From assembly GCA_028293625.1 (NCBI GenBank), contig JAQGOL010000008.1, positions 62,001-126,000 on the forward strand: a DNA stretch of 64,000 nt, read 5' to 3'. Shown here piece by piece: positions 1-64,000 of the stretch. The stretch comes from Chthoniobacteraceae bacterium. Its GTDB lineage: Bacteria; Verrucomicrobiota; Verrucomicrobiia; Chthoniobacterales; Chthoniobacteraceae. Each line of letters begins with the position of its first letter. The first letter of the stretch is position 1. Under the pieces are notes generated by a model. It was given only the letters and a program-made list of their open reading frames with translations. It searched no databases and was not told the DNA's origin. Made by a program: the position numbers and the translations under genes.

Positions 1-2
1 CC

Positions 3-2531
3 GCCGCCAATAGCTCCGTCCAACATCTTATCGTCTCATCCAATCCCGCGGCCGAAAACCTTCTTTATACTATCCGCACTCTTTACACGACCCTCCGGGC
101 GAGCCCGGAGTTCAAGCTGCTCTTTGCCGACCGGATCCAGAAACATTTCTTTAATGGCGGCGCCCTTACCGATGCAAAGATTCTGGCCCGAAAGAATGCG
201 TTGCGCGCTGAAATGCTGCCGCTGATCCCTTCATTTAACGACGCGGATTTTAATACCTGGATCAACGGCACCGGCGATATCACGCGCTACACAACCGCGG
301 GCGCCGCAAACAATCCCAGCCGCCGTCAGGTTCTTTTAAACGGTTATACGGATGACACAGTCGGGGGCGCATTGGTGCCGGCGCAATTTCGAGCCGAAGG
401 ACTTTTTCCAGCCACGCTCGCGCCGGTGTTCTCGCAATCGGGCGGCCAGGTGGCGCAAGGTTTCCAGGTTGCGATCACCAATCCGAACGCGACCGGGACG
501 ATTTACTACACCACCGACGGGAGCGACCCACGCGCGCCAGGCGGCGCGGTCCAGGGCAACGTCTACTCGACCCCGATTCCCATCACCCAGACAAGCACGG
601 TCAGGGCACGGATTCGTAATGCCAACAATGAGTGGAGTCCCGTGGTGGAATTCACATTCGTAGTCTCGGAGGCGCCTTCCCTATTGATCACGGAAATCAT
701 GTATCGCCCCTCCCCGTCTGTGGATGCGGATGGCGACCAGTTCGAGTTTATTGAACTTAAAAATGTCGGGCCCGCGCCGGTTAACCTTGCCGGGATGAGC
801 TTTGGTGGAATCACCTATACTTTCCCGGCCGGTGCGGTGCTGGGCCCGGATGCTTTTGCGCTGGTTGTCAGCGATACGGTGCGATTCGGCGCGAGATATC
901 CCGGCGTGGCGGTCGCCGGCTCTTATGCGGGCAGCCTCGATAACAACGGCGAGACCATTATACTCAACGATCTCGCGGGAAACCGGGTAACTGGTGTCAC
1001 TTACAGTCACAGCGCGCCGTGGCCCGCACTCGCTGATGGATATGGCAACTCGCTTGTCCCGCTCAATCCCAACAGCAATGCTCTTCCTAATAACGCGGCA
1101 AGCTGGCGAGCGAGTGCCATGATCGGCGGATCACCCGGCGCCGATGACGCGACCCCGGCAACCGCAACGGTTGTCGTCAATGAACTCCTTTCCAACTCCG
1201 TGCTTCCCCAGACCGATACGGTGGAACTTTACAATCCAACTTCGCAAGGCGTCGATATTGGGGGATGGTTCCTGAGCGATAACGCCAATAACCCAAAAAA
1301 ATATCGCATTGCCGACGGCACGATCATTGTCGCCAACGGCTACCTTGTATTCAACGAAAACGACTTCAATGCCAACGGCACGGGTTTCACCTTTGAGGGC
1401 AATGGAGAAGAAGTGCGGCTCTCAGCCGCGGATGCCGCGGGGAATCTGACAGGCTATTCGCACGGCTTTACTTTCGGAGCATCAAACCCGGCTGTCAGCT
1501 TTGGCCGTTATATTAACAGCGCTGGTATCGAGAGTTTTCCAGCCCAGTTAAAACAAACCTTCGGCGCTATCAATGCCGGACCGCTCACCGGCCCCGTGGT
1601 CATCTCCGAACTGATGTATCAGCCCGCATTGAATGGAGACGAGTTTGTTGAATTGCGAAACAACTCGAATTCGCCAGTCGCTCTTTTTGATACCGCAAAC
1701 CCGCTGAACACATGGAAGCTCACCGGCATTGCCTACCCGTTCCCTGCCGGAATCACTCTTGAGCCGCGCCAGATTATCCTGGTTACGTCCCTCAGCGAAT
1801 CCGCGTGGCGCGGGAAATATAACACTCCCGCTGCGATCCGCGTCTACGGTCCGTATGCGGGCAACCTGGACAATGGCGGGGAACGTGTATCGCTCCAGAT
1901 GCCCGGCGTTCCGTATGTAAGTCCCGGAGGTCAGAACGTGACTCCTTATATCACTGTCGAATCGGTTGATTATTCAAAACTCGCACCATGGCCCACGGCA
2001 CCCGGCGGGACCGGACCTTCTTTGGAACGCCTCAACTTGCAGGCCTATGCTGATGATCCCGGTAATTGGCGAGCTTCCCCGGTTCCGGCGGGGACTCCCG
2101 GCAGCCTGGCTCGGATCAGCTTTTCCATGTGGCAAACCTTTTCGTTTTCAACGGCTGATATCTCCAATCCTTTGATAAGTTCGCTCACTGCCGATCCGGA
2201 CGGCGATGGAATTTCCAACCTGCGCGAGTTTGCGCATGGGTTCAATCCGCTTGCAGCTGATGCATCCGCACCGGTGTCGGTATTTCTTGCCAACGATTCG
2301 GGTAGCGGCCCGTATCTCACCATCCAATACCGCCGCAGCCTGGCCGCGGGTAACCTGACGTTTCAAATTGAAACCGCCACACTCCCCGGCAACTGGTTTT
2401 CCAATGGCACCGTGCAATTGGGAAGCCCGGTTAATAACGGCGACGGCACGGAGACAATCACCGTGCGCGACACCGAGACCAGCACCGAACCGGGCAAACG
2501 TTTTATCCGGCTCCGGGTGATTGGAGAATAA
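3..2531 (+). CDS. Secreted lamin-tail-domain protein, C-terminal part (5' end outside window)
   Basis: The reading frame is open from the first bases, so this is the C-terminal ~842 residues of a longer protein; no internal Met is needed as start. The first ~100 residues (ASPEFKLLFADRIQKHFFNGG) resemble the end of a CotH-kinase-like region seen in very large verrucomicrobial extracellular proteins (family knowledge; the CotH core would lie upstream). Next comes a chitobiase/hexosaminidase C-terminal-like repeat with the motif IYYTTDGSDPR, then three lamin-tail repeats beginning LLITEIMYRPS, VVVNELLSNS and VVISELMYQPA. Near the C-terminus DPDGDGISNLREFA is a calcium-binding, thrombospondin-3-like motif. 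Likely a surface or exported adhesive or carbohydrate-associated protein; exact role unknown. It converges with the next gene, with only 10 bases between the stops. Confidence 0.85.
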   Translation, partial: AANSSVQHLIVSSNPAAENLLYTIRTLYTTLRASPEFKLLFADRIQKHFFNGGALTDAKILARKNALRAEMLPLIPSFNDADFNTWINGTGDITRYTTAGAANNPSRRQVLLNGYTDDTVGGALVPAQFRAEGLFPATLAPVFSQSGGQVAQGFQVAITNPNATGTIYYTTDGSDPRAPGGAVQGNVYSTPIPITQTSTVRARIRNANNEWSPVVEFTFVVSEAPSLLITEIMYRPSPSVDADGDQFEFIELKNVGPAPVNLAGMSFGGITYTFPAGAVLGPDAFALVVSDTVRFGARYPGVAVAGSYAGSLDNNGETIILNDLAGNRVTGVTYSHSAPWPALADGYGNSLVPLNPNSNALPNNAASWRASAMIGGSPGADDATPATATVVVNELLSNSVLPQTDTVELYNPTSQGVDIGGWFLSDNANNPKKYRIADGTIIVANGYLVFNENDFNANGTGFTFEGNGEEVRLSAADAAGNLTGYSHGFTFGASNPAVSFGRYINSAGIESFPAQLKQTFGAINAGPLTGPVVISELMYQPALNGDEFVELRNNSNSPVALFDTANPLNTWKLTGIAYPFPAGITLEPRQIILVTSLSESAWRGKYNTPAAIRVYGPYAGNLDNGGERVSLQMPGVPYVSPGGQNVTPYITVESVDYSKLAPWPTAPGGTGPSLERLNLQAYADDPGNWRASPVPAGTPGSLARISFSMWQTFSFSTADISNPLISSLTADPDGDGISNLREFAHGFNPLAADASAPVSVFLANDSGSGPYLTIQYRRSLAAGNLTFQIETATLPGNWFSNGTVQLGSPVNNGDGTETITVRDTETSTEPGKRFIRLRVIGE

Positions 2532-2541
2532 CCGCCTCGAG

Positions 2542-4755
2542 TTACGGAAGATTCCAGCTCTTGCGGCAAAGCCAATCGCCGGCAAGCAATGTAAAAAGGA
2601 GCCCAAGAAGAAGAGGCTGATTCCAGAGATCGGCGAGCTGCATACGGGCGAACTGCTGCTGTTTAAAATGGATGTTCGCGGGCCATTGGGCAGCCTCCTC
2701 GAGAGTATAAAATCTGCCGCCGGATTCTTCCGCCAGCCGTTTGAGCAACTCCCTGTCAATTGGTTTTGAGGTGAGTTCGGCAGGAGGTTTTGCTACTACG
2801 AAACGCGTTTCACCAGCGGCATTTCCACCCGGAAGAGCAAGCAAGGATGCCGCTGTAAAGACGCCCGGGATATTCGGTTCCACCTCCACCCTATAACCTG
2901 GAACTTGTTTGCCATTGGCCATGGGAAGCAGCGCCGGCCTCATCGTATACTGGAAGACTTTTTGATCCGGAGTCGTGAGCGCAAGCGGAAGGGTCGCCGG
3001 CGGTTGACCTTCTTTTTCATCAACCCTGCGAAGAATGGCGCGCACCTCAGGCCGCTCACCCATGAGGTAGTTGGCGCGTTCGGTAAAAAGCTCAAGTTTG
3101 GCGCTGTTGCCTTTCTCCTGTTCCTTGGGAATGAGCCAGTCCATGAGCTGCGTCCAGAACGTGTCGTAGGGTGAGCGCTCGGCGTCCCACGACTTGGCCG
3201 CGAGCCGCCACCGCCAGATTGTATCGGTCAGGATTGATACCACCCGGCCCTGGCCGAACCGGGTCAGCGCAATGAGCGGAGTAGTGCGGCCTTCGCTGCT
3301 TGCTTCCATAAGGACTTCGGCGGTGGCGGCGGCTCCACTCGAATAGTTTGCTGTCAGCAGTGGGGGAAACTCTTTGATGCTGGCAAAGAGCGGGCCGAAA
3401 ACCGGATGCCGCAGCCCTGCATCGGTGATCGCAACCGTGGCGCTGGCCTCCACATATTCAGCGGGCAACTTCACGGGCGAAATGTCAGCCAACGCGGTTT
3501 GTGCAATCGCAGCGGAAGCAAGTGCGTTGCGTCCACCGAGCAGGACAAGACCGCCGCCGCGATTTACAAACTCCTTGAGCGCCTCATAGTCCGCCGCGGT
3601 TAAAGCGTCGACAGCGAGGTCGCCGAGCATGACAACCGAGTAATTTGAGAGGCCTGCGGCGGTCAGCTCAAGCTTTGCATCTGACGGGACGCCACGCTCA
3701 CCCATATTAACGAGCCTGCCGTCGCCCCAGCGCACAAAGGCGTTAAGCTGCAGATTGCGATCAGTGACAATCGCCTTGCGCAGAAATTTGAAGTCGAATC
3801 CAAGCGCGTTCTGCACATAAAGCACCCTTTTGCCGGGTGCCATCGCTTCAATCACAAACGGATACTTTTTTGAATCCGTATCCGCGGCCGCGTCTTCGAG
3901 CCGAAGCTCGTATTGCATCATCCCGGGTTTATCGGGGGCGACGGGGAACGCCACGGGCCGCGTCTGTTCGTCCTCATTAAAGGAGACGGCGACCTCTTTT
4001 TCCTTCCTCCCGTCGTGCCACAATTCGACGCTCACGGTTGATCCACCCATGCCCGAGCCGGTGATTGAGGCGTGAATTTCTGAATCCCATCCGACCACCA
4101 CACGGGCGGGATAATCGACATTTCCAAGCGATACCCGCTTTCCTTTTTGTTTGAGGCTAAAAACGCTTTCGAGTTCGAAAGTGTAAACCGGCGCACCTTT
4201 TGAAACGGTTGTGACAGGCGAGTTATCCAGGCCATCGCTAAGCACCAGAATTCCAGCGAGCGGTTGTCCTCGGAACCGCTCCTGGACCTGGTTTACGGCC
4301 AAACGCAGATTGGAACTCCCACCTTGGAATCCAAGTTCTTTGGGTTCATCCGGCAGTTCCGCAAGGTGGTTGTCAAAACCGAAGAAGTGCAGCTCAAAAT
4401 CGGAGCGAACCTTTTTTAATAGCGGTGAAGCGAGCCATTCTTGTGCCCGGCCTGCGCGGCTCGTCTGCGCAGCGTCGACGGGATCGTTCATGCTTTCGGA
4501 AGTGTCGATAACGACTGCCAGCTGCGGTTTGAGAATGGTGATTTCATCAAACCGGCGTTGCGGTTGAAGAAGCATCACGACAAAGAGAAAAAGTGCGCCG
4601 ATTCGCAGTCCGCCTGAGACCAGGGCGCGCCGGCGGGAATGCAATCCTTGGGTCCACACAATCCCGGCGCCGGCCAGGAGAGCCACGCCGGCGATCAGCG
4701 GCCACGGGAACATCGGAGACCAGAGGATGACAGCTTGAAGGATCGCGAAGTTCAC
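2542..4755 (-). CDS. Membrane VWA-domain protein with glutamine-amidotransferase-like region
   Basis: 737 residues. Two N-terminal membrane segments (about residues 15-35 and 48-64) precede a von Willebrand A domain whose metal site DTSES (residues 84-88) is intact. The middle holds a class-I glutamine-amidotransferase-like fold (LKEFVNRGGGLVLLGG) without an evident catalytic Cys, and a last hydrophobic segment lies near the C-terminus (about 713-732). This architecture belongs to the membrane VWA proteins encoded with DUF58 and BatA-like proteins. They are thought to act in envelope stress or as chaperone complexes, but biochemical function is poorly defined. Its ATG overlaps the stop of the upstream gene by 4 bases, so the two are translationally coupled. 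Confidence 0.8.
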   Translation of the reverse strand: MNFAILQAVILWSPMFPWPLIAGVALLAGAGIVWTQGLHSRRRALVSGGLRIGALFLFVVMLLQPQRRFDEITILKPQLAVVIDTSESMNDPVDAAQTSRAGRAQEWLASPLLKKVRSDFELHFFGFDNHLAELPDEPKELGFQGGSSNLRLAVNQVQERFRGQPLAGILVLSDGLDNSPVTTVSKGAPVYTFELESVFSLKQKGKRVSLGNVDYPARVVVGWDSEIHASITGSGMGGSTVSVELWHDGRKEKEVAVSFNEDEQTRPVAFPVAPDKPGMMQYELRLEDAAADTDSKKYPFVIEAMAPGKRVLYVQNALGFDFKFLRKAIVTDRNLQLNAFVRWGDGRLVNMGERGVPSDAKLELTAAGLSNYSVVMLGDLAVDALTAADYEALKEFVNRGGGLVLLGGRNALASAAIAQTALADISPVKLPAEYVEASATVAITDAGLRHPVFGPLFASIKEFPPLLTANYSSGAAATAEVLMEASSEGRTTPLIALTRFGQGRVVSILTDTIWRWRLAAKSWDAERSPYDTFWTQLMDWLIPKEQEKGNSAKLELFTERANYLMGERPEVRAILRRVDEKEGQPPATLPLALTTPDQKVFQYTMRPALLPMANGKQVPGYRVEVEPNIPGVFTAASLLALPGGNAAGETRFVVAKPPAELTSKPIDRELLKRLAEESGGRFYTLEEAAQWPANIHFKQQQFARMQLADLWNQPLLLGLLFTLLAGDWLCRKSWNLP

Positions 4756-6896
4756 GGGCGTTTTTCCTCCACCTCTTCGGCTCGGAACAACTGGTTAAGC
4801 CGCCGCTGATTCAGACGCCCGGTCCTGATGCGCGCTTCGCCGCTTTGGGACCGGCGTCTGGCCAGGAGATTTGAATAGATCGATTCGGTGGCGAACGCCA
4901 TCAGCGCCAGCGCGAGAAACAGAGGCCAGAGCGGGACCAACCCCCGGTTTTGCGCCAGCCAAACGTGGAGCGCGTCGAGCCCAATGATGCTCTCGTGAGG
5001 GACAATCCGATTGAGCGCTTCCTCACTGATCGGAGTTAAGTCCGACTCGTGGGCATCGAGATTGACGGCAAAGGCATAAAGTTCTTCGGAAGCCGTGAGT
5101 GAATAAAAGCCCGCGTCCCCCGCCCTTTCCGACAAAGCGGCTCCGGGCGCGATTGTCACCGCATCGCCGGCAGGTGGCTTCAGAGTCAGCGGCTGATCAC
5201 GCGGGATGCCCGGCGGGGCAGGAACCGGATCGCCAATCAGGAACTCGGATTCGCGGCCCGTGCGCGAAACCGAGAGGCGCCCGATCTGTTGCATCAACGG
5301 AAGGAATGCCGAGGTCAGAGGAAAATCACCCCAGCTTCGGTCGGCTGAAGCGTTTACGATAATCACGCGCCCGCTGCCGCGTTGGGCGAAGATGATGAAC
5401 GGCAAATGATCGCCTAGCGTAAGAATCACCCGGGCGCCGGCACCGAGTTTCCAATTCAACAACTTGCGCTGCGGCAATGCCGGAAACGGTGTGTTGGCAT
5501 CCCATGAGTTGATAAAGAGCGGATGCCGCGGCTCAAGAGCCTGCGCAATGAGCCGTCCGGCAGGGAGGTCGCGGATTTTTTCCGGCTCTGCCGGCATCCA
5601 TTCAAGCCGTGCCACGGCCGCGGCATCGAGCAGGTCGCCCGGAAAAAAGACAACCGTTCCGCCTGCTTCAATATACCGATTGAGCTGTACGGAACTCCGA
5701 TCGCCAATATCGACTCCCGCCAGAAAAATCGCTGAAAACGGCTCCAGCGACAAATCATCGAGCCCGGCCGGGGAGACAGTTTTCAGGGGCGCACCCCGGG
5801 CTCCAGCCGTCAGCGCTTTTCGAAGGTAAAAACCGGGGCGGGTCTTTTCGGGGCCTTCGCCGGATTCAACCACCAGGAGTCGCGGTGTCTGATAAACGGC
5901 CAGGGTAAAATAGCGGCGGTCATCGGCTTCAAGATTATCGCCGGAAAGCGAGGCGGTTCCCTGCGCCCAGCGTCCCGACAGGGCCGGCATCTGAAACTCA
6001 AAAGGGAGCTCCATGGAACTCCCCGGTGCGACCTCCACCGGACGGGCGGCGACCTTTTCTTCCCCAAGCTTAATTTCCAGCAAGTCGCGCAATGTGGAAG
6101 CGGAATGATTTTCCACCACCGCAACGCCTCGCGTCATCATATCGGGGGCGGCAAAAGGGGTCTCAAAACGGATTTTACTCACCGTCGCATTGATTGCCGT
6201 AAGCGCATCCGGCCTCACCACTGCCAATTGCGGACGAGTGCGTTTCCAAGTCTCATCAAAGACCGTGTTTTTCTCAAACTGCCAGCCGTTCTCCTGATTA
6301 TCGGTGAAAAGAAAGATCTCTTTGACCCCGCGCCCGGTTTTTCCAATCGCTTTACAGGCGCTCTTTAAAGCGGCTGAAAAATCGGTCCTGCCCTCGGTGG
6401 ATTGAATCGAATTGATCGCCTGCCGGGCAGCCGCATGATCCACGGTCGGTTCGCCAATGAGAAGTCGTGCGCGGTCGCTCACGGCGATCACCACGACTTC
6501 ATCCCCAGGTTTCAGATCGTCGATGATGGCACGGGCCCCGTCCTTGGCGCGTTCCAGCCGGCTCATATCGCCGCTCTTGTAGGTCATGCTCAGCGACTCA
6601 TCGATCACCAGCGCAATTGATCGGGGTACATTGCCGCTGAAAAGTTTGGTGGAATCCGTTGAAAGCAAAGGGCGGGCTGCGGCAAGGATGAGCAGCACGA
6701 AAATCAGGCATCGCAACAATAGCAGCAGCAGGTTTTCAAGTTTCGCGCTTCGGCTTGTGCGGGCGGCCACCACCTTTAAAAATCGAAGCGTGCTGAACGG
6801 CACCTTGACCACCCGTTTTCGTTGCCAGAGATGGATGGCGATCGGTGCCAGCAATGCGCCGAATCCATAAAAAAGCCAGGGGGCGAGGAATGTCAT
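4752..6896 (-). CDS. BatA-like membrane protein with VWA domain
   Basis: 714 residues from the ATG at 6896. This start is chosen over an upstream in-frame one because AGGAGA lies directly before it and the protein then begins with the family's usual hydrophobic MTFLAPWLFYGFGALLAP. Residues 1-80 match the BatA aerotolerance-regulator N-terminal domain (two membrane segments around a short basic loop, LWQRKRVVKVPFSTLRFL). A VWA domain follows with metal site DESLS (99-103), then a long periplasmic or amidotransferase-like part (FIEAGGTVVFFPGDLLD-type region) and a C-terminal hydrophobic segment (LVPLWPLFLALALMAF). It starts 13 bases after the DUF58 stop and overlaps the next VWA gene, so the three form one operon. 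Molecular function is not established. Confidence 0.82.
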   Translation of the reverse strand: MTFLAPWLFYGFGALLAPIAIHLWQRKRVVKVPFSTLRFLKVVAARTSRSAKLENLLLLLLRCLIFVLLILAAARPLLSTDSTKLFSGNVPRSIALVIDESLSMTYKSGDMSRLERAKDGARAIIDDLKPGDEVVVIAVSDRARLLIGEPTVDHAAARQAINSIQSTEGRTDFSAALKSACKAIGKTGRGVKEIFLFTDNQENGWQFEKNTVFDETWKRTRPQLAVVRPDALTAINATVSKIRFETPFAAPDMMTRGVAVVENHSASTLRDLLEIKLGEEKVAARPVEVAPGSSMELPFEFQMPALSGRWAQGTASLSGDNLEADDRRYFTLAVYQTPRLLVVESGEGPEKTRPGFYLRKALTAGARGAPLKTVSPAGLDDLSLEPFSAIFLAGVDIGDRSSVQLNRYIEAGGTVVFFPGDLLDAAAVARLEWMPAEPEKIRDLPAGRLIAQALEPRHPLFINSWDANTPFPALPQRKLLNWKLGAGARVILTLGDHLPFIIFAQRGSGRVIIVNASADRSWGDFPLTSAFLPLMQQIGRLSVSRTGRESEFLIGDPVPAPPGIPRDQPLTLKPPAGDAVTIAPGAALSERAGDAGFYSLTASEELYAFAVNLDAHESDLTPISEEALNRIVPHESIIGLDALHVWLAQNRGLVPLWPLFLALALMAFATESIYSNLLARRRSQSGEARIRTGRLNQRRLNQLFRAEEVEEKRP

Positions 6897-6909
6897 TCTC
6901 CTGAATTTT

Positions 6910-7809
6910 TCAAAGCGACATCCGCCGCCGCTCCAACAGGTATTGATGAATGAAGTCCTCGAAGCTTTCCGAGGTGAAGACCAGCCGGTAATCGACATTC
7001 ATCACGGCGCATTTTTCACGGATCGCGTCGATGGCTTTCTGCAGCTCGTGCTTATAAGCTTCGCGGGCTGTGACCGGGTCGATCTCAAGAGTTTCGCCCG
7101 TCTCCATGTCGATAAATTCAGCGATGCCGCTCATGGAAAGATCGAGTTCCGCCGGGTCAAGAATTTGGAGAAGGATCACGTCGTGCATTTTCTTTTTAAA
7201 ATGCGCGATGGCGTTGAAGAGCGCGTCGGGATCATCGAAGCAATCGCTCATCAGGACGATCAGCCCGCGCCGGGAAATCATCTCGGCAAGCGCATGCAAC
7301 GCTTTGCCGGTATCGGTCACATTGCACGGTTGATGGGAGGCAAGGCGGTCGACAATGAGCCGCAAATGCCGCGATCCGCTCCGGGCCGGGACCATTTCGC
7401 GCACTTCATTGTCGTAAACGGTCAGGCCGATGGAGTCGTGTTGTTTGCCGACAATATAACCGAGCGCCACTGCCACGCGGCAGGCATATTGATACTTAGT
7501 GGGATGCTCCGGCGAGCCGTATGCCATCGAACCCGACGCATCGAGCACGACATGGACGCGCAAACTTGTTTCCTCCTCATACTGCCGAATGACATAACGC
7601 TCCGTGCGGCCAAACACTTTCCAGTCCAGATGCCGGAGATTATCGCCCTTCGTATAAGCGCGCCGATCGGCAAACTCGACGCTTTGACCTTTCAGCGGGC
7701 TTTTATGACCACCGCTCATGGAGCCTTCCGTGATATAACGCGACCGCACGGCGAGTTGCTCGAGCTTGCGCAGCGATTCCACCGAGAGGAAATCCGAGAT
7801 GGAAGCCAT
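6910..7809 (-). CDS. DUF58 domain protein
   Basis: 299 residues, the usual length for the family. The DUF58 signature is clear (VEFADRRAYTKGDNLRHLDW, residues 44-63), followed by a VWA-like fold with metal site DASGS (90-94). No membrane segment is visible, so the protein is probably cytoplasmic or peripheral to the BatA-like partners encoded downstream. DUF58 genes normally sit beside a MoxR AAA+ ATPase and VWA proteins. Here the VWA proteins are present but no MoxR gene is seen in the window. The start is 4 bases from the stop of the preceding gene. Confidence 0.88.
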   Translation of the reverse strand: MASISDFLSVESLRKLEQLAVRSRYITEGSMSGGHKSPLKGQSVEFADRRAYTKGDNLRHLDWKVFGRTERYVIRQYEEETSLRVHVVLDASGSMAYGSPEHPTKYQYACRVAVALGYIVGKQHDSIGLTVYDNEVREMVPARSGSRHLRLIVDRLASHQPCNVTDTGKALHALAEMISRRGLIVLMSDCFDDPDALFNAIAHFKKKMHDVILLQILDPAELDLSMSGIAEFIDMETGETLEIDPVTAREAYKHELQKAIDAIREKCAVMNVDYRLVFTSESFEDFIHQYLLERRRMSL

Positions 7810-7812
7810 GCG

Positions 7813-8613
7813 TTAAAAAGTGGCTGCAAACAAATGTTCCGTATCGGCAAACAACGCCCAGCCGTCCCCGATAAACAAAAGGCCGATTTCGCCGAGCCGG
7901 CCGCCTTCCTGAAGCGCCGCCGTTTTTCCGGCCGCATCCCGCAACTCCAGAACGCGCCGGCTTCCGACCAGCCGGCTGGTTATTTTCCACGAGGGAACTG
8001 GCCGAGCTGGCTTAAGCGCGTCCTCAAAACGCGAAAGAAGCGGGTAGCGCGTGGTGCCGAGCTGATAGCGTTGCTTTACAAGCTTGAGATGATTTGGCGC
8101 CGCTGGCTTATAAACCCACGGTTCGCCCCACGCATCCAATTGAAGGTTTTTCGGAATTTCCTCCGCCGCTTCACTTAACGAATCAGGAAACCGGACTTGT
8201 CGCCGGTAAAATTTAAGCAAAGCTGCGTCGACCTGCCGCATGGCAAGGCGAGAGAGCCAGGCGCGGGCAAGCTCCCGCAATCCGGCCGTGCACGAGTCGT
8301 CGCCATTCGCTTTCGCGGTGTGCTCAAGCTCCGGGAGCCAGAGTCCTTCCTCGAGTCCCGCCCGCATTTGAATCGACGCTTTCTGAAAAACGGCCGCGGG
8401 ACGAACCGCAGCAGGCAGATCGGAAGCGGCTTGATCGAGCGCCGCCAGTTTGGCCGGCAGCGTCCGGGGAGGTTCATCCGTCCAAAGCTCGGAGGGGGCC
8501 AAACCAAACGACACCTGGGCCGCCAGCAGATTGAGAGCGAGCAGGATCCGCGTCACTTTGGCGAAGAATGGAGACCGGGGGGCATACGCTGGGCGCAGGC
8601 TAGGTGAAATCAT
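7813..8613 (-). CDS. Secreted protein of unknown function, first gene of the DUF58/VWA cluster
   Basis: 266 residues. The N-terminus has a basic stretch followed by a hydrophobic segment (ILLALNLLAAQVSFGLA) that reads as a signal peptide or anchor. The region near residues 125-160 (FPDSLSEAA... LDAWGEPWVYKP) resembles the C-terminal part of type II pseudopilins, where a DPWGNPYVY motif is typical, although there is no FTLIE-type leader. It lies 4 bases upstream of the DUF58 gene and should be co-transcribed with it. I do not recognise a named family; the gene occupies the place where MoxR is often found but shows no P-loop. Confidence 0.7.
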   Translation of the reverse strand: MISPSLRPAYAPRSPFFAKVTRILLALNLLAAQVSFGLAPSELWTDEPPRTLPAKLAALDQAASDLPAAVRPAAVFQKASIQMRAGLEEGLWLPELEHTAKANGDDSCTAGLRELARAWLSRLAMRQVDAALLKFYRRQVRFPDSLSEAAEEIPKNLQLDAWGEPWVYKPAAPNHLKLVKQRYQLGTTRYPLLSRFEDALKPARPVPSWKITSRLVGSRRVLELRDAAGKTAALQEGGRLGEIGLLFIGDGWALFADTEHLFAATF

Positions 8614-8692
8614 TTCCCGCGCAAGGCTAAGCGCTCTTCGATGAAGCGCCGCCGCAATGCATGCACACCCAAACAGGCCGGTCCCGCGCGAC

Positions 8693-8721
8693 TTTCTTGC
8701 GGCACAACCGTCCGATACAAT
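8693..8721 (+). promoter_or_regulatory. Possible sigma70-type promoter of the metal ATPase gene
   Basis: TACAAT (8716-8721) is one mismatch from the -10 consensus, with a weak -35 (TTTCTT, 8693-8698) at an ideal 17-base spacing. If used, transcription would begin near 8728, which supports the ATG at 8765 over the one at 8657. Prediction by eye only. Confidence 0.3.
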
Positions 8722-8764
8722 ATTACCTCACGACCGTGTCAATCGCGCGTCACTGCCCCAACAT

Positions 8765-11143
8765 ATGAAACCGGACGAGCTCTTCCCTGCCCCGCCAGCT
8801 CAGGCGGCACCAAAACCGATGCAATCGCAGCCGGGCGTTTTAAGTACCGGGATCGACGAGCGCGAACATGCATTGACGATTGATTTTGATCCACGGGTCA
8901 TCTCCGAGGAAGGCGTTCGAAAAGTGGCGGCCGAACTCGCGCCGATCGGGCATCAACTCTATTGCAAGGCGCTCCTACGGCTGGGCGGCCGGGCTTCAGG
9001 CGCCGCGGAACTCAAGCTCGAACGCAAGGCGCAACGGATCGAGGGCGTGCGCCGCGCGCGGGCTACTTTCCGCGGCGGCGTCATGACGGTCACTTTTGAT
9101 GAAGCCAAGCTTTCCGAGGCGCAGATGATGCAGCGGGTGCTCGAAACCGGGGCGGAAATCCGGCCTTATACCCATGAAGCTGAAAAACAGCCGGAGACCC
9201 TTCGGGAACTGGCCACCCATTGGACAACCGGCGACCGGGCTGAACTCCTCTGCACGGCGCTCACCCTCATCTTTATGATCGCAGGATGGGCCTGCGCGAA
9301 AATTGGCAGCAGATGGTCGGCCGTTTTTTACTGCGGCGCATATCTGACCGGGGGCTATTTTGGAGTCCAGGCGGGGTGGCAATCGCTGCGTCAATGGACC
9401 ATTGACGTCGATTTGCTCATGGTATTGGCGGCGCTGGGAGCCGCCGTGGTCAATGCGCCATTTGAAGGGGCAATGCTCCTATTTCTCTTCTCACTCTCCA
9501 ACGTCCTCCAGTCCTACGCCATTGATCGCACCCGCAAGGCGATCCATTCCCTGATGAAACTGCGGCCCGACAAGGCGCTCACCCGGCGCAATGGGGAAAC
9601 CGTGCTCCTTCCCGTGGAGGAATTGGTCGTGGGCGACATCGTCGTTGTCCGGCCCGGGGAAAGCATCGCGCTCGACAGTGTTGTGATTGAAGGAAGCAGC
9701 TCGGTCGATCAATCCTCGCTGACGGGTGAGTCGATCCCGGTCTCGAGAAAAAGCGGTGACCCGGTTTTCGCGGGAACCATCAATCAGAGCGGCGGACTGG
9801 AAGTGCGCGTTACCAAGCTGGCCAAGGATTCGACGATTGAAAAACTGGTACGCATGGTGGAGGAGGCCCAAAGTGAAAAGGCCGACACTCAACGGTTCCT
9901 TGATCGTGCGGAGCAGTTCTACGCAGCCGGGGTTATCCTTTTCACTATCGGACTGATCATCTGGCCCATCGCCGTTGGGCACGTTCCATTTCACGCCGCG
10001 TTTTACCGGGCCATGACGGTCATGGTTGTCGCCTCGCCCTGCGCGCTGATCATCAGCACGCCGGCCTCCATTCTCTCCGCCATCGGTGGCGCGGCCAGAA
10101 AAGGGGTGCTCTTCAAAGGTGGCGTCCATCTTGAACGGGCCGCTTCGATTAAAGTCGTCGCGTTTGATAAAACCGGCACGCTGACCGAAGGCAAACCGCG
10201 TGTCACCGACGTGATCGCCGGGGAAAACGCCATTGATCTCCAGGCCGAGCCGCACAACTCTGCCGCATTGGAGTTGCTTCGCCTCACAGCGTCGGTCGAA
10301 GCCAAATCCGAGCATCCGCTGGCAAGGGCGATTGTGATGGAAAACGAAGCGCGCGGCCAGGCGAGTGCGGAATGCGCGGCGTTTCAATCAACTTCAGGCA
10401 AGGGAGCCAGCGGCCTGGTGGAAGGACGCCGGATTGCGGTCGGAAACGCGCGTTACTTCCGATCGCAACACGGAGGAATCGGCGACGGGATTGAGCAGAA
10501 GGTCGCCGCATTACAGCAGGAAGGCAAAACGTGTGTGATTGTCGGGGAAATCGATGAGTGCACCGGCATCGCCACCCTTTTGGGGGCGATCGCGATTGCC
10601 GATGTGCTGCGGGCCGATGCCGCCGATGTGGTCCGTCAGCTCAAAGCGAGCGGAATCGAACGCGTCGTCATGCTGACAGGCGATAATCAGCGCGTGGCTG
10701 AAGCAATCGCGAGGCGGGCTGGCGTGGATGAGTTCCACGCCGATTTGCTGCCCGAAGACAAGGTGCGCGTGATTAAGGAACTCAAAAATATCGGCCCTGT
10801 GGCGATGGTGGGCGATGGAGTCAACGATGCGCCGGCCCTCGCCACGGCCACGATCGGAATTGCCATGGGAGCCGCCGGCACGGATGTGGCCATGGAAACC
10901 GCCGATATCGTCCTCATGAGCGACAATCTGCAGAATATTCCATTTGCGTTGGCCTTGAGCCGGCGCGCCCGCCGTGTGATTTATCAAAACCTGGCCTTTG
11001 CGCTCGGCGTCATTGTGATCCTGGTCATCTCGGCGCTCGGATTTGGACTCCTCTTACCGATCGGCGTTGTCGGCCACGAAGGAAGCACGGTTCTTGTCTG
11101 CCTCAATGGGCTGCGGATGCTCGCTTTCAAAAATTCCAAATAG
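8765..11143 (+). CDS. P1B-type heavy-metal translocating ATPase (P1B-4-like)
   Basis: 792 residues from the ATG at 8765; an in-frame ATG at 8657 would add a 36-residue non-conserved extension. Expected role is ATP-driven export of a transition metal across the inner membrane. Visible motifs: actuator TGES (321-324), metal-site SPC in the transmembrane helix (424-426), phosphorylation site DKTGT (Asp468), hinge MVGDGVNDAP, and HEGST (from His771) in the last helix. The SPC plus HEGST pair is typical of P1B-4 (CoaT/CtpD-like Co, Fe or Zn exporters) rather than CPC copper pumps; this assignment is family knowledge. The N-terminal ~110 residues look like a degenerate metal-binding domain without CxxC. 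No metal regulator is adjacent. Confidence 0.88.
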   Translation: MKPDELFPAPPAQAAPKPMQSQPGVLSTGIDEREHALTIDFDPRVISEEGVRKVAAELAPIGHQLYCKALLRLGGRASGAAELKLERKAQRIEGVRRARATFRGGVMTVTFDEAKLSEAQMMQRVLETGAEIRPYTHEAEKQPETLRELATHWTTGDRAELLCTALTLIFMIAGWACAKIGSRWSAVFYCGAYLTGGYFGVQAGWQSLRQWTIDVDLLMVLAALGAAVVNAPFEGAMLLFLFSLSNVLQSYAIDRTRKAIHSLMKLRPDKALTRRNGETVLLPVEELVVGDIVVVRPGESIALDSVVIEGSSSVDQSSLTGESIPVSRKSGDPVFAGTINQSGGLEVRVTKLAKDSTIEKLVRMVEEAQSEKADTQRFLDRAEQFYAAGVILFTIGLIIWPIAVGHVPFHAAFYRAMTVMVVASPCALIISTPASILSAIGGAARKGVLFKGGVHLERAASIKVVAFDKTGTLTEGKPRVTDVIAGENAIDLQAEPHNSAALELLRLTASVEAKSEHPLARAIVMENEARGQASAECAAFQSTSGKGASGLVEGRRIAVGNARYFRSQHGGIGDGIEQKVAALQQEGKTCVIVGEIDECTGIATLLGAIAIADVLRADAADVVRQLKASGIERVVMLTGDNQRVAEAIARRAGVDEFHADLLPEDKVRVIKELKNIGPVAMVGDGVNDAPALATATIGIAMGAAGTDVAMETADIVLMSDNLQNIPFALALSRRARRVIYQNLAFALGVIVILVISALGFGLLLPIGVVGHEGSTVLVCLNGLRMLAFKNSK

Positions 11144-11207
11144 GTTTTATCGCACTTTCCGCTTGCCCTCAAATAGATCCCCGGCAACGTGCGGCCTCCA
11201 TTTTTCC

Positions 11208-12302
11208 ATGCCGACGATTGATGAAATCCCAAAGCGCCGTTCGGTGCATGACCTGACGTTCTCCGCGCTTCAGCAGGAACTCGTTGAGGCGGGAATCAAT
11301 CCGTTCCACGCGCTCAAACTCTGGAGCACACTGCACCGGCAAGCGGTCAAGACGCTCGAGGAACAGACCGATTTTGTCCCCCCGGTTCAGCGCTGGATCA
11401 GGGAAAAAATCGGCGCCCGGGAAAGCGCCCGCCATTTTTTCCAGGAGACGCCCGAGCCGGTGGCCGACATTGCGAGCAGCGACGGGCTGACCCGGAAGTT
11501 TTTGCTTCGCCTCCATGATGGCCAGACCATCGAGACGGTGGTGATGGGTTATCCGCGCCGGTTTACAGCCTGCGTGAGCACACAGGCGGGGTGCGCGATG
11601 GGCTGTGTTTTTTGCGCAACCGGGCAGATGGGATTTGTGCGGCATCTTGAGCCGGGGGAAATTGTTGGCCAGGTGCTTCATGCGCAGAGGGCGCTGCGCG
11701 CGGCCGGACATTCGGGTTTGCGCAACCTGGTGCTCATGGGAATGGGCGAGCCGCTGCACAACTACGATTCTGTCATGACTGCGCTCGATATCATCAGCGA
11801 CACAGCGGGCATCAATCTGGGGCCAAGCCGTATTTCGGTCAGCACGGTGGGAGTCGTTCCGGGCATCCTGCGCATGGCGAGGGAAAAGCGGCCGTATCTC
11901 CTGGCCGTCAGCCTTCACGGAGCTACGGAAGAGGAGCGGGCCGCGCTGGTTCCAGTGAGCCGCCGCTGGCCGCTTTCCGAACTCATCGCTGCCTGCCGCA
12001 CATACGGCGACACGACCGGCCAGCGGATTCTTTTTGGATGGACGTTGATCGCGGGAGTCAACGACACACCCGCTCACGCTGAGCGGATCGCGGTGTTATT
12101 GAAAGGAATTGACGCGCATATCAACCTGATCCCGCTCAATCCGACAGGCGGATTCTCCGGTTCGACCACGCAGGAAGAAGCCGCGCAGGCTTTTAAAAGC
12201 GTTCTGCAGGCAGCCGGATTCCCGAGCACGATCCGGCAGCGCCGCGGGATTGACGTTGCCGCCGGGTGCGGCCAGCTCAAAGCCGTGCGCAACCCGGCAT
12301 GA
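11208..12302 (+). CDS. rlmN: 23S rRNA (adenine2503-C2)-methyltransferase RlmN
   Basis: 364 residues from the ATG at 11208; earlier in-frame starts would lie inside the preceding ATPase gene. A radical SAM enzyme that methylates A2503 of 23S rRNA (and A37 of some tRNAs), improving translational accuracy. The radical SAM cluster motif CAMGCVFC is present, as are GMGEPLHNYD and the C-terminal RRGIDVAAGCGQL, which supplies the second catalytic cysteine. Length is normal for the family. It starts 64 bases after the ATPase and may be read through from it. Confidence 0.95.
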   Translation: MPTIDEIPKRRSVHDLTFSALQQELVEAGINPFHALKLWSTLHRQAVKTLEEQTDFVPPVQRWIREKIGARESARHFFQETPEPVADIASSDGLTRKFLLRLHDGQTIETVVMGYPRRFTACVSTQAGCAMGCVFCATGQMGFVRHLEPGEIVGQVLHAQRALRAAGHSGLRNLVLMGMGEPLHNYDSVMTALDIISDTAGINLGPSRISVSTVGVVPGILRMAREKRPYLLAVSLHGATEEERAALVPVSRRWPLSELIAACRTYGDTTGQRILFGWTLIAGVNDTPAHAERIAVLLKGIDAHINLIPLNPTGGFSGSTTQEEAAQAFKSVLQAAGFPSTIRQRRGIDVAAGCGQLKAVRNPA

Positions 12303-12383
12303 AAGCCAATCCGGCGTAAGTGTCGCCGGCGGCACAGTGGGAGCCATCTCTTTTATTCAACGCACTGATCCTGCCCAAAACAC

Positions 12384-14048
12384 TTACAGGATTTGTTGAC
12401 GGGGCATAACACGCGCCAGTTCAGGGAGAACCTCGGGATCCGAAGGCGTGTTTCTATGGGAAAAGGCGCTTTCCGGATTTGGAAAAGTGATTCTCACAGC
12501 AGTGCCATGGTCCCTTTGAAACCGGATCGTTCCCTCGAGTTGCCTGGTGAGGTCACGCACCAATTTCAGCCCGAAGGTGACATCCTTTTCAACATCAAAG
12601 CCCTCCGGCAGGCCGACTCCGTCGTCGCGCACGCATAGCTCAATGTAATCGCTTCCGACCAGCCGCAGTTCCACGGCAATGATGCCCTCTCTGCCGCCCG
12701 GAAAACCATGCTTGAGCGCGTTGGAAACCAGCTCATTGACGATAAGACCGCATGGCATCGCCTCATCCAGGCCGAAGTAAATGCCTTCGGAGTTTACTTT
12801 GAGAACGATCCTGCCGTGGCTGACCTCATACGCCTGAAACACATCCGCAGCCAGCTGCCCAATATAACCATTGGACTCAATCCTGGTCATGTCGCTTGAG
12901 GCGTAGAGTTTCTCGTGAATAAGCGCAATTGAACGGGCGCGCGTCTGCGCCTCGCGCAGCGCCTCCAGCGTTTTGGGTTCGGTGACATCGGCCGACTGCA
13001 GATAAAGCAGGCTGCAAATGACCTGGAGATTGTTTTTCACCCGATGATGAATCTCCCGTCTCAAAACCACCTCTTTCTGCAGCAGCATATCTTTTTTCAA
13101 TGCCGCCTCCATTTGCTCATTTGCGCGTTTACGTTCAGTTATATCGCGCATGATGATGGTAAAAAGCGTTCTGGCACCTATTTCTACATGCGAAATTGAT
13201 GCCTCAATCGGGAATACCTCGCCATTCATGCGGCGCGCGCCAAGGGGCTCCTCGACGCCTTTCACCGTGCCAGGGGAACCGGCGTGCACACACTCCTCCG
13301 CGCGGAAGCCTTCCGGCAGAAAGCGAGCAATCGAAGTGCCCAGCACTGCTGCCGCCTCGCAACCAAGCATCTGCTCCGCAGCCGCATTAAAAAGCACGAT
13401 GCGTAAATCGGCATCGATCGTAATGATGGCGTCCATCGCGGAGCCCACAATGCCAGCAAGCCTCGCGCGGCTTTCTTCAAGGGCTTCAATGGCTTTTTTA
13501 AGGCCTTCGTGCTGTTGCCGGAGAGCTTCTTCCATTTTTTTACGCTCCGTCAAATCGACCACCACAATGCATATCCCCTGAAGTTCCTGCATTTTGAGCG
13601 GACTCAACGCCAAATCGACGGGCACAGCCGTTCCATCACGGCAAAATAGCGCGATCTCGCCGCTGGCGGGCGTCCTGCATCCTTGGGCACACAGCACAGC
13701 AAAGCGATCGCGGTCCTCCAGTTTGACATACGAAAGCAGGTTTGCTCCGACGATGGATTGCAACGATTCCTTGAGAAGGCTGCCGAGACGATGGTTGGAA
13801 AAAAGAATCAGCCCGTCCGGTGTGATCACGACCGCCCCTTCATTCATGGTTTCAACCATGATGCGGTAAGGCTGCTCCGCGCCCTGGAGTGTATAGACCT
13901 GGTCGCCGCCCTCGCCCTTAACCACCAATGCATCCACCGCGCCATCGCGGATTGCCGAGAGCGTGGCATTCGCTTCCTGCAGCCGCGCCCGCAACCGATC
14001 CATTTCCAGGTTGAGATTCCAGATGACGTTATTTCCGGGATTGGCCAT
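12384..14048 (-). CDS. PAS-PAS sensor histidine kinase (HisKA_2 type) of the kai operon
   Basis: About 554 residues from ATG 14048; a GTG at 14063, directly abutting the kaiB stop, is an alternative start adding five residues. No membrane segments. Order: short coiled coil, PAS domain (~60-170), second PAS (~193-307, ending FTIIMRDITERKR), a HisKA_2 dimerisation domain with REIHHRVKNNLQ carrying the phosphorylatable His (~334), and an HATPase domain (~425-530; ELVSNALKHGFPGG, DDGVGLP). Ends with a short tail and no receiver. It is the last gene of the kaiC-kaiB-kaiB operon, so it is a candidate output or input kinase for the Kai proteins, in place of cyanobacterial SasA (which has a KaiB-like sensor domain and a different kinase class). 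That link is inferred from the operon only. Confidence 0.88.
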   Translation of the reverse strand: MANPGNNVIWNLNLEMDRLRARLQEANATLSAIRDGAVDALVVKGEGGDQVYTLQGAEQPYRIMVETMNEGAVVITPDGLILFSNHRLGSLLKESLQSIVGANLLSYVKLEDRDRFAVLCAQGCRTPASGEIALFCRDGTAVPVDLALSPLKMQELQGICIVVVDLTERKKMEEALRQQHEGLKKAIEALEESRARLAGIVGSAMDAIITIDADLRIVLFNAAAEQMLGCEAAAVLGTSIARFLPEGFRAEECVHAGSPGTVKGVEEPLGARRMNGEVFPIEASISHVEIGARTLFTIIMRDITERKRANEQMEAALKKDMLLQKEVVLRREIHHRVKNNLQVICSLLYLQSADVTEPKTLEALREAQTRARSIALIHEKLYASSDMTRIESNGYIGQLAADVFQAYEVSHGRIVLKVNSEGIYFGLDEAMPCGLIVNELVSNALKHGFPGGREGIIAVELRLVGSDYIELCVRDDGVGLPEGFDVEKDVTFGLKLVRDLTRQLEGTIRFQRDHGTAVRITFPNPESAFSHRNTPSDPEVLPELARVMPRQQIL

Positions 14049-14063
14049 GGGATGGAGCGTCAC

Positions 14064-14417
14064 TTACAAGGCGCGCTTGAGCAGATTGAGTCCCGCAAGA
14101 ACGTGTTCCTCGCTGGAAAGATCACCGATGATCCGGCGGATCGGCAGCGGCAATTGCTTGATTAAAGTAGGCACTGCGGTGAGCTGAGCCTCGCGGGCGA
14201 GTTCGGGCTGCTGATAGATATCGATAATTTCCAACTGATAACGGTTTGCGAGGTGCTGCTCGCAGATTCTCTTGAGGTTGGTAATCGCGCAAACCGAGTT
14301 CCGTGTCGTCCCAGCTACAAAGAGACGCAGCACATAGTGGGTCGTCGGCGGTCTGGCAGCCGCTTTTTCGAAGGCTGCCGCGCTCTCTGCGAGAGATTTA
14401 TCGGGGTAATGGTTCAC
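14064..14417 (-). CDS. kaiB: KaiB family protein (second copy)
   Basis: 117 residues. The KaiB thioredoxin-like domain starts at about residue 28 ([14 protein letters not shown]) after a non-conserved N-terminal extension. Conserved blocks [23 protein letters not shown] and [15 protein letters not shown] are present. KaiB binds the KaiC ring and modulates its phosphorylation and ATPase state in cyanobacteria; in non-photosynthetic bacteria it is usually tied to stress or environmental adaptation (family knowledge). Start and stop overlap neighbours within the operon (4 bases with the upstream kaiB). It differs clearly from the upstream copy, so the pair is an old duplication. Confidence 0.9.
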
Positions 14418-14749
14418 GCGATGATTTTTTTTGGAACCAACCGCACATCCAACCCCACCAGCACCCGTTCTTCGTTGGAGAGATCGCCAATGATCTTCCT
14501 CATTGGTGAGGGCAGCTTGCGCACCAGGGTGGGGATGGCCAGAATCTGATCACCTTTTGCCAGCTGGGGCTGCAAGATCAGGTCGATCACTTCAATGCAA
14601 TAGCGGCCCGCGAGGTGTTGCTCACAAATCCGCTTGAGATTGGCGAAAGCGATAAGCGACTTCGGCGTCTGGCCCGCTACATATAACCGCAACGAATAGA
14701 CCTCGGAAGGGGCCGCTTCGTCGCCGCTGCTCCCGTTTTTTTGCTTCAT
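14414..14749 (-). CDS. kaiB: KaiB family protein (first copy)
   Basis: 111 residues, close to the cyanobacterial KaiB length of about 100. The KaiB domain begins near residue 18 ([14 protein letters not shown]) and contains [28 protein letters not shown] and [12 protein letters not shown]. Its ATG overlaps the kaiC stop by 4 bases, so translation is coupled to kaiC. Expected partner is the KaiC ring encoded directly upstream. The C-terminal ~10 residues (RLVPKKIIA) are not conserved with the second copy. Confidence 0.9.
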
Positions 14750-16497
14750 GTGATTTTTTTCTGGTCGAGGAGTTCGCCGGTATCACCCATGCGGAGTTGA
14801 CCCGGCAACCGTTGCGTTTGCTCCCGAGCCACCTCCTGGGCTGCCAAAAAATCCGCCTCATCTGTTTCCAGTTCCGCTTCCGCTTCCAGCTCCGCTTCAA
14901 AAGCCGCGATCCGCGTTTCGATCGCTTTGCGTTTTCGGGCTGTCCGCCTTGCCTGACGCTCCGCCCGTTGACGGCGCAGACCGACACTGGCTCGTTCGCC
15001 GGCTTCATACGACGCGCGGGCCGTACCAATCAGCACCTTTTCTTCCACGACACGGATATCGACCAAATAAACCCCGTTGTTACTCAGGATAAATTCACGA
15101 GCCTGATTGGAATGCGTCATCCCCCGCGACTTGATGACGCTCAGGATCCGGTTGCGCTCGCGATCCGCTTCAATGTTGCGCAGCGAAATCAAGGTATCCA
15201 TCAACGACGAAATACCGATATGCGGCTCCTCCATGAAAGCGCCCTCTGAGACCAGGCTGGTAAAGAGAGCAGTAATTCCCCGCGACTTTAAAAGGTCAAC
15301 AAGCTGCATCAGCGTCGGCTTTAATTCCCACGCGGGCATGGACAACGAAAGATTGCTGAGCGGGTCGATGACCACCACGGCGGGATTGAAGCTCTCAACG
15401 AGGCATCTCAGTCTCCACAAATGCATTTCCAATCCATAAAGCGTCGGCCGCGTGGCGTGAACGCGGAGCAGCCCCTGATCAATCCATTGGCCGAGATCTA
15501 TGCCAATTGAATGCATATTGCGGACGATCTGGTCGCTTGATTCCTCGTAAGCAACCAAAAGACAGCGCTCGCCGCGGCGGCAGGTGGCATCGACAAAACT
15601 CGCTGCGACGCTGCTTTTTCCCGTCCCCGGTGATCCCAAGAGCAAAATACTACTACCCCGATAAAAACCCTCCCCTGAAAACATCTCATCCAATGACGCG
15701 ATGCCGCTGGAAACCCGATCAGTGGGGGCCTTGTGCTCCAGGCGCAGGGAGGTAATCGGCAGGACCGATATCCCGGAGTCTCCAATCAAAAACGGATACT
15801 CATTGGTCCCGTGGGATGAACCGCGATACTTGACGATCCGCAACCGGCGCGTGGTCACTTGCTCAGAAACCCGGTGATCGAGCAGAATGACACAGTCCGC
15901 GACGTATTCCTCAAGTCCATGGCGGGTCAATGTCCCCGTCCCTTGTTCCCCGGTAATGATTGCCGTCAGACCATTTTCCTTTAGCCAACGAAAAAGCCGG
16001 CGCAGTTCAGCGCGCACGATCATCTCATTAGGCAGCCCCGCAAACAGCGCCTCGATGGTGTCCAAGACCACACGCTTGGCGCCGATGGATTGGACGGCAA
16101 AGCCTAAGCGGATAAACAAACCTTCAAGGTCATACTCGCCGGTCTCCTCCACTTCCTCCCGTTCTATGCGGACAAAATCGAGCACGATTTTCTTTTTCGC
16201 CTCGAGATCACTAAGATCAAACCCCATCGAACGGACATTTTCCACCAGTTCCTGGGACGATTCCTCAAACGACATGAACACGCCCGGTTCATCAAAAAGC
16301 GTCGCTCCCCGGACCAGAAATTCCATTGCCAGAAGCGTTTTACCACAGCCCGCGCTGCCGCAGACCAAAGTCGGACGCCCCTGCGGGAGGCCCCCGGAGG
16401 TGATCTGATCAAAGCCCTCAACTCCTGTGGGCGCCTTTCGAATACCGCGTACAGTCAAAGGCACCAGCTCATTCCTTTTCTGTTGGCGCTTGGCCAT
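14746..16497 (-). CDS. kaiC: Circadian-clock-type ATPase KaiC
   Basis: 583 residues with two RecA-like domains. The CI P-loop is GSAGCGKT (47-54) with catalytic Glu78/Glu79. The CII P-loop is GSPGTGKS (288-295) with Glu318/Glu319, at almost the same numbering as cyanobacterial KaiC. The autophosphorylation site, Ser431-Thr432 in Synechococcus, reads Ser430-Ser431 here ([10 protein letters not shown]). The domain ends near residue 505; beyond it is a ~75-residue tail rich in Arg then Glu/Ala, probably a coiled coil, unlike the short KaiA-binding tail of cyanobacteria. Expected to be a hexameric ATPase/autokinase. First gene of a four-gene operon with two kaiB genes and a histidine kinase. No kaiA is seen. 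Confidence 0.95.
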
Positions 16498-16794
16498 TTG
16501 GGATTATCGACCTTTGAGTTGAATCTGCAACTGCCCATTGATTTTCACAGGCGGCGGATGAGTAATGCGCAAAATCGGCGATCAAAGAGCCGCTTAATCG
16601 CCTCCCTTTTCAAGCACGCGCGGCACGAGTGGGCGCAACGTGCATTTCCATCCGGCTCACCATTTTGAAGTCATAAAATGGCTCTCCGGTCATGCTTTTA
16701 GCCCGGGAAATACATCTACCTTTTTTGTCGGCAACAGCGCCTCTATTTACTTGTTTAAGTAGGACCAAGTCGTGGCAAGCAAGGAGTTAAAGGC
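16498..16794. other. Divergent intergenic region between kaiC and the lysyl-oxidase-like gene
   Basis: 297 bases that should hold the promoters of the kai operon (leftward) and of the lysyl-oxidase-like gene (rightward). An AAGGAG ribosome-binding site lies at 16781-16786, eight bases before the ATG at 16795. I see no convincing -35/-10 pair, hairpin or repeat. Confidence 0.5.
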
Positions 16795-18453
16795 ATGAGC
16801 GAACATACGTTTTATAAACGATCTATTACTCTTAATCACCAATTATCACCTCCGGATCTGCAATTTAACCGTACACTGCTAGAAATCGTCGGGATTTTGT
16901 TCGTTAAATGCGTCTCAAGACGTATAGGTATTCAATCCGGGTTACGCTTTATTGCGGGCTTTTTGGCAGCCTTCGGGTTTGCAACCAATGCCATTGCGTT
17001 GACCGAAATGCCCCAACTCCTGCAGGAAGGCATTCCAATACGCGACCTTGATGGCCTTACAGGCAGCGAAGTCGTCTACCGGGTGATTGTTCCGCCCGGC
17101 AGCACAAACCTGAAATTCAGCACATACGGAGGCTGGGGAGACTGTGACATTTACGCGCGATTTGGAGCGCATCCCGATACCACGAATTTTGATCAGGCAA
17201 GCAAGAGTTTATCGACAAAAGAAACCATGACGGTGGAACTCCCGCACGACGGTGTTTGGTACGTCATGTTGCATGGGTACGCAGCCTTTAGCGGGGTGAG
17301 CCTCATAGGTCAGTATCAGCAGGCTCCAAATAGCGCTGCCATTCCGCTCTTTAGCCCTGGCCCCGGTAAATTCAGTCAGGCAGCGCGCATCCAGCTGAGG
17401 TCGCCCAGCCTGGGTGCAAAAATTTATTATACAACGGATGGCACCGATCCAACCGTGCTATCAACCCGCTATCGGCAACCGATCGTTTTGACCCAGACCG
17501 TCATACTCAAGGCATGCGCCATTCTGGCAAATGGCAAACAAAGTCCGATCGCCGACGGCACATTTGAATTCGTCTCAGACGTCCAGCCCAACGAGCTCCA
17601 AAGTGGAGTCCCGGCATTCTCACTCGCTGGAAATCACGGAAACTTAACATACTTTAAAATACATGTCGGCGCCGGCGAACAGATTTTGAGAATCAGCAGC
17701 AGCGAGGGAAGTGGGAGCAGCGCGATTTATCTCAGCTACGGAACCCTCCCGACTACAAAAAGCTTTGACCGAAGAGTAAACGGTCCGCGCAATCTCGCTC
17801 AAATAGAAGTAAACAACCCCACGGAAGGCGACTGGTATGTGGCCGTGCGTGGCGTGACCAATTATTCAGGGGTCGCCCTTCTAGCGAGCACGAGCTCCCG
17901 GGATGCTGATCTAATCGTATGGGCCGCTTCTTTGAAGCCTTATGTCACCCAGGAGAACTTTCTTCCCGGTGACTGTTCCGTGGTGGAAGGCCTCATCAAT
18001 GCCGGACCACACCGTTTGCTGCGCTTCACAACGGAGTCGCGCAATATCGGCCAGGCAAACCTCATGATGGGCAGTCCGGTGGGCAATCCGGCCTTTGAAT
18101 ATGCCCCCTGCCATGGACACTATCATTTCAAGGGATTTGCTGCTTATCGTCTGCTCGATCTTCAGAAACAGGTCGTTGCAACCGGGAAAAAGGTCAGTTT
18201 TTGCCTCGAGGATGTGGTGCAATGGAATCCGAAGGCTCCTGTCGATCCCAAGTTTGACTGCTCCAACCAAGGAATCCACGCAGGATGGTCCGATGTGTAT
18301 GACAGCGGACTGCCTGGACAGTGGGTCGATATTACCGGTGTCCCACCCGGAAAATACCTTCTCGAAGTCATCATGAATCCCGATCAGTTTCTTTCCGAGG
18401 CCGATTACGGCAACAATGTGACGCGCCAGTTGGTGACAATCGGCCCGCCTTAA
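16795..18453 (+). CDS. Secreted lysyl-oxidase-like copper protein with PPC-type domains
   Basis: 552 residues; the start is supported by AAGGAG eight bases upstream. A hydrophobic segment at ~48-68 serves as signal or anchor after a long N-terminal region. Two beta-sandwich repeats (about 80-175 and 265-365) resemble bacterial pre-peptidase C-terminal (PPC) domains. Between them lies a chitobiase-C-like repeat (KIYYTTDGTDPT, 209-220). The C-terminal ~180 residues match lysyl oxidase: copper-binding CHGHYH (439-444), GKKVSFCLED (464-473), QGIHAGWSDVYD (492-503), QWVDIT and EADYGNN. Aligned with human LOX from memory, Lys466 and Tyr502 fall where the lysyl-tyrosyl-quinone cofactor forms. Predicted activity is oxidative deamination of lysine or other primary amines outside the cell; substrate unknown. 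Confidence 0.85.
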   Translation: MSEHTFYKRSITLNHQLSPPDLQFNRTLLEIVGILFVKCVSRRIGIQSGLRFIAGFLAAFGFATNAIALTEMPQLLQEGIPIRDLDGLTGSEVVYRVIVPPGSTNLKFSTYGGWGDCDIYARFGAHPDTTNFDQASKSLSTKETMTVELPHDGVWYVMLHGYAAFSGVSLIGQYQQAPNSAAIPLFSPGPGKFSQAARIQLRSPSLGAKIYYTTDGTDPTVLSTRYRQPIVLTQTVILKACAILANGKQSPIADGTFEFVSDVQPNELQSGVPAFSLAGNHGNLTYFKIHVGAGEQILRISSSEGSGSSAIYLSYGTLPTTKSFDRRVNGPRNLAQIEVNNPTEGDWYVAVRGVTNYSGVALLASTSSRDADLIVWAASLKPYVTQENFLPGDCSVVEGLINAGPHRLLRFTTESRNIGQANLMMGSPVGNPAFEYAPCHGHYHFKGFAAYRLLDLQKQVVATGKKVSFCLEDVVQWNPKAPVDPKFDCSNQGIHAGWSDVYDSGLPGQWVDITGVPPGKYLLEVIMNPDQFLSEADYGNNVTRQLVTIGPP

Positions 18454-18465
18454 TCGTGGCCGCCC

Positions 18466-19731
18466 TTACTTGGCGATGTTGATCGCAAAGGGAATAAACC
18501 GCGAGACCCCGCCAATCTGCACTTGGCAATAGAGCCGGATATGCCCGGCTTTGGGCACGGCAAAACGAAACATGAAGCTTGGGCCGCCGCGGTCGGCCGG
18601 TTGTTTTGGTTCATCGCCCAGTGGATGGATATGGACCACCGTTTTCCGGTCCTCGTAAAATCCGACCAAATGCGCATAGGCGCCCATGATCGGCTCAAGT
18701 CCCCGAAACGGGACACCCTCGGCATCGCTTATCTTCACCACTGCATGGACGGGTTGATTGGCATAGACCGGACGTCCATCCGTAAGCCAGGTCAGCTCGT
18801 ATTTAAGCCCCGCGTCGTATCCGATGGCCACTTCGGAGCGGCTTGCCAGGGCTGAACCATGGTCGCTTCCTGCAAGATCACATACCGGATATTCCTGAAG
18901 TCCGGACTCAAGGGGAGTGACATCGGCAAAGATCCGATAGGAACCTGCGCGGCGCGGCGTAAAAGTCAGTGCATACTCGCCCGGAATCCCGGTGGGCCGG
19001 GGATGCTCGTGATGATAGTCCTCGAGGCTCTCATCGATAATCAGCAGATGGATTCGTTCCGTGTGAACCACCATTAACTCCTCTGAATCAACGGGTCGTC
19101 CGCCACGCTTCCAAACAAACCTCAGCGACACTTTGCATTGTTCGCCCTTAACAAGAATACATTCGCTGGTTGGCGTGATGGCAATGGAAGGCTCAACCAC
19201 CGCGGTGGCGGGAATGGTTCGCGCGACAAGCTTCATCCCGCATTTTGGGCAGACCGTTTTCGGATTAAGTTCGCGAATGCCTTTGCACATCGGACAGCTA
19301 AAAACCGGCGCGTGAACGACGTCGGCCGGATAGAGGCCAGCGGTTTTCCGAAGAAGAGCGCGGTAACTGATAGCGCTATTGATTGTCGCCTCGGCAATCA
19401 AACCGCTGCTGTCATGCCCCAGGGAATCGGCGCCTGCCGCCAATGCAGTCAAGCTACCTTTCAGCGAACTACCTTGAGCGCCCTGTGAAGCATTCTTCTG
19501 GAGAAAACGAATGGCTTGAAGACTAAGAACCATCTGCGTTGGAATCTCCTTCAGCTGGTTTTCAATCACGAGCTTTTCGATGTTCGCCTGACAATGCATC
19601 AATACATTCCAGGCTTCCGGCACAGAAACTGGAGGTGCTAGTTCCAGTCCATCATGAGCGGACAAACCGCGGCTTAATAGAAGAAGGATGGGGAATACAA
19701 TTCGGGGCCACATAGCCGCGCACGCTATCAA
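18466..19731 (-). CDS. Secreted protein with Cys4 heavy-metal-binding motif
   Basis: 421 residues. The N-terminus is a signal peptide (IVFPILLLLSRGLSA). The first ~130 residues are helical. A Cys4 module follows near residues 143-170 (FSCPMCKGI... TVCPKCGMKLV), as in the 'heavy-metal-binding domain' attached to copper-efflux proteins (family knowledge). The remainder is two beta-sandwich segments rich in His (DYHHEHPRP, TVVHIHPLGD), the pattern of periplasmic copper-associated proteins that precede CusB-like efflux parts. It converges with the lysyl-oxidase-like gene, 12 bases apart. Possible roles are metal binding or sensing at the envelope; no enzyme motif is seen. Confidence 0.72.
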   Translation of the reverse strand: MIACAAMWPRIVFPILLLLSRGLSAHDGLELAPPVSVPEAWNVLMHCQANIEKLVIENQLKEIPTQMVLSLQAIRFLQKNASQGAQGSSLKGSLTALAAGADSLGHDSSGLIAEATINSAISYRALLRKTAGLYPADVVHAPVFSCPMCKGIRELNPKTVCPKCGMKLVARTIPATAVVEPSIAITPTSECILVKGEQCKVSLRFVWKRGGRPVDSEELMVVHTERIHLLIIDESLEDYHHEHPRPTGIPGEYALTFTPRRAGSYRIFADVTPLESGLQEYPVCDLAGSDHGSALASRSEVAIGYDAGLKYELTWLTDGRPVYANQPVHAVVKISDAEGVPFRGLEPIMGAYAHLVGFYEDRKTVVHIHPLGDEPKQPADRGGPSFMFRFAVPKAGHIRLYCQVQIGGVSRFIPFAINIAK

Positions 19732-19857
19732 AATCCGAGCTCCCGATGCCTGGACTGTTCACCCTAAAAACAGACTATGTTATGTGTTCTACTAAGAATG
19801 AATTTCGTTTATCGAGCTGTCCAGACGTATCATCACGCCACCGCCCGCCGCTCCGGA

Positions 19858-21408
19858 TCACTTTAATTCCAGGGCGTGCTGCACAGGCGCAACCCAGAGA
19901 GTATGCTCGTCCAGCGGCACTGGGAGGTAACCGTGGCTTCTGGCGTAATTTTTAAGATCCACTTCGGTATTCTCGAAACCAAGCAGGAGTGCGGCCGGAG
20001 GCACCGCCTCCAGGCGGGCGGTGAGCGTTTCGGGCGTGATCAGCCCGATGCGCGCCGCCTTGGCCGCTTCGACATGCGATGATACCCGCCACGCAAATGG
20101 TCCCGTGGCGAACGCCGGATAGATTAAAAGACCGGCTTCGAGTGGGTGAATGGGCGCGAGCGTGAGCAGACGCCCAGCCGGGAGAATGGAGCGCAGGTTC
20201 GCGGCATCCTGATGCAACTTGATCGGTGTCCAGCCCTTGACGGAAAACGGCTCACGAAGCCGCCAATAAGCGCTGCCGCCAAGCACGGCGGATAACGCCG
20301 CTGAAACCAGCAGTGCGGAAAGCGTTGCGCGATGGCACCGCGCGCCGGGCTCGATTGAAACCACCGCGTAAAGTCCCGCAAGGATCAAAAAAGGAATAAA
20401 CGGGAAGAAGTATTGAAAAAATAAGGGCGACGGCGCGAATGATCCAAACAGGAGGAATGGCAAAAGAAGCAGAATAAATCGCAGCTCAAAGCGTGGTACC
20501 CGGGCCGTGCGCCGCGCGTCCCAATAGGCGGCTATCGAGGGGAGCAAAGCCACGGCTAACAAAGGAAGTTCATGGCGGACAACCTCCTTCCAAAGGTAGC
20601 GTATCTTGGTCAGAAAAGTCATCGTGCGCGGCGCTCCCTCTCCGCTCAGCCGATAAATAACGTTCACCTTTGCAAATTCGAACGTGCCGAAGAAGGTCTG
20701 CTCGGGGGCGGCCGCAAAAAGAAGGATGAACCCCAGGCTGCCTAAAAAAAGGCCGCCGGTGAAACTCAAAAGCGGTGCAATCCGCCAGCGCGGAATCGGA
20801 TAAAAGAAAAGCGCGAGAGCAAACGGCGCAACAAGTGGCGCGTAGGTCAGCCGTATCCCGATCGCCACGCCAAGCAACACGCCGCTGCCGATAAGCCATC
20901 CGCGCTGCTGGCGTTCAATGCCGGCGATATGCGAAATGAAGGCAAGCACGGCGAAAAGCAAGGAGGGCTCGTGATTCCAGGCGCGTCCGACTGTTTGAGT
21001 AAAAAGCCCCGCGGTAATGCATAACAAAACGGCGCCCGCGCACGCCCACCCCGCCAGCCACCGGCCGCGTCCGCGAAACAATGCCCACGCCACGCCTCCA
21101 ACCAATCCCACCATGATGCTCGCGCAAAGCGTGGTAAAAAGCCGCGCGGCCAACAACAGCTGATCCGTGACGTGGAAAAGCGCCGCGTAGATATAGGCAA
21201 GATAAGGGGTGTGAAAATGAGGAAAATCGAGGTATGGCCGCAGTCCCTCGCGAGCCACCAGCGCGCCGGCGGCGATATGCTGATGTTCATCGTGATTGAG
21301 CCCCTTCTTCATGGCGAGTCCGAGCACCAGGGGAAAAATGAGCGCTGTGACGATCATCACGGCCCAAAGGGAGAGGATGGGCGCCGGCCGGCTGGCGCCT
21401 TGTTTCAT
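19858..21408 (-). CDS. Multi-span membrane glycosyltransferase (GT39/PMT-like)
   Basis: 516 residues with roughly ten hydrophobic segments. Near the N-terminus a short loop holds DEHQH (Asp-Glu after the first helix), the position of the catalytic acidic pair in dolichol or undecaprenyl-phosphate-sugar-dependent GT-C enzymes such as ArnT and PMT. A soluble C-terminal domain of about 130 residues follows. Expected to move a sugar from a lipid-linked donor onto lipid or protein at the periplasmic face; donor and acceptor are not readable. It overlaps the preceding flavoprotein gene by 4 bases, so the pair likely works in one surface-glycan pathway. Confidence 0.72.
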
Positions 21409-22913
21409 ACGGTCGCCTCAACGCCGCCCACCGCGAGCGCTTGCGGCACTTGGCGCAAGCCGGATGACGCCCCGCGATGATCGCCCGACTCATGGTATTC
21501 GGCGTCTTCGTTAACATCCCAGAGATTGTAGCGCCGATCCCCGGCCTGAATGTTCTTCGCGCACAACATTGCAGTCATCATTGAATGATCCTGGTTATTG
21601 TATTTGTGCATCCCATTGCGCCCAACCAGATGCAGCGTCGGAAATTTCTCCTCCAGTTCCGCACGGATGGCCGCGACATGGCCCGCGTAGGCATCGTCGT
21701 AGACCGGATAAGCCTTAAGCTGCCTCACCACATGCGCGTCCACGATATCATCAGCCTGCGCGAGGCCGAGCTTTACGATCTCGGCCCGCGCGAGTTCCTG
21801 AAGCGCTGCGTCGGAGAGATTCCAAAGGCCGGTATGCTCAAAGCAGAAATATTCCAATCCGTAGCACGTCATTGCCGCATCGGGCACCATCTCGGGCGAC
21901 CACGACTTGAAATTTTGCACGCGCCCCACCTGCACCGCCGGATCGTGAATATAAATCCAGTTATCCGGAAACGCGCCGCGATCCTTCAGCATCAATACCA
22001 CCGTGATAAAATCGCGGTATTTTAATTCGGCCGCCGCATGCCGCGCGTTGTCAGAAACCTGATCTCCAAGCATGGCCACCAGCTCGCGCATTGGCGTGCT
22101 CGAAATCAGATGGGTCGCCGTGCCGCTCCGCTCGCAACCGGCCGCGTCGCGCGTTGTCACCGACCAGAGTTCATTTTCGGCATCGTACCGGCATTTTGTG
22201 ACGCGTCGGCCCATTTCAAGAGTACCGCCCAGGTCGCGCACTTTTGCCGCGCACGCGTCCCACATCATTCCCGGTCCGCGCCGTGGATAGCGAAACGAGT
22301 CAATCAGCGTTTTAACCACTTCGCGGCGGTCGCGCGGTTTGCGTGCCGGGAAGAGCGCCGCGAGCACGGCAGTTTTAAGCGAAAGCCCCTTGATCCTTTG
22401 GGCCGCCCAATCGGCCGAGATCTCCTTGCAGCTCATGCCCCAGACCTTCTCGGTATAGGTCTTGAAAAAAACATTAAAGAGCCGGCGTCCAAATTGATTG
22501 GTCACCCACTCTTCAAAGCTGCGTGGATTGCGGACGGGCCGCAGCCGTGCCCAGGCATAGGAGAGCACGCAGCGAACCGTCTCAAAGAGGCCAAGCTTAA
22601 TCAGCGCATCAACCGCCTTGAGCGGGTAACTGAAAAATTTTCCACGGTAAAGAATGCGCGAGGAACGCGGCCGCACAAGCATGTCATCGGGCAGCAATTC
22701 GCTCCAGAGATCCTCGACTTCTTTTGACTTTGAGAAGAACCGATGCCCGCCAATATCAAAGTGATATCCCTTGTATGTCACGGTCTTGGAGATGCCTCCC
22801 ACGTATTGGGGATCGCCTTCCAGCACCACGACCGGCAACCCGGCTTTGGCAAGCAGATAAGCCGCCGTCAAACCTGCCGGACCGGCACCAATGATAGTAG
22901 TGGAGGGAGTCAT
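21405..22913 (-). CDS. FAD-dependent oxidoreductase, UDP-galactopyranose-mutase/protoporphyrinogen-oxidase superfamily
   Basis: 502 residues beginning directly with the dinucleotide-binding fold [21 protein letters not shown] and an acidic residue ending strand 2 (VVLEGD). [19 protein letters not shown] and [21 protein letters not shown] are typical of amine-oxidase/UGM-like flavoproteins found in cell-surface polysaccharide loci. The C-terminal FAD motif [16 protein letters not shown] is present. Cytoplasmic, no signal peptide. Substrate not determined; a sugar-nucleotide or polyprenyl compound is plausible given the overlapping glycosyltransferase gene downstream. Confidence 0.8.
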
Positions 22914-23355
22914 AAAATTAATCGAATGAAAAACCTGCGAAAAATAAATGACTCACGAAAAATCGGCAATACCTCATCGAGATGGCGCCCTCTTTCCGAA
23001 GAATGAAATGGTCAATCCGCAGCGTGGCAGTATGTCCGGCATGCTTGCCGCTCACAACGGGAATCCCTCAACGGCGCAACTATTTAAGTCCCGCCAATGC
23101 GCATCCATAACAGGCCTCCGAGCAGACGTTTTCGTCCGGTTACCAGAGCGCGTTGCCTTGGAGTCAGACGTAAATTTATAACGTCCACCTGGTCGAATAA
23201 ACGGCGCTTTGCTGCAATTCCATCGCCTGTTTGTCGATCCCTTCAAAAATGTAATCCTGACCGCCATTCATCGGGGCGAAGCGATGGCGCACGATCAAAC
23301 GGATTGCAGTTTGCATGAGAGATCGCGAGAACTGCGCCCCCCTATTTTATCGCCC
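22914..23355. other. Intergenic region, no gene supported
   Basis: 442 bases between two divergently transcribed genes. Small frames here are not backed by ribosome-binding sites or recognisable protein features. I see no tRNA, hairpin with T-run or repeat. It presumably carries the promoters of the flanking genes. Confidence 0.4.
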
Positions 23356-24039
23356 ATGAAAATCAAAGGAATGAACGAAGCCGAATTTCTGGCCCTCTTG
23401 CAGAAAGTGCTGCCAAAAGCCACGCGCGACCCGCATCTTGCCTCGAGCATCTACGAAGAGGTTGCCAAGGAAGTGCGGCTTGTTAAGAGCCTGGCCACGT
23501 TTGAGAAGTTCTGCGAAGAAGGTTCCCTTCCCGATCTCACCCCGGAAACTGTCGCTGAACTTCAGAGCCAGCTGGCAGGCAATTTTGGAGAATCAAACGT
23601 AGCGCTCACGCCGAACGAAGACGGCGGCGGGGTTGCGGTGGAAATAGTGCTCGGAGAGCGCACGCTAAGCAGCACACTTAAGGTTGCCGCGCCCGGGGAT
23701 GGCGAAGAGGAAGTCAAAGTGCCGTTTGTCCCCTTCCCCGTGTCGCTTCCCGAAGATCCGGAATTGATCTGGGTGCTCGCACGCAGGGAAGATCTCGGGC
23801 CGGATGAAGCGATGCGCGCACTGGCCATCATTGAGGAGGAATTCTGGGCAACCAAGGCCGGGCAGAAGCTGCTTAAAGAACAAGCCGACAAGACGTTTGC
23901 CGAGTTTATTGCGCGGGTGCCGGCGGCGGCATTAAAAGAAAGCGGCATCAAACGGCATTACAAGGAGCCCGAGACTTTGAAAACCCTTCAGCTTCTCACC
24001 CGCGAAGCCCCGGCAACCCTGGTGGAGACACTTGCCTAG
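23356..24039 (+). CDS. Protein of unknown function
   Basis: 227 residues from the ATG at 23356, preferred because upstream in-frame sequence does not look protein-like. It is soluble and acidic and has no signal peptide. The N-terminal half is helical (EFLALLQKVLPKATRD). A beta-rich middle (VAVEIVLGERTLSSTLKV) is followed by VPFVPFPVSLPEDPELIWVLARREDLG and a helical C-terminus. I do not recognise the family or any catalytic motif. It is transcribed toward the YheT-like hydrolase, 61 bases downstream, and might share its transcript. Confidence 0.7.
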   Translation: MKIKGMNEAEFLALLQKVLPKATRDPHLASSIYEEVAKEVRLVKSLATFEKFCEEGSLPDLTPETVAELQSQLAGNFGESNVALTPNEDGGGVAVEIVLGERTLSSTLKVAAPGDGEEEVKVPFVPFPVSLPEDPELIWVLARREDLGPDEAMRALAIIEEEFWATKAGQKLLKEQADKTFAEFIARVPAAALKESGIKRHYKEPETLKTLQLLTREAPATLVETLA

Positions 24040-24100
24040 CGGATCCGGTCGCCTCGACCGTGACAGCTGTGTGAGACTGCGCTGATCCAATTGTTTTTCC

Positions 24101-25063
24101 ATGCCTGTTATTGCATCGCAGTTTGATCCGCCGGTTCTTATCCGAAACGGGCACGTGCAGACTATTCTTCCCGTGCTCTTTCCCCGGCGATTCAAACTTG
24201 TTTTCAACCGGACCCGTCTGGAGCTTGAGGATGGCGACTTTCTGGATCTGGACTGGGCGCGCGGCAACGAACCGCGGTCCCGGCTCGCCATCCTTTCCCA
24301 CGGCCTTGAAGGCGGCACAAATAACGGCTATATCCGCGGCATGGCGACCGCCCTCAATGCGGCAGGCTGGGATGCGCTCGCATGGAACCTTCGCGGGTGC
24401 AGCGGCGAGGCAAACCGCTTGCCGCGCTTCTATCATAGCGGCGAAACCGGCGATCTCGCGAAAGTCATAGCCCATGCAAAACCGGCTTACTCTAAAATAG
24501 CGCTTCTCGGTTTTAGTCTGGGAGGCAACATCACGCTCAAATACCTCGGCGAAGCGCCGGTTGATCCGATTGTCGTAGGTGGCGTGGGGGTGTCGGTCCC
24601 GGTTGATCTGGCGGCAAGCGCGCGGACGCTCGATCAACGCTGGAGCAACAAAATCTATCTCGGACGCTTCATCAAAACCATGGTCGCAAAGATCGAGGCA
24701 AAAGCCGTCCGGTTCCCGCTTGGCCTTGATAAGACGACCTTGCGCTCAGTCAAAAACTTTCGGCAATTCGACGATCTTTATACGGCGCCGATTCACGGAT
24801 TTCGCGATGCCGCAGACTATTGGGCAAAGTCGAGCGCGCGCCAATTCCTGCCTGGAATCACCGTGCCAACCTTGCTCGTCACGGCGTGCAACGACCCTTT
24901 TCTGAGCCCCGAATCCTTTCCATTCGCAGAGGCGGAAGCGAATCCGAAGTTCTATTTTGAAGCGCCGCAGTCCGGCGGGCACGTTGGGTTTCTTGACCTG
25001 GCGCCAGGCAACCAGACCTGGGTGGAAAGACGGGCCGTGCAGTTCCTGGCTGAACTAACCTGA
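24101..25063 (+). CDS. YheT-family alpha/beta hydrolase
   Basis: 320 residues. The N-terminus carries the family signature NGHVQTILPVLFPRRF (16-31), then SHGLEGG (66-72, oxyanion region) and NLRGCSGEAN. The catalytic triad is readable: Ser139 in GFSLGGN, Asp265 in NDPFLSP and His294 in GGHVGF. Cytoplasmic. YheT/ABHD1-type hydrolases are probably esterases acting on lipid or acyl substrates, but the physiological substrate is unknown. It converges with the FAD oxidoreductase gene with one base between stops. Confidence 0.88.
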   Translation: MPVIASQFDPPVLIRNGHVQTILPVLFPRRFKLVFNRTRLELEDGDFLDLDWARGNEPRSRLAILSHGLEGGTNNGYIRGMATALNAAGWDALAWNLRGCSGEANRLPRFYHSGETGDLAKVIAHAKPAYSKIALLGFSLGGNITLKYLGEAPVDPIVVGGVGVSVPVDLAASARTLDQRWSNKIYLGRFIKTMVAKIEAKAVRFPLGLDKTTLRSVKNFRQFDDLYTAPIHGFRDAADYWAKSSARQFLPGITVPTLLVTACNDPFLSPESFPFAEAEANPKFYFEAPQSGGHVGFLDLAPGNQTWVERRAVQFLAELT

Positions 25064-25064
25064 G

Positions 25065-27071
25065 CTACTTGGACGGCGGATCCTTGCGCAGCAACTGCAC
25101 TCCATCGGCGATGACATGCCCGTCGGTGTTTTTATTGGAAACCACGATGCTTGTTAGCTTGCCGGCCGGCAGAAAGAATAGACCGAGCGATTTGGCTCCG
25201 CTCGCCTCCTTTTCGTTGACTTTCACCGCGGCAAGTTCCTTGCCGCCGGCCTCGATTGTCACCGGCACGTTGGTCGCCCGGTTCGGGTTGGGCGCGAAAT
25301 GGAGCACTATTTCATACTGGGCGGCCTCAACAATCTCCGGGGTCCAACGGATCGACATCTCCCCTTTATGTTCATTGCCGTCGTGCAGGTAACCGGCTCC
25401 TACCCTTGCCCATCCCGCGTTAGTCGATTCGATCCAATCGCCTTTGCGTTCAGCCTCCGCGTCATCGAGCACCAGACCTTCGAGTTTGGTGGCCGGAGCT
25501 GCTTTCACCGGAGCCGTCCACGCAAGAACCTGGCCGTCCTTTGTTAATTGGGCACGAAGCTGTGCATAGTCGACCTCCTGGATGGCGCTTGAATGATCGA
25601 TTGCAATGGAGGCAGCCGTGGCAGCCGATTGACCAAGAATCATGAACACCGGCTCCATGCGAATTGACCCATAGGCTATATGCGTCGCCGAAAGGCAAAC
25701 CGGCACGAGCAGGTTGCTGCATTCGCTGGCGGCGGGAACAATTGACCCATACGAGATTGGGTACGGGCTCACTCCCACCTGCACGTCACCTTCGTTTTCA
25801 ACGCGCCCGTTTTTCACCAACCGCTGGGTATTATGCGAGTCCATGTTATAAGCGCCCAGCCCAACCGCGTCCGCCGCTTTTCGGGAGCCCCGGCATTCAT
25901 TCTCAGTCATGATATAGGAACCGAGCATCCGGCGCGCTTCCCGAACATACATCTGGTGAGGCCAGCCTCCGGTATCCAAAAATTCATCCTTCGGGAAACC
26001 CCATTGCCTCATCTCGGCACGGACATTCTCAGGCACGCGATGGTCGGTGGCGAGAAATGTCAGCACCCCGCGGATATACTCTTCGTGCGCGCTCCAGATT
26101 TTGGCGCGGGTTGCATAATCGGCTTCGGGATAGTCGTAGTTGAAACCGATATAGTCGGTTGAGAAAGCGCCGTTGTTATTGATGTCGGTCTTCTCCGGCG
26201 TGACCATGTCGAGCTTCAAAAAACTGCCGAGCTTTACCTTCTGACCGGCCTTCACGAGTGCTTCCATATAGCGCCCGAAAAGTTCAAACCGCTTGGGATT
26301 GTAATCGGCAGGCGGCTCGATGGGATTGCGGTTCACGGGATTATTAGTCAGGCAAAGGCGGAAATTGTAAGCTTGCACGCAGAGATCGCCGTCGCCTGGA
26401 ACTCCGCCATCACCCGGCTGCACAAATGGGAGCAAGCCGCTGCTTGTATCGCCAGGAGTCACGTAAGGATCAACCGCCACACTAAACTGATGCGACGGCG
26501 TCGTGGCCCGCACTCCGTTAAGGGTTTCACCAAATCGGGCATTCGCTTCCCGGCCTGTCATATACTTAACCCCGGCCCTGGCCATCAGATCGCCTTCATA
26601 ACTGCAATCAAGGAACATTGCGGCCCGATAGACGTCGCCATTTTCCATCGCGATCTCCACGATCCGGGTGCCCTCTTTTTTCACCGTGGCGAGCCGTTGC
26701 CCGAAGTAAATCGGCACGCTCGATTCTTCCAGCAAATCGCGCAGCTCCCGCTCGGCCACATGCGGCTCAAAATACCAGGCTTCCGCCTTGCCGTAATACT
26801 TGCCAAGGCGCTTGTAGAAGTCGTGGGCGAATCCTCCAATCGCCGCTTTATTTCCAATATCGGTCCATCCCAGGCCGCCCGAGGTGAGTCCTCCAACGTG
26901 GCGACCGAACTCCGCGATCACCGCCTTTTTCCCCAACCGCGATGCGGTGCAGGCTGCGCTGACTCCGGCCGCGGTGCCGCCATATACACAGATTTCAGAT
27001 TCAATCACCTTGGCGGAGCAGGAAATGGTGAAAGCGACGGCAATGGAGAGCGAGAGGGCTGCGGCGTTCAT
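25065..27071 (-). CDS. Secreted FAD-dependent oxidoreductase with C-terminal golvesin-like domain
   Basis: 668 residues from the ATG at 27071, chosen because it places a signal peptide (NAAALSLSIAVAFTISCSA) at the N-terminus. An upstream frame extends to 27557 but is low-complexity and opposes another gene. The FAD domain starts with ICVYGGTAAGVSAACTASRLG (FAD_oxidored family), continues with GRHVGGLTSGGLG and AMFLDCSYEGDLMARAG, and extends to about residue 530. The last ~130 residues form a beta-sandwich like golvesin/xanthan-lyase C-terminal domains, likely for carbohydrate binding. Such proteins are numerous in Planctomycetes and Verrucomicrobia and lie near polysaccharide genes; substrate unknown. 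Confidence 0.82.
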   Translation of the reverse strand: MNAAALSLSIAVAFTISCSAKVIESEICVYGGTAAGVSAACTASRLGKKAVIAEFGRHVGGLTSGGLGWTDIGNKAAIGGFAHDFYKRLGKYYGKAEAWYFEPHVAERELRDLLEESSVPIYFGQRLATVKKEGTRIVEIAMENGDVYRAAMFLDCSYEGDLMARAGVKYMTGREANARFGETLNGVRATTPSHQFSVAVDPYVTPGDTSSGLLPFVQPGDGGVPGDGDLCVQAYNFRLCLTNNPVNRNPIEPPADYNPKRFELFGRYMEALVKAGQKVKLGSFLKLDMVTPEKTDINNNGAFSTDYIGFNYDYPEADYATRAKIWSAHEEYIRGVLTFLATDHRVPENVRAEMRQWGFPKDEFLDTGGWPHQMYVREARRMLGSYIMTENECRGSRKAADAVGLGAYNMDSHNTQRLVKNGRVENEGDVQVGVSPYPISYGSIVPAASECSNLLVPVCLSATHIAYGSIRMEPVFMILGQSAATAASIAIDHSSAIQEVDYAQLRAQLTKDGQVLAWTAPVKAAPATKLEGLVLDDAEAERKGDWIESTNAGWARVGAGYLHDGNEHKGEMSIRWTPEIVEAAQYEIVLHFAPNPNRATNVPVTIEAGGKELAAVKVNEKEASGAKSLGLFFLPAGKLTSIVVSNKNTDGHVIADGVQLLRKDPPSK

Positions 27072-27207
27072 AAGGGAGGCTACGGAGTCGACACGGCCAC
27101 CCGGTCCGTCGTCAAGCCGCCAGAGCCGATCGGGACAACCACAATTGCCGCTGCTACCGTAACGTTTTGATCTGCCGCGGGAAGCGGACAGGCAACGGAG
27201 GGAATAT

Positions 27208-27603
27208 ATGAGGAAGAAACTGATCGCTCTGGCGCTCGCCGCCATCATGGCGAACCTGATTGAGGGCGTTCGCGGAATTGAAACGTTGGGCTCGCGGACA
27301 TTGCTGAACCAGGCGCCCGTGCTCGCCGGTGATTCGTATACCGCGCGGCATAGCAATCCGAGAGCTTCGGTCGCATGGCAGTTTTCCGGACGGATCACCG
27401 AAATCGATAAGCAAAACAAAACACTAACAATCGACGAGAAACGGCTCGGAAAAGAAACGCTGCACATGGCCGTTGATACCCGGGTCCTGCGCGGGGAGGA
27501 AAATGCCGCATGGGAACAACTCAAGGTCGGGGACCAGGTGCGCGCCACGGCACGCAAATCGGGTCAGATCAACCGGGCGCTCACAATCGAGCTTGCCCGG
27601 TAG
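27208..27603 (+). CDS. Small secreted protein with OB-fold-like domain
   Basis: 131 residues; start supported by GGAGGG at 27197-27202, five bases before the ATG. Signal peptide MRKKLIALALAAIMANLIEG. The C-terminal ~75 residues (FSGRITEIDKQNKTLTI ... LKVGDQVRATARKSGQ) have the alternating pattern of the small DUF5666-like OB fold found in periplasmic proteins (family assignment tentative). Divergent from the FAD oxidoreductase gene; the 136 bases between the starts should hold both promoters. Confidence 0.72.
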   Translation: MRKKLIALALAAIMANLIEGVRGIETLGSRTLLNQAPVLAGDSYTARHSNPRASVAWQFSGRITEIDKQNKTLTIDEKRLGKETLHMAVDTRVLRGEENAAWEQLKVGDQVRATARKSGQINRALTIELAR

Positions 27604-27675
27604 AAAATTCCGGCGGCATCCAACTCCGGCATCCCGCTCGACAACAGCGCCTTCGGTTCCGAGAATGTGCCGACC

Positions 27676-28293
27676 ATGAAAGATGAAATGATTCTCGTGG
27701 TCCGGCGCGCGTTATTCGATGAACTCGGTGCGTTCCAGGGCCTTAACTTTGAAATTGGCCGATATCTTCCGGCGTTGCTCAATCGCGGCAACAATTTTTT
27801 CACCCCTCGCGCGCCGGCCGAAGCCGACGCCGCTTTAAAACAGATCATTCCTTACGCGATTCTGGTTCACGAGGGAAAAGTGCTCCATTACGTGCGCGGT
27901 AAAAAAGCCGGCGAACAGCGTCTCGTTTCCAAGGGTTCCATTGGGATCGGCGGTCACATGAACGATCACGATGAAGATCTTTTCGCGCTTGACCTCGATG
28001 CTTACAACGCCGGAGTGCAACGTGAAGTGGGCGAGGAGCTCCGTCTCGGAACGGCTTACACCAATCGTGCCGCCGCGCTGCTTAACGACGATTCCAACGA
28101 GGTCGGCCGCGTGCATCTGGGTGTTGTCCACGTTTTTCAACTGGAAACAGCCGATGTGCAAAAAGGCGAGGCGATGATCACGGAGCTCCAGTTTCTGGAT
28201 CGCGCCCAGCTTGCCGCGCGCCGCGACTCCATGGAAACGTGGTCACAGATCTGTTTTGATCGGCTGGACGAATTACTGGCTGCGGCGCGTTAA
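27676..28293 (+). CDS. Nudix-like hydrolase with interrupted Nudix box
   Basis: 205 residues from the ATG at 27676; a GTG three codons upstream is possible. The central region reads GSIGIGGHMND, then REVGEELRLG, which are the two ends of a Nudix box, separated by a longer acidic insert (HDEDLFALDLDAYNAGVQ). Residues REVGEE match the metal-binding helix of Nudix enzymes that hydrolyse nucleoside diphosphates linked to another group. Flanking strands (YAILVHEGKVLHYVRG, RVHLGVVHVFQLE) fit a Nudix fold. Cytoplasmic. Substrate cannot be read; not obviously linked to neighbours. Confidence 0.75.
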   Translation: MKDEMILVVRRALFDELGAFQGLNFEIGRYLPALLNRGNNFFTPRAPAEADAALKQIIPYAILVHEGKVLHYVRGKKAGEQRLVSKGSIGIGGHMNDHDEDLFALDLDAYNAGVQREVGEELRLGTAYTNRAAALLNDDSNEVGRVHLGVVHVFQLETADVQKGEAMITELQFLDRAQLAARRDSMETWSQICFDRLDELLAAAR

Positions 28294-28385
28294 GCAGCAC
28301 TAAAAAAGACTGGGCGTTATCAGCGTTCGCGTGTTGAAGCCGTGCAATCGGCGGCAAACTCCATTAAGACACCACTCCCCTCATT

Positions 28386-29486
28386 ATGGACTCCGTTTTT
28401 CACAGTATCATTCGCGCTGCAATTGACCTTGGCGCCTCCGACATCCACATCAAGCCCGAGGCGCCGGTTGTCTTTCGGATTCAGCGCGAATTGGTGACGG
28501 TTGACGCGCCGCCGCAAACCGAGGCATGGATACGGGCGGTGCTCACGGAAATTGTTCCGGAACATTTGCGCGATCGGCTCTATAGCGAGCATGAGATTGA
28601 TTTCGCGCTCACCTTGCCGGGCCTGGCGCGGTGCCGAACCAATGTATTTCAGCAGCGCGGCCAGTTCACGCTCGCGCTGAGAATAGTCAAGACCGCCATC
28701 CGCACCCTGGCGGACCTGCGGATGCCGCCGATCATCGCGCAGGTCTCCCAAGCGCCGCGCGGAATAATCCTGGTGGCGGGAGCAATCGGGGCGGGCAAAT
28801 CGACAACGCTGGCGGGGATGATCAACCATATTAACACGACCTCCCGCAAACACGTGATTACCTTGGAAGATCCAATCGAGTATATCTTTGAAGACAACCT
28901 ATCTATCATTGAACAGCGCGAGGTCGGACTTGATACCGCCAGCTTCAACACCGGGTTGCGCAATGTCCTGAGACAAGATCCGGACGTGCTGGTAATAGGC
29001 GAGATGCGCGATGCCGAGAGCGCCGCGGCCGCCATGGGGGCTGCGAATATCGGCCACCTTGTCATCAGCACGCTGCACACCTCGGATACTGTAAAGTCGG
29101 TGCAGCGCGTGCTTGAATTTTTTCCAAGTGGAGAACGCGAATATGCGCGCCGCTTGTTCGCCGACACGCTGCATGCCGTGGTTTGCCAAAGATTAATCAA
29201 GAGCGAGGCGCACGGCGTTATCCCGGCTGTCGAGATCCTGCTTAATAATGCTTCGGTTTCAAAATTGATCGCCAGCGACCGGCTCGACAAATTACAGGGC
29301 GCACTTGAACTCGGCATCGGCGAAGGGATGCAGACCTTTGATCATGCGCTCCAGCAGATGACCGTGGAGCGCCTGATCACGCGGGAGGAGGCCATCTTGC
29401 ACGCGGCAAATCCCGACTCGTTGCGGATGGCGTTTAAAGGAGTCGTGCTAAGCGAATCGCGCCGAATTCTTAGTGCCCGCGACTAA
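28386..29486 (+). CDS. PilT/PilU-like pilus retraction ATPase
   Basis: 366 residues. The N-terminal PAS-like domain begins with LGASDIHIKPEAPVVFR. The P-loop is GAIGAGKS (132-139), where most PilT proteins have GPTGSGKS. The Asp box region EDPIEYIFED, the Walker B/GEMRD block (VLVIGEMRDAES) and the His box STLHTSDTVKSVQRVLEFFP follow. Expected to be a hexameric ATPase that depolymerises type IV pili or acts on pseudopili. No pilus genes are adjacent; the nearest relatives in the window are the type II secretion genes about 9 kb downstream. PilT and PilU cannot be separated from sequence alone. Confidence 0.88.
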   Translation: MDSVFHSIIRAAIDLGASDIHIKPEAPVVFRIQRELVTVDAPPQTEAWIRAVLTEIVPEHLRDRLYSEHEIDFALTLPGLARCRTNVFQQRGQFTLALRIVKTAIRTLADLRMPPIIAQVSQAPRGIILVAGAIGAGKSTTLAGMINHINTTSRKHVITLEDPIEYIFEDNLSIIEQREVGLDTASFNTGLRNVLRQDPDVLVIGEMRDAESAAAAMGAANIGHLVISTLHTSDTVKSVQRVLEFFPSGEREYARRLFADTLHAVVCQRLIKSEAHGVIPAVEILLNNASVSKLIASDRLDKLQGALELGIGEGMQTFDHALQQMTVERLITREEAILHAANPDSLRMAFKGVVLSESRRILSARD

Positions 29487-29628
29487 CAAAAAAAGCAGCT
29501 GATGGGGCGTTGGCGACTTTGTTAGATCAAAGTTGCGGCACCAATAAAATCCCTAAGAATAAAGAAGCCTGAATTAAGCAAATACAAGTAGCGTTGGGCG
29601 GTGCCGCCTGCATAGATTTGCTCCCCCT

Positions 29629-29931
29629 ATGAAACGCTATATCCTTGCTGCTGCTGCCCTCACTTTCTGTGTCGCGTGCGAACAACACGTCGCAGTTCCT
29701 GAGACCAGCACCACAGAACCCGCAGTCGAAAAAGCCCCCGTGCTTGAAGAGAAAAAGGTTGAACCCGTAGTTCCCGCGACGACACCCGCTGTTGAAGCAC
29801 CCGTGCCTGCCGCGCCAGTCGAAGAGAAGAAGCCGGAAGCTGCCGCCGCACCCGCCGCACCCGCTGCCGAGCCTGCCGCACCCGCCGACGAGAAGAAGCC
29901 GGAAGCTCCTGCTTCCGAGCCAAAGCCCTAA
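29629..29931 (+). CDS. Pro/Ala/Glu-rich lipoprotein
   Basis: 100 residues. The N-terminus MKRYILAAAALTFCVAC looks like a lipoprotein signal with the lipidated Cys at residue 14 or 17. The remainder is low complexity with recurring EEKKPEA/DEKKPEAPA units, extended and disordered. It could span or tether within the periplasm, but no function is claimed. It ends before a perfect inverted repeat (29971-30011). Confidence 0.65.
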   Translation: MKRYILAAAALTFCVACEQHVAVPETSTTEPAVEKAPVLEEKKVEPVVPATTPAVEAPVPAAPVEEKKPEAAAAPAAPAAEPAAPADEKKPEAPASEPKP

Positions 29932-29970
29932 TCGGCTGTCGTTTGCGGTCTAACACAGCCGCCACGCATC

Positions 29971-30011
29971 GGATGAACACGGATCAACCTCCTCGTGATC
30001 CGTGTTCATCC
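29971..30011. terminator. Perfect 16-base-pair inverted repeat between convergent genes
   Basis: GGATGAACACGGATCA (29971-29986) and its exact reverse complement (29996-30011) enclose a 9-base loop. It lies between convergent genes, so a bidirectional transcription-stop role is reasonable, though no T-run follows either arm. It could equally be a dispersed repeat element. Confidence 0.5.
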
Positions 30012-30060
30012 CAGCGGCGTTTGATCTGACAGAGAACGCCCTATATCGAAGACGCAGGTC

Positions 30061-30846
30061 TTAAAAGCCGACAGTGAGTCTGGTTGCCAGGTTTTCAGGA
30101 AGACCGGCCTTGAGGATCGCTTTGCAGGCGGCGGCGACATTGTATTCCACCTGCACCAATTCGACCTGCATCAACTCAGGGTCGAAGATTGCAAATTGCG
30201 CGCGCGGGTCCCGGTTCCGCGGCTGGCCGACCGAGCCGACATTGACAAGAGCGGAACCCTCGGGAGAAAAACTGTAAGTCCGCTCATCAAGCAGAAGAGG
30301 CTGCCGGGTGCCGCGTCGCACAAAAACCCGAGGCACATGGGTATGCCCGCAAAAGCAGAGCGGCGTCGTCTGGTAAAGAAACGAAAGCGTCGCATCCGCA
30401 TCGGAAAAAATATAACACCATGTGGTTGGCTCCATCAGCGATGCGTGAACAAAGGAAGCCCTCTTTTTTTGCAAGCTTTCAGGCAAAGCCCCCAACCACT
30501 GGCGCTCTTCATCGGAGAGTTGTTTGATCGAGTATTCGATGCCGGCCACGGCCGATTCATTGGTATCCTCGCTGGCAAAACCACGCGCAACCGCTTCATC
30601 GTGATTGCCAATAATCGCCGGACAACCCAGATCCCTTATGATCTGCAGGCACTCAGCCGGTTGTCCGCCGTAACCGACGATGTCGCCAAGACAGATATAA
30701 CTGCGGATCCCACGTTTCTTACATTCTTTTAGCACCGCCTTGAGCGCGGGAAGATTGCTGTGGATGTCGCTAAAGATCGCAATCCTCTCATCGCCCGCTG
30801 CCGGCCGGGAAGTGGAGTCTGGAATGTCGCTCGATGGCGTTGTCAT
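30061..30846 (-). CDS. Calcineurin-like metallophosphoesterase (YfcE/MJ0936-like)
   Basis: 261 residues from ATG 30846. The frame stays open upstream to 31215, but that stretch is not protein-like. Metal-binding motifs in order: FSDIHSN, GDIVGYGGQ, GNHDEA, and CGHTHVP near the C-terminus. VNVGSVGQPRNRDPRA follows, typical of small diadenosine-tetraphosphatase or phosphodiesterase-like enzymes of the YfcE group. Predicted cytoplasmic phosphodiesterase; substrate not known. Divergent from the receiver-phosphatase gene. Confidence 0.88.
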   Translation of the reverse strand: MTTPSSDIPDSTSRPAAGDERIAIFSDIHSNLPALKAVLKECKKRGIRSYICLGDIVGYGGQPAECLQIIRDLGCPAIIGNHDEAVARGFASEDTNESAVAGIEYSIKQLSDEERQWLGALPESLQKKRASFVHASLMEPTTWCYIFSDADATLSFLYQTTPLCFCGHTHVPRVFVRRGTRQPLLLDERTYSFSPEGSALVNVGSVGQPRNRDPRAQFAIFDPELMQVELVQVEYNVAAACKAILKAGLPENLATRLTVGF

Positions 30847-31203
30847 CTGAGATTGGAGAATAGACAAACGGCGCTCATCGCAAAGCTTCAAACCAAGTGA
30901 ATTGAAAATGGATCCGCACGCCCCAATGAGCGCCGCCGTGCGTGCTTCGGAGGCGATTATGATCGCGTTCCTGAGCAGTAGAAGGAGACGGACAAATCGA
31001 TACCTCAACTTGGAATTCGACGGAAACAAAACGATGATCATCCAGACGGAGGCGCCGGAGCGTGGCCACGGATTGCGATGATTAATTTCTCCGTTCCGTC
31101 TGCGTTTTCCGTCACTGAATTGCTTGCCCGACCCTCGAAGATGAACTTTTTGGTGGAGTGAGGGCTCGTGAATTGAAGCAATCCCGATTGAACTAATACG
31201 CTC
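30847..31203. other. Divergent intergenic region, no gene supported
   Basis: 357 bases between the metallophosphoesterase start and the receiver-SpoIIE gene start. It presumably holds both promoters. No conserved motif, hairpin or coding potential is convincing. Confidence 0.4.
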
Positions 31204-32379
31204 ATGACGCCCCACACCACCCCAATCCTGCTCGTTGACGACAGCGATCTAAGCCGCGCCCTGCTTGCGCGCGCTTTGGCGATGGGCGGATTTGAAGTCT
31301 CGGAATGCCACGACGGCCCGGCGGCGTTGGCAATTGTCGAATCCGGGCAACCCGTTTTGATGGTGCTCGACTATGACATGCCCGAAATGACCGGCGCGGA
31401 GGTTTGTGAACGGGTGCGTGGCAACAAAGATCCGGCCATCGCCATGATGCCGATCATTATGCTCACCGGCGACGCGGGGGAAGACCGCGAGGTCGAATGT
31501 CTGAAGGCCGGCGCGGATGATTTCGTGACCAAGCCTGTCAATACGATGATTTTGAGTGCCCGCATCGAAACGCAACTGCGATTGCATTCGTTACGGGCTC
31601 AATTGCGCGAACAAAACGACGAACTCGAACGCTGGCGCCGCCGCCATGAACTTGACCTGGATGCGGCGCAGCTGACCCAGCAGGCAATTCTTCCTTCCCG
31701 TTCTCCTGCCATCGAGGGGTGGCAGGTCGCCGCGCATTATCAACCGCTCATTCAGGTCGGAGGCGACATCTATGACTGGCTGCGGCTTCCTGATGGAAAC
31801 TGGCTGATCTGGATCGCCGACGCCACTGGGCACGGCGCCGCCGCCGCCCTGCTGACGACTTTAACCAAGCTCGTCTTTTTACACGCCAGCAATGAATCGC
31901 GATCCGCCGCCGAGATCCTTGATGCGGTCAATGCCGACGTCTATTCCGTCTTCAAAGGCCGCTCCTATCTCACAGCGGCTTGCATCCTCCTGCGGCCAAA
32001 CGAAAACCGGATCTTTTTTTCCGGAGCGGGCCATCCGCCGCTGCTGATTTCACGCGCCGATGGAAGCGTGCAACAACTCGCCTCCCAATCTCCTCTGCTT
32101 GGCGTGCTGGCAGATCTCGGAGCAACCGAAGCCTCCGCGTATATCGAGGAAGGTGAAACCGCCCTTCTTTACACAGACGGCTTGTACAGCATGAAAGATG
32201 ATTCAGACAATCGTCTCACCCCCGATGACGCGGCCGCTTTCCTGCCTCGCAACGCACTTTCAGCCGGTGATTTTATCCGACTCACCATTGCGGCGGTAAA
32301 TGAAATTTCAAGTGATGTCCCCCTCCCTGACGATCTGGCCGCGGTAGCCATCCATCGTCCCAAGCGTGCAACCCGCTAA
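31204..32379 (+). CDS. Response regulator with PP2C-type SpoIIE phosphatase output
   Basis: 391 residues. The receiver domain (8-125) has the acidic pair Asp12/Asp13, phospho-acceptor Asp56 (MVLDYDMPE) and Lys110. A coiled-coil linker (130-155, LREQNDELERWRRRH) joins a SpoIIE/RsbU-type Ser/Thr phosphatase domain with metal-binding Asp187 (GGDIYDW) and DATGHGAA (205-212). Such proteins dephosphorylate anti-anti-sigma (STAS) proteins in partner-switching stress pathways (family knowledge). No STAS or anti-sigma gene is adjacent, but an RsbR-type kinase is encoded about 0.9 kb downstream on the other strand. Confidence 0.9.
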   Translation: MTPHTTPILLVDDSDLSRALLARALAMGGFEVSECHDGPAALAIVESGQPVLMVLDYDMPEMTGAEVCERVRGNKDPAIAMMPIIMLTGDAGEDREVECLKAGADDFVTKPVNTMILSARIETQLRLHSLRAQLREQNDELERWRRRHELDLDAAQLTQQAILPSRSPAIEGWQVAAHYQPLIQVGGDIYDWLRLPDGNWLIWIADATGHGAAAALLTTLTKLVFLHASNESRSAAEILDAVNADVYSVFKGRSYLTAACILLRPNENRIFFSGAGHPPLLISRADGSVQQLASQSPLLGVLADLGATEASAYIEEGETALLYTDGLYSMKDDSDNRLTPDDAAAFLPRNALSAGDFIRLTIAAVNEISSDVPLPDDLAAVAIHRPKRATR

Positions 32380-32391
32380 TTTCCAATCTCC

Positions 32392-33291
32392 TTGTCAGCC
32401 CCTCACCTTGTTACCTTGCCACTCCCCTCCGGCCTGCAGATCGCGGTCGCGGAAGACGGTGATCCCGATGGCATCCCGGTCTTTTTCTTCCACGGCTGGC
32501 CCGCATCGAGATTGCAGGGTGCCGGATTCGGACCGGCTGCGCGTCAACTCGGACTCCGGATCGTGTCACCCGATCGCCCCGGAATTGGCCTTTCCTCTTA
32601 TCAGCCGAAACGGGCGTTGCTCGACTGGCCTCCGGTCGTGCGTGAAATCGCCCGGCAGCTTGGGTTCGATCGGTTTCGAATTTTAGCGGTATCGGGTGGC
32701 GGCCCGTACGCGCTTGCATGCGCATATGCTCTGCCCGAACTGGTAGAACGGGTTGTGGTAGTCTCCGGCGCTCCTCCTCTTGGCCCGGATGTTGATCCGA
32801 AAGCGTTATTGCCGGTTTATCGCTGGTTATTGGCCATTCACCGGCATCAACCCGCGGTGCTACGCCAGCTTTTCCACCTCGCACGTCCGTTTGCCACCTT
32901 GCGTCCGCCACGGTGGATCTGGCCGGTAATCCTGCGGTTTGTTCCCAAGGAAGACCGGGAATCGCTGCGCGATCCCGCTGTCTTTGAAGGGTCTTTTGGT
33001 TGTTATAAAGAAGCTTGGCGAGCCGGGGCGCATGGCGTGGTCTCCGACGCGGAAATCTACGGGCAAAGCTGGGGATTCGCTCCGCAATCGATCCAGGTCC
33101 CGGTCCGCCTCTGGCATGGCAAGGCCGATGCGAGTTTTTCATGGCACCTTGCCGAGGCGCTGGCTGCGGCGCTCCCAAATTGCAAAACGCGTTTTATTGA
33201 GGGAGAAGGGCATTACTCACTGCCGATCCGGTGCAGCCGGGCAATCCTCGAGGATCTCATCGCGCCCGAAGCGCTGATTGAAAAAACCTAG
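32392..33291 (+). CDS. Alpha/beta hydrolase
   Basis: 299 residues from a TTG start at 32392, the only plausible start upstream of the conserved domain. Oxyanion region FFFHGWPASRLQG, DRPGIGLSS, nucleophile Ser in AVSGGGPYA, acidic residue in GKADASF and catalytic His in GEGHYSLP form a full hydrolase fold. No signal peptide. Similar to haloalkane-dehalogenase/epoxide-hydrolase-like esterases, but substrate is not readable. It starts 12 bases after the receiver-phosphatase stop, so it may be co-transcribed. Confidence 0.83.
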   Translation: MSAPHLVTLPLPSGLQIAVAEDGDPDGIPVFFFHGWPASRLQGAGFGPAARQLGLRIVSPDRPGIGLSSYQPKRALLDWPPVVREIARQLGFDRFRILAVSGGGPYALACAYALPELVERVVVVSGAPPLGPDVDPKALLPVYRWLLAIHRHQPAVLRQLFHLARPFATLRPPRWIWPVILRFVPKEDRESLRDPAVFEGSFGCYKEAWRAGAHGVVSDAEIYGQSWGFAPQSIQVPVRLWHGKADASFSWHLAEALAAALPNCKTRFIEGEGHYSLPIRCSRAILEDLIAPEALIEKT

Positions 33292-33295
33292 ATTA

Positions 33296-34402
33296 CTACT
33301 CAGTTAAAATAAACCGGAAGATCGCCCCGCACCCTTCCTGGCTTTCCACGGTGATCTCGCCGCCGTGGGCCTCAATGATCTGTTTTACAATGGCAAGTCC
33401 AAGGCCGAGTCCCGCCCTTTTGGGATCCGGATCGGTTTCAAGTTTGTCAAAAACCCGGTTGAGCCGGTCGGCATGGATCCCTATGCCATCGTCGCGCACC
33501 CAGCATTCGATCCGGCTCCCCTCTCCTTTTGCGCCAACCTCCACCACGCCTTCGGGAGAAAAGCGGATCGCGTTTCCAATCAGATTTTGGAACACTCGCG
33601 CGATCTGTTCGGCATCGGCGTAGAGCGACAGCAGACGCGGCACCGCGTTGCGCAGGATCGTACCCGAATCGGCGGCGACAGCGGCCAATTCAGTCATTGA
33701 TCTTTGCACCAACGACCAGAGATCAACCGGACCGCGCTTCACCCGGATCTCCTGGCCTGTGCCAAGGTTGCGTTGGGATTGAAGCACATTATAAAGGAGC
33801 GCGTCGATGCGCTGCACACTTCGTTGCAAGGTCCTGAACATCTCGTCGGTTGCCGAATCGCGTCCCATGCAGTCCTCAGCCAGCAAGGCGGCCGTCAATG
33901 AAATTGAATTTAACGGACTACGCACATCGTGAACAAGGAAAGCGACCTCTTCCTCGCGTCTTGTTTGAAGCGAAACGGCTTGCTGCAGGGCAAAGGTCTC
34001 CACCGCATTGGCGATCGCTCCGTCAATGATCCTGTTCAACGTGCAGTGATCCCGGGCCGAAAGCAGAAGGTCAGCCTCTTCCGCCAGGTAGAGAATCACA
34101 TCGCGCAACAGATTATACTCGGCAACCACCTCGGTGATGTCGAACCCGGCTGAAAACCGCTGCAATGCGTGAACCGGCGGAGTGCTTATTGGCGCTTTAT
34201 TAAGCGGGGCAGCCTCAGCGGGATGAGCCAATGTCGCGACGATTTCGTCGATGAAATCAGGCATGTGATCATTCAACGCAGGCACGTCGAGTCCCGCCGT
34301 GCAGGGCAAGCGCCGTTCCAGCTGGCGCCATCGGTCGAGCAACACAAGTTTCTTCGCACGAAGCAGTGAGGCGAGTCGAAGAAGAGGGTCTGATTGAAAC
34401 AC
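33296..34402 (-). CDS. Soluble sensor histidine kinase with RsbR-like N-terminal domain
   Basis: 368 residues without membrane segments. Residues ~12-140 (LLRAKKLVLLDRWRQLE ... ITEVVAEYNLLRDVI) match the all-helical RsbRD N-terminal domain of stress-signalling proteins. A HisKA domain follows with His158 (FLVHDVRSPLNSI), and an HATPase domain near the C-terminus (NLIGNAIRFSPEG, DDGIGIHADRL, GLGLGLAIVKQII). Predicted cytoplasmic kinase; its partner regulator is unknown, the receiver-phosphatase at 31204 being one candidate by proximity. It converges with the hydrolase gene, four bases apart. Confidence 0.87.
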   Translation of the reverse strand: MFQSDPLLRLASLLRAKKLVLLDRWRQLERRLPCTAGLDVPALNDHMPDFIDEIVATLAHPAEAAPLNKAPISTPPVHALQRFSAGFDITEVVAEYNLLRDVILYLAEEADLLLSARDHCTLNRIIDGAIANAVETFALQQAVSLQTRREEEVAFLVHDVRSPLNSISLTAALLAEDCMGRDSATDEMFRTLQRSVQRIDALLYNVLQSQRNLGTGQEIRVKRGPVDLWSLVQRSMTELAAVAADSGTILRNAVPRLLSLYADAEQIARVFQNLIGNAIRFSPEGVVEVGAKGEGSRIECWVRDDGIGIHADRLNRVFDKLETDPDPKRAGLGLGLAIVKQIIEAHGGEITVESQEGCGAIFRFILTE

Positions 34403-34602
34403 AGGGATGGGTAAAAAAAGCGATGGTAAATAAGCTGCCGGCTTATAACGAGAGCGACATCAAATGTAACGTAAATTCAAGTTGGAAAGCGGTCGGTTTT
34501 AAGCACGGTTCAAGCGGCCGGTGCGACCAGCCTAGGTGGCGTCCACGTTATAAGCAATACACCCACCGGGCGCAAATTTTTCACCCCTCCGACCTCCTTT
34601 TA

Positions 34603-35232
34603 ATGAAAACTATCCAATACCGTCAAATCACCGCCATCATGTCGCTTGCCGCCCTTGTCTGGTGCGCGCCAATCGCCGTGGGAGAAACTGTCACCAGCAC
34701 CACCACTTCACTTGGCACTGTCAGTGAAGTGAGCCCCGAGATGCTTGTCATCCGCAGCTCCACGGAAGCGGCTCCAGTTCGCTACCGTTACAGCAAAACA
34801 ACCACCTACGTCGACGAAGCCGGCGCTCCGGTCTCCTTGGAGATGGTCCGTGCGGGACTTCCCGTGACTGTTTATTATGCGCAATCGGGCGATGAGATGA
34901 TCGCCAGTAAGGTTGTGGTAAGGAAACAAGTGGCGGTAAGCGCACCTGTTGCCGCACCAGCAGTCACACAGGAGCAAACTACTGTTACAACACAGCCGCC
35001 CGTCGAACGGCAGACCACGACCAGCACTGAAGTGGTCGAAAAATCCGATCGCAAGCGTGCCGTCATCGAACGAGCCGCGGTACGGCCTGCGCCGCCTGTC
35101 AGGAAGGTGGAAGTCATCGAAGCGGCTCCAAGAAAAGTGGAAGTGATTGAAGCGGCCCCTCGCAAGGTCGAAGTCATTGAACCCGTTGTCGTGGAGAAGA
35201 AGACCAAGACCACGATTACTGAGACGAAGTAA
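34603..35232 (+). CDS. Secreted protein with tandem KVEVIEAAPR repeats
   Basis: 209 residues from ATG 34603. Signal peptide MKTIQYRQITAIMSLAALVW... to IAVGE. Residues ~30-110 form a small beta domain (LGTVSEVSPEMLVIRS ... RYRYSKTTTYVDEAG) similar to short periplasmic OB-like modules. The C-terminal half is Val/Thr/Pro rich and ends in three near-identical copies of a ten-residue unit (KVEVIEAAPR), encoded by a 30-base repeat at about 35105-35190. A Pro-rich tail of this kind suggests a cell-wall spacer. Function unknown. A hairpin terminator follows. Confidence 0.72.
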   Translation: MKTIQYRQITAIMSLAALVWCAPIAVGETVTSTTTSLGTVSEVSPEMLVIRSSTEAAPVRYRYSKTTTYVDEAGAPVSLEMVRAGLPVTVYYAQSGDEMIASKVVVRKQVAVSAPVAAPAVTQEQTTVTTQPPVERQTTTSTEVVEKSDRKRAVIERAAVRPAPPVRKVEVIEAAPRKVEVIEAAPRKVEVIEPVVVEKKTKTTITETK

Positions 35233-35250
35233 CCGACGTTTTTTGCCAGC

Positions 35251-35281
35251 AAAGCCCGCAGTCGAAAAGACAGCGGGCTTT
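35251..35281. terminator. Bidirectional hairpin terminator
   Basis: AAAGCCCGC (35251-35259) pairs perfectly with GCGGGCTTT (35273-35281) around a 13-base loop. The A-rich left arm gives T residues after the stem on the minus strand as well. It lies between the convergent repeat-protein gene and the kinase gene, 19 and 29 bases from their stops. Confidence 0.72.
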
Positions 35282-35309
35282 CGCCTGTACAAGCAAGGCG
35301 CGGTCCGGT

Positions 35310-36806
35310 TCACCCTTCCACCGGCGGCGGCCGATGGAGTTTACTATCGGCGACCGGGAGGGTGATGCTTACTTCCAATCCATGCGGCGATCGGTTGCGC
35401 GCAAGCACCGAGCCGCACATTGATTCGACGCAGCTCTTTACAATCGCAAGCCCGAGACCGCTTCCGCCTGTCTCACGGGTCCTTGAACTGTCAATCCGGT
35501 AGAATGCATCGAAGATTCGGGGCAACTCCGATTCCGGCACGCCCTGGCCGCTGTCGGCTACCACAATCTGAATCCCTTCACGGCCTCGGGCGGCCGAGAG
35601 TGTAATGGGAGTGGCGGAGCCGGCGTGCCGAATTGCGTTGCGAACCAGGTTGCCAACCGCGCGGATGAGAAGGTCGGGATCAGCGGCGACTATCAGATCC
35701 TCCTGAATATCGAGCACGACGGCCGCCTCCTCGACGGCTTCACGCCTGACCGCTTCTTCCGCGACTTCACGAATGCGGACCGGCTGTAGATTGACCGCCA
35801 TCGCGCCAAAGGAGGCCTTGGAAAAAGAGAGCAGTTCACCGACCAAAGCGGCGATCTGTTCGGCCTTATCCGAAGCGGATCGGATATAAACGGTTTGATC
35901 TTCATGCGCCCGCTGCTCGAGGATTCCCAACGTGATCTGGAGACGGGCAAGCGGAGAGCAAAGCTCGTGGGCGATATCGCCAAGAAACCGTTTTTGGCCG
36001 GTCACAAAACCGTCGAGCCTGCCAGCCATTTGATTGATTGCCTCGCCAAGCAGACCGAGTTCATCCCGGCGCCGCGAGTCAACCCGCACATCAAAACGGC
36101 CATCGGCGATCTGGCGGGTGGCGCGGGTGATCTGCGCGATGGCGCGGGTAATGCCGCGTGCCAGGGGAAGCCAAAACAGCATTGAAAAAATGATGGTCCC
36201 AAAGATCAGGATGATCCAAGGCGTTGTATCGAACACGAGGCCCCCGCCGCTGAGGGTGTTCGCTTTGGCAACGAAAACCACGCGCATCGGGGCACCGGCC
36301 TGCGGGTTATCGAGCCAGGCGGTCGCAAGCAGCCAGTAACGGGTCGGCTCGGTCGTGCGCAAAAGGGCGCGCAGCGAAGGACGCCACCGTCGGAACCCTT
36401 CCATCTGGCCACGGGAAGGAACAACGGGCGCCGTTGCATCGGGCTGTTTGAAGGGTTGCGGGCCGGAGAAATCGGGCCTTGCCGACATCCGCGCAAGAAC
36501 ATCGGCAGGCAGTTCGCCGACATCGCCAATCAGCTCGCGGTTTTCATCGTCAAAGAAGGCAAATCGCACATGGTAAGCCTCGTTATAACGGTGGATGACC
36601 TGATCCCATTCATCCACCGGCGTCGTATTAAGCTCGCCTACGATCAGGTTGCGAACAGCCTCGATGCGTTCCCGCGCCCCGCTCGCCAGCAACCAATCGA
36701 GATTAAAAAGAAACTGGGCGTTAAAGAGCAATGCGACCACGGCGGCCACCGCAACAAGGTTTAAAAAAAGCCAGAAAAGGATTTTGGCGTAGAGAGGAAG
36801 TCGCAT
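35310..36806 (-). CDS. Membrane sensor histidine kinase (CpxA/EnvZ type)
   Basis: 498 residues. Two membrane segments (about 8-36 and 195-215) bound a periplasmic sensor of about 160 residues. A HAMP domain (212-265), a HisKA domain with His280 (LGDIAHELCSPLARL) and an HATPase domain (NLVRNAIRHAG, DSGQGVPESELP, GLGLAIVKSCVES) follow. Architecture fits envelope-stress kinases such as CpxA. The OmpR-type regulator gene lies 54 bases upstream on the same strand, so the pair forms an operon divergent from the CpxP-like and type II secretion genes. The sensed signal is unknown. Confidence 0.9.
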   Translation of the reverse strand: MRLPLYAKILFWLFLNLVAVAAVVALLFNAQFLFNLDWLLASGARERIEAVRNLIVGELNTTPVDEWDQVIHRYNEAYHVRFAFFDDENRELIGDVGELPADVLARMSARPDFSGPQPFKQPDATAPVVPSRGQMEGFRRWRPSLRALLRTTEPTRYWLLATAWLDNPQAGAPMRVVFVAKANTLSGGGLVFDTTPWIILIFGTIIFSMLFWLPLARGITRAIAQITRATRQIADGRFDVRVDSRRRDELGLLGEAINQMAGRLDGFVTGQKRFLGDIAHELCSPLARLQITLGILEQRAHEDQTVYIRSASDKAEQIAALVGELLSFSKASFGAMAVNLQPVRIREVAEEAVRREAVEEAAVVLDIQEDLIVAADPDLLIRAVGNLVRNAIRHAGSATPITLSAARGREGIQIVVADSGQGVPESELPRIFDAFYRIDSSRTRETGGSGLGLAIVKSCVESMCGSVLARNRSPHGLEVSITLPVADSKLHRPPPVEG

Positions 36807-36860
36807 CAGGAATGGAGGTCGCTTTAAGGCGTTAAAACCGGGACGATTACGAGGATGGCG

Positions 36861-37613
36861 TCAGATTGCGTCGGGGTTGATGAGCATGTAGCCGACTGCC
36901 CGGAACGTTTGGATAAAACGGGGCGCTTTGGGATCGTCCCCCAGCTTTTTACGCAGCGACCAGATGTGGACGTCAATGGAGCGGTCGAGTCCGTCGTAAT
37001 CGCGGTCGGCGATCGATTCAATAAGCTGCTCTCTCGTCTTCACGCGGCCCCGGGCCCGGGCAAGCGACGTCAACAGTTCAAATTCAAGTGTGGTTAACTT
37101 GAGCGGCTGGCCGTCAAGAATCGCCACCCGCGGCCCGGGATTGATCCGCAACGGCCCAACCACGATTTCCGCTTCGGGAGCGCGCTCAACAGTCGACCCC
37201 GGACGCGAGTTGCGGCGTGTGACAGCCCGCAAACGGGCCAGCAGTTCGCGCGAGGAAAACGTTTTGGGAAGATAGTCGTCCGCGCCCATTTCAAGCCCGA
37301 CAATGCGATCGGTTTCTTCGCCCCGGGAAGTGAGCATAAGGACCGGGACATCGGACCGGCTCCGAATTCGGCGCAGGACTTCGAATCCATCGAGGCCGGG
37401 AAGATTCACATCGAGGATGACGGCGTGGAATTTTTCAGCAGCGGCGCGTTCGACTCCGGCGGGTCCATTATGCTCAGCAACAACTTCATAACCAAGCGGC
37501 TGCAGATAATCGCTGATGAGTGCGCACAATTCGCGCTCATCGTCGATGATCAATATCCGGGTGGCGGTGGAGGAAGGCGCCGCGTGGGGCTTGGGAGCGG
37601 AGGGAAACGACAT
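36861..37613 (-). CDS. OmpR/PhoB-family response regulator
   Basis: 250 residues. The receiver domain has Asp24/Asp25, phospho-acceptor Asp68 (AVILDVNLPGLDG) and Lys117 (DDYLPKTF). A winged-helix DNA-binding domain at about 150-245 carries LKLTTLEFELLTSLARARGRVKTR in its first part and DVHIWSLRKKLGDDP in the recognition region. A 15-residue Pro/Ser/Ala-rich N-terminal extension precedes the receiver. First gene of the two-component operon. The 265-base divergent region in front of it contains a direct repeat of the kind bound by this family (37710-37726), so it likely controls the CpxP-like/type II secretion transcript, itself, or both. Confidence 0.9.
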   Translation of the reverse strand: MSFPSAPKPHAAPSSTATRILIIDDERELCALISDYLQPLGYEVVAEHNGPAGVERAAAEKFHAVILDVNLPGLDGFEVLRRIRSRSDVPVLMLTSRGEETDRIVGLEMGADDYLPKTFSSRELLARLRAVTRRNSRPGSTVERAPEAEIVVGPLRINPGPRVAILDGQPLKLTTLEFELLTSLARARGRVKTREQLIESIADRDYDGLDRSIDVHIWSLRKKLGDDPKAPRFIQTFRAVGYMLINPDAI

Positions 37614-37709
37614 GGCGGAAAATTAAACGGTGAAAATACCGGACAAGGCATCCAGGATGCGTGACCTGAAGGCGAAGATTAGCGCGTGATCTTTTAAAAA
37701 CGCTGCAAA

Positions 37710-37726
37710 CTTAATGCTCTCTTAAC
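37710..37726. promoter_or_regulatory. PmrA-box-like direct repeat (candidate regulator operator)
   Basis: CTTAAT (37710-37715) and CTTAAC (37721-37726) repeat with an 11-base period, matching the YTTAA(K)-N5-YTTAA(K) layout bound by OmpR-family regulators such as PmrA. It lies 97 bases before the regulator start and 153 before the CpxP-like start. Binding by the adjacent regulator is inference. Confidence 0.45.
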
Positions 37727-37878
37727 AATTTTCCCGCCCCGTTCTAACGCAATCCAAACAGAGCCCGTGTTGAGTCTTTTAAGGAAACCCGACTGGGATT
37801 CCCCCGCGACGATCGTTTCCGGCAAATCAGCTGGGCCGGCCGTTGTTGAACTCCTCCAGCAGCACAAAGACTCATCAT

Positions 37879-38430
37879 ATGAAAACCATCAAATTCACAG
37901 CCCTGAGCGCCGCCATCGCCGCGACACTCACCCTGACGACCGCTTCGGTTCTGGCCCAAGCTGATAACGCCAATGGCGGCAATCGCCGCGGCGGCACCCC
38001 GGAAGAATTTCGCCAGCGCATGAACGATCGTCTCAAAACATCGCTGAAAGCGACCGACGAAGAATGGACCATTATCCAGCCGCTTCTTGAAAAAGTGACA
38101 ACCAAACAGCGGGAAGCAGCCGGCAGCCGTTTTGGCGGAATGCGCGGCGGCCCCGGTGGTGGTGGTCCTGGCGGACGCGGCGGAAACGGTGGCGGCGCAC
38201 CTGCCGCGGATCAAGGCCCCCGCAGCGCCGGATCGGTGGCGAGCGAAGCGCTTCGCACCGCGCTCGAGAGCGATGCCACCACCCCGGCCGACATCAAAAC
38301 CAAGCTTGCCGCTGTTCGCGACGCCCGCAAAAAAGCCGCCGCTGAACTTGCCGCAGCCCGTGAAGAGCTCAGCAAAGTGCTTTCCGTGCGCCAGGAAGCC
38401 GCGCTCGTCTCCAACGGCATTCTCGAATAA
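37879..38430 (+). CDS. Periplasmic CpxP/Spy-like helical protein
   Basis: 183 residues from the ATG at 37879, which gives a clear signal peptide (KFTALSAAIAATLTLTTASVLAQA). The mature protein is helical and charged (EFRQRMNDRLKTSLKATDEE; ADIKTKLAAVRDARKKAAAE), interrupted by a Gly-rich linker (GGPGGGGPGGRGGNGGG). It resembles the Spy/CpxP-like periplasmic chaperones of the Planctomycetes-Verrucomicrobia group, but the LTxxQ motifs are not clear, so assignment is tentative. It is divergent from the two-component pair and ends seven bases before gspE, so it is probably the first gene of the type II secretion transcript. Confidence 0.72.
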   Translation: MKTIKFTALSAAIAATLTLTTASVLAQADNANGGNRRGGTPEEFRQRMNDRLKTSLKATDEEWTIIQPLLEKVTTKQREAAGSRFGGMRGGPGGGGPGGRGGNGGGAPAADQGPRSAGSVASEALRTALESDATTPADIKTKLAAVRDARKKAAAELAAAREELSKVLSVRQEAALVSNGILE

Positions 38431-38437
38431 GCCCACC

Positions 38438-40156
38438 GTGAGCGTCCTCCCCCCGCCGCAATCACCTTCCGCCCCGCGCACCGAACTCCTGAGCTCCATG
38501 GTGGAGCGCCAGCAGCTCTCCGCGATGGACGCCGAGGCTCTTGAACAGCTTCGTGATGCGGGCGAACTGCAGGCCAACACCGAGGAGCAAGTCCTCCAAT
38601 GGCTGGCCGGGGAATACGGACTCACTTATACCGCGCTCGAAAACATCGAGCCGGACCGCTCGCTGCTCGCGCGTTTTTCCGCACGAATCCTTCTTAAAGA
38701 AGAACTTCTGCCACTTCGCCAGATTGGCGATGTGGTGGAAGTGGCAGCCAGCCGGCTTTTTGCCACGCCGGGACTGGAAAGTCTGAGGGCGTTGACCGAC
38801 CTCAAGTTGCGGCCGGTCCTTGCTCCGAGCGAGGCGCTTCAGCGTGAGATCAAAAAACATCTCGGCGTAGGCGCCGATACGCTCAACCTCCTCGAACAGG
38901 ACGAGAGCTTTCAGGTTGTCGCCGAAGATCGCGAAGATTCAGGCGACCTTGATAAAGCCGCCGCTGATGCCTCCATCATCCGGTTCGTCAACCAGGTGCT
39001 TGGCGATGCGATTTCATTGCGCGCCTCGGATGTGCATATCGAACCGTTTGAACACGAGCTGCGCATCCGCTACCGGATCGACGGTTTGCTTCAGGAAATC
39101 CCCGTCCCCGGACAGATCAAACGGTTCCAGCCGGCCATCGTCTCGCGCGTCAAGATCCTGAGCAATCTCGATATCGCGGAAAAACGGGTGCCGCAGGATG
39201 GCCGCATCAAGATCCGGGTCAAAGGAAGCGAGGTCGATATCCGCGTTTCCGTCATCCCGATGCTGCATGGTGAAGCGGTCGTCATGCGGTTGCTGCGCCA
39301 GGATGCCGGCGTCATTGGACTTTCCGGAATGGGCATGGCGGAGCGTGAACGCAATCTTTTCGAGCACGTATTGGAAATGCCGCACGGAATCGCGCTCGTG
39401 ACAGGGCCGACCGGAAGCGGCAAGACGACCACGCTCTACAGCGCGCTCCATCAGATTAACGATTCGATCCGCAAAATTATCACGATCGAAGACCCGGTCG
39501 AATATCAGCTCAAGGGGATCAATCAGATCCAGGTCTCTGAAAAAGCGGGCCTTACTTTTGCCCGCGGACTGCGTGCCATTTTGCGGCACGATCCCGATGT
39601 CGTTCTCATCGGAGAAATTCGGGATAAAGAAACGGCACAGATCGCGGTCCAGGCATCGCTGACCGGGCACATGGTTTTCTCCACGCTCCACACCAACGAC
39701 GCCGCCGGAGCGCTTCCGCGGTTGGTTGATATGGGCGTGGAACCGTATCTGGTTGCCTCTTCTCTGGAAGCGGTCATCGCCCAGCGCCTGGTCCGCGTGC
39801 TCTGCAAGGATTGCAAGGAAGAGGATACTTCGGCGCGCACCCAGGCTTTGAAAGAGCGCATCCCGGTCTTGCGTGATGTCCAAATTTTCCGCGGCGTTGG
39901 CTGCAAGGCATGCCGCATGACCGGCTACACGGGACGGCGCGCCATTTTTGAGCTGATGACGATGAGCACCGCGATCCGGCAGGTGCTTCTTCGGGGCGGT
40001 TCTAGCATGGAGATTAAAGAACAGGCCAAGCGCGAGGGAATGCGCCCGCTGATCGAGGACGGATGGCGCCTGGTCTGCGACGGAGTCACGACGCCGGCCG
40101 AGGTTTACAGGGTTTCCAAAGACGAGAGCGAGGAAGGGCTCGTCGCCGCCGTTTAA
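38438..40156 (+). CDS. gspE: Type II secretion ATPase GspE
   Basis: 572 residues from a GTG at 38438, the first in-frame start after the preceding stop; ATG 38498 is an alternative. N1E-like domain (~20-140), then the ATPase core: ASDVHIEP, P-loop GPTGSGKT (323-330), EDPVEYQL, Walker B with IGEIRDKETA, STLHTNDAAGALPRLVDMG. The zinc-binding tetracysteine is present as CKDC (456-459) and CKAC (489-492), followed by MTGYTGRRAIFELM. Powers pseudopilus assembly from the cytoplasmic face with GspL and GspF. Six bases separate it from gspF. Confidence 0.93.
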   Translation: MSVLPPPQSPSAPRTELLSSMVERQQLSAMDAEALEQLRDAGELQANTEEQVLQWLAGEYGLTYTALENIEPDRSLLARFSARILLKEELLPLRQIGDVVEVAASRLFATPGLESLRALTDLKLRPVLAPSEALQREIKKHLGVGADTLNLLEQDESFQVVAEDREDSGDLDKAAADASIIRFVNQVLGDAISLRASDVHIEPFEHELRIRYRIDGLLQEIPVPGQIKRFQPAIVSRVKILSNLDIAEKRVPQDGRIKIRVKGSEVDIRVSVIPMLHGEAVVMRLLRQDAGVIGLSGMGMAERERNLFEHVLEMPHGIALVTGPTGSGKTTTLYSALHQINDSIRKIITIEDPVEYQLKGINQIQVSEKAGLTFARGLRAILRHDPDVVLIGEIRDKETAQIAVQASLTGHMVFSTLHTNDAAGALPRLVDMGVEPYLVASSLEAVIAQRLVRVLCKDCKEEDTSARTQALKERIPVLRDVQIFRGVGCKACRMTGYTGRRAIFELMTMSTAIRQVLLRGGSSMEIKEQAKREGMRPLIEDGWRLVCDGVTTPAEVYRVSKDESEEGLVAAV

Positions 40157-40162
40157 CCTGCC

Positions 40163-41434
40163 ATGGCGACTTTCGAATATCGGGCAATGCAGACAAATGG
40201 CGGGGTCTCGGAAGGACGCCTCGAAGCGAGCGGCCGCCAGGATGCCGTCCGGCTTTTGGAACAGCGCGGACTCACCCCGGTCAAGTTGGTTGAGAGCGGC
40301 AATGGCACCGTGGCCGCTTCGCGCAATGGCGCCGCCAAGGCCGCGAGTTCCAACCCTGCTGCCGCTGCCGGCAAAAAATGGGGCTGGCAATCGACCAAAA
40401 TCTCTTTTGCCGCGCTGGAGGATTTCACCCGTTCCCTTGCGAGCCTTCTCGCCGCCAGCGTCCCATTGAGCCGGGCGCTGACCATTCTTTATAAGGAGAC
40501 CGCCAATCCGGTCGCGGGCGCCAAGTGGAAGGAACTCCACGACATGGTCATCGACGGCATTTCGCTGGCTGAAGCCATGAACCGTTCGCCGGATGTTTTC
40601 CCCCGGGTTTACGTGGCGATGGTCGAGGCGGGCGAAGCGGGTGGTTTTCTCGATGTAGTCCTCGGTCAGGTAGCCGATTTTCAAGCCCGGGAGAAGGAAC
40701 TGCGCGCCAAGGTCACTTCGGCCATGATGTATCCGGCCGTGCTCCTTTTTTTGGCCATCTCGGTTCTGATTTTCCTGATGGTTTTCTTTATCCCCCGGTT
40801 CAAAACCTTGTTTGAAGGATTTGATGCCGCCCTCCCCCTGGTTACCCAGGTCATCGTCGGGATCAGCGATTCGATGCGGCATTACGGCCTCTTCATGGCT
40901 GCCGGAGTCGGCGCATTGATCTATTTGGGCCGCCGCTGGTTTACTTTGGACAGCAGCCGGCGCACCTGGGAAAAATGGCTGCTTCGTTCACCGGTGGTCG
41001 GGCCGCTGGCCGCCAAGATTGCCATGGCACGATTCTGCCGCATGCTGGGGACACTGCTTGGGGCTGGTGTTTCACTTATCAACGCGCTGGCCGTCTCACG
41101 CCGCTCCCTTGGTTATCAGACTCTCATTGATCTGGTAAGCGACTCCACCGAACGGGTTAAAAAAGGCGAGGCGCTCGGCGCCAGTCTTGCCGATTGCCGC
41201 GCGCTTTTTGCCGGATCGACTCTGGAGATGATTGCGGTGGCGGAGGAAAGCGGCCGGCTCGATGTGGAGCTGGTGCGTCTGGCAGGAGTGACCGAAGTGA
41301 CCCTGGATCGCCAGCTTAAGACGGCCGTGGCGCTGGCTGAACCGCTCATGCTTTTCCTCATTGCCGGCCTGATCGGCACCATTTTTATCGGCATGGTTCT
41401 GCCGATCTTTACCATTCAGGACTCCATCAAATAA
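40163..41434 (+). CDS. gspF: Type II secretion inner-membrane platform protein GspF
   Basis: 423 residues. Starts with the family motif TFEYRAMQTNGGVSEGRLEA. Two T2SSF repeats each carry a helical cytoplasmic domain (FTRSLASLLAASVPLSRAL; RFCRMLGTLLGAGVSLINAL) and hydrophobic segments near residues 190-215, 255-270 and 395-420. An Ala/Ser-rich linker lies between the N-terminal region and the first repeat. Platform for pseudopilin assembly with GspE and GspL. Confidence 0.93.
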   Translation: MATFEYRAMQTNGGVSEGRLEASGRQDAVRLLEQRGLTPVKLVESGNGTVAASRNGAAKAASSNPAAAAGKKWGWQSTKISFAALEDFTRSLASLLAASVPLSRALTILYKETANPVAGAKWKELHDMVIDGISLAEAMNRSPDVFPRVYVAMVEAGEAGGFLDVVLGQVADFQAREKELRAKVTSAMMYPAVLLFLAISVLIFLMVFFIPRFKTLFEGFDAALPLVTQVIVGISDSMRHYGLFMAAGVGALIYLGRRWFTLDSSRRTWEKWLLRSPVVGPLAAKIAMARFCRMLGTLLGAGVSLINALAVSRRSLGYQTLIDLVSDSTERVKKGEALGASLADCRALFAGSTLEMIAVAEESGRLDVELVRLAGVTEVTLDRQLKTAVALAEPLMLFLIAGLIGTIFIGMVLPIFTIQDSIK

Positions 41435-41440
41435 TCGCTT

Positions 41441-41884
41441 ATGAAATCCAACCTCCATCGCTTCAACCGCCGCCGTCGCCAGCAAGCCTTTACCCTGGTG
41501 GAAATGCTGCTTGTGCTTGTCATCCTCGCGGTGCTGGCAGCCATCGTGATTCCTAAAATGTCCGGCCGCAGCCAGCAGGCCAAAATCACCGCCGCCAAGG
41601 CCGACATCTCGGGGATCGAAATGGCGCTCGATTCTTTTGAGGTCGATACCGGTGGATACCCGGCCGGCAGTAATGGACTTAATTCGTTGATCGACGAGCC
41701 AACCGGCGCCCAGAACTGGAGAGGGCCGTATCTGAAAAAAATGCCCGTCGATCCATGGGGCAATTCCTATATCTATTCGTATCCCGGCAAGAACAATCCC
41801 AAGGGGATCGACCTCTCTTCCATGGGACCTGATCTTCACACCGGCGGGGATGACGACATCACCAACTGGGATGCTAAAAAGTAG
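41441..41884 (+). CDS. gspG: Major pseudopilin GspG
   Basis: 147 residues, the usual length. Prepilin leader with cleavage site QQA|FTLVEMLLVLVILAVLA: residue -1 is Ala rather than the usual Gly, and Glu5 is present. The C-terminal calcium-loop region DPWGNSYIYSYPG and the GPDLHTGGDDDITNWD ending are typical of GspG. Major subunit of the periplasmic pseudopilus. The short gene end overlaps the next pseudopilin start. Confidence 0.93.
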   Translation: MKSNLHRFNRRRRQQAFTLVEMLLVLVILAVLAAIVIPKMSGRSQQAKITAAKADISGIEMALDSFEVDTGGYPAGSNGLNSLIDEPTGAQNWRGPYLKKMPVDPWGNSYIYSYPGKNNPKGIDLSSMGPDLHTGGDDDITNWDAKK

Positions 41885-42371
41885 CGGAGCCAAGAGGGCG
41901 CGCGCCTTCACCCTGGTTGAAATGATCGTTGTCATGGCGTTGCTCGCCACTGTGATGGGGATCGCCGCGCCGTCTTTCTCCCGAACCTTGCGCCAGCGCA
42001 ACCTCGACCACGAGGCCGTCCGCTTTGTCGGACTGACCGAATACGCGCGCAACGAAGCGATCTCCCAGGGCATCCCGATGTTTGTCTGGATCGATCCGGA
42101 GACCAGCCACTTTGGAGTCAGCCCGAAAAGCGGATTCGCAGCCATGGAAGGGCGCGCCAAAGAGTATCCCATTAATCCGGATCTGCATTTTGAGTTGGAC
42201 CAGACGCAGATCGTCCAGGGACTGATTCATGTCGTTGAATTCGCCCCGGACGGCGCGCCTGGCACCGTGCTGACGGAAACCGTCAAAATCATCGATCGCT
42301 TTAATTCGACGGTGACCGTCTCGTTGACCGCTGACCGCTGGAGTTACGAGATTTTAAAAGAAGTCAAATGA
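41871..42371 (+). CDS. gspH: Minor pseudopilin, GspH-like
   Basis: 166 residues from ATG 41871, overlapping the gspG stop by 14 bases; an ATG at 41850 is possible. Leader ends ARA|FTLVEMIVVMALLATVMG, with Ala at -1 and Glu5 kept. The globular part (RNEAISQGIPMFVWIDPETSHF) has the GspH/FimT pattern. Position between gspG and gspI matches the standard gene order. Minor subunit near the pseudopilus tip. Confidence 0.85.
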   Translation: MLKSSGAKRARAFTLVEMIVVMALLATVMGIAAPSFSRTLRQRNLDHEAVRFVGLTEYARNEAISQGIPMFVWIDPETSHFGVSPKSGFAAMEGRAKEYPINPDLHFELDQTQIVQGLIHVVEFAPDGAPGTVLTETVKIIDRFNSTVTVSLTADRWSYEILKEVK

Positions 42372-42757
42372 TCCGCCCCCGGAGATCCAGGAGAACCCGC
42401 TCGGCTTTCACATTTGTGGAAGTGCTGGCCGCGATGGTGTTCATGGGAATCCTGGTGCCGGTGATCGTTTCAGCGCTCACTCTTTCCAATCGCACCTCCA
42501 TCATGGCGGAACGGAGCACGTCGGCGGTGCAACTCGCCGAGAACCGCTTAAGCGAACTGATCCCGGGCAAAGCGTGGAGCAGCGCGCAGACCAAGGGCGA
42601 CTGCGGCACTGACTGGCCCGGTTACCGCTGGGAAATGACCAAGGATAGCTGGCAATCGGGCAAGATGACCGAGTTGACCATGCACGTTTTTTACGCGGTC
42701 CAGGGCCAGGAACACGAGGTCCGAGTCAGCACACTTGTTAGTGACACCCTTCAATGA
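42368..42757 (+). CDS. gspI: Minor pseudopilin, GspI-like
   Basis: 129 residues, small as expected. Leader ends RSA|FTFVEVLAAMVFMGILVP, with Ala at -1 and Glu5 kept. AENRLSELIPGKAW is the typical GspI helix-end motif. Overlaps gspH and gspJ by 4 bases on each side. Confidence 0.85.
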   Translation: MIRPRRSRRTRSAFTFVEVLAAMVFMGILVPVIVSALTLSNRTSIMAERSTSAVQLAENRLSELIPGKAWSSAQTKGDCGTDWPGYRWEMTKDSWQSGKMTELTMHVFYAVQGQEHEVRVSTLVSDTLQ

Positions 42758-43518
42758 ATCCTTCGAGAAAGATGAGGCTCGCAAGCCATTCTTTATCCGC
42801 TGAGCGCCATGCGCAACGCGGCGCTGGATTCACGCTCATTGAACTCGTCCTCTCCCTGGCGGCCTGCGCGATTCTCATGGCCGCGATTTACAGCGTCTTT
42901 TCAAAGGCCATCCATTTGCGCAACGAAGCGACCGAACGTACCCGGCTCTCCCGGATTCGCGCCCGGGCTGAATCGGTCCTGCGCAATGATCTCAAAAATG
43001 CGCGCGTCTCGGGCGGCACATTGGCGGCGACGCTGGTTGGTTCGCGGGAGCCCGACAGCAAGTCCGGCCGCCAATCCAACTTTCCCGGTTATTTAAAATT
43101 CACGACGACGACCGCCACCGACAATGGTGAGCTGGAATACGTCAATGGCGAGCTGCTTCAGGTTGAGTATTACATCGCCAACGATCCGAATTCCGCGACC
43201 GATCTGAAGTCGGGCATTCTGGTCCGCACCACCGACCAGGCGCTTCTTGCCACCACCCGCACCGATCCGCCGGAACAGACGTTGCTGGCCGGAGTCGATT
43301 CGATGGAACTCTCTTTCTACGATGGGCAGACCTGGCGCGATACCTGGACAGTGACGGAAGCCGAGACCGACAAAACATTGCCGCAAGCGGTCCGCGTTAC
43401 CATCCATCTGGCTACCGCGGGCGACCGGATCCAGCCGCCGATCGAGGTGGTGGTTCCCTGGACCACGCAGCCGGCCATCGTCGTCCCGGCCGCCACAGAA
43501 ACGCCCACTCCTCCATGA
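42754..43518 (+). CDS. gspJ: Minor pseudopilin, GspJ-like
   Basis: 254 residues, longer than most GspJ (about 200) because of a Pro/Thr-rich tail. The leader has the canonical Gly at -1 (GAG|FTLIELVLSLAACAILMA). The later beta-rich part contains GVDSMELSFYDGQTWRDTW, the characteristic GspJ block before the final strand. Tip pseudopilin, forming a complex with GspI and GspK. 4-base overlaps with both neighbours. Confidence 0.85.
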   Translation: MNPSRKMRLASHSLSAERHAQRGAGFTLIELVLSLAACAILMAAIYSVFSKAIHLRNEATERTRLSRIRARAESVLRNDLKNARVSGGTLAATLVGSREPDSKSGRQSNFPGYLKFTTTTATDNGELEYVNGELLQVEYYIANDPNSATDLKSGILVRTTDQALLATTRTDPPEQTLLAGVDSMELSFYDGQTWRDTWTVTEAETDKTLPQAVRVTIHLATAGDRIQPPIEVVVPWTTQPAIVVPAATETPTPP

Positions 43519-44876
43519 GTGCAACCTTTCACTCCGCCAGCCAGCGAAACGGCTCAGTCCTGGTCGTTGTACTTTGCGTTTGCCTCGGCTTGGTGAGCAT
43601 TACGCTTTTGTTTGGACACTCCATGCTGATGGCCTATCGCGGCGCCGATAACGATCTTTCCGGACGGCAGGCCGAACAGGCCATCGACGGGGCGGCCCGT
43701 TATGTGGAGCTGCTCATGGCGACGGCGGAAACCCCGGGGCTGATGCCCGACATCACCAGCTACGAGAGCGAAGCGGTGCCGGTTGGGGACGCAACCTTCT
43801 GGTTTCTTGGACGCGCCGCCGAGACCACGACCAACGGCACAACGCGCGTATTCGGCCTGGTTGATGAAGCTTCCAAGATCAACCTCAACATGCGTGTCAG
43901 CGACCCGCAGATTTTTCTCGATATCCTCGGCAAACTGCCGGGCATGACAGCTGAACTCGCCGCTGCCATCATCGATTGGCGCGACGCGGATGAAGATGTG
44001 ACTCCGGGAGGAGCTGAAGCGGAGACCTACAACCGGCAAACGCCCGCCAGCTCGGCTAAAAACGCCGATTTTGAATCGGTGGAAGAGCTCGGGCTCGTGA
44101 GCGGCGCCACCCGCCTGATCCTTTACGGCGAAGATACGAACCTCAACGGCGTGCTCGATGCCAATGAGGACGACGGGGAAATCAATCTTCCCAGCGACAA
44201 TTCGGACGGCAAACTCGACCCGGGTATTCTTGAATACCTGACTGTTTTCAGCAAGGAATCGAACAAGCAGAGCGACGGGACGACGGCGCGGATCAACGTG
44301 ACCCAACCCGGCACGGAACTCACCACCCTTCTTACCGAGAAACTAAGCGCAAGCCGCGCCAATGAAATTATGGCGAGTCTTGGAACCACGACTCGGTTCA
44401 ACAGCGTGCTGGCATTTTATGTGCGCAGCGGGATGAAACCGGAGGAATTCGACCTGGTCTCCGATTCCCTCACAACGAGTGACGGAGATAGCGTGGCGGG
44501 CTTGATCAACGTTAATACCGCCAGTGAAACCGTGCTCGCCTGCCTGCCCGGCATCGATACCGATAAAGCCTCCAAAATTGTCAGCCAGCGCCTCGGCAGC
44601 GCCACGCAAAGCGCTGGCATCGCCTGGGTGGCCGATATTCTCGGTCCCGACGGCGTTGAGCAGGCGGGCCCCTATCTGACCGGCCGCAGCTACCAGATCA
44701 GCGCTGATGTGGCTGCCGTGGGCCGGCATGGCCGCGGGTATCGGCGCACACGCTTTGTCATCGATAACAGCACAGGCACACCGCAAATCATCTATCGCCG
44801 CAACCTGGCATCGCTGGGCTGGGCGCTGGGAAGCGATGTGCGGGAATCTTTCGCGAGCACAAAAGGGATACAATGA
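43515..44876 (+). CDS. gspK: Minor pseudopilin GspK
   Basis: 453 residues, as large as other GspK proteins. The N-terminal helix (RNGSVLVVVLCVCLGLVSI) lacks Glu5, which is a GspK hallmark at the pilus tip. The large domain contains FGLVDEASKINLN, AAIIDWRDADEDVTPGGAE and VEELGLVSG, and helix-hairpin-helix-like LINVNTASETVLACLPGI, all typical of GspK. Expected tip subunit with GspI and GspJ. Confidence 0.9.
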   Translation: MSATFHSASQRNGSVLVVVLCVCLGLVSITLLFGHSMLMAYRGADNDLSGRQAEQAIDGAARYVELLMATAETPGLMPDITSYESEAVPVGDATFWFLGRAAETTTNGTTRVFGLVDEASKINLNMRVSDPQIFLDILGKLPGMTAELAAAIIDWRDADEDVTPGGAEAETYNRQTPASSAKNADFESVEELGLVSGATRLILYGEDTNLNGVLDANEDDGEINLPSDNSDGKLDPGILEYLTVFSKESNKQSDGTTARINVTQPGTELTTLLTEKLSASRANEIMASLGTTTRFNSVLAFYVRSGMKPEEFDLVSDSLTTSDGDSVAGLINVNTASETVLACLPGIDTDKASKIVSQRLGSATQSAGIAWVADILGPDGVEQAGPYLTGRSYQISADVAAVGRHGRGYRRTRFVIDNSTGTPQIIYRRNLASLGWALGSDVRESFASTKGIQ

Positions 44877-46282
44877 AGTTAGACATCGCCGAAATTAAGA
44901 AACGCCTGCAGGTCGCCAACGCGCTCGCGGTCACCCTGGAGTCCGGACGGATCGTGGTGGAATGGATGCGCCATGACACCGACGGCGACCGGATTGTCCG
45001 CTCCATTTCGCTCCCCGCGGGAAGTGAACGTGTCGTGCGCGATCCCGCTAAAATCGGCCAGGAACTCGCCGCCCTGCTCGCCGCTGAAGGAATCAAGGAA
45101 CGCCGCTGCGTGGTCTGCATTCCTCCCGGCTGGGCGCTCACCACGGCGACCGACGTGCCGGACATGAATGAGGAGGATCTTCGCGGTTACCTTGAACTCC
45201 GGGCCGAACGCGAATTCCCCATTGCTGTCAGCGATCTGCGTCTTGCTTATTGCGCCTATAATCTGCCCGATGGCCAGAAACGCGCCACGCTCGCCGCGGT
45301 TGCCAATAAACGGATCGCCGCTGTCGAGCTGATGCTCGAAAACGCAGGCTGCCGCGCGGTCAGCATTTCGCTTGGAATCACCGGATGCCTGCCCAAGCCG
45401 GAGACCCCGGCGGCGCTCCACTTTTTGGCCAATGGAAACCATGTCGACGTGGTGGTGGCGGCCGGCGGCGGCATTGTCGCGCTGCGTTCAATTGAGGGGC
45501 CGGTCGACGCGGCCGAAAATCCGTTTGATGCGGCCGGTTTTTGCCGGGATGTGCGGATTGCCCTGGGCAGCCTGCCCGAGACGGTGCGCCAGCAGGTTCG
45601 CCAGGCCCACTTCGGCGGTGCGGCGGCGGCAGCGGAAACCCTTTCAAACGAAATCCGCCCGCAGCTTCATCGCATGGGAATTGAGAGTCTTGGCGCCGCG
45701 CTGCCCGACTTGAACACTCCCGGCGCGGCGGTCGATGCAGCCCGGCACTATTTTAAAAAAGAACGCGTCGCGTTTGAATTTGTCATCCCGCAGGTCAATC
45801 GCTGGCAGGCCACTTTCCAACGCTTTGACAATAAACGCCGCCGCATGATGGTCGGGGCGGCAGCCGCGCTGATCCTGATTCCCATTATCGCTTTCACGGT
45901 ACGTTCCCATATTGAAAGCAACCTGGAGACCGAGTGGGAAGGGATGCGCCGAAACGTGACCCAGCTCGACGCGACTCAACAAAAAATCCGCCAGTTTCGA
46001 CCTTGGTTTGATCCAACCGCGCAGAGTGTCCGGCTGCTGGAAGGATTGATGAGCGCGTTTCCCGATCGGGGTGATGTCTGGGCAAAAAGCATCCAGATCA
46101 GCAACGACAAATCGACGGTAACCTGCACCGGATTCGCCCGGACGCCTGCGGCCCGGCTCGCATTTGTGGAGACCCTTCGCAAGCGCCCTGAAATCACCAA
46201 TCTTCTCACCCAAGGGTTGCGCGGACAAAATCCCGAGACTTTCACCATCAGCTTCACCTGGGAGCCCAAAGATGCAAAATAA
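44873..46282 (+). CDS. gspL: GspL/PilM-PilN-like assembly platform protein
   Basis: 469 residues. The N-terminal ~290 residues form an actin-like fold as in GspL/PilM (VVCIPPGWALTTATDVPDM, LELRAEREFPI, LAAVANKRIAAVELM). A single membrane segment (MMVGAAAALILIPIIAFTV, about 323-341) leads into a coiled coil and a PilN-like periplasmic domain (GLMSAFPDRGDVWAKSIQI). The gene therefore combines the PilM and PilN roles, as GspL does, and should hold GspE to the membrane. Start overlaps gspK by 4 bases. Confidence 0.83.
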   Translation: MKLDIAEIKKRLQVANALAVTLESGRIVVEWMRHDTDGDRIVRSISLPAGSERVVRDPAKIGQELAALLAAEGIKERRCVVCIPPGWALTTATDVPDMNEEDLRGYLELRAEREFPIAVSDLRLAYCAYNLPDGQKRATLAAVANKRIAAVELMLENAGCRAVSISLGITGCLPKPETPAALHFLANGNHVDVVVAAGGGIVALRSIEGPVDAAENPFDAAGFCRDVRIALGSLPETVRQQVRQAHFGGAAAAAETLSNEIRPQLHRMGIESLGAALPDLNTPGAAVDAARHYFKKERVAFEFVIPQVNRWQATFQRFDNKRRRMMVGAAAALILIPIIAFTVRSHIESNLETEWEGMRRNVTQLDATQQKIRQFRPWFDPTAQSVRLLEGLMSAFPDRGDVWAKSIQISNDKSTVTCTGFARTPAARLAFVETLRKRPEITNLLTQGLRGQNPETFTISFTWEPKDAK

Positions 46283-46820
46283 ACAACGCGAACTTTATCT
46301 TAAAATCGGGGTCGGCGTTGTCGTGGGACTCTTTCTCTTTGATCGCATGATCCTTTCCCCCGCCATCAATAGCTGGAAGGAACAAAGCGACCGGATCGCC
46401 GCGCTTCGCCAAAAAGTCGTCCGTGGACGGCAGCTGATTGAGCGACAGGATTCCATCCAAAGCCGCTGGGCCGAGATGATGCGCACTGACATGCCGGAAG
46501 AAGCCTCTGCGGGCGAGAGCGAGGTTTTCCAAGCGGTCGGCCGCTGGACAACCGACAGCAAAATCAGTTTCACCAATCTGACCCCCCAGTGGCATATCCA
46601 CGACGGCGAAGGCGGCTATGACACTCTCGATTGCCGCGCATCGGCGACCGGCGATCAGGCTTCCCTCGGACGGCTCCTTTACGAACTCGAAACCGATCCG
46701 CTCCCGGCCAAGCTGCATGAGTGTGAGATTACCGCGCGGGACGCCAAAGGCGGGCAGTTGATGCTCACGGTCCACTTTAGTTTTGTGCGCATCAGCGACT
46801 CTGGAAAAAACGGACGATGA
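46272..46820 (+). CDS. gspM: GspM/PilO-like inner-membrane protein
   Basis: 182 residues from ATG 46272, overlapping the preceding stop by 11 bases. One membrane segment (LKIGVGVVVGLFLFDRMIL) is followed by a coiled coil (EQSDRIAALRQKVVRGRQLIERQ) and a ferredoxin-like periplasmic domain with SLGRLLYELETDPLPAKLHE, a PilO/GspM feature. Interacts with GspL in the platform. Confidence 0.8.
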   Translation: MQNKQRELYLKIGVGVVVGLFLFDRMILSPAINSWKEQSDRIAALRQKVVRGRQLIERQDSIQSRWAEMMRTDMPEEASAGESEVFQAVGRWTTDSKISFTNLTPQWHIHDGEGGYDTLDCRASATGDQASLGRLLYELETDPLPAKLHECEITARDAKGGQLMLTVHFSFVRISDSGKNGR

Positions 46821-47455
46821 ACCCTTTTAAAATCAACGGTCTTCCTCGCGTTTCTGGAAAAACGCATGCCTCTTGTGCCGCTCTCTTCCTGCTGCTCGGC
46901 ACCATGGCCCATGCGCAGAAGCCGTTGGTCAAAGGGTATGACGCCTTTCCTACGATCCGCACCCGCAATGTTTTTGATCCCGAGCGCCGCCCGATCCAGG
47001 CAAACCGAGACCCCCAGGAACGGCGGAGCTCGGGGCGCACGCGTCCCAATTTTATTACCATCACCGGCACGATGGTGAGCGGCACTAACACGCTCGCGTT
47101 CTTTTCGGGTTCCCAGCCGGAATATAGCAAGGTGATTGGCGTTCACGATAAAATCGCGGACTTCACCATCACGGCGATTTCGGCGGAAAAAGTCGATTTT
47201 GAGCGTGCTGGCACAAGGCTCAGTGTGCTGGTCGGCGCGCAGATTCCATTGAACGGATCGGCCGCCGCAGGCAGCACCCCAGTCCCGGACGAGGGCGGGG
47301 AGAGCAGCGATCCGGCCCCGGCCACCGAAACGACTTCGCCCCCTGCCACCTCGCCCACTCCCGGCACAACCGCACCGCCTGCCGGAGCGGCTCCAGCCGG
47401 GGACAAAGCGGAAGTGCTCCGCCGCATGATGGAACGCCGAAAGAAAGAAATTTAA
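46817..47455 (+). CDS. Secreted GspC/PilP-like protein of the type II secretion operon
   Basis: 212 residues. A short hydrophobic segment near residues 20-32 (CAALFLLLGTMAHAQ) acts as signal or anchor. RTRNVFDPERR followed by ITGTMVSGTNTLAFF, KVIGVHDKIADFTITAI and SAEKVDFERAGTRL fit the homology-region (HR) fold of GspC or PilP, which links the inner platform to the secretin. The C-terminal ~70 residues are Pro/Thr/Ala-rich, with a final basic helix. Position between gspM and the secretin genes supports the role. Assigned by context and weak similarity. Confidence 0.65.
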   Translation: MNPFKINGLPRVSGKTHASCAALFLLLGTMAHAQKPLVKGYDAFPTIRTRNVFDPERRPIQANRDPQERRSSGRTRPNFITITGTMVSGTNTLAFFSGSQPEYSKVIGVHDKIADFTITAISAEKVDFERAGTRLSVLVGAQIPLNGSAAAGSTPVPDEGGESSDPAPATETTSPPATSPTPGTTAPPAGAAPAGDKAEVLRRMMERRKKEI

Positions 47456-49117
47456 ATGAAAACCTCCCGAAACATTCTCACCGGGGCCTACCGGACCGCG
47501 GCTCTCGGTGTCTCGCTCATGCTTCCGTTTTTGAGCGTTGCTCAGGAACGCCAACTGGCGCCTGCGCCCGTTATTGCCCCCGTCACACCGATTGTGCCCG
47601 CGGCGGTGGCGCTTCCCGAGCCGATCAATCCCGAAAACAACCTGATCCCACCGCCCGTTCCGATCGCACCGCCCACGGCTGATGGCACGCTTCCCGGCGC
47701 GCCTGCCACGGGAGGCAAATCCCCGATCACGATCGGCCCCGACGGCATTCGCCTCAATTTCCAGGGAGCGGCGCTTTCTGAAGTGCTCAGTTATATCAGC
47801 GATGCGGCCGGATTGATTATCGTGCAGGAAGTGCCTGTTACCGGCACCGTTAACATCGTGAGCCGCAAAGGCATTGATACGGAGGAAGTGGTTGATCTGC
47901 TTAACACCGTTCTCCTTGAAAAAGGCTTCGTCGCCATCCGCAACGGACGCATTCTCAAGATCGTCAATCGCAATAACGCTGTAAAACGCGATTTGCCGGT
48001 TGAGGTGGGCAGCAAATCGAAGGAAATCCCCCGCAAAGACGCCATGGTCACCCAGATCATGCCGGTGCGTTACGGCGAAGCGGCCAAACTGGTCGAGAAC
48101 CTGCGGCCGCTGCTGAGCGATCAGGCGACCATCAGCGCCAATGACGGCAGCAACTCCATCCTTCTTACCGATACCCAAAACAACATTCATCGCATCGCGC
48201 GGATTATCGAGGCGATCGATACCTCGGTCTCCGGAATCGCGAACATTCGCGTTTTCCCATTGCGTTATGCCGATGCCACCAAGCTTGCCACAGTCATTAC
48301 CCAGCTTTTCGCAACCACTCCTACCACCGGCAATAACCGCGGCGGTGGCGGTGGTGGTGGCGGCGGCGGCGGTTTTCCCGGCTTCGGTGGATTCGGCGGC
48401 GGCCGTGGCGGCGGCGGCGGAGGCGGAACTCCGGCGGCTCCCCAAAGCGAGGCGCGCCAGGCGACCTCCCGCGTTGTCGCGGTGGCGGATGAGCCAAGCA
48501 ATTCCCTGATCGTCAGCGCCACGGACGAAGCATTGGCGACCATCGCCGAGGTGATCAAAGGAATTGATACCTCCATTACTGACATCACCAGCATGCACAT
48601 TTTCCGGCTCCATCACGCGGACGCCACCGAAATGGCGGATCTTATCACCAACGTCTTCAGCGATACCGGCACCCAATCGGGGAATAATCAAAACAACAAC
48701 CGCCGCGGCCAGGGACAGGGGCAGGGCCAAGGGAGGGGTGGCCAAGGCGGTCAGGGGGGCGCCGCTCCCACCGCTCAACGCAGCGAACGATCGCTTTTAC
48801 AGTCCAAAGTGGTGGCGGTCGGAGATCCGCGCACCAATTCGCTGCTGGTGACAGCCGCCCAGGACACGATGCTTGAGATCTCAGAAATGGTTGTGCGACT
48901 GGACGCCACCGACGCTAAAAAACAGCGCGTTTACGTCTACCAGCTTACCGATGCCGATCCGGAAGGCGTCGCCACCGTGCTTCGCGGCATGCTGAATGGC
49001 GGCACCCAGTCGTCAACCCAGACCACCCGGCTTAATCAACGCGCCAACAATGGCGCCGCCATGGATTCGACCACCAGCTCAACCGGCGGCGGCACCGGTG
49101 GCGGTGGGGGCCGGTAA
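47456..49117 (+). CDS. gspD: Secretin N-domain protein (first half of split GspD)
   Basis: 553 residues with signal peptide (GVSLMLPFLSVAQ). An N0-like domain (INLNFQGAALSEVLSYISDAAGLIIVQ-type region, about 95-180) is followed by three N1-type repeats (VMPVRYGEAAKLVENLRPL, VFPLRYADATKLATVITQL, IFRLHHADATEMADLITNV). There is no C-terminal secretin pore domain. Two long loops are low complexity: a Gly run (about 295-320) and a Gln/Gly/Asn/Arg region (about 415-440). A last repeat (VYVYQLTDADPEGVATVLRGM) precedes a Gly-rich end. The pore is encoded by the next gene, 19 bases downstream. Confidence 0.82.
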   Translation: MKTSRNILTGAYRTAALGVSLMLPFLSVAQERQLAPAPVIAPVTPIVPAAVALPEPINPENNLIPPPVPIAPPTADGTLPGAPATGGKSPITIGPDGIRLNFQGAALSEVLSYISDAAGLIIVQEVPVTGTVNIVSRKGIDTEEVVDLLNTVLLEKGFVAIRNGRILKIVNRNNAVKRDLPVEVGSKSKEIPRKDAMVTQIMPVRYGEAAKLVENLRPLLSDQATISANDGSNSILLTDTQNNIHRIARIIEAIDTSVSGIANIRVFPLRYADATKLATVITQLFATTPTTGNNRGGGGGGGGGGGFPGFGGFGGGRGGGGGGGTPAAPQSEARQATSRVVAVADEPSNSLIVSATDEALATIAEVIKGIDTSITDITSMHIFRLHHADATEMADLITNVFSDTGTQSGNNQNNNRRGQGQGQGQGRGGQGGQGGAAPTAQRSERSLLQSKVVAVGDPRTNSLLVTAAQDTMLEISEMVVRLDATDAKKQRVYVYQLTDADPEGVATVLRGMLNGGTQSSTQTTRLNQRANNGAAMDSTTSSTGGGTGGGGGR

Positions 49118-49136
49118 CCGACTCTGATTTCTTTTT

Positions 49137-50513
49137 ATGCTCTACCCCTTCTCAAAAATGCAGGTCTTGGGCGCGATGCTCGTGCCGGCCCTGCTGGCAT
49201 TCTCCGCGCAGGCACAGGCACAATCGGCTCGTTCGGGCGCCGCCGGCGGCGGCGGCGTGCGTGCCGGGACTACTACCCGCAACACCGGAAGCACCAGCAG
49301 CAGCTCCTCGAGCTCGGCCACCGGCCCGCGCCAGTATCGCAGCAACACGCTTCTGGGCGACGCCACCATCCAGGTCGATCCCGAGACCCGCTCACTGATC
49401 GTCGTCACCGATGAAGAGACCCACGATCAACTCTTCAAAGTGATCCGGACCCTGGACAAACCGAAGCCGCAGGTTCTCATCAAAGTCGTCTTTATCGAAG
49501 TCACTTACAATAAAGGCTCCGACATTGGAGTGGAAGGGAGCTACGCCTTCAACTTAAAGAACCCGACCAAGGCGATCACCGGCACTTCAACCACGACGAC
49601 CTCGACCGGGAACGTCGTCAACGCCACCACCGGCGTCACGACGAGTACAAACACCTCGCTTGTCAGCGATATTGGCACCGTGGCGGGACTGGGAAATTCG
49701 GCAACCGCCTCGAGCCTCTTCGGCCTTGCGCAGGCGACCGATGGCAGTTTCCTGCGGGTGGTCGGGGATGACTGGCAGGCCACGCTCCGGCTTCTGGCCA
49801 CGCATGGCAAACTTGAAGTGCTCTCGCGGCCTTCGATCATGGCGCGCAACAATCAGGAAGCGGTGATTGTGGTTGGCCAGGAAGTGCCTTTTGTCACAAA
49901 CAGCCGGGTCACCAGCGATGGCCAGACAATCAATACGATCCAGTATGATAACGTCGGCATCATTCTGCGTGTCACTCCATTTATCACCTCTGAGGGAACT
50001 GTTGAAATGATTGTCGCCCCGGAAATCTCGACGCTGACCAGCCAGACCGTCCCGATTTCCAACACCGCTTCCGCACCTGTCATCGCCAAGCGCTCCGCAG
50101 AAACCGTGGTGGTGACTCCCAATGCGCAAACCGTCGTGATCGGCGGGCTGATGGAAACCCAGAAAACCGAGGCGGTCCGCAAGATCCCGATTCTTGGAGA
50201 CATCCCGATCCTTGGACTGCCGTTCAAGCGCACAGTCAAAGACAGCGTCAAACGGGAGCTGATGATTTTCCTGACTCCCTACATTGTCAACAATCCCAAG
50301 GGGTTAAAGGATCTCACCGCGATTGAAGCGGAGGAGGCCGAGTTGGTTCACAAAGCGTTTACCGACAAGGAACTCGCCAAGTTTGTCGACCTTCCAAAGC
50401 TTGATCCCCTGCCTGTCCGGACGAAGACGGTCACGACCACGACCACAGTGAAAGCGCCGCTGAAGGAACCTGAAGTCCGCCGCGCTGTCCGTCTCGAGAA
50501 CGCCACCAAATAA
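49137..50513 (+). CDS. gspD: Secretin pore protein (second half of split GspD)
   Basis: 458 residues with its own signal peptide (VLGAMLVPALLAFSAQAQA). After a Ser/Gly-rich linker, one N3-like domain (TIQVDPETRSLIVVTDEET ... RTLDKPKPQVLIKVVFIEV) leads into the secretin domain: LSRPSIMARNNQEA, VGQEVPFVTNSRVTS, TPFITSEGTVEMIV, VVIGGLMETQKTEAVRKIPILGD and LMIFLTPYIV. This is the outer-membrane pore. Because both halves carry signal peptides and the frame between them is closed by a clean stop, the split looks genuine rather than a frameshift. Confidence 0.87.
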   Translation: MLYPFSKMQVLGAMLVPALLAFSAQAQAQSARSGAAGGGGVRAGTTTRNTGSTSSSSSSSATGPRQYRSNTLLGDATIQVDPETRSLIVVTDEETHDQLFKVIRTLDKPKPQVLIKVVFIEVTYNKGSDIGVEGSYAFNLKNPTKAITGTSTTTTSTGNVVNATTGVTTSTNTSLVSDIGTVAGLGNSATASSLFGLAQATDGSFLRVVGDDWQATLRLLATHGKLEVLSRPSIMARNNQEAVIVVGQEVPFVTNSRVTSDGQTINTIQYDNVGIILRVTPFITSEGTVEMIVAPEISTLTSQTVPISNTASAPVIAKRSAETVVVTPNAQTVVIGGLMETQKTEAVRKIPILGDIPILGLPFKRTVKDSVKRELMIFLTPYIVNNPKGLKDLTAIEAEEAELVHKAFTDKELAKFVDLPKLDPLPVRTKTVTTTTTVKAPLKEPEVRRAVRLENATK

Positions 50514-50524
50514 ACTCTTTTCCC

Positions 50525-51847
50525 ATGCGGAGCTTTACTTCGGTTTTTCTTGCCGGCCTTTTGGTGGCAACCCCGCTTTTTGGTGCTGACTCACCCGACT
50601 GGCCTCGATGGCGCGGCCCCGAAGCAAAAGGAACGGCGCCCCTCGGGACTCCGCCGCTCACATGGAGCGAAACCGAGCATGTGAAATGGAAGTTCAAAAC
50701 GCCCGGGTTCGGCACTTCAACGCCGATTGTCTGGGGCAATAAAATCTTCCTTCTCAGCGCGATTCCAACCGGCAAAAAAGCGCCGGCCGCCACGGCGCCG
50801 CCCGCAGGAGCCCGTCCCGGCGGAGGAATGCGATCCGAGACCCCGGACGAACTTTACCAGTTTGTCGTTTTATGCGTTGCCCGGGACACCGGGAAATTGC
50901 TTTGGCAGAAAGTCGCCAGGGAAGAAATTCCGCACGAAGGGCATCACCGCGACCACGGATTTGCTTCCGCATCGCCGGTGACAGACGGTGAAAATCTTTA
51001 CGTTTCCTTCGGCTCGCGCGGAATTTTTTGTTTCGATTTGGAAGGTAATTTGAAGTGGGAAAAGAACCTCGGCCGGATGCAGACCCGCAACGCATTTGGC
51101 GAGGGCGCCTCTCCCGCCCTTCACGCCAACACGCTGGTAATCAATTGGGATCACGAGGGCGACGACTTCATTGTGGCTCTTGATAAAACGACGGGCAAAG
51201 AACTTTGGCGACAGCCGCGCGATGAGCCGACCACATGGTCGACTCCACTGATTATTGAACATGAAGGCGTTCCTCAGGTGATAGTCAGCGCCACCAATAA
51301 GGTGCGTGCGTACGAACTCGCAACCGGCAAGCAACTTTGGGAGTGCGCCGGAATGACTGCCAATGCCATCCCGACTCCCGTGAGCGATTTCGGAATGCTC
51401 TACGCAATCAGCGGTTTTCGTGGCGCGGCTTTGCTTGCCATCAAGCTCGGAAAAACGGGCGATTTAACCAATAGCGACGCGATCGCCTGGCGCGTGACCA
51501 AAGCAACGCCGTATGTCCCCTCCCCGTTGCTTTCCGGTGAACGGCTCTATTTTTATTCCGGCAACAACGGCACGCTCTCCTGTTTTAATGCAAAGACAGG
51601 GAAAGGTCTCTTTGAATCCGAGCGCATCGCCGACTTGCTCGGCGGCGTTTATGCCTCGCCCGTAGCCGCCGCGGGCCGCGTTTATCTGGTCGGCCGCGAT
51701 GGGAAAACCGTCGTGATCAAAGATGCCGATACACTTGAGCCGCTTGCCACCAACAAGCTCGACGACAAGTTTGATGCCTCGGCCGCTATCGCCGGCAAAG
51801 AACTTTTCCTGCGCGGCCACGATTCCCTTTACTCGATCGCCGAATAG
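50525..51847 (+). CDS. Secreted PQQ-like beta-propeller protein
   Basis: 440 residues with signal peptide (FTSVFLAGLLVATPLFGA). WPRWRGPEAKGTAP is the usual N-terminal motif of planctomycetal/verrucomicrobial PQQ-repeat proteins. Repeats such as LVALDKTTGKELW-type blades (IVALDKTTGKELWRQPRDEP, YELATGKQLWECAG, CFNAKTGKGLFESERI) form a beta propeller. No PQQ-ligating catalytic residues are evident, so it is more likely a scaffold (BamB-like) than a dehydrogenase. It starts 11 bases after the secretin stop and may be the last gene of that operon. Confidence 0.8.
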   Translation: MRSFTSVFLAGLLVATPLFGADSPDWPRWRGPEAKGTAPLGTPPLTWSETEHVKWKFKTPGFGTSTPIVWGNKIFLLSAIPTGKKAPAATAPPAGARPGGGMRSETPDELYQFVVLCVARDTGKLLWQKVAREEIPHEGHHRDHGFASASPVTDGENLYVSFGSRGIFCFDLEGNLKWEKNLGRMQTRNAFGEGASPALHANTLVINWDHEGDDFIVALDKTTGKELWRQPRDEPTTWSTPLIIEHEGVPQVIVSATNKVRAYELATGKQLWECAGMTANAIPTPVSDFGMLYAISGFRGAALLAIKLGKTGDLTNSDAIAWRVTKATPYVPSPLLSGERLYFYSGNNGTLSCFNAKTGKGLFESERIADLLGGVYASPVAAAGRVYLVGRDGKTVVIKDADTLEPLATNKLDDKFDASAAIAGKELFLRGHDSLYSIAE

Positions 51848-52026
51848 TTTTGGCAGAGTAACACGCACGCTGCGGCTTGTTTCGGCAATTTCTTCAGGTG
51901 GCTGAAGTCCGCGGCGGCGCTCCATCCGCGCCGTCGGTTTCCGATGCCGAAAGGGCAGCTTTACGATTTCGGAGACAAACGCCCTCTCCAGTGGCGCTTC
52001 TATAGGCAGATTACAATGCCCCTTTC

Positions 52027-52518
52027 GTGGATGACCAACCCAAAGCCCACACATGGAACTCCTGGCTTGCGGCCAACGCGCGGCGGTTCCTTCTTTTTGC
52101 CCGTGACCAAACGCGAGTTGAAGCCGACGCTCACGACGTGCTTCAAGAGGCGCTGGTGGAAGCGTGGCGACGCGGGGATGGTCAACCGCCCGATGATGCC
52201 CTTGTTTTCGCCACCATTCGCCGGCGCGCCATCGATCTTGCCCGTGGCAATCAACGCCGTGTGCGCCGCGAATCGAGCGCCCAGGAAATCTCGTGGTTCC
52301 AATCCGGGGAAGAAGGCGCGGCGCTCGACCATGAACTGGCCGGCGCGGTGAAAACGCTGCCACCTCACCTGCGCGAAGTGGTGATCTTGAAAGTCTGGAG
52401 CGAGCTTACTTTCCAACAAATCGCCGATACTCTCACGATCCCGCTCAATACAGCCGCCTCACGATATCGCTATGCGGTGGAGCAACTCCGTGAAGCTTTT
52501 AAGGAGGTGCGCTCATGA
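52027..52518 (+). CDS. ECF-family RNA polymerase sigma factor
   Basis: 163 residues from a GTG at 52027; no in-frame ATG exists nearby. Region 2 (VEADAHDVLQEALVEAWRR ... FATIRRRAIDLARGNQRR) and region 4 (LPPHLREVVILKVWSELTFQQIADTLTIPLNTAASRYRYAVEQL) are both clear. Directs polymerase to a specific promoter set, probably under control of the membrane protein encoded by the overlapping downstream gene. Confidence 0.9.
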   Translation: MDDQPKAHTWNSWLAANARRFLLFARDQTRVEADAHDVLQEALVEAWRRGDGQPPDDALVFATIRRRAIDLARGNQRRVRRESSAQEISWFQSGEEGAALDHELAGAVKTLPPHLREVVILKVWSELTFQQIADTLTIPLNTAASRYRYAVEQLREAFKEVRS

Positions 52519-52928
52519 ATAACGACGACGATTCGATCGAAAGCCGGCTGCGCAGGATGCGTCCTTCCGAGCCTCCAAGGGAATTAATGGAACGGCTCCA
52601 TGCGCCGCGCCGGCGTTTTCTGGCCTATGCGATTCCATTTGCCGCCGCAGCCGTTGTCGCATTTGCGTTCCTATTTCAGCCTCCCTCTGAAAAAGCGCGA
52701 TTTGACACGGCCAAACCGTCGGATCTTCGTGTCTTTTTGCCCGTGGAAACACGAAGCGAACTCGTTGAAGTGCGCGACCTTGGAGTCATCGAAATGGCAG
52801 CCGCCCCGATGCGGCTGATTCGGTACACCTGGCTTGATGACGTCACTTATCGCGACAGTGCGGAATCGACATTTCGCCGCGCCTCCCACCGCGAACAGAT
52901 CATCCCGATCGCTCTTGAAACCTATTGA
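52515..52928 (+). CDS. Single-span membrane protein, candidate anti-sigma factor
   Basis: 137 residues, overlapping the sigma gene by 4 bases. A charged cytoplasmic N-terminus (SIESRLRRMRPSEPPRELMERLHAP) is followed by one membrane segment (FLAYAIPFAAAAVVAFAFLF) and an extracytoplasmic domain of about 75 residues. The layout matches RseA-type anti-sigma factors, though the N-terminus is short and lacks a zinc-binding HxxxCxxC motif. Role inferred from position and topology. Confidence 0.65.
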   Translation: MNNDDDSIESRLRRMRPSEPPRELMERLHAPRRRFLAYAIPFAAAAVVAFAFLFQPPSEKARFDTAKPSDLRVFLPVETRSELVEVRDLGVIEMAAAPMRLIRYTWLDDVTYRDSAESTFRRASHREQIIPIALETY

Positions 52929-52931
52929 ATT

Positions 52932-53885
52932 ATGAAACGCATCATCCTCGCATTAAGCCTCACCGCCGCCGTTAGCACCACACTGCTTGCAGTTGACCCG
53001 ACGCAAAAAGAAAACCGCACTTCGGTCACCACCAGCGCAAGCAGCTCCGGGTCGACCGGAAAAGCGACCATCACCATTGAAGTAAACGGGAAAAAGGAGA
53101 CCCGCGAAGTGGAACTCGGCAACGGCACTTCAATCACTGTCGTTCCCGAGGAGAGCAAACCGGAAAAACCGAACCGCAAACCGTGGCTCGGAGTCGCTTC
53201 CACTGAAATCTCCGATGAAGTGCGCGCCCAGCTTCCGGTCGAATCCGGCACCGGCCTCCTGGTCCGCAGCGTGGTGGAGGGAAGTCCAGCGGCGCAGGCC
53301 GGTCTGGAAAAGAACGACGTGCTTTTTAAATTCGACGACCAGATCCTGGCCAACGCGTCCCAATTAAAAACGTTGGTTGGGACAAAAAAAGAAGGCGATA
53401 CCGTCCGTCTGACCTATTTCCGCAAAGGCCAGCAAGCCACTTTGGAGGTCAAAATCGCCACGCACGAAGGAGGCGACCTCGACAATCTTCAGATCAAACT
53501 CGGAGAATTGATGCCTGGCGCGGCGCGCGGTTATGAATGGGTGAAAAGCCTCACCGCACCGCTTAACGTTTACACAAAGGGAATCATTGTTGATAACAAA
53601 GGGAATATCCTGACCGAAAATCGGGGGCCCGAATTGGACGCGGTCGTCACCAAACTTGAGAGCACGCTCCGGGAAGCGGGTGTCGACAATGCTTCCATTG
53701 AGCAAACCCGGCGCGCGCTTCAGGAGACAGCCGAGGCGATTCAGAAAGCGGCCGGCAATGCGGAGCAGATTCGTGAACAGGTCTCGCGAGAAGTTAAAAA
53801 AGCTATCGAACAGGCAGCCAAAGCGGTCGAGAAAGCTCGCGATGATGCCCAGCGCGCGCACGCCGACGCCACAAAAAAGCCGTAG
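52932..53885 (+). CDS. Secreted PDZ-domain protein
   Basis: 317 residues with signal peptide (IILALSLTAAVSTTLLAV). One PDZ domain (about 75-165: PWLGVASTEISDEVRAQ, GLLVRSVVEGSPAAQAGLEKNDVLFKFDDQ). A C-terminal coiled coil rich in Glu/Ala/Lys (KAIEQAAKAVEKARDDAQRA) ends the protein. There is no Ser protease triad, so it is not a DegS or HtrA enzyme. It follows the anti-sigma candidate by three bases and could sense misfolded envelope proteins upstream of it. Confidence 0.75.
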   Translation: MKRIILALSLTAAVSTTLLAVDPTQKENRTSVTTSASSSGSTGKATITIEVNGKKETREVELGNGTSITVVPEESKPEKPNRKPWLGVASTEISDEVRAQLPVESGTGLLVRSVVEGSPAAQAGLEKNDVLFKFDDQILANASQLKTLVGTKKEGDTVRLTYFRKGQQATLEVKIATHEGGDLDNLQIKLGELMPGAARGYEWVKSLTAPLNVYTKGIIVDNKGNILTENRGPELDAVVTKLESTLREAGVDNASIEQTRRALQETAEAIQKAAGNAEQIREQVSREVKKAIEQAAKAVEKARDDAQRAHADATKKP

Positions 53886-53894
53886 TAGTCTCGC

Positions 53895-54554
53895 TCACGG
53901 CCGCACGCCGTTGAGCTCACGCAACGAGACTCTTCCCTCGCCGTGAAGCCAGTGCTCGAAATTGGCACGCAGGCGGGGCCATTCCCCATCGAGAATGCTA
54001 AACCAAGCCGTGTCGCGATTGACTCCCTTGATCGCCATGTGTTGGCGGAACAAACCCTCAAACTGAAACCCGAGCCGGAGCGCGGCGGCTTTGCTCGGCT
54101 CGTTGCGGCTATCGCATTTCCATTCGACCCGCCGGTATTGCAGTTCGTTAAAGAGATAACACAAAAGCAAATAAACCGCCTCGGTATTGACCGATGACCT
54201 CTGCGCGGCCGGCGCATACCAGATGCATCCAAGCTCAGCCACCCCATGGGCCGGGGTAATCCGAAGAATGGAAATCATTCCAAGGGCGCGGCCCGAGTTG
54301 ATAGCCCTTACTGTAAAACAGACAACGTCGGGCGCGGATTGCCACTGGATAATCCAGTCACGCATTGCCGCAACGTCGCAGAACGGGCCGTTATGCAAAA
54401 ACTGCCAGAGCCTTTCGCAAGCGTCTGAGCCGTGGGAGATCGCAAATAGTTCACCGGCATCCGATTCGGCATTTGTGGGCACAAGCGTTATAAAACGGCC
54501 TGTGTGGGGACGCGCTTTAACTCCAGTCCACGGCTTGGGAAATGATTCAACCAT
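53895..54554 (-). CDS. GNAT acetyltransferase (RimJ/RimL-like)
   Basis: 219 residues. RFITLVPTNAESDAGELF, then the acetyl-CoA-binding region (AELGCIWYAPAAQRSSVNTEAVYLLLCYLF), and CDSRNEPSKAAALRLGFQFEGLFRQH, typical of RimJ/RimL-like GNAT enzymes that acetylate N-terminal amino groups or small molecules. Cytoplasmic. The acceptor is not known. It converges with the PDZ gene, nine bases apart. Confidence 0.82.
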   Translation of the reverse strand: MVESFPKPWTGVKARPHTGRFITLVPTNAESDAGELFAISHGSDACERLWQFLHNGPFCDVAAMRDWIIQWQSAPDVVCFTVRAINSGRALGMISILRITPAHGVAELGCIWYAPAAQRSSVNTEAVYLLLCYLFNELQYRRVEWKCDSRNEPSKAAALRLGFQFEGLFRQHMAIKGVNRDTAWFSILDGEWPRLRANFEHWLHGEGRVSLRELNGVRP

Positions 54555-54598
54555 GGCGTGACATCCTACAACAATCAGCAGGAGCGGCTAAAAAAAAC

Positions 54599-54637
54599 GA
54601 CGCCCCGCGCGGATTAGAGGGATTCGCGCGGAGCGTC
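54599..54637 (-). terminator. Intrinsic terminator of the small repeat protein gene
   Basis: Thirteen-base arms (54599-54611 and 54625-54637, one mismatch) surround a 13-base loop. Read on the minus strand the stem is followed one base later by eight T (A-run at 54590-54597), a classic rho-independent stop 93 bases past the stop codon of the gene at 54731-55129. Confidence 0.72.
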
Positions 54638-54730
54638 TTTGTTTGGGGGGAATAACGTTCGTGGGGGAACGTGATCAGTTATGGGGTATTGACCGGAATG
54701 GGGCAATCAGGTCTCCCACCTATATGGAGA

Positions 54731-55129
54731 TCAGGAAAGAGGATCCATGGGCTTCATTGGCTCCATCGGTTTCATCGGTTTCATCGGTTTCATCGGTTTC
54801 ATTGGGTCCATTCGTTTCATTCCTGGCTCCGATGATTCCGTAAGCGGGAGCTTTTGGGCATTCTCCAAATCGGCGGGGCGATCGGTCGACTGGGATTGGT
54901 TTCCTGAGAGGCGCAGGAAACGCGTCCCTTTTTCGCCCTCGATCTGAACAATCAGCGCGTCGTCTATTTTATAGAGCAGAGGCTGATTCGCCCATTTCCC
55001 GGTATCAAAAGCGTTTGACTGGCTCTGCTGCTGGCCCGGGCCCCGGCTGCTGACGCCGATGAAAGTCTGATTGCCTTCATTTTCAATGTGCAACTGCTGT
55101 CCGTTTCCAATGTCTGAGATATATCGCAT
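54731..55129 (-). CDS. Small protein with Met-Lys-Pro tandem tail
   Basis: 132 residues from an ATG at 55129 without clear ribosome-binding site. The N-terminal ~95 residues are a beta-rich module (QLHIENEGNQTFIGVSSRG; LLYKIDDALIVQIEGEKG). The C-terminus is a repeat of Met-Asp/Lys/Glu-Pro triplets (MKPMKPMKPM) encoded by 9-base near-identical units (54768-54803). A terminator lies downstream on the same strand, which supports a real gene. No known family recognised; no signal peptide is visible. Confidence 0.6.
   Translation of the reverse strand: MRYISDIGNGQQLHIENEGNQTFIGVSSRGPGQQQSQSNAFDTGKWANQPLLYKIDDALIVQIEGEKGTRFLRLSGNQSQSTDRPADLENAQKLPLTESSEPGMKRMDPMKPMKPMKPMKPMEPMKPMDPLS
54768..54803. 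repeat. 9-base tandem repeat (GGTTTCATC)x4
   Basis: Four near-perfect copies of a 9-base unit within a less regular tract (about 54751-54822). The unit length is a multiple of three, so copy-number change would alter the length of the Met-Lys-Pro tail of the protein at 54731-55129 without shifting frame. Confidence 0.85.
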
Positions 55130-55239
55130 AAGCGAATATCGGGACTCAGCCGCTGGCGAGCTATACGGATGCCATATTTAAGAGCGGCCATGCCCGGGAC
55201 ACCACCGCGTAACGAGGGTAAAACGATCTTAAATCAGGT

Positions 55240-56118
55240 ATGAAACCCACCCCGAGGCCGCCTCGTAAACCCGGCATTCATTTACGGTGCTCCGGCTGGA
55301 TCGTCTGCACGTTGTTCGCCGTGCATGGATTCGGCGCGGAGGGGCCAATCGCGGAGGTTCAGAATTCGCTTCGAAAAGGAGATTATTATTCAGGCGAATC
55401 GACCGGCGTTATGGACGCGGAAACGCGGGCAAGCCTGAAGCGTTTCCAGATTCATGAAGGCCTGCAAGTGACGGGCGAGCTCGATACGGCCACCTTACAA
55501 AGCCTGCAAGCGGCAGCGGCGACGCCGGCCAAAGGCGCCGTCGATGCGCTTAAAGCGTTTGATCCGTCAGTCCGCGGCCGTGCCCAGGGAATGGTGCAGA
55601 GCGACAAAGAATTTCTCCAACGCATGGAAGTCAACGAGGAGCCTCCGCCGCCGCCACCTCCGAAACCCGCGGCGAAGGTGGAGGAGCCGGTGGCACCACG
55701 CCGTCTCCCGGATGAGAGGCCCCGTCCAAAAGTGCCTTCACTCGATCTCGTTCAGGAGGCGCGAAGCTTCGTAACGCGATATCTTGAAGCCGCCCAGCAA
55801 GCCACTCCAGAGCGCGAGAACACTCTTTACGGAGAGGAGGTGAACTATTTTGACAGCGGGAAAGTGAGCCGAAAGTTTATCGAACGCGATCAGCAGAATT
55901 ATTACCGGCGATGGCCGCGCCGCCAGTTTACCCTCATCGGCGAGCCCGAGGTAAAAGTCGCGTCGCAAAGCGAAATGTCGGTCCGTTTTGTGATCCGGTA
56001 TTCGGTGCAAAATGCGGAGGAGAGGGGCAGAGGCGAGACGGAGAATATTCTCAGATTAAGACGCGACGATTCGGGATTAAAAATCGTCAGCATCCACGAG
56101 CGGAAAATTCGCCAGTAG
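55240..56118 (+). CDS. Secreted peptidoglycan-binding-domain protein
   Basis: 292 residues with a basic N-terminus and hydrophobic signal (IVCTLFAVHGFGAEG). A PG_binding_1 domain (about 40-90: VQNSLRKGDYYSGESTGVMD, LKRFQIHEGLQVTGELD) is followed by a Pro-rich linker and an NTF2-like C-terminal domain (about 170-290: RSFVTRYLEAAQQATPE, VNYFDSGKVSRKFIERD). Probably anchored to the cell wall. The bound ligand of the NTF2-like part is unknown. Confidence 0.78.
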   Translation: MKPTPRPPRKPGIHLRCSGWIVCTLFAVHGFGAEGPIAEVQNSLRKGDYYSGESTGVMDAETRASLKRFQIHEGLQVTGELDTATLQSLQAAAATPAKGAVDALKAFDPSVRGRAQGMVQSDKEFLQRMEVNEEPPPPPPPKPAAKVEEPVAPRRLPDERPRPKVPSLDLVQEARSFVTRYLEAAQQATPERENTLYGEEVNYFDSGKVSRKFIERDQQNYYRRWPRRQFTLIGEPEVKVASQSEMSVRFVIRYSVQNAEERGRGETENILRLRRDDSGLKIVSIHERKIRQ

Positions 56119-56239
56119 GAGTTCGTGCAACAAATCGTCGCTCTCCCCGCAGAAACGTCGGCTCGATTTCATATCGCTGTGGCGGCATAAAAATGAGGCT
56201 CGCGGATTTTCGGATGCCCTGCTCACATCCGATGCCTCT

Positions 56240-57265
56240 ATGTCTGTTTTAGTTGGAAAACTACGCAAGTCGGCATTGGTTTCTTACGGGTTGTTTGCGT
56301 TCTGGCTTATCCTGATGGCCGCACTGCACTTGGTGACGCCATTCCTGACCGTCCTTTTTTCGTACCTCGCACTAAGCAAACTCAATTTCTTCCACAGAAA
56401 ATGGATCGCGCTTCTGCTTTTTGTCATCCTAGTGACGGGCGCTTTTTGCGGTTTTGTTTATTTCTTCAACCGGGCTTTTGTGGCGCTGCCCGAAATTGTT
56501 TCCACCTCCATCCCGGTGGTGGTGAAATTTGCCGCCAAACACGGCATCGAACTTCCTTTTGCCGATATTGAGAGCCTTAAGGCACTCGCTCTTGAAAGCG
56601 TCTCGGAAGCGATGGGTTACCTTGGCAACTTCGCCAAGGTCGCGACCAAGGAATTTGTATTCCTTCTGATCGGGATCGTGGTGGCGATCGGGATTTTTCT
56701 CAACCCGGCGCTTGACTGGGATTCCTGCAAAGGCGGCTCGCTCTCCAATCTTTATTCCGTGCTCTGCGCGGAAATCAGCGAGCGCTTCCGCTCATTTTAC
56801 ATGAGCTTTGAGACTGTTATTGGGGCGCAGGTGCTGATTTCCTCCATCAACACGGTGCTGACCGCTTTTTTCGTTTACGGCGGTTCACTGAAACATGCGA
56901 CAGTTATTGTTATTCTTACTTTCGTTTGCGGATTGCTGCCTGTCGTAGGGAACCTCTTAAGCAACAGCATGATTGTCGGCATCGCTTTCACCATCTCCCC
57001 GCAACGGGCCGGCTGGGCGCTCGTCTTCCTCGTCGTCGTCCATAAACTCGAATATTTCCTCAATAGCCGCATCATCGGTTCGCGGATTAAACATCCGATG
57101 TGGCTGATGCTTTTTGCGTTGGTGCTCGGCGAACGGCTCATGGGCATCGGCGGGATCATCCTTGCACCCGTCCTTCTTCACTTTTTAAAGACAGAAGCGA
57201 TGAAGGTTCCGGTTACTCCCGTTCTGGTCGATCCCGCGCAGGCGCTTGAACCGGCGATTAAATAA
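56240..57265 (+). CDS. AI-2E family transporter (PerM/TqsA-like)
   Basis: 341 residues with about eight hydrophobic segments. The N-terminal double helix (LMAALHLVTPFLTVLFSYLALSKL) and the conserved end region (GLLPVVGNLLSNSMIVGIAF; LEYFLNSRIIGSRIKHPMW; GGIILAPVLLHFLKTE) are typical of the AI-2E (formerly UPF0118) family. The IIGSRIKHP motif is a family signature. Family members export or take up small molecules or act as Na+/H+ antiporters; substrate cannot be told. Confidence 0.85.
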   Translation: MSVLVGKLRKSALVSYGLFAFWLILMAALHLVTPFLTVLFSYLALSKLNFFHRKWIALLLFVILVTGAFCGFVYFFNRAFVALPEIVSTSIPVVVKFAAKHGIELPFADIESLKALALESVSEAMGYLGNFAKVATKEFVFLLIGIVVAIGIFLNPALDWDSCKGGSLSNLYSVLCAEISERFRSFYMSFETVIGAQVLISSINTVLTAFFVYGGSLKHATVIVILTFVCGLLPVVGNLLSNSMIVGIAFTISPQRAGWALVFLVVVHKLEYFLNSRIIGSRIKHPMWLMLFALVLGERLMGIGGIILAPVLLHFLKTEAMKVPVTPVLVDPAQALEPAIK

Positions 57266-57549
57266 TTCGAGGCTGACGGATCTGTGCAGAGAATCCGAAG
57301 CGTGGGAATTTCTGGCATGAAACGTCAAACGCACAAGCAAAGGCGTCTGGACAACCGCCACACTCTTCCACGCCGATTTGGTTCCGAACCGAATTGCGGA
57401 GCCAAAAAAAATCGCTGAATTCATTCTGCCCCGACAAATTGTGTCGAACCGTCCGGCCGTGAGCCGGAATGCCGTCATTGGAGCAGGCTGATTGATCAGG
57501 AGAAGGCGTCAGCCGTGTTTCAGTTCGCTTAAAGAACCGCTGCGTAACA
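57266..57549. other. Intergenic region, nothing recognised
   Basis: 284 bases ahead of the FIST gene. It contains short A-runs but no convincing promoter, hairpin or gene. Likely carries the promoter of the FIST/kinase pair. Confidence 0.35.
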
Positions 57550-58728
57550 ATGAACATTTCTCCAACGACAACCGCTGTGGTTTATACTGATTGCCTCGAT
57601 AGCGAGGAGGGGGGCCGGATGTTGGCACAGAAAGTAATCACCGGTTTAAATGGAGAAACTCCCGACGCACTGATTCTCTTTGTTTCGCCTCGGTATAATC
57701 TGCGTGTCCTGGTGCAAGCGCTTACCGATGGCTGCCATCCGGCCGTGTTGGTCGGTTGCTCTTCAGCGGGAGAATTCACCAGCCAGATGCATGGCGATGG
57801 GCGTGCCTGCGCCATTGCCATTCGATCCTCGGAGCTGAAATTTGCCGCGGGGATCGGCCGGGGCATTGGCAAGGATCGGGCGGCCGCCGCCAAAGCGGTT
57901 GTTTCCGCGTTTTCAGGCAGTGGCACCATCCCCCATGCCTACAGTTCTGGCTTGGTACTGACCGATGCCCTTGCCGGTCACGCTGACGAATTGATCGAGC
58001 AGCTGACGATCTGTACGGGTGGCAATTACCAATTTTTCGGAGGAGGCGCCGGGGACGATGCGCGATTCCAGCAGACCCAGGTGATCCTGGGGACGGAGGT
58101 AGCCACTGATGCCGCGGTGGTGCTTGAGATTCTTTCGCATAAACCGATCGGTGTCGGTGTGCGGCACGGCTGGCGTCCGGCAGGCAAACCGATGCGAGTG
58201 ACCGAATCCAACGGACCGGTACTCGTGAGCCTGAACGCCATGCGGGCAGTCGATGTATTTGCCGAGCATGCCGCCTCAACCGGCCAGGAGTTCGATCCGG
58301 CGAATCCCCTTCCCTTTTTCCTTCATAACATCCTTGGAATCGATACCGGCGAGGGTTTCCGGTTGCGGGTGCCGCTGGCTATCGGCCAGGACGGCTCAGT
58401 GACGTGCGCGGCGGAAATTCCTCCCGGCGCGCTCGTCTGCATCATGGGAACCGATGCGCTCTCGGCGCGAAACGCGGCGGCGGATGCCACTCGTGACGCG
58501 GTCAACCAGCTTCAGGGAAATGAACCCAAATTCGCGCTTTTTTTCGACTGCGTGGCGACGCGGCTGCGAATGGGAAAAGAATTTGGTTATGAACTCGACG
58601 GTTTGAAAGAAGCACTCGGCTCCATTCAGTTTGCCGGATGCAACACATACGGCCAAGTGGCCCGGTCTGAGGGCCAATTCAGCGGGTTCCACAATTGCAC
58701 GGCGGTGGTTTGTGTATTTCCAGCCTAA
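57550..58728 (+). CDS. FIST N and C domain sensory protein
   Basis: 392 residues, the usual length. The FIST N domain (about 20-215: LILFVSPRYNLRVLVQAL, AVLVGCSSAGEFTSQ, FGGGAGDDARF) and the FIST C domain (about 225-370: FLHNILGIDTGEGFRLRVPL, FFDCVATRLRMGKEF, FAGCNTYGQVARSEGQFSGFHNCTAVV) are complete. FIST is a sensory domain thought to bind small ligands such as amino acids (family knowledge). No membrane segment. The gene ends ten bases before a hybrid histidine kinase, so the two likely form a separate-protein sensor pair. Confidence 0.92.
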   Translation: MNISPTTTAVVYTDCLDSEEGGRMLAQKVITGLNGETPDALILFVSPRYNLRVLVQALTDGCHPAVLVGCSSAGEFTSQMHGDGRACAIAIRSSELKFAAGIGRGIGKDRAAAAKAVVSAFSGSGTIPHAYSSGLVLTDALAGHADELIEQLTICTGGNYQFFGGGAGDDARFQQTQVILGTEVATDAAVVLEILSHKPIGVGVRHGWRPAGKPMRVTESNGPVLVSLNAMRAVDVFAEHAASTGQEFDPANPLPFFLHNILGIDTGEGFRLRVPLAIGQDGSVTCAAEIPPGALVCIMGTDALSARNAAADATRDAVNQLQGNEPKFALFFDCVATRLRMGKEFGYELDGLKEALGSIQFAGCNTYGQVARSEGQFSGFHNCTAVVCVFPA

Positions 58729-58738
58729 AGCGACGATT

Positions 58739-60370
58739 GTGTATCAACCACCTCTGCTTTCGCTCGTCTCGGCGCTGACGAACCCTGATCACCGCCAGGA
58801 AGCGGCGCGGATTGTTGCCCGGCACGCTGGTGCGGAAAATCTTCTGATTTTTGTTCGTGACCTGGAGCTCGGTACGCTCCTGCCGGCTCCCGGCTTTATT
58901 CAGACCCTGCCAAATGCCCGCCAATGGCATGATTTTGTCGGGGAGTGCCAAATTGGTCATACAATAAACCGGCAGCTTTCATTTCCAGGTCCGGCCGGCG
59001 AGGCGCAAGTAACGGGTATCGCGGGCGAGGACGGTTCGGTTCTTGTGCTCCTTGGCGGCACGCCGAATGTGGAAATTGTCCTCGATATCGCGCTGCTTTT
59101 GCCATTGCTCGCGGCCGCATTTGAAGGGGAACGCCGGGCCATCATCGCAAAAGGGAGCGCGAGAATTGCCAAACAAGCGGCCGATCAGGCAAAGCTTCTC
59201 GCCACTTCACTTGAGACCGCACGCAGCGCTCTTCGAACGGCGCTTTCCGATGCCGAGGAAGCCAATCGTGCCAAGGACCGTTTCCTGGCTGCGTTAAGTC
59301 ACGAGTTACGAACACCGCTGACTCCGGTGCTCATTGCGGTGACAGCGATGGAGCGGGAGTCGGAACTCTCCGAATTGACGCGGCACGACCTGGAAATGAT
59401 TCGCCGCAACGTGGAGCTGGAGGTCAACCTGATTGATGATCTGCTCGACCTAAGCCGCGTTATCTCCGGGAAACTGCGGTTGCGCCGCGAAACGCTCGAC
59501 CTTAACAGACTGGCGGCACAGGCCCTTGAAATCTGCGCGCCTTATCTTCTCGAAAAAAAGATCCGGCTTGAGACCGATCTCTCGCCGACCGCCCTGACCA
59601 TCGTGGTTGACGCCACCCGTGTTCAGCAGGTCCTTTGGAATTTGCTCAAGAACGCGGTGAAATTCACGCCCGAAAACGGATCGCTCTCTGTGAAGACAAC
59701 CGCCGGCATGGATGGAATCGCTCGTTTTATCGTGCGCGACAGCGGCGTGGGGATTGAACCGGAAGCGCTTACTCGAATCTTTGGTGTATTCGAGCAGGGC
59801 AACGTAAACACGCCCCGGGAATTTGGCGGGCTCGGCCTGGGGCTGGCGATCTCCAAAGCGATCACCAACGCACATGGGGGCGGTCTGCTGGCGGAAAGTC
59901 CCGGTTTGGGGAAAGGCGCGACATTTACCGTGGAACTTCCGTTAACGACACCCGTGGAGAGCGGCCAACGCCTCCAGCCCTCTCCAATCGCCCCCGCGAA
60001 TCCCGGCCATCTGGCACGTATTCTGGTGGCCGAAGATCATCGTGACACCGCACAGCTTCTCATGCGGATCCTTCACCGGGCGGGCCACGGAGTGAAAACT
60101 GTCGCAAGCGTCACAGAGGCTCTCGAATCGTTGAAAACCGAACGATTTGATCTTCTCCTGAGCGACGTTGGATTGCCGGATGCCTCCGGTTACGAGCTGA
60201 TGCGGTCGGCTTCCAAACTCTACGGGATTGCCGGGATCGCAATGAGCGGCTTTGGAATGGATGACGACATTCGCCGCAGTCTCGAAGCGGGCTTTGCTGA
60301 GCATCTGACCAAACCGCTCGATATACAGCATCTTAAACAAGTAATCCAGCGTGTCCTTACGGCGGGATAA
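58739..60370 (+). CDS. Soluble hybrid histidine kinase (GAF-like sensor, HisKA, HATPase, receiver)
   Basis: 543 residues from GTG 58739; other in-frame GTG/ATG starts would overlap the FIST gene. An N-terminal GAF-like region (~10-130) is followed by a coiled coil, HisKA with His188 (LAALSHELRTPLTP), HATPase (NLLKNAVKFTPENG, DSGVGIEPEALTRIFGVFEQG, GLGLAISKAI) and a C-terminal receiver with Asp476 (LLLSDVGLPDASGYEL). No membrane segments. Predicted partner of the FIST protein. Confidence 0.88.
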   Translation: MYQPPLLSLVSALTNPDHRQEAARIVARHAGAENLLIFVRDLELGTLLPAPGFIQTLPNARQWHDFVGECQIGHTINRQLSFPGPAGEAQVTGIAGEDGSVLVLLGGTPNVEIVLDIALLLPLLAAAFEGERRAIIAKGSARIAKQAADQAKLLATSLETARSALRTALSDAEEANRAKDRFLAALSHELRTPLTPVLIAVTAMERESELSELTRHDLEMIRRNVELEVNLIDDLLDLSRVISGKLRLRRETLDLNRLAAQALEICAPYLLEKKIRLETDLSPTALTIVVDATRVQQVLWNLLKNAVKFTPENGSLSVKTTAGMDGIARFIVRDSGVGIEPEALTRIFGVFEQGNVNTPREFGGLGLGLAISKAITNAHGGGLLAESPGLGKGATFTVELPLTTPVESGQRLQPSPIAPANPGHLARILVAEDHRDTAQLLMRILHRAGHGVKTVASVTEALESLKTERFDLLLSDVGLPDASGYELMRSASKLYGIAGIAMSGFGMDDDIRRSLEAGFAEHLTKPLDIQHLKQVIQRVLTAG

Positions 60371-60450
60371 TTGGAACAGACTGGTTCTTATAAAGCAGCA
60401 CACGTGCATTAAACGCTCGCACAGAAAAGTGATTTACTTAGCTTTGCGGG

Positions 60451-63400
60451 ATGTCCGACCAGGAACGCTCCCCAGCAACGTCCTCGACAACACCAGATAC
60501 AGGTTTGCCGGAAATCAGCCCGGACTTTGTTAAGCACGATTTTCCAGGTACGATCGACAACGCCATTCCGACGCGCGGTTATTCAATGATTCCGCTGATT
60601 GGGCTTGGGGGATCGGCTGGCAGCATCCGGGCGGTGCAAAGTTTTTTTTCTCTCATGCCACCCGATAGCGGAATGGCGTTTGCCGTCATCCTGCATCTCT
60701 CGCCCGAGCATGAAAGCACGCTGGCCGATCTCCTGCAGCGCACGACAACGATGCAGGTGGTGCAGGCAACAAACCTGAAAAAGGTGGAAATCAACTGCGT
60801 CTACGTCATTCCTCCGGACAAATACCTCTTGTCGGCGGACGAACATCTGCGGCTTACCCAGTTGCGCCACTGGCATGGAAAAAGGGTGGCCGTGGATCTT
60901 TTTTTCCGCTCCCTGGCGGATTCCCACGGGCCGCACGCGGTGGCGATTCTCCTTTCGGGAGCCGATTGCGACGGAGCAATCGGGATCAAACGAATCAAGG
61001 AGCGCGGCGGACTGACCATTGCGCAGGATCCCGAGGAAGCCGAACACCCTTCGATGCCCCGGGCCGCCATCGAAACGGGCATGGTCGATTGGGTGCTGAA
61101 AGTCGCACAAATCCCTCATCGGCTTCTTGAATATCGCGAGAATGAACGCCGCCTTCGGTTGCCGCCCGAGGAAAATTTTCTCTCGGCTCAACGCCCGAAG
61201 ATGGATGAGAACGAACAGGCGCTTGGCGAGGTCATGATCCTTCTGCGGAGCCAGACCGGCCGCGACTTTAGCTGCTACAAACGCGCGACTATTTTGCGGA
61301 GGCTTGCCCGAAGAATGCAGGTCAATGGTACGCTTGAACTGAGCGCGTACCTCAATTTTCTGGGAACGCGTCCGGAAGAGGCCAGGGTGCTTGTCCAGGA
61401 GCTGCTCATCACCGTCACCAATTTTTTTCGAGACCGCGATTGTTTTAACGCTCTCCAGGCAATCATTCCCGCGCTCTTTGAAGGCAAGGGGCCCAATGAC
61501 ACCGTCCGTATCTGGGTGGCGGCGTGCGCCACTGGCGAGGAGGCATACTCGCTTGCAATGCTGCTGTGCGAGCATGCCGGGCAATTAAAGGCCCCCCCGA
61601 TGCTTCAGGTTTTCGCCACTGATCTCGATGAGGAAGCCATCCGGCTCGCACGCCGCGCGGTTTACCCCGCCACGATTTCCGCGGACGTTTCCGAGGAACG
61701 GCTCTCGCGCTTTTTCATCAAGGAAGAGCATCATTATCGCCTCCGGCAGGAAGTGCGCGAGATGGTGCTGTTTGCGGTCCACGACGCATTGAAAGATTCG
61801 CCGTTCTCACGCCTGGACCTGGTCTCATGCCGTAATCTCCTCATTTATCTTAACCGGTCCGCGCAGGCCCGCCTTATCGACACCTTCCATTTTGCGCTTC
61901 GGCCGGAAGGATGGCTTTTTCTCGGCTCTTCAGAATCGATCGAAAAAGGAAGCCGCCTTTTTGGAATGTCTGACAAAAAGCACCGGATATTCCAGCAGCG
62001 CCCGATCCGGCGCACGAGCATGCCGGTCCCTTCAAGCGTACCCAGGGATATGCGTCCCTGGACAAAGGAAGGAATTCCACTCGCAGAAGACCATTTCCCG
62101 CTTGCTGCGCACGGCACTCCAGCCGGCCTCAATCCGCAGCTCTCATGGAGCGAGTTGCACTTCAAATTGCTTGAGCAACTCGCCGCCCCTTCGGTCATTG
62201 TCAATCACGACTACGAGATCCAGCATTTATCGGAGAAGGCGAGCCGCTTCCTGCAATTTACAGGGGGCGAGCCGACAATGAACCTGCTGCGGCTGGTGCA
62301 TCCGATGCTTCGGATCGAGCTGCGATCCGCCCTTTATCGCGCCAAGGAAACCGGCACTGCGATCGAGGTCAATGACGTCGCGGCCAGTTTGGATGGCACA
62401 GCCTATCTGATTAATTTGCGGGTCGGCCCGTCGCGGCAGCCGGAACCCGATTTTTTCCTCGTTATTTTCGATGCGAAAGAAAAAACGGAGGCGGATGCGG
62501 TCCGGACTGCCGGCAGCGTGCCCGACCCGGCCTGGAATCATTTGGAACGCGAGCTGGAGGAAATGAAAGTGCATCTGCGCGACACGGTTGAGCAATACGA
62601 AGCGTCGACGGAGGAGCTTAAAGCCAGTAACGAAGAACTTCAGGCGATTAACGAGGAATTGCGCTCGGCCACCGAGGAACTCGAAACCAGCCGCGAAGAG
62701 CTGCAATCAATCAATGAAGAGCTTATTACGGTCAATTCGGAGCTCAAAAACAACGTTTATCAGCTTGGCCACGCCAATAGCGACATGCAAAATCTCATGG
62801 CCGCGACCGCGATCCCGACCCTCTTCCTGGATCGCGAGCTCCGCATCATGCGCTACACGCCCTCGGCGGTTAAACTTTTCCATCTCATTGCAAGTGACAT
62901 CGGCCGCCCGATTACCGATCTCAGACATCACCTCCAATACCCCCAATTATTAAGCGATACGGCGCATGTCCTCGCTGAACTGACACCGATTGAGCGCCAA
63001 GTGGGCGATGAAACAGGCGAGCATTGGTTTTTAGCGCGGCTTTTGCCATACCGAACGATTGAGGATGGGATCGGAGGCGTGGTGCTGACGCTTGTGGATA
63101 TCACCGAGCAAAAACGCGCCAATAGCGCTTTATGTGAGAGTGAGGCACGTTACCGCGCTCTTACCAATGCTTCTTCCCAAGTAATCTTTCGAATGAGTCC
63201 GGACTGGAGCGAGTTGCTCCAGCTTCAGGGCGGCGAATTTCTTGCCAATACGGAAGACCCAAGCGCCACCTGGCTTGAAGACTATATTCATCCCCACGAC
63301 CTGCCGCTGGTTGAAAAATTGTCCAGGGAAGCAGTGCTTACAAAAAAGATTTTCGAGAGCGAACACCGGGTGATGCGAGTCGATGGGACCTGGGGGTACG

Positions 63401-64000
63401 CCTTTACAAGGGCTATCCCACTCTTCAATGCCGCTGGGGAGATCGTCGAATGGTTTGGCGCGGCTACCGATGTCACAAAACGCAAACAGATCGAGGAAGC
63501 ACTCAGGGAGTCCGAAGACCGGATGCGGCGCGCATTCCAAATTGAAACCGTTGGAGTGCTCTTTTTCCATGTCGACGGCCGCATCATTGAATCCAACGAC
63601 GCTTTCCTCTCCATGTGTGGCTGCAACCGGGGCGATTTGATCGAAGGTCGCGTTACGCGGGATCAAATGACCCCCAAGGAATGGATGGCACGCTCACGGG
63701 CGGCCGCCGAGGAGTTTAAAACCACCGGACGCACGACGCCCTATGAAATTGAGTATCTGCGAAAAGACGGCAGACGATGGTGGGCGCTGCTTGCCTCCAC
63801 CCGGCTCAACGAAAATGAGGGCGTCGAATTTATTGTCGACATCACGACACGCAAACTCACCGAGCAGGCATTGGTGGAAAGCCGCGAGGAGCTGCTCGCC
63901 GCGTTGAAAGAGACCGAGGAAGCCCGGCAGGAAGCCGAAGCCGCCGGCCGCGCCAAGGACCATTTCCTTGCCGTGCTTTCGCACGAATTGCGCACGCCGC
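60451..64000 (+). CDS. CheB-CheR-PAS-histidine kinase fusion (3' end outside window)
   Basis: Open from ATG 60451 to the window end, at least 1183 residues. A CheB methylesterase domain (about 46-235; Ser55 in GGSAGS, His82, Asp174) is followed by a CheR methyltransferase (about 258-511; AACATGEEAYSLAMLL, CRNLLIYLN). A long coiled coil (about 695-766; EELKASNEELQAINEELRSA), three PAS domains (about 782-890, 893-1010, 1018-1140) and the start of a HisKA domain (LAVLSHELRTP, His1178) come next. Such fusions act in chemosensory-like or developmental signalling; no chemoreceptor gene is nearby. The catalytic kinase and any receiver domain lie beyond the window. Confidence 0.93.
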   Translation, partial: MSDQERSPATSSTTPDTGLPEISPDFVKHDFPGTIDNAIPTRGYSMIPLIGLGGSAGSIRAVQSFFSLMPPDSGMAFAVILHLSPEHESTLADLLQRTTTMQVVQATNLKKVEINCVYVIPPDKYLLSADEHLRLTQLRHWHGKRVAVDLFFRSLADSHGPHAVAILLSGADCDGAIGIKRIKERGGLTIAQDPEEAEHPSMPRAAIETGMVDWVLKVAQIPHRLLEYRENERRLRLPPEENFLSAQRPKMDENEQALGEVMILLRSQTGRDFSCYKRATILRRLARRMQVNGTLELSAYLNFLGTRPEEARVLVQELLITVTNFFRDRDCFNALQAIIPALFEGKGPNDTVRIWVAACATGEEAYSLAMLLCEHAGQLKAPPMLQVFATDLDEEAIRLARRAVYPATISADVSEERLSRFFIKEEHHYRLRQEVREMVLFAVHDALKDSPFSRLDLVSCRNLLIYLNRSAQARLIDTFHFALRPEGWLFLGSSESIEKGSRLFGMSDKKHRIFQQRPIRRTSMPVPSSVPRDMRPWTKEGIPLAEDHFPLAAHGTPAGLNPQLSWSELHFKLLEQLAAPSVIVNHDYEIQHLSEKASRFLQFTGGEPTMNLLRLVHPMLRIELRSALYRAKETGTAIEVNDVAASLDGTAYLINLRVGPSRQPEPDFFLVIFDAKEKTEADAVRTAGSVPDPAWNHLERELEEMKVHLRDTVEQYEASTEELKASNEELQAINEELRSATEELETSREELQSINEELITVNSELKNNVYQLGHANSDMQNLMAATAIPTLFLDRELRIMRYTPSAVKLFHLIASDIGRPITDLRHHLQYPQLLSDTAHVLAELTPIERQVGDETGEHWFLARLLPYRTIEDGIGGVVLTLVDITEQKRANSALCESEARYRALTNASSQVIFRMSPDWSELLQLQGGEFLANTEDPSATWLEDYIHPHDLPLVEKLSREAVLTKKIFESEHRVMRVDGTWGYAFTRAIPLFNAAGEIVEWFGAATDVTKRKQIEEALRESEDRMRRAFQIETVGVLFFHVDGRIIESNDAFLSMCGCNRGDLIEGRVTRDQMTPKEWMARSRAAAEEFKTTGRTTPYEIEYLRKDGRRWWALLASTRLNENEGVEFIVDITTRKLTEQALVESREELLAALKETEEARQEAEAAGRAKDHFLAVLSHELRTP

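Follow-up and report, generated by a model that had tools for sequence, protein, structure and literature searches.

In a 64,000-nucleotide stretch of DNA from a Chthoniobacteraceae bacterium (the window), we identified an operon encoding KaiC, two KaiB proteins and a histidine kinase. Sequence comparison indicates that the two KaiB proteins (KaiB-a and KaiB-b) belong to distinct, largely separate lineages. The kinase starts with a helix-hairpin of about 45 residues, here called the module, which by the same kind of evidence lies mostly beside kaiB. Many bacteria and some archaea have the same gene set, in almost every case with the module at the start of the output protein. What follows the module varies between species; the operon represents one version of a regularly built gene set.

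The four ORFs (Table 1) were confirmed as an operon by ORF reading and Pfam analysis. kaiC overlaps kaiB-a by 4 bases (14746-14749) and kaiB-a overlaps kaiB-b by 4 bases (14414-14417), while the kinase starts at the base right after the kaiB-b stop, in the frame of kaiB-b. The ORFs, overlaps and Pfam domains thus bear out the closed four-gene unit proposed in a sequence-only reading of this DNA. Scanning the operon for promoters and terminators yielded one promoter-like site, with 2.1 expected. That reading had seen no KaiA; likewise, no PF07688 match was found in the window's own genome (a draft of 43 contigs, 96.4% complete), with a positive control in S. elongatus. Its view of the operon as a KaiBC-type timer or switch, with no claim to a proven oscillator, is also supported. 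When gene order was compared across relatives, as the reading had suggested, it was found repeated on contig C31 of the same genome (by reading) and kept in three relatives (G018, G023 and G026) and in other phyla. We regard the order as more than chance, given its recurrence among relatives and in different phyla.

Table 1. Features of the kai operon (positions in the window)
Feature	Position	Strand	Remarks
kaiC	14746..16497	-	583 aa; two RecA-like ATPase domains and long C-terminal tail
Codons of putative KaiC phosphosites Ser430-Ser431	15205..15210	-	aligned with GLSSLMD of R. sphaeroides chain
KaiC C-terminal tail (~residues 495-583)	14749..15015	-	partly aligned with R. sphaeroides tail, to residue 541
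kaiB-a (first KaiB)	14414..14749	-	111 aa; lineage a
kaiB-b (second KaiB)	14064..14417	-	117 aa, GTG start; lineage b
KaiB-b strand 2 and b-type IYQQP motif (residues 60-71)	14205..14240	-	group-specific columns; predicted strand 60-66
Output kinase	12384..14063	-	559 aa, GTG start; N-terminal module, PAS, PAS, HisKA_2, HATPase_c
Conserved N-terminal module of kinase (residues 20-67)	13863..14006	-	long helix and beta-hairpin
First PAS domain (residues 69-160)	13584..13859	-	Pfam
Second PAS domain (residues 196-317)	13113..13478	-	Pfam
HisKA_2 domain (residues 337-412)	12828..13055	-	Pfam, 93.8 bits
HATPase_c domain (residues 440-530)	12474..12746	-	Pfam

The kaiC product contains the KaiC ATPase domain twice (Pfam, 376 bits) and matches NF006799 with 699 bits (cut-off 408). 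Its best PDB match is 8dba (590 bits over residues 17-541); the S. elongatus structure 1tf7 scores 332 bits. Both P-loops and both catalytic EE pairs are kept (motifs GSAGCGKT and SFEE, with ten protein letters not shown here, and AYEE in CII). The column pair of Ser430-Ser431 reads SS in 57 of the 67 aligned operon KaiCs. From the SNQ motif on, the window KaiC has 121 residues, with a range of 102-131 across the 67 proteins. As far as sequence can tell, the window thus holds what marks a KaiA-less KaiBC system: a two-domain KaiC with a tail and putative paired CII phosphosites, and KaiB with no KaiA found.

The two kaiB products score 87.8 and 92.2 bits against the Pfam KaiB family. KaiB-a finds its best PDB match in chain M of 8fwj, from the R. 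sphaeroides system, and scores 53.6 bits against Lpp1115 of Legionella pneumophila (4kun). On a KaiB tree, which is built from few columns and has 80 of its 147 forks unresolved, separating each group from all other rows required 4 changes for KaiB-a and 9 for KaiB-b. The shuffled means were 50.7 and 51.1 changes, respectively, and none of 500 shuffles gave a value as low; KaiB-a against KaiB-b alone required 3 changes. Two misfit rows (L122_a and L122_b) arose because KaiBs were ordered by ORF start and the longer ORF at this locus holds the second KaiB. The order a then b was found in all 13 tandem loci outside the profile-building set, and the a and b signatures are kept apart in loci from 15 named phyla. 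We rejected a recent tandem duplication of kaiB, the lineages being largely separate. Fusion proteins of tandem KaiBs were rejected as well, as the 252-aa ORF of L084 has a single KaiB domain by eye. The window's own genome has six KaiB matches in total, all in open frames of 111-161 aa. At twelve loci, a single KaiB adjoins a strong module; five of these KaiBs are clearly b-type, one (L090) is a-type, and six lie within 6 bits of a tie with b ahead or equal. L110 and L117 were excluded from the twelve because of their fragmentary KaiB context; both score higher for b than for a.

The module begins in a predicted long helix (residues 10-39), and its conservation extends through the hairpin to R67. 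Its core, AIxxGxVDA, served as the search pattern for a set of 79 loci and is hence invariant there by selection, which does not apply to R67; three loci (L128, L139 and L155) deviate from the core. These 79 loci, selected as the best of 340, tend toward the window's type. Two samples of genomes drawn by phylum, although they contain the starting genomes, are less biased. The profile used (A3; 20 rows, one of them the window kinase) scores 126 bits at the window kinase, directly behind kaiB-b. Across the 617 sampled genomes, 24 of 25 strong module matches lay within 1 kb 3' of kaiB, or 21 of 22 once the starting genomes were set aside (G000 with two matches and G343 with one). By phylum, 15 of 16 matches in that of the window (288 genomes) and 9 of 9 in that of G343 (Thiobaca; 329 genomes) were within this distance 3' of a same-strand kaiB. 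The only two strong matches in the window's own genome are the kinases behind its two tandem kaiB pairs. Overall, the module was present behind 17 of 17 tandem pairs and 7 of 61 single kaiBs (Fisher 5.5e-12), and behind 14 of 14 and 7 of 59 when G000 and G343 were omitted.

Prior to these counts, KaiB rows below the family cut-off were dropped (10 in one sample, 2 in another), as were one module row at 23 bits and, in another sample, nine under 27 bits. Among the 61 single kaiBs, at least three lie at contig ends (G250:C51, G153:C128, G194:C213), and both members of 14 pairs 0.9-2.5 kb apart were counted individually. G026 was scored as tandem although its second kaiB spans two frames. In the separate set of 79 loci, L056, L060 and L067 begin too near a contig start to judge. 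Alphaproteobacterial single KaiBs, including that of R. sphaeroides, are a-like and accompanied by a weaker module (75-90 bits). Three tandem loci (G026, G212 and G285) have a b-type KaiB, yet weak modules (65-71 bits); module strength is therefore not simply tied to KaiB type. Modules without a neighboring kaiB occur at L139 and L155; for one of the two, the genome (G075) has no KaiC match. The matches listed in structure searches were PAS domains and carry no information on the module.

To describe what lies behind the module, 71 proteins were scanned (the window, C31, three plasmid loci and 66 of the 79 loci). Kinase domains comprised HisKA (43), HisKA_3 (9), HisKA_2 (5) and HWE (4); HD (5), GGDEF (3), EAL (2) and sigma-54 (2) domains were found in the same set. 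The output end thus varies by sequence, from kinases of four classes to c-di-GMP enzymes and proteins with HD or sigma-54 domains. A SasA-like kinase was rejected for the window, the kinase having no KaiB domain (PF07689). The sequence-only reading had placed a kinase of another class in the position of SasA; this holds in that a HisKA_2 kinase without a KaiB-like domain is present, but the HisKA_2 class proved to be a variable part, and the shared part is the N-terminal module, which that reading leaves unmentioned.

Among Kai genes outside cyanobacteria, the kai operon of Legionella pneumophila is reportedly linked to the stress response. Non-cyanobacterial gene sets in which kaiC and kaiB precede a gene for a histidine kinase or a GGDEF/EAL protein are already in print (PMC3164672, PMC4794148, PMC5520375), so the operon type noted in the sequence-only reading is not new as such: KaiC-KaiB-kinase operons are known from Rhodobacter sphaeroides, Rhodopseudomonas palustris and others. 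The regular build reported here, with two KaiB lineages, the module and variable outputs, goes beyond that, and we found no description of it in the literature searched. The closest solved KaiC and KaiB are those of the Rhodobacter (Cereibacter) sphaeroides KaiBC hourglass (kaiC-kaiB-HWE kinase, plasmid pB). This system shares the long C-terminal KaiC tail, the Ser-Ser sites and the lack of KaiA (PMC10076222), and has a kinase directly downstream with a recognizable module (75 bits). However, it has one a-like KaiB instead of two, its kinase is annotated as HWE rather than HisKA_2, and its module is weaker than in most tandem-KaiB loci; the hourglass paper names no kinase (PMC10076222). The proto-circadian timekeeper of Rhodopseudomonas palustris has a similar order of kaiC, kaiB and PAS histidine kinase, but, compared by description, a single KaiB is named (PMC4794148, S1 Fig legend). 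In the Ramlibacter tataouinensis family (KaiC + Nt_HK), the gene after kaiC likewise encodes a kinase, whose family-specific N-terminus has been proposed to bind KaiC; by its description, however, this family has no kaiB, and its kinase N-terminus was compared to SasA/KaiB (PMC3164672). Cyanobacterial KaiABC with SasA/CikA-RpaA shares a two-domain KaiC, KaiB and a kinase output that reads the Kai state, whereas the window has two KaiBs, no KaiA found, and a kinase that, unlike SasA, lacks a KaiB-like domain and is encoded inside the operon.

On balance, we favor reading the operon as an R. sphaeroides-type KaiBC timer or energy switch that works without KaiA and whose dedicated output protein would be coupled through the module, perhaps with KaiB-b as a bridge. 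By analogy to R. sphaeroides and cyanobacterial work, from which KaiC chemistry and KaiB-KaiC binding are carried over, KaiC would autophosphorylate on Ser430/Ser431, with the long C-terminal tail replacing KaiA, and would be dephosphorylated as ATP/ADP falls. KaiB-a would bind the CI ring and speed KaiC dephosphorylation. We infer that KaiB-b is a second KaiB specialized for output, whose C-terminal half may bind KaiC while it presents a docking face of its own, and that docking of its helix-hairpin module on Kai proteins may bring the output protein to a KaiC state or let it go from one. The PAS domains and coiled coil would then set the HisKA_2 kinase, and the output end would be swappable between species. 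Signaling through the linked kinase, as proposed in the sequence-only reading, stands as the natural interpretation. The one-contig genome G174 has no match to the window KaiC, yet retains a module kinase and a KaiB carrying IYQQP, the b motif; this KaiB is unusually changed in its C-terminal but not in its N-terminal half. G174 is a single case, and L066, which has KaiC, shows an equally changed KaiB-b C-terminal half. When KaiB-b was joined to the kinase N-terminus for fold prediction, no docking was seen (pTM 0.57); the hairpin blocks reached pLDDT values of 71 and 63, no better than the approximately 70 of the kinase piece alone. Docking was supported neither by this fold nor by the mirror-tree analysis described below, and the a-type KaiB of L090 and the modules without a neighboring kaiB also count against the favored reading.

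The module might instead contact KaiC directly, for example at the CI ring or tail bundle, as SasA does, which would make KaiB-b a competitor or second brake. SasA and fold-switched KaiB share a site on CI (PMC6378743), and in a mirror-tree analysis of 54 loci, module distances followed those of KaiC best (partial 0.39) and did not follow KaiB-b (0.06) over KaiB-a (0.12). However, KaiC distances are simply better measured because KaiC is the longer protein. The presence of the module behind all 17 tandem KaiB pairs also argues against direct contact, as do G174 and locus L123, where the two KaiBs and the module occur but the 6 kb of upstream sequence covered contain no KaiC. We thus consider direct contact rather doubtful. 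An input role of the kinase appears slightly less probable still: its PAS domains, which are sensor domains, would respond to redox, light or a ligand, the kinase or its response regulator would feed into the KaiBC state, and the module would bring the sensor to KaiC. According to Schmelling et al. (PMC5520375), the linked kinase of R. sphaeroides has been suggested to convey a redox signal to KaiBC. Against this, effector domains (GGDEF/EAL, HD, sigma-54 activator) lie behind the same module in other species, and in those cases the signal therefore more likely runs outward.

Quite improbable, in our opinion, is a plain co-inherited cluster in which the KaiBs are redundant and the module is a mere dimerizing coiled coil of a kinase lineage that travels with kaiBC. 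The long helix at the module start would fit such a coiled coil, as would the sole, weak PDB match in profile searches, a piece of Rho-kinase (E 0.023). Nevertheless, the catalytic parts are not one lineage, conservation does not end with the helix but continues through the hairpin, and the KaiBs keep their separate signatures across phyla.

Extending the bridging interpretation to the whole family is more tentative. Many bacterial phyla and some archaea might share one wiring, in which a timekeeping KaiB, an adaptor KaiB and a docking module plug any output (kinase, c-di-GMP enzyme or sigma-54 activator) into KaiC; this would be an adaptor-based counterpart of SasA/CikA, either older than the cyanobacterial solution or parallel to it. 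That two KaiB lineages are maintained next to each other in a single operon suggests a division of labor between KaiBs. The module provides a defined peptide for binding tests and a marker by which kinases, c-di-GMP enzymes and transcription activators that may be under Kai control can be picked out in genomes outside the cyanobacteria. Fused to interchangeable outputs, it offers a direct handle on how the cell learns of time or energy state from KaiA-less KaiBC timers, and a recurring gene set whose output proteins nearly always have a common start segment hints at how simple timers may pass on their signal.

The open reading frames and Pfam matches confirmed all four genes of the operon that the sequence-only reading had placed at positions 12384-16497: kaiC, two kaiB genes (kaiB-a and kaiB-b) and a histidine kinase. 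There are two overlaps of 4 bases in the operon, and the kinase start abuts kaiB-b, in the kaiB-b frame. The claimed absence of KaiA was borne out, as no match was found in the assembly to which the window belongs (the own genome; 96.4% complete, 43 contigs).

Features of the window and of module or kai loci in other contigs (L, locus; positions are those of the window or of the locus named)
Feature	Position	Strand	Content
kaiC	14746-16497	minus	two KaiC ATPase domains (Pfam)
kaiB-a	14414-14749	minus	KaiB (Pfam)
kaiB-b	14064-14417	minus	KaiB (Pfam)
kinase	12384-14063	minus	PAS-PAS-HisKA_2-HATPase_c (Pfam)
gene divergent from kaiC	16795-18453	plus	PPC, chitobiase C-terminal and lysyl oxidase domains
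421-aa protein	18466-19731	minus	no Pfam match; by eye CPMC...CPKCGM metal-binding-like motif
P-type ATPase (by its domains)	8657-11143	plus	
L008, own-genome contig C31	1222-9777		second kaiC-kaiB-kaiB-kinase operon
L123, Gemmatimonadetes	6156-8602		KaiB-a, KaiB-b, module kinase
L158, Syntrophaceae	1815-7734		kaiC-kaiB-a-kaiB-b-output-kaiB-output; sigma-54 activator output
L063			GGDEF-EAL output
L087			GGDEF output
L050			HD output

The solved KaiC nearest to that of the window is from R. sphaeroides (8dba, at 590 bits against 332 for 1tf7 of S. elongatus), and the nearest solved KaiB, 8fwj, is from the same system. The putative phosphosite pair is Ser-Ser, which matches R. sphaeroides S413/S414 (Nature 2023, PMC10076222), and the C-terminal tail is long. 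In that paper, R. sphaeroides KaiC is described as a KaiA-independent hourglass that is reset by ATP/ADP, its tail as a coiled coil linking two hexamers, and fold-switched KaiB as binding the CI domain; in its main text, the terms "histidine kinase" and "operon" are absent.

The window operon belongs to a known KaiBC-kinase kind. According to the Ramlibacter study of 2011 (PMC3164672), the next gene downstream of almost all non-cyanobacterial kaiC-kaiB clusters encodes a histidine kinase or a GGDEF/EAL protein; a KaiC-binding N-terminus was proposed there for a different, kaiB-less kinase family. Other papers describe kaiC-kaiB-PAS kinase in R. palustris (PMC4794148), a linked kinase in R. sphaeroides (PMC5520375, PMC6627678), and four kaiBC clusters in a genome of Nitrospirota, of which three share a contig and are separated by genes that mostly encode kinase domains (PMC10278575). 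As far as could be seen, what is new is the regular build around the operon, that is, two KaiB lineages, an N-terminal module of the output protein, and varied outputs. Among the listed entries of openly accessible papers, our literature search found no mention of the tandem KaiB lineages or the module, which is weak evidence of novelty.

An alignment of five kinases revealed a common N-terminus before unlike bodies. This module has about 45 residues and the consensus LRxRLEEAEETLRAIRxGEVDALVVxGxxGxQVFTLxGADxPYR. A scan for its core pattern in one genome per species (84,980 species) gave 475 stretches and 340 relatives, the best 79 of which were kept as loci, a set skewed towards the window's type (72 Bacteria, 6 Archaea and one unassigned; 15 named phyla). 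By ORFs, two kaiBs lie directly upstream in 65 of the 79 and one in 8; six-frame profiles add L090 (one kaiB) and L106 (three). With the three loci that begin at a contig edge set aside, kaiB thus adjoins the module in 75 of 76 assessable loci, the sole remainder being L064 (Methanoperedens), where the kaiB matches are farther off, 5 kb ahead of the module ORF and 2-3 kb past it. In 63 of the 65 two-kaiB loci, kaiC lies further upstream; in L081 the contig is cut, and L123 has no KaiC within the upstream 6 kb. The outputs vary: 71 module proteins carry HisKA (43), HisKA_3 (9), HisKA_2 (5), HWE (4), HD (5), GGDEF (3), EAL (2) or sigma-54 activator domains (2), and PAS in 70, counts in which families may overlap and which draw on 25 of 38 families listed. 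In L158, a third KaiB is followed by a second module output, which bears the sigma-54 activator domain.

The linkage was also seen in samples of whole phyla. With strong matches defined as 65 bits or more in the window's phylum (288 genomes) and 48 bits or more in the phylum of Thiobaca (329 genomes), 15 of 16 strong module matches (in 15 genomes) and 9 of 9, respectively, lie less than 1 kb 3' of a kaiB; without the own genome and Thiobaca, from which the module study began, this holds for 21 of 22. The module stands behind 17/17 tandem pairs (two kaiBs under 700 bp apart) versus 7/61 single kaiBs, or 14/14 versus 7/59 without the starting genomes. The only strong match lacking a kaiB (L139) falls in a short ORF, and its genome gave no KaiC match. 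Module copies away from kaiB also occur in two further genomes (L155 and L156, the latter beside the remains of a kaiC where the contig ends), each of which carries a full-length window-type KaiC elsewhere. At L159 and 13 loci of this kind in the Thiobaca phylum, KaiB matches are also paired 0.9-2.5 kb apart without a module; one kaiB of L159 stands ahead of a kaiC, and what look by eye to be a kinase and two receiver genes come before it.

In a few-column tree of 70 tandem loci, first and second KaiBs form two nearly clean lineages, a and b, with 3 changes for a and b alone; set as groups against all rows, they take 4 and 9 changes, where shuffling gives means of 50.7 and 51.1. Their signatures comprise 29 and 31 letters, respectively. 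The profiles were also applied to 13 tandem loci that had not been used to build them and that have no 200-base stretch in common with the loci that had. Every time the first KaiB scored a and the second b; some of the 13 come from the same genus. The b signature lies at strand 2 and just after; since further a/b differences occur elsewhere, in both halves, its position is no more than a pointer.

Six KaiB matches and seven KaiCs with two domains were counted in the own genome, which contains two copies of the same kaiC-kaiB-kaiB-kinase system. The kinase on C31 has, by eye, a different core (LHNVGN), and a hybrid kinase and receiver-like genes adjoin. The five other KaiCs lie on contigs C26, C11, C8, C6 and C21; two have one divergent KaiB each and no kinase directly behind, and for the other three no KaiB match lies on the contig. 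One of the two is on C26, where the same strand bears a multi-PAS hybrid kinase about 1.9 kb on, beyond an opposite-strand gene. KaiB is scattered among relatives, with matches in 5 of 38 genomes, own included, and in none of the 3 others of the genus. The four-gene order, whose conservation the sequence-only reading had proposed as a check, is kept with a PAS output in 3 of the 4 other KaiB-positive relatives: the kinase frame is split in G018, of the window's family, the contig stops within the kinase in G023, and the second kaiB is spread over two frames in G026. The fourth, G025, combines one KaiB with a large PAS hybrid kinase. Cassettes of the type kaiC-kaiB(-kaiB)-kinase also sit on plasmids in Rhizobiaceae and Rhodobacterales (L043-L047; two of five typed conjugative), which fits the patchy spread.

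Which KaiB accompanies the module was examined at single-kaiB loci. Among 12 KaiBs by a strong module (98-116 bits), b leads clearly in 5 (by 12-31 bits); in 6 the a and b scores lie within 6 bits of each other, b being ahead or level, and the remaining one (L090) is a. At the single-kaiB loci with a weak module (53-90 bits), namely four alphaproteobacterial plasmid loci and L154, the KaiB is a-type; yet in G026, G212 and G285, tandem loci combine a weak module (65-71 bits) with b-type second KaiBs. When predicted alone, the window kinase N-terminus forms a helix (10-39), a hairpin (45-58, pLDDT about 70), PAS and a coiled coil. Joining it to KaiB-b brought no gain in confidence of the prediction, in which KaiB-b has the order strand-helix-strand-helix-strand-strand-helix, which we take to be that of fold-switched KaiB. 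Module distances follow KaiC, not KaiB-b.

One genome, G174 (one contig, 100% complete), lacks a match to the window KaiC but has a b-scoring KaiB and a HisKA_3-class module kinase (L128/L161), beside which lies a gene that by eye looks like a receiver gene. Of the conserved residues in the N-half of its KaiB, 21 of 24 are retained, a middling rank; in the C-half it is 14 of 21, which ties with L066 for the lowest of 69. Such a pattern would be expected if the C-half of KaiB served KaiC and the N-half the kinase, but this is a single case, and L066 does have a KaiC. In a bolder reading, the second KaiB may act as an adaptor, with the module as the docking piece of the output protein.
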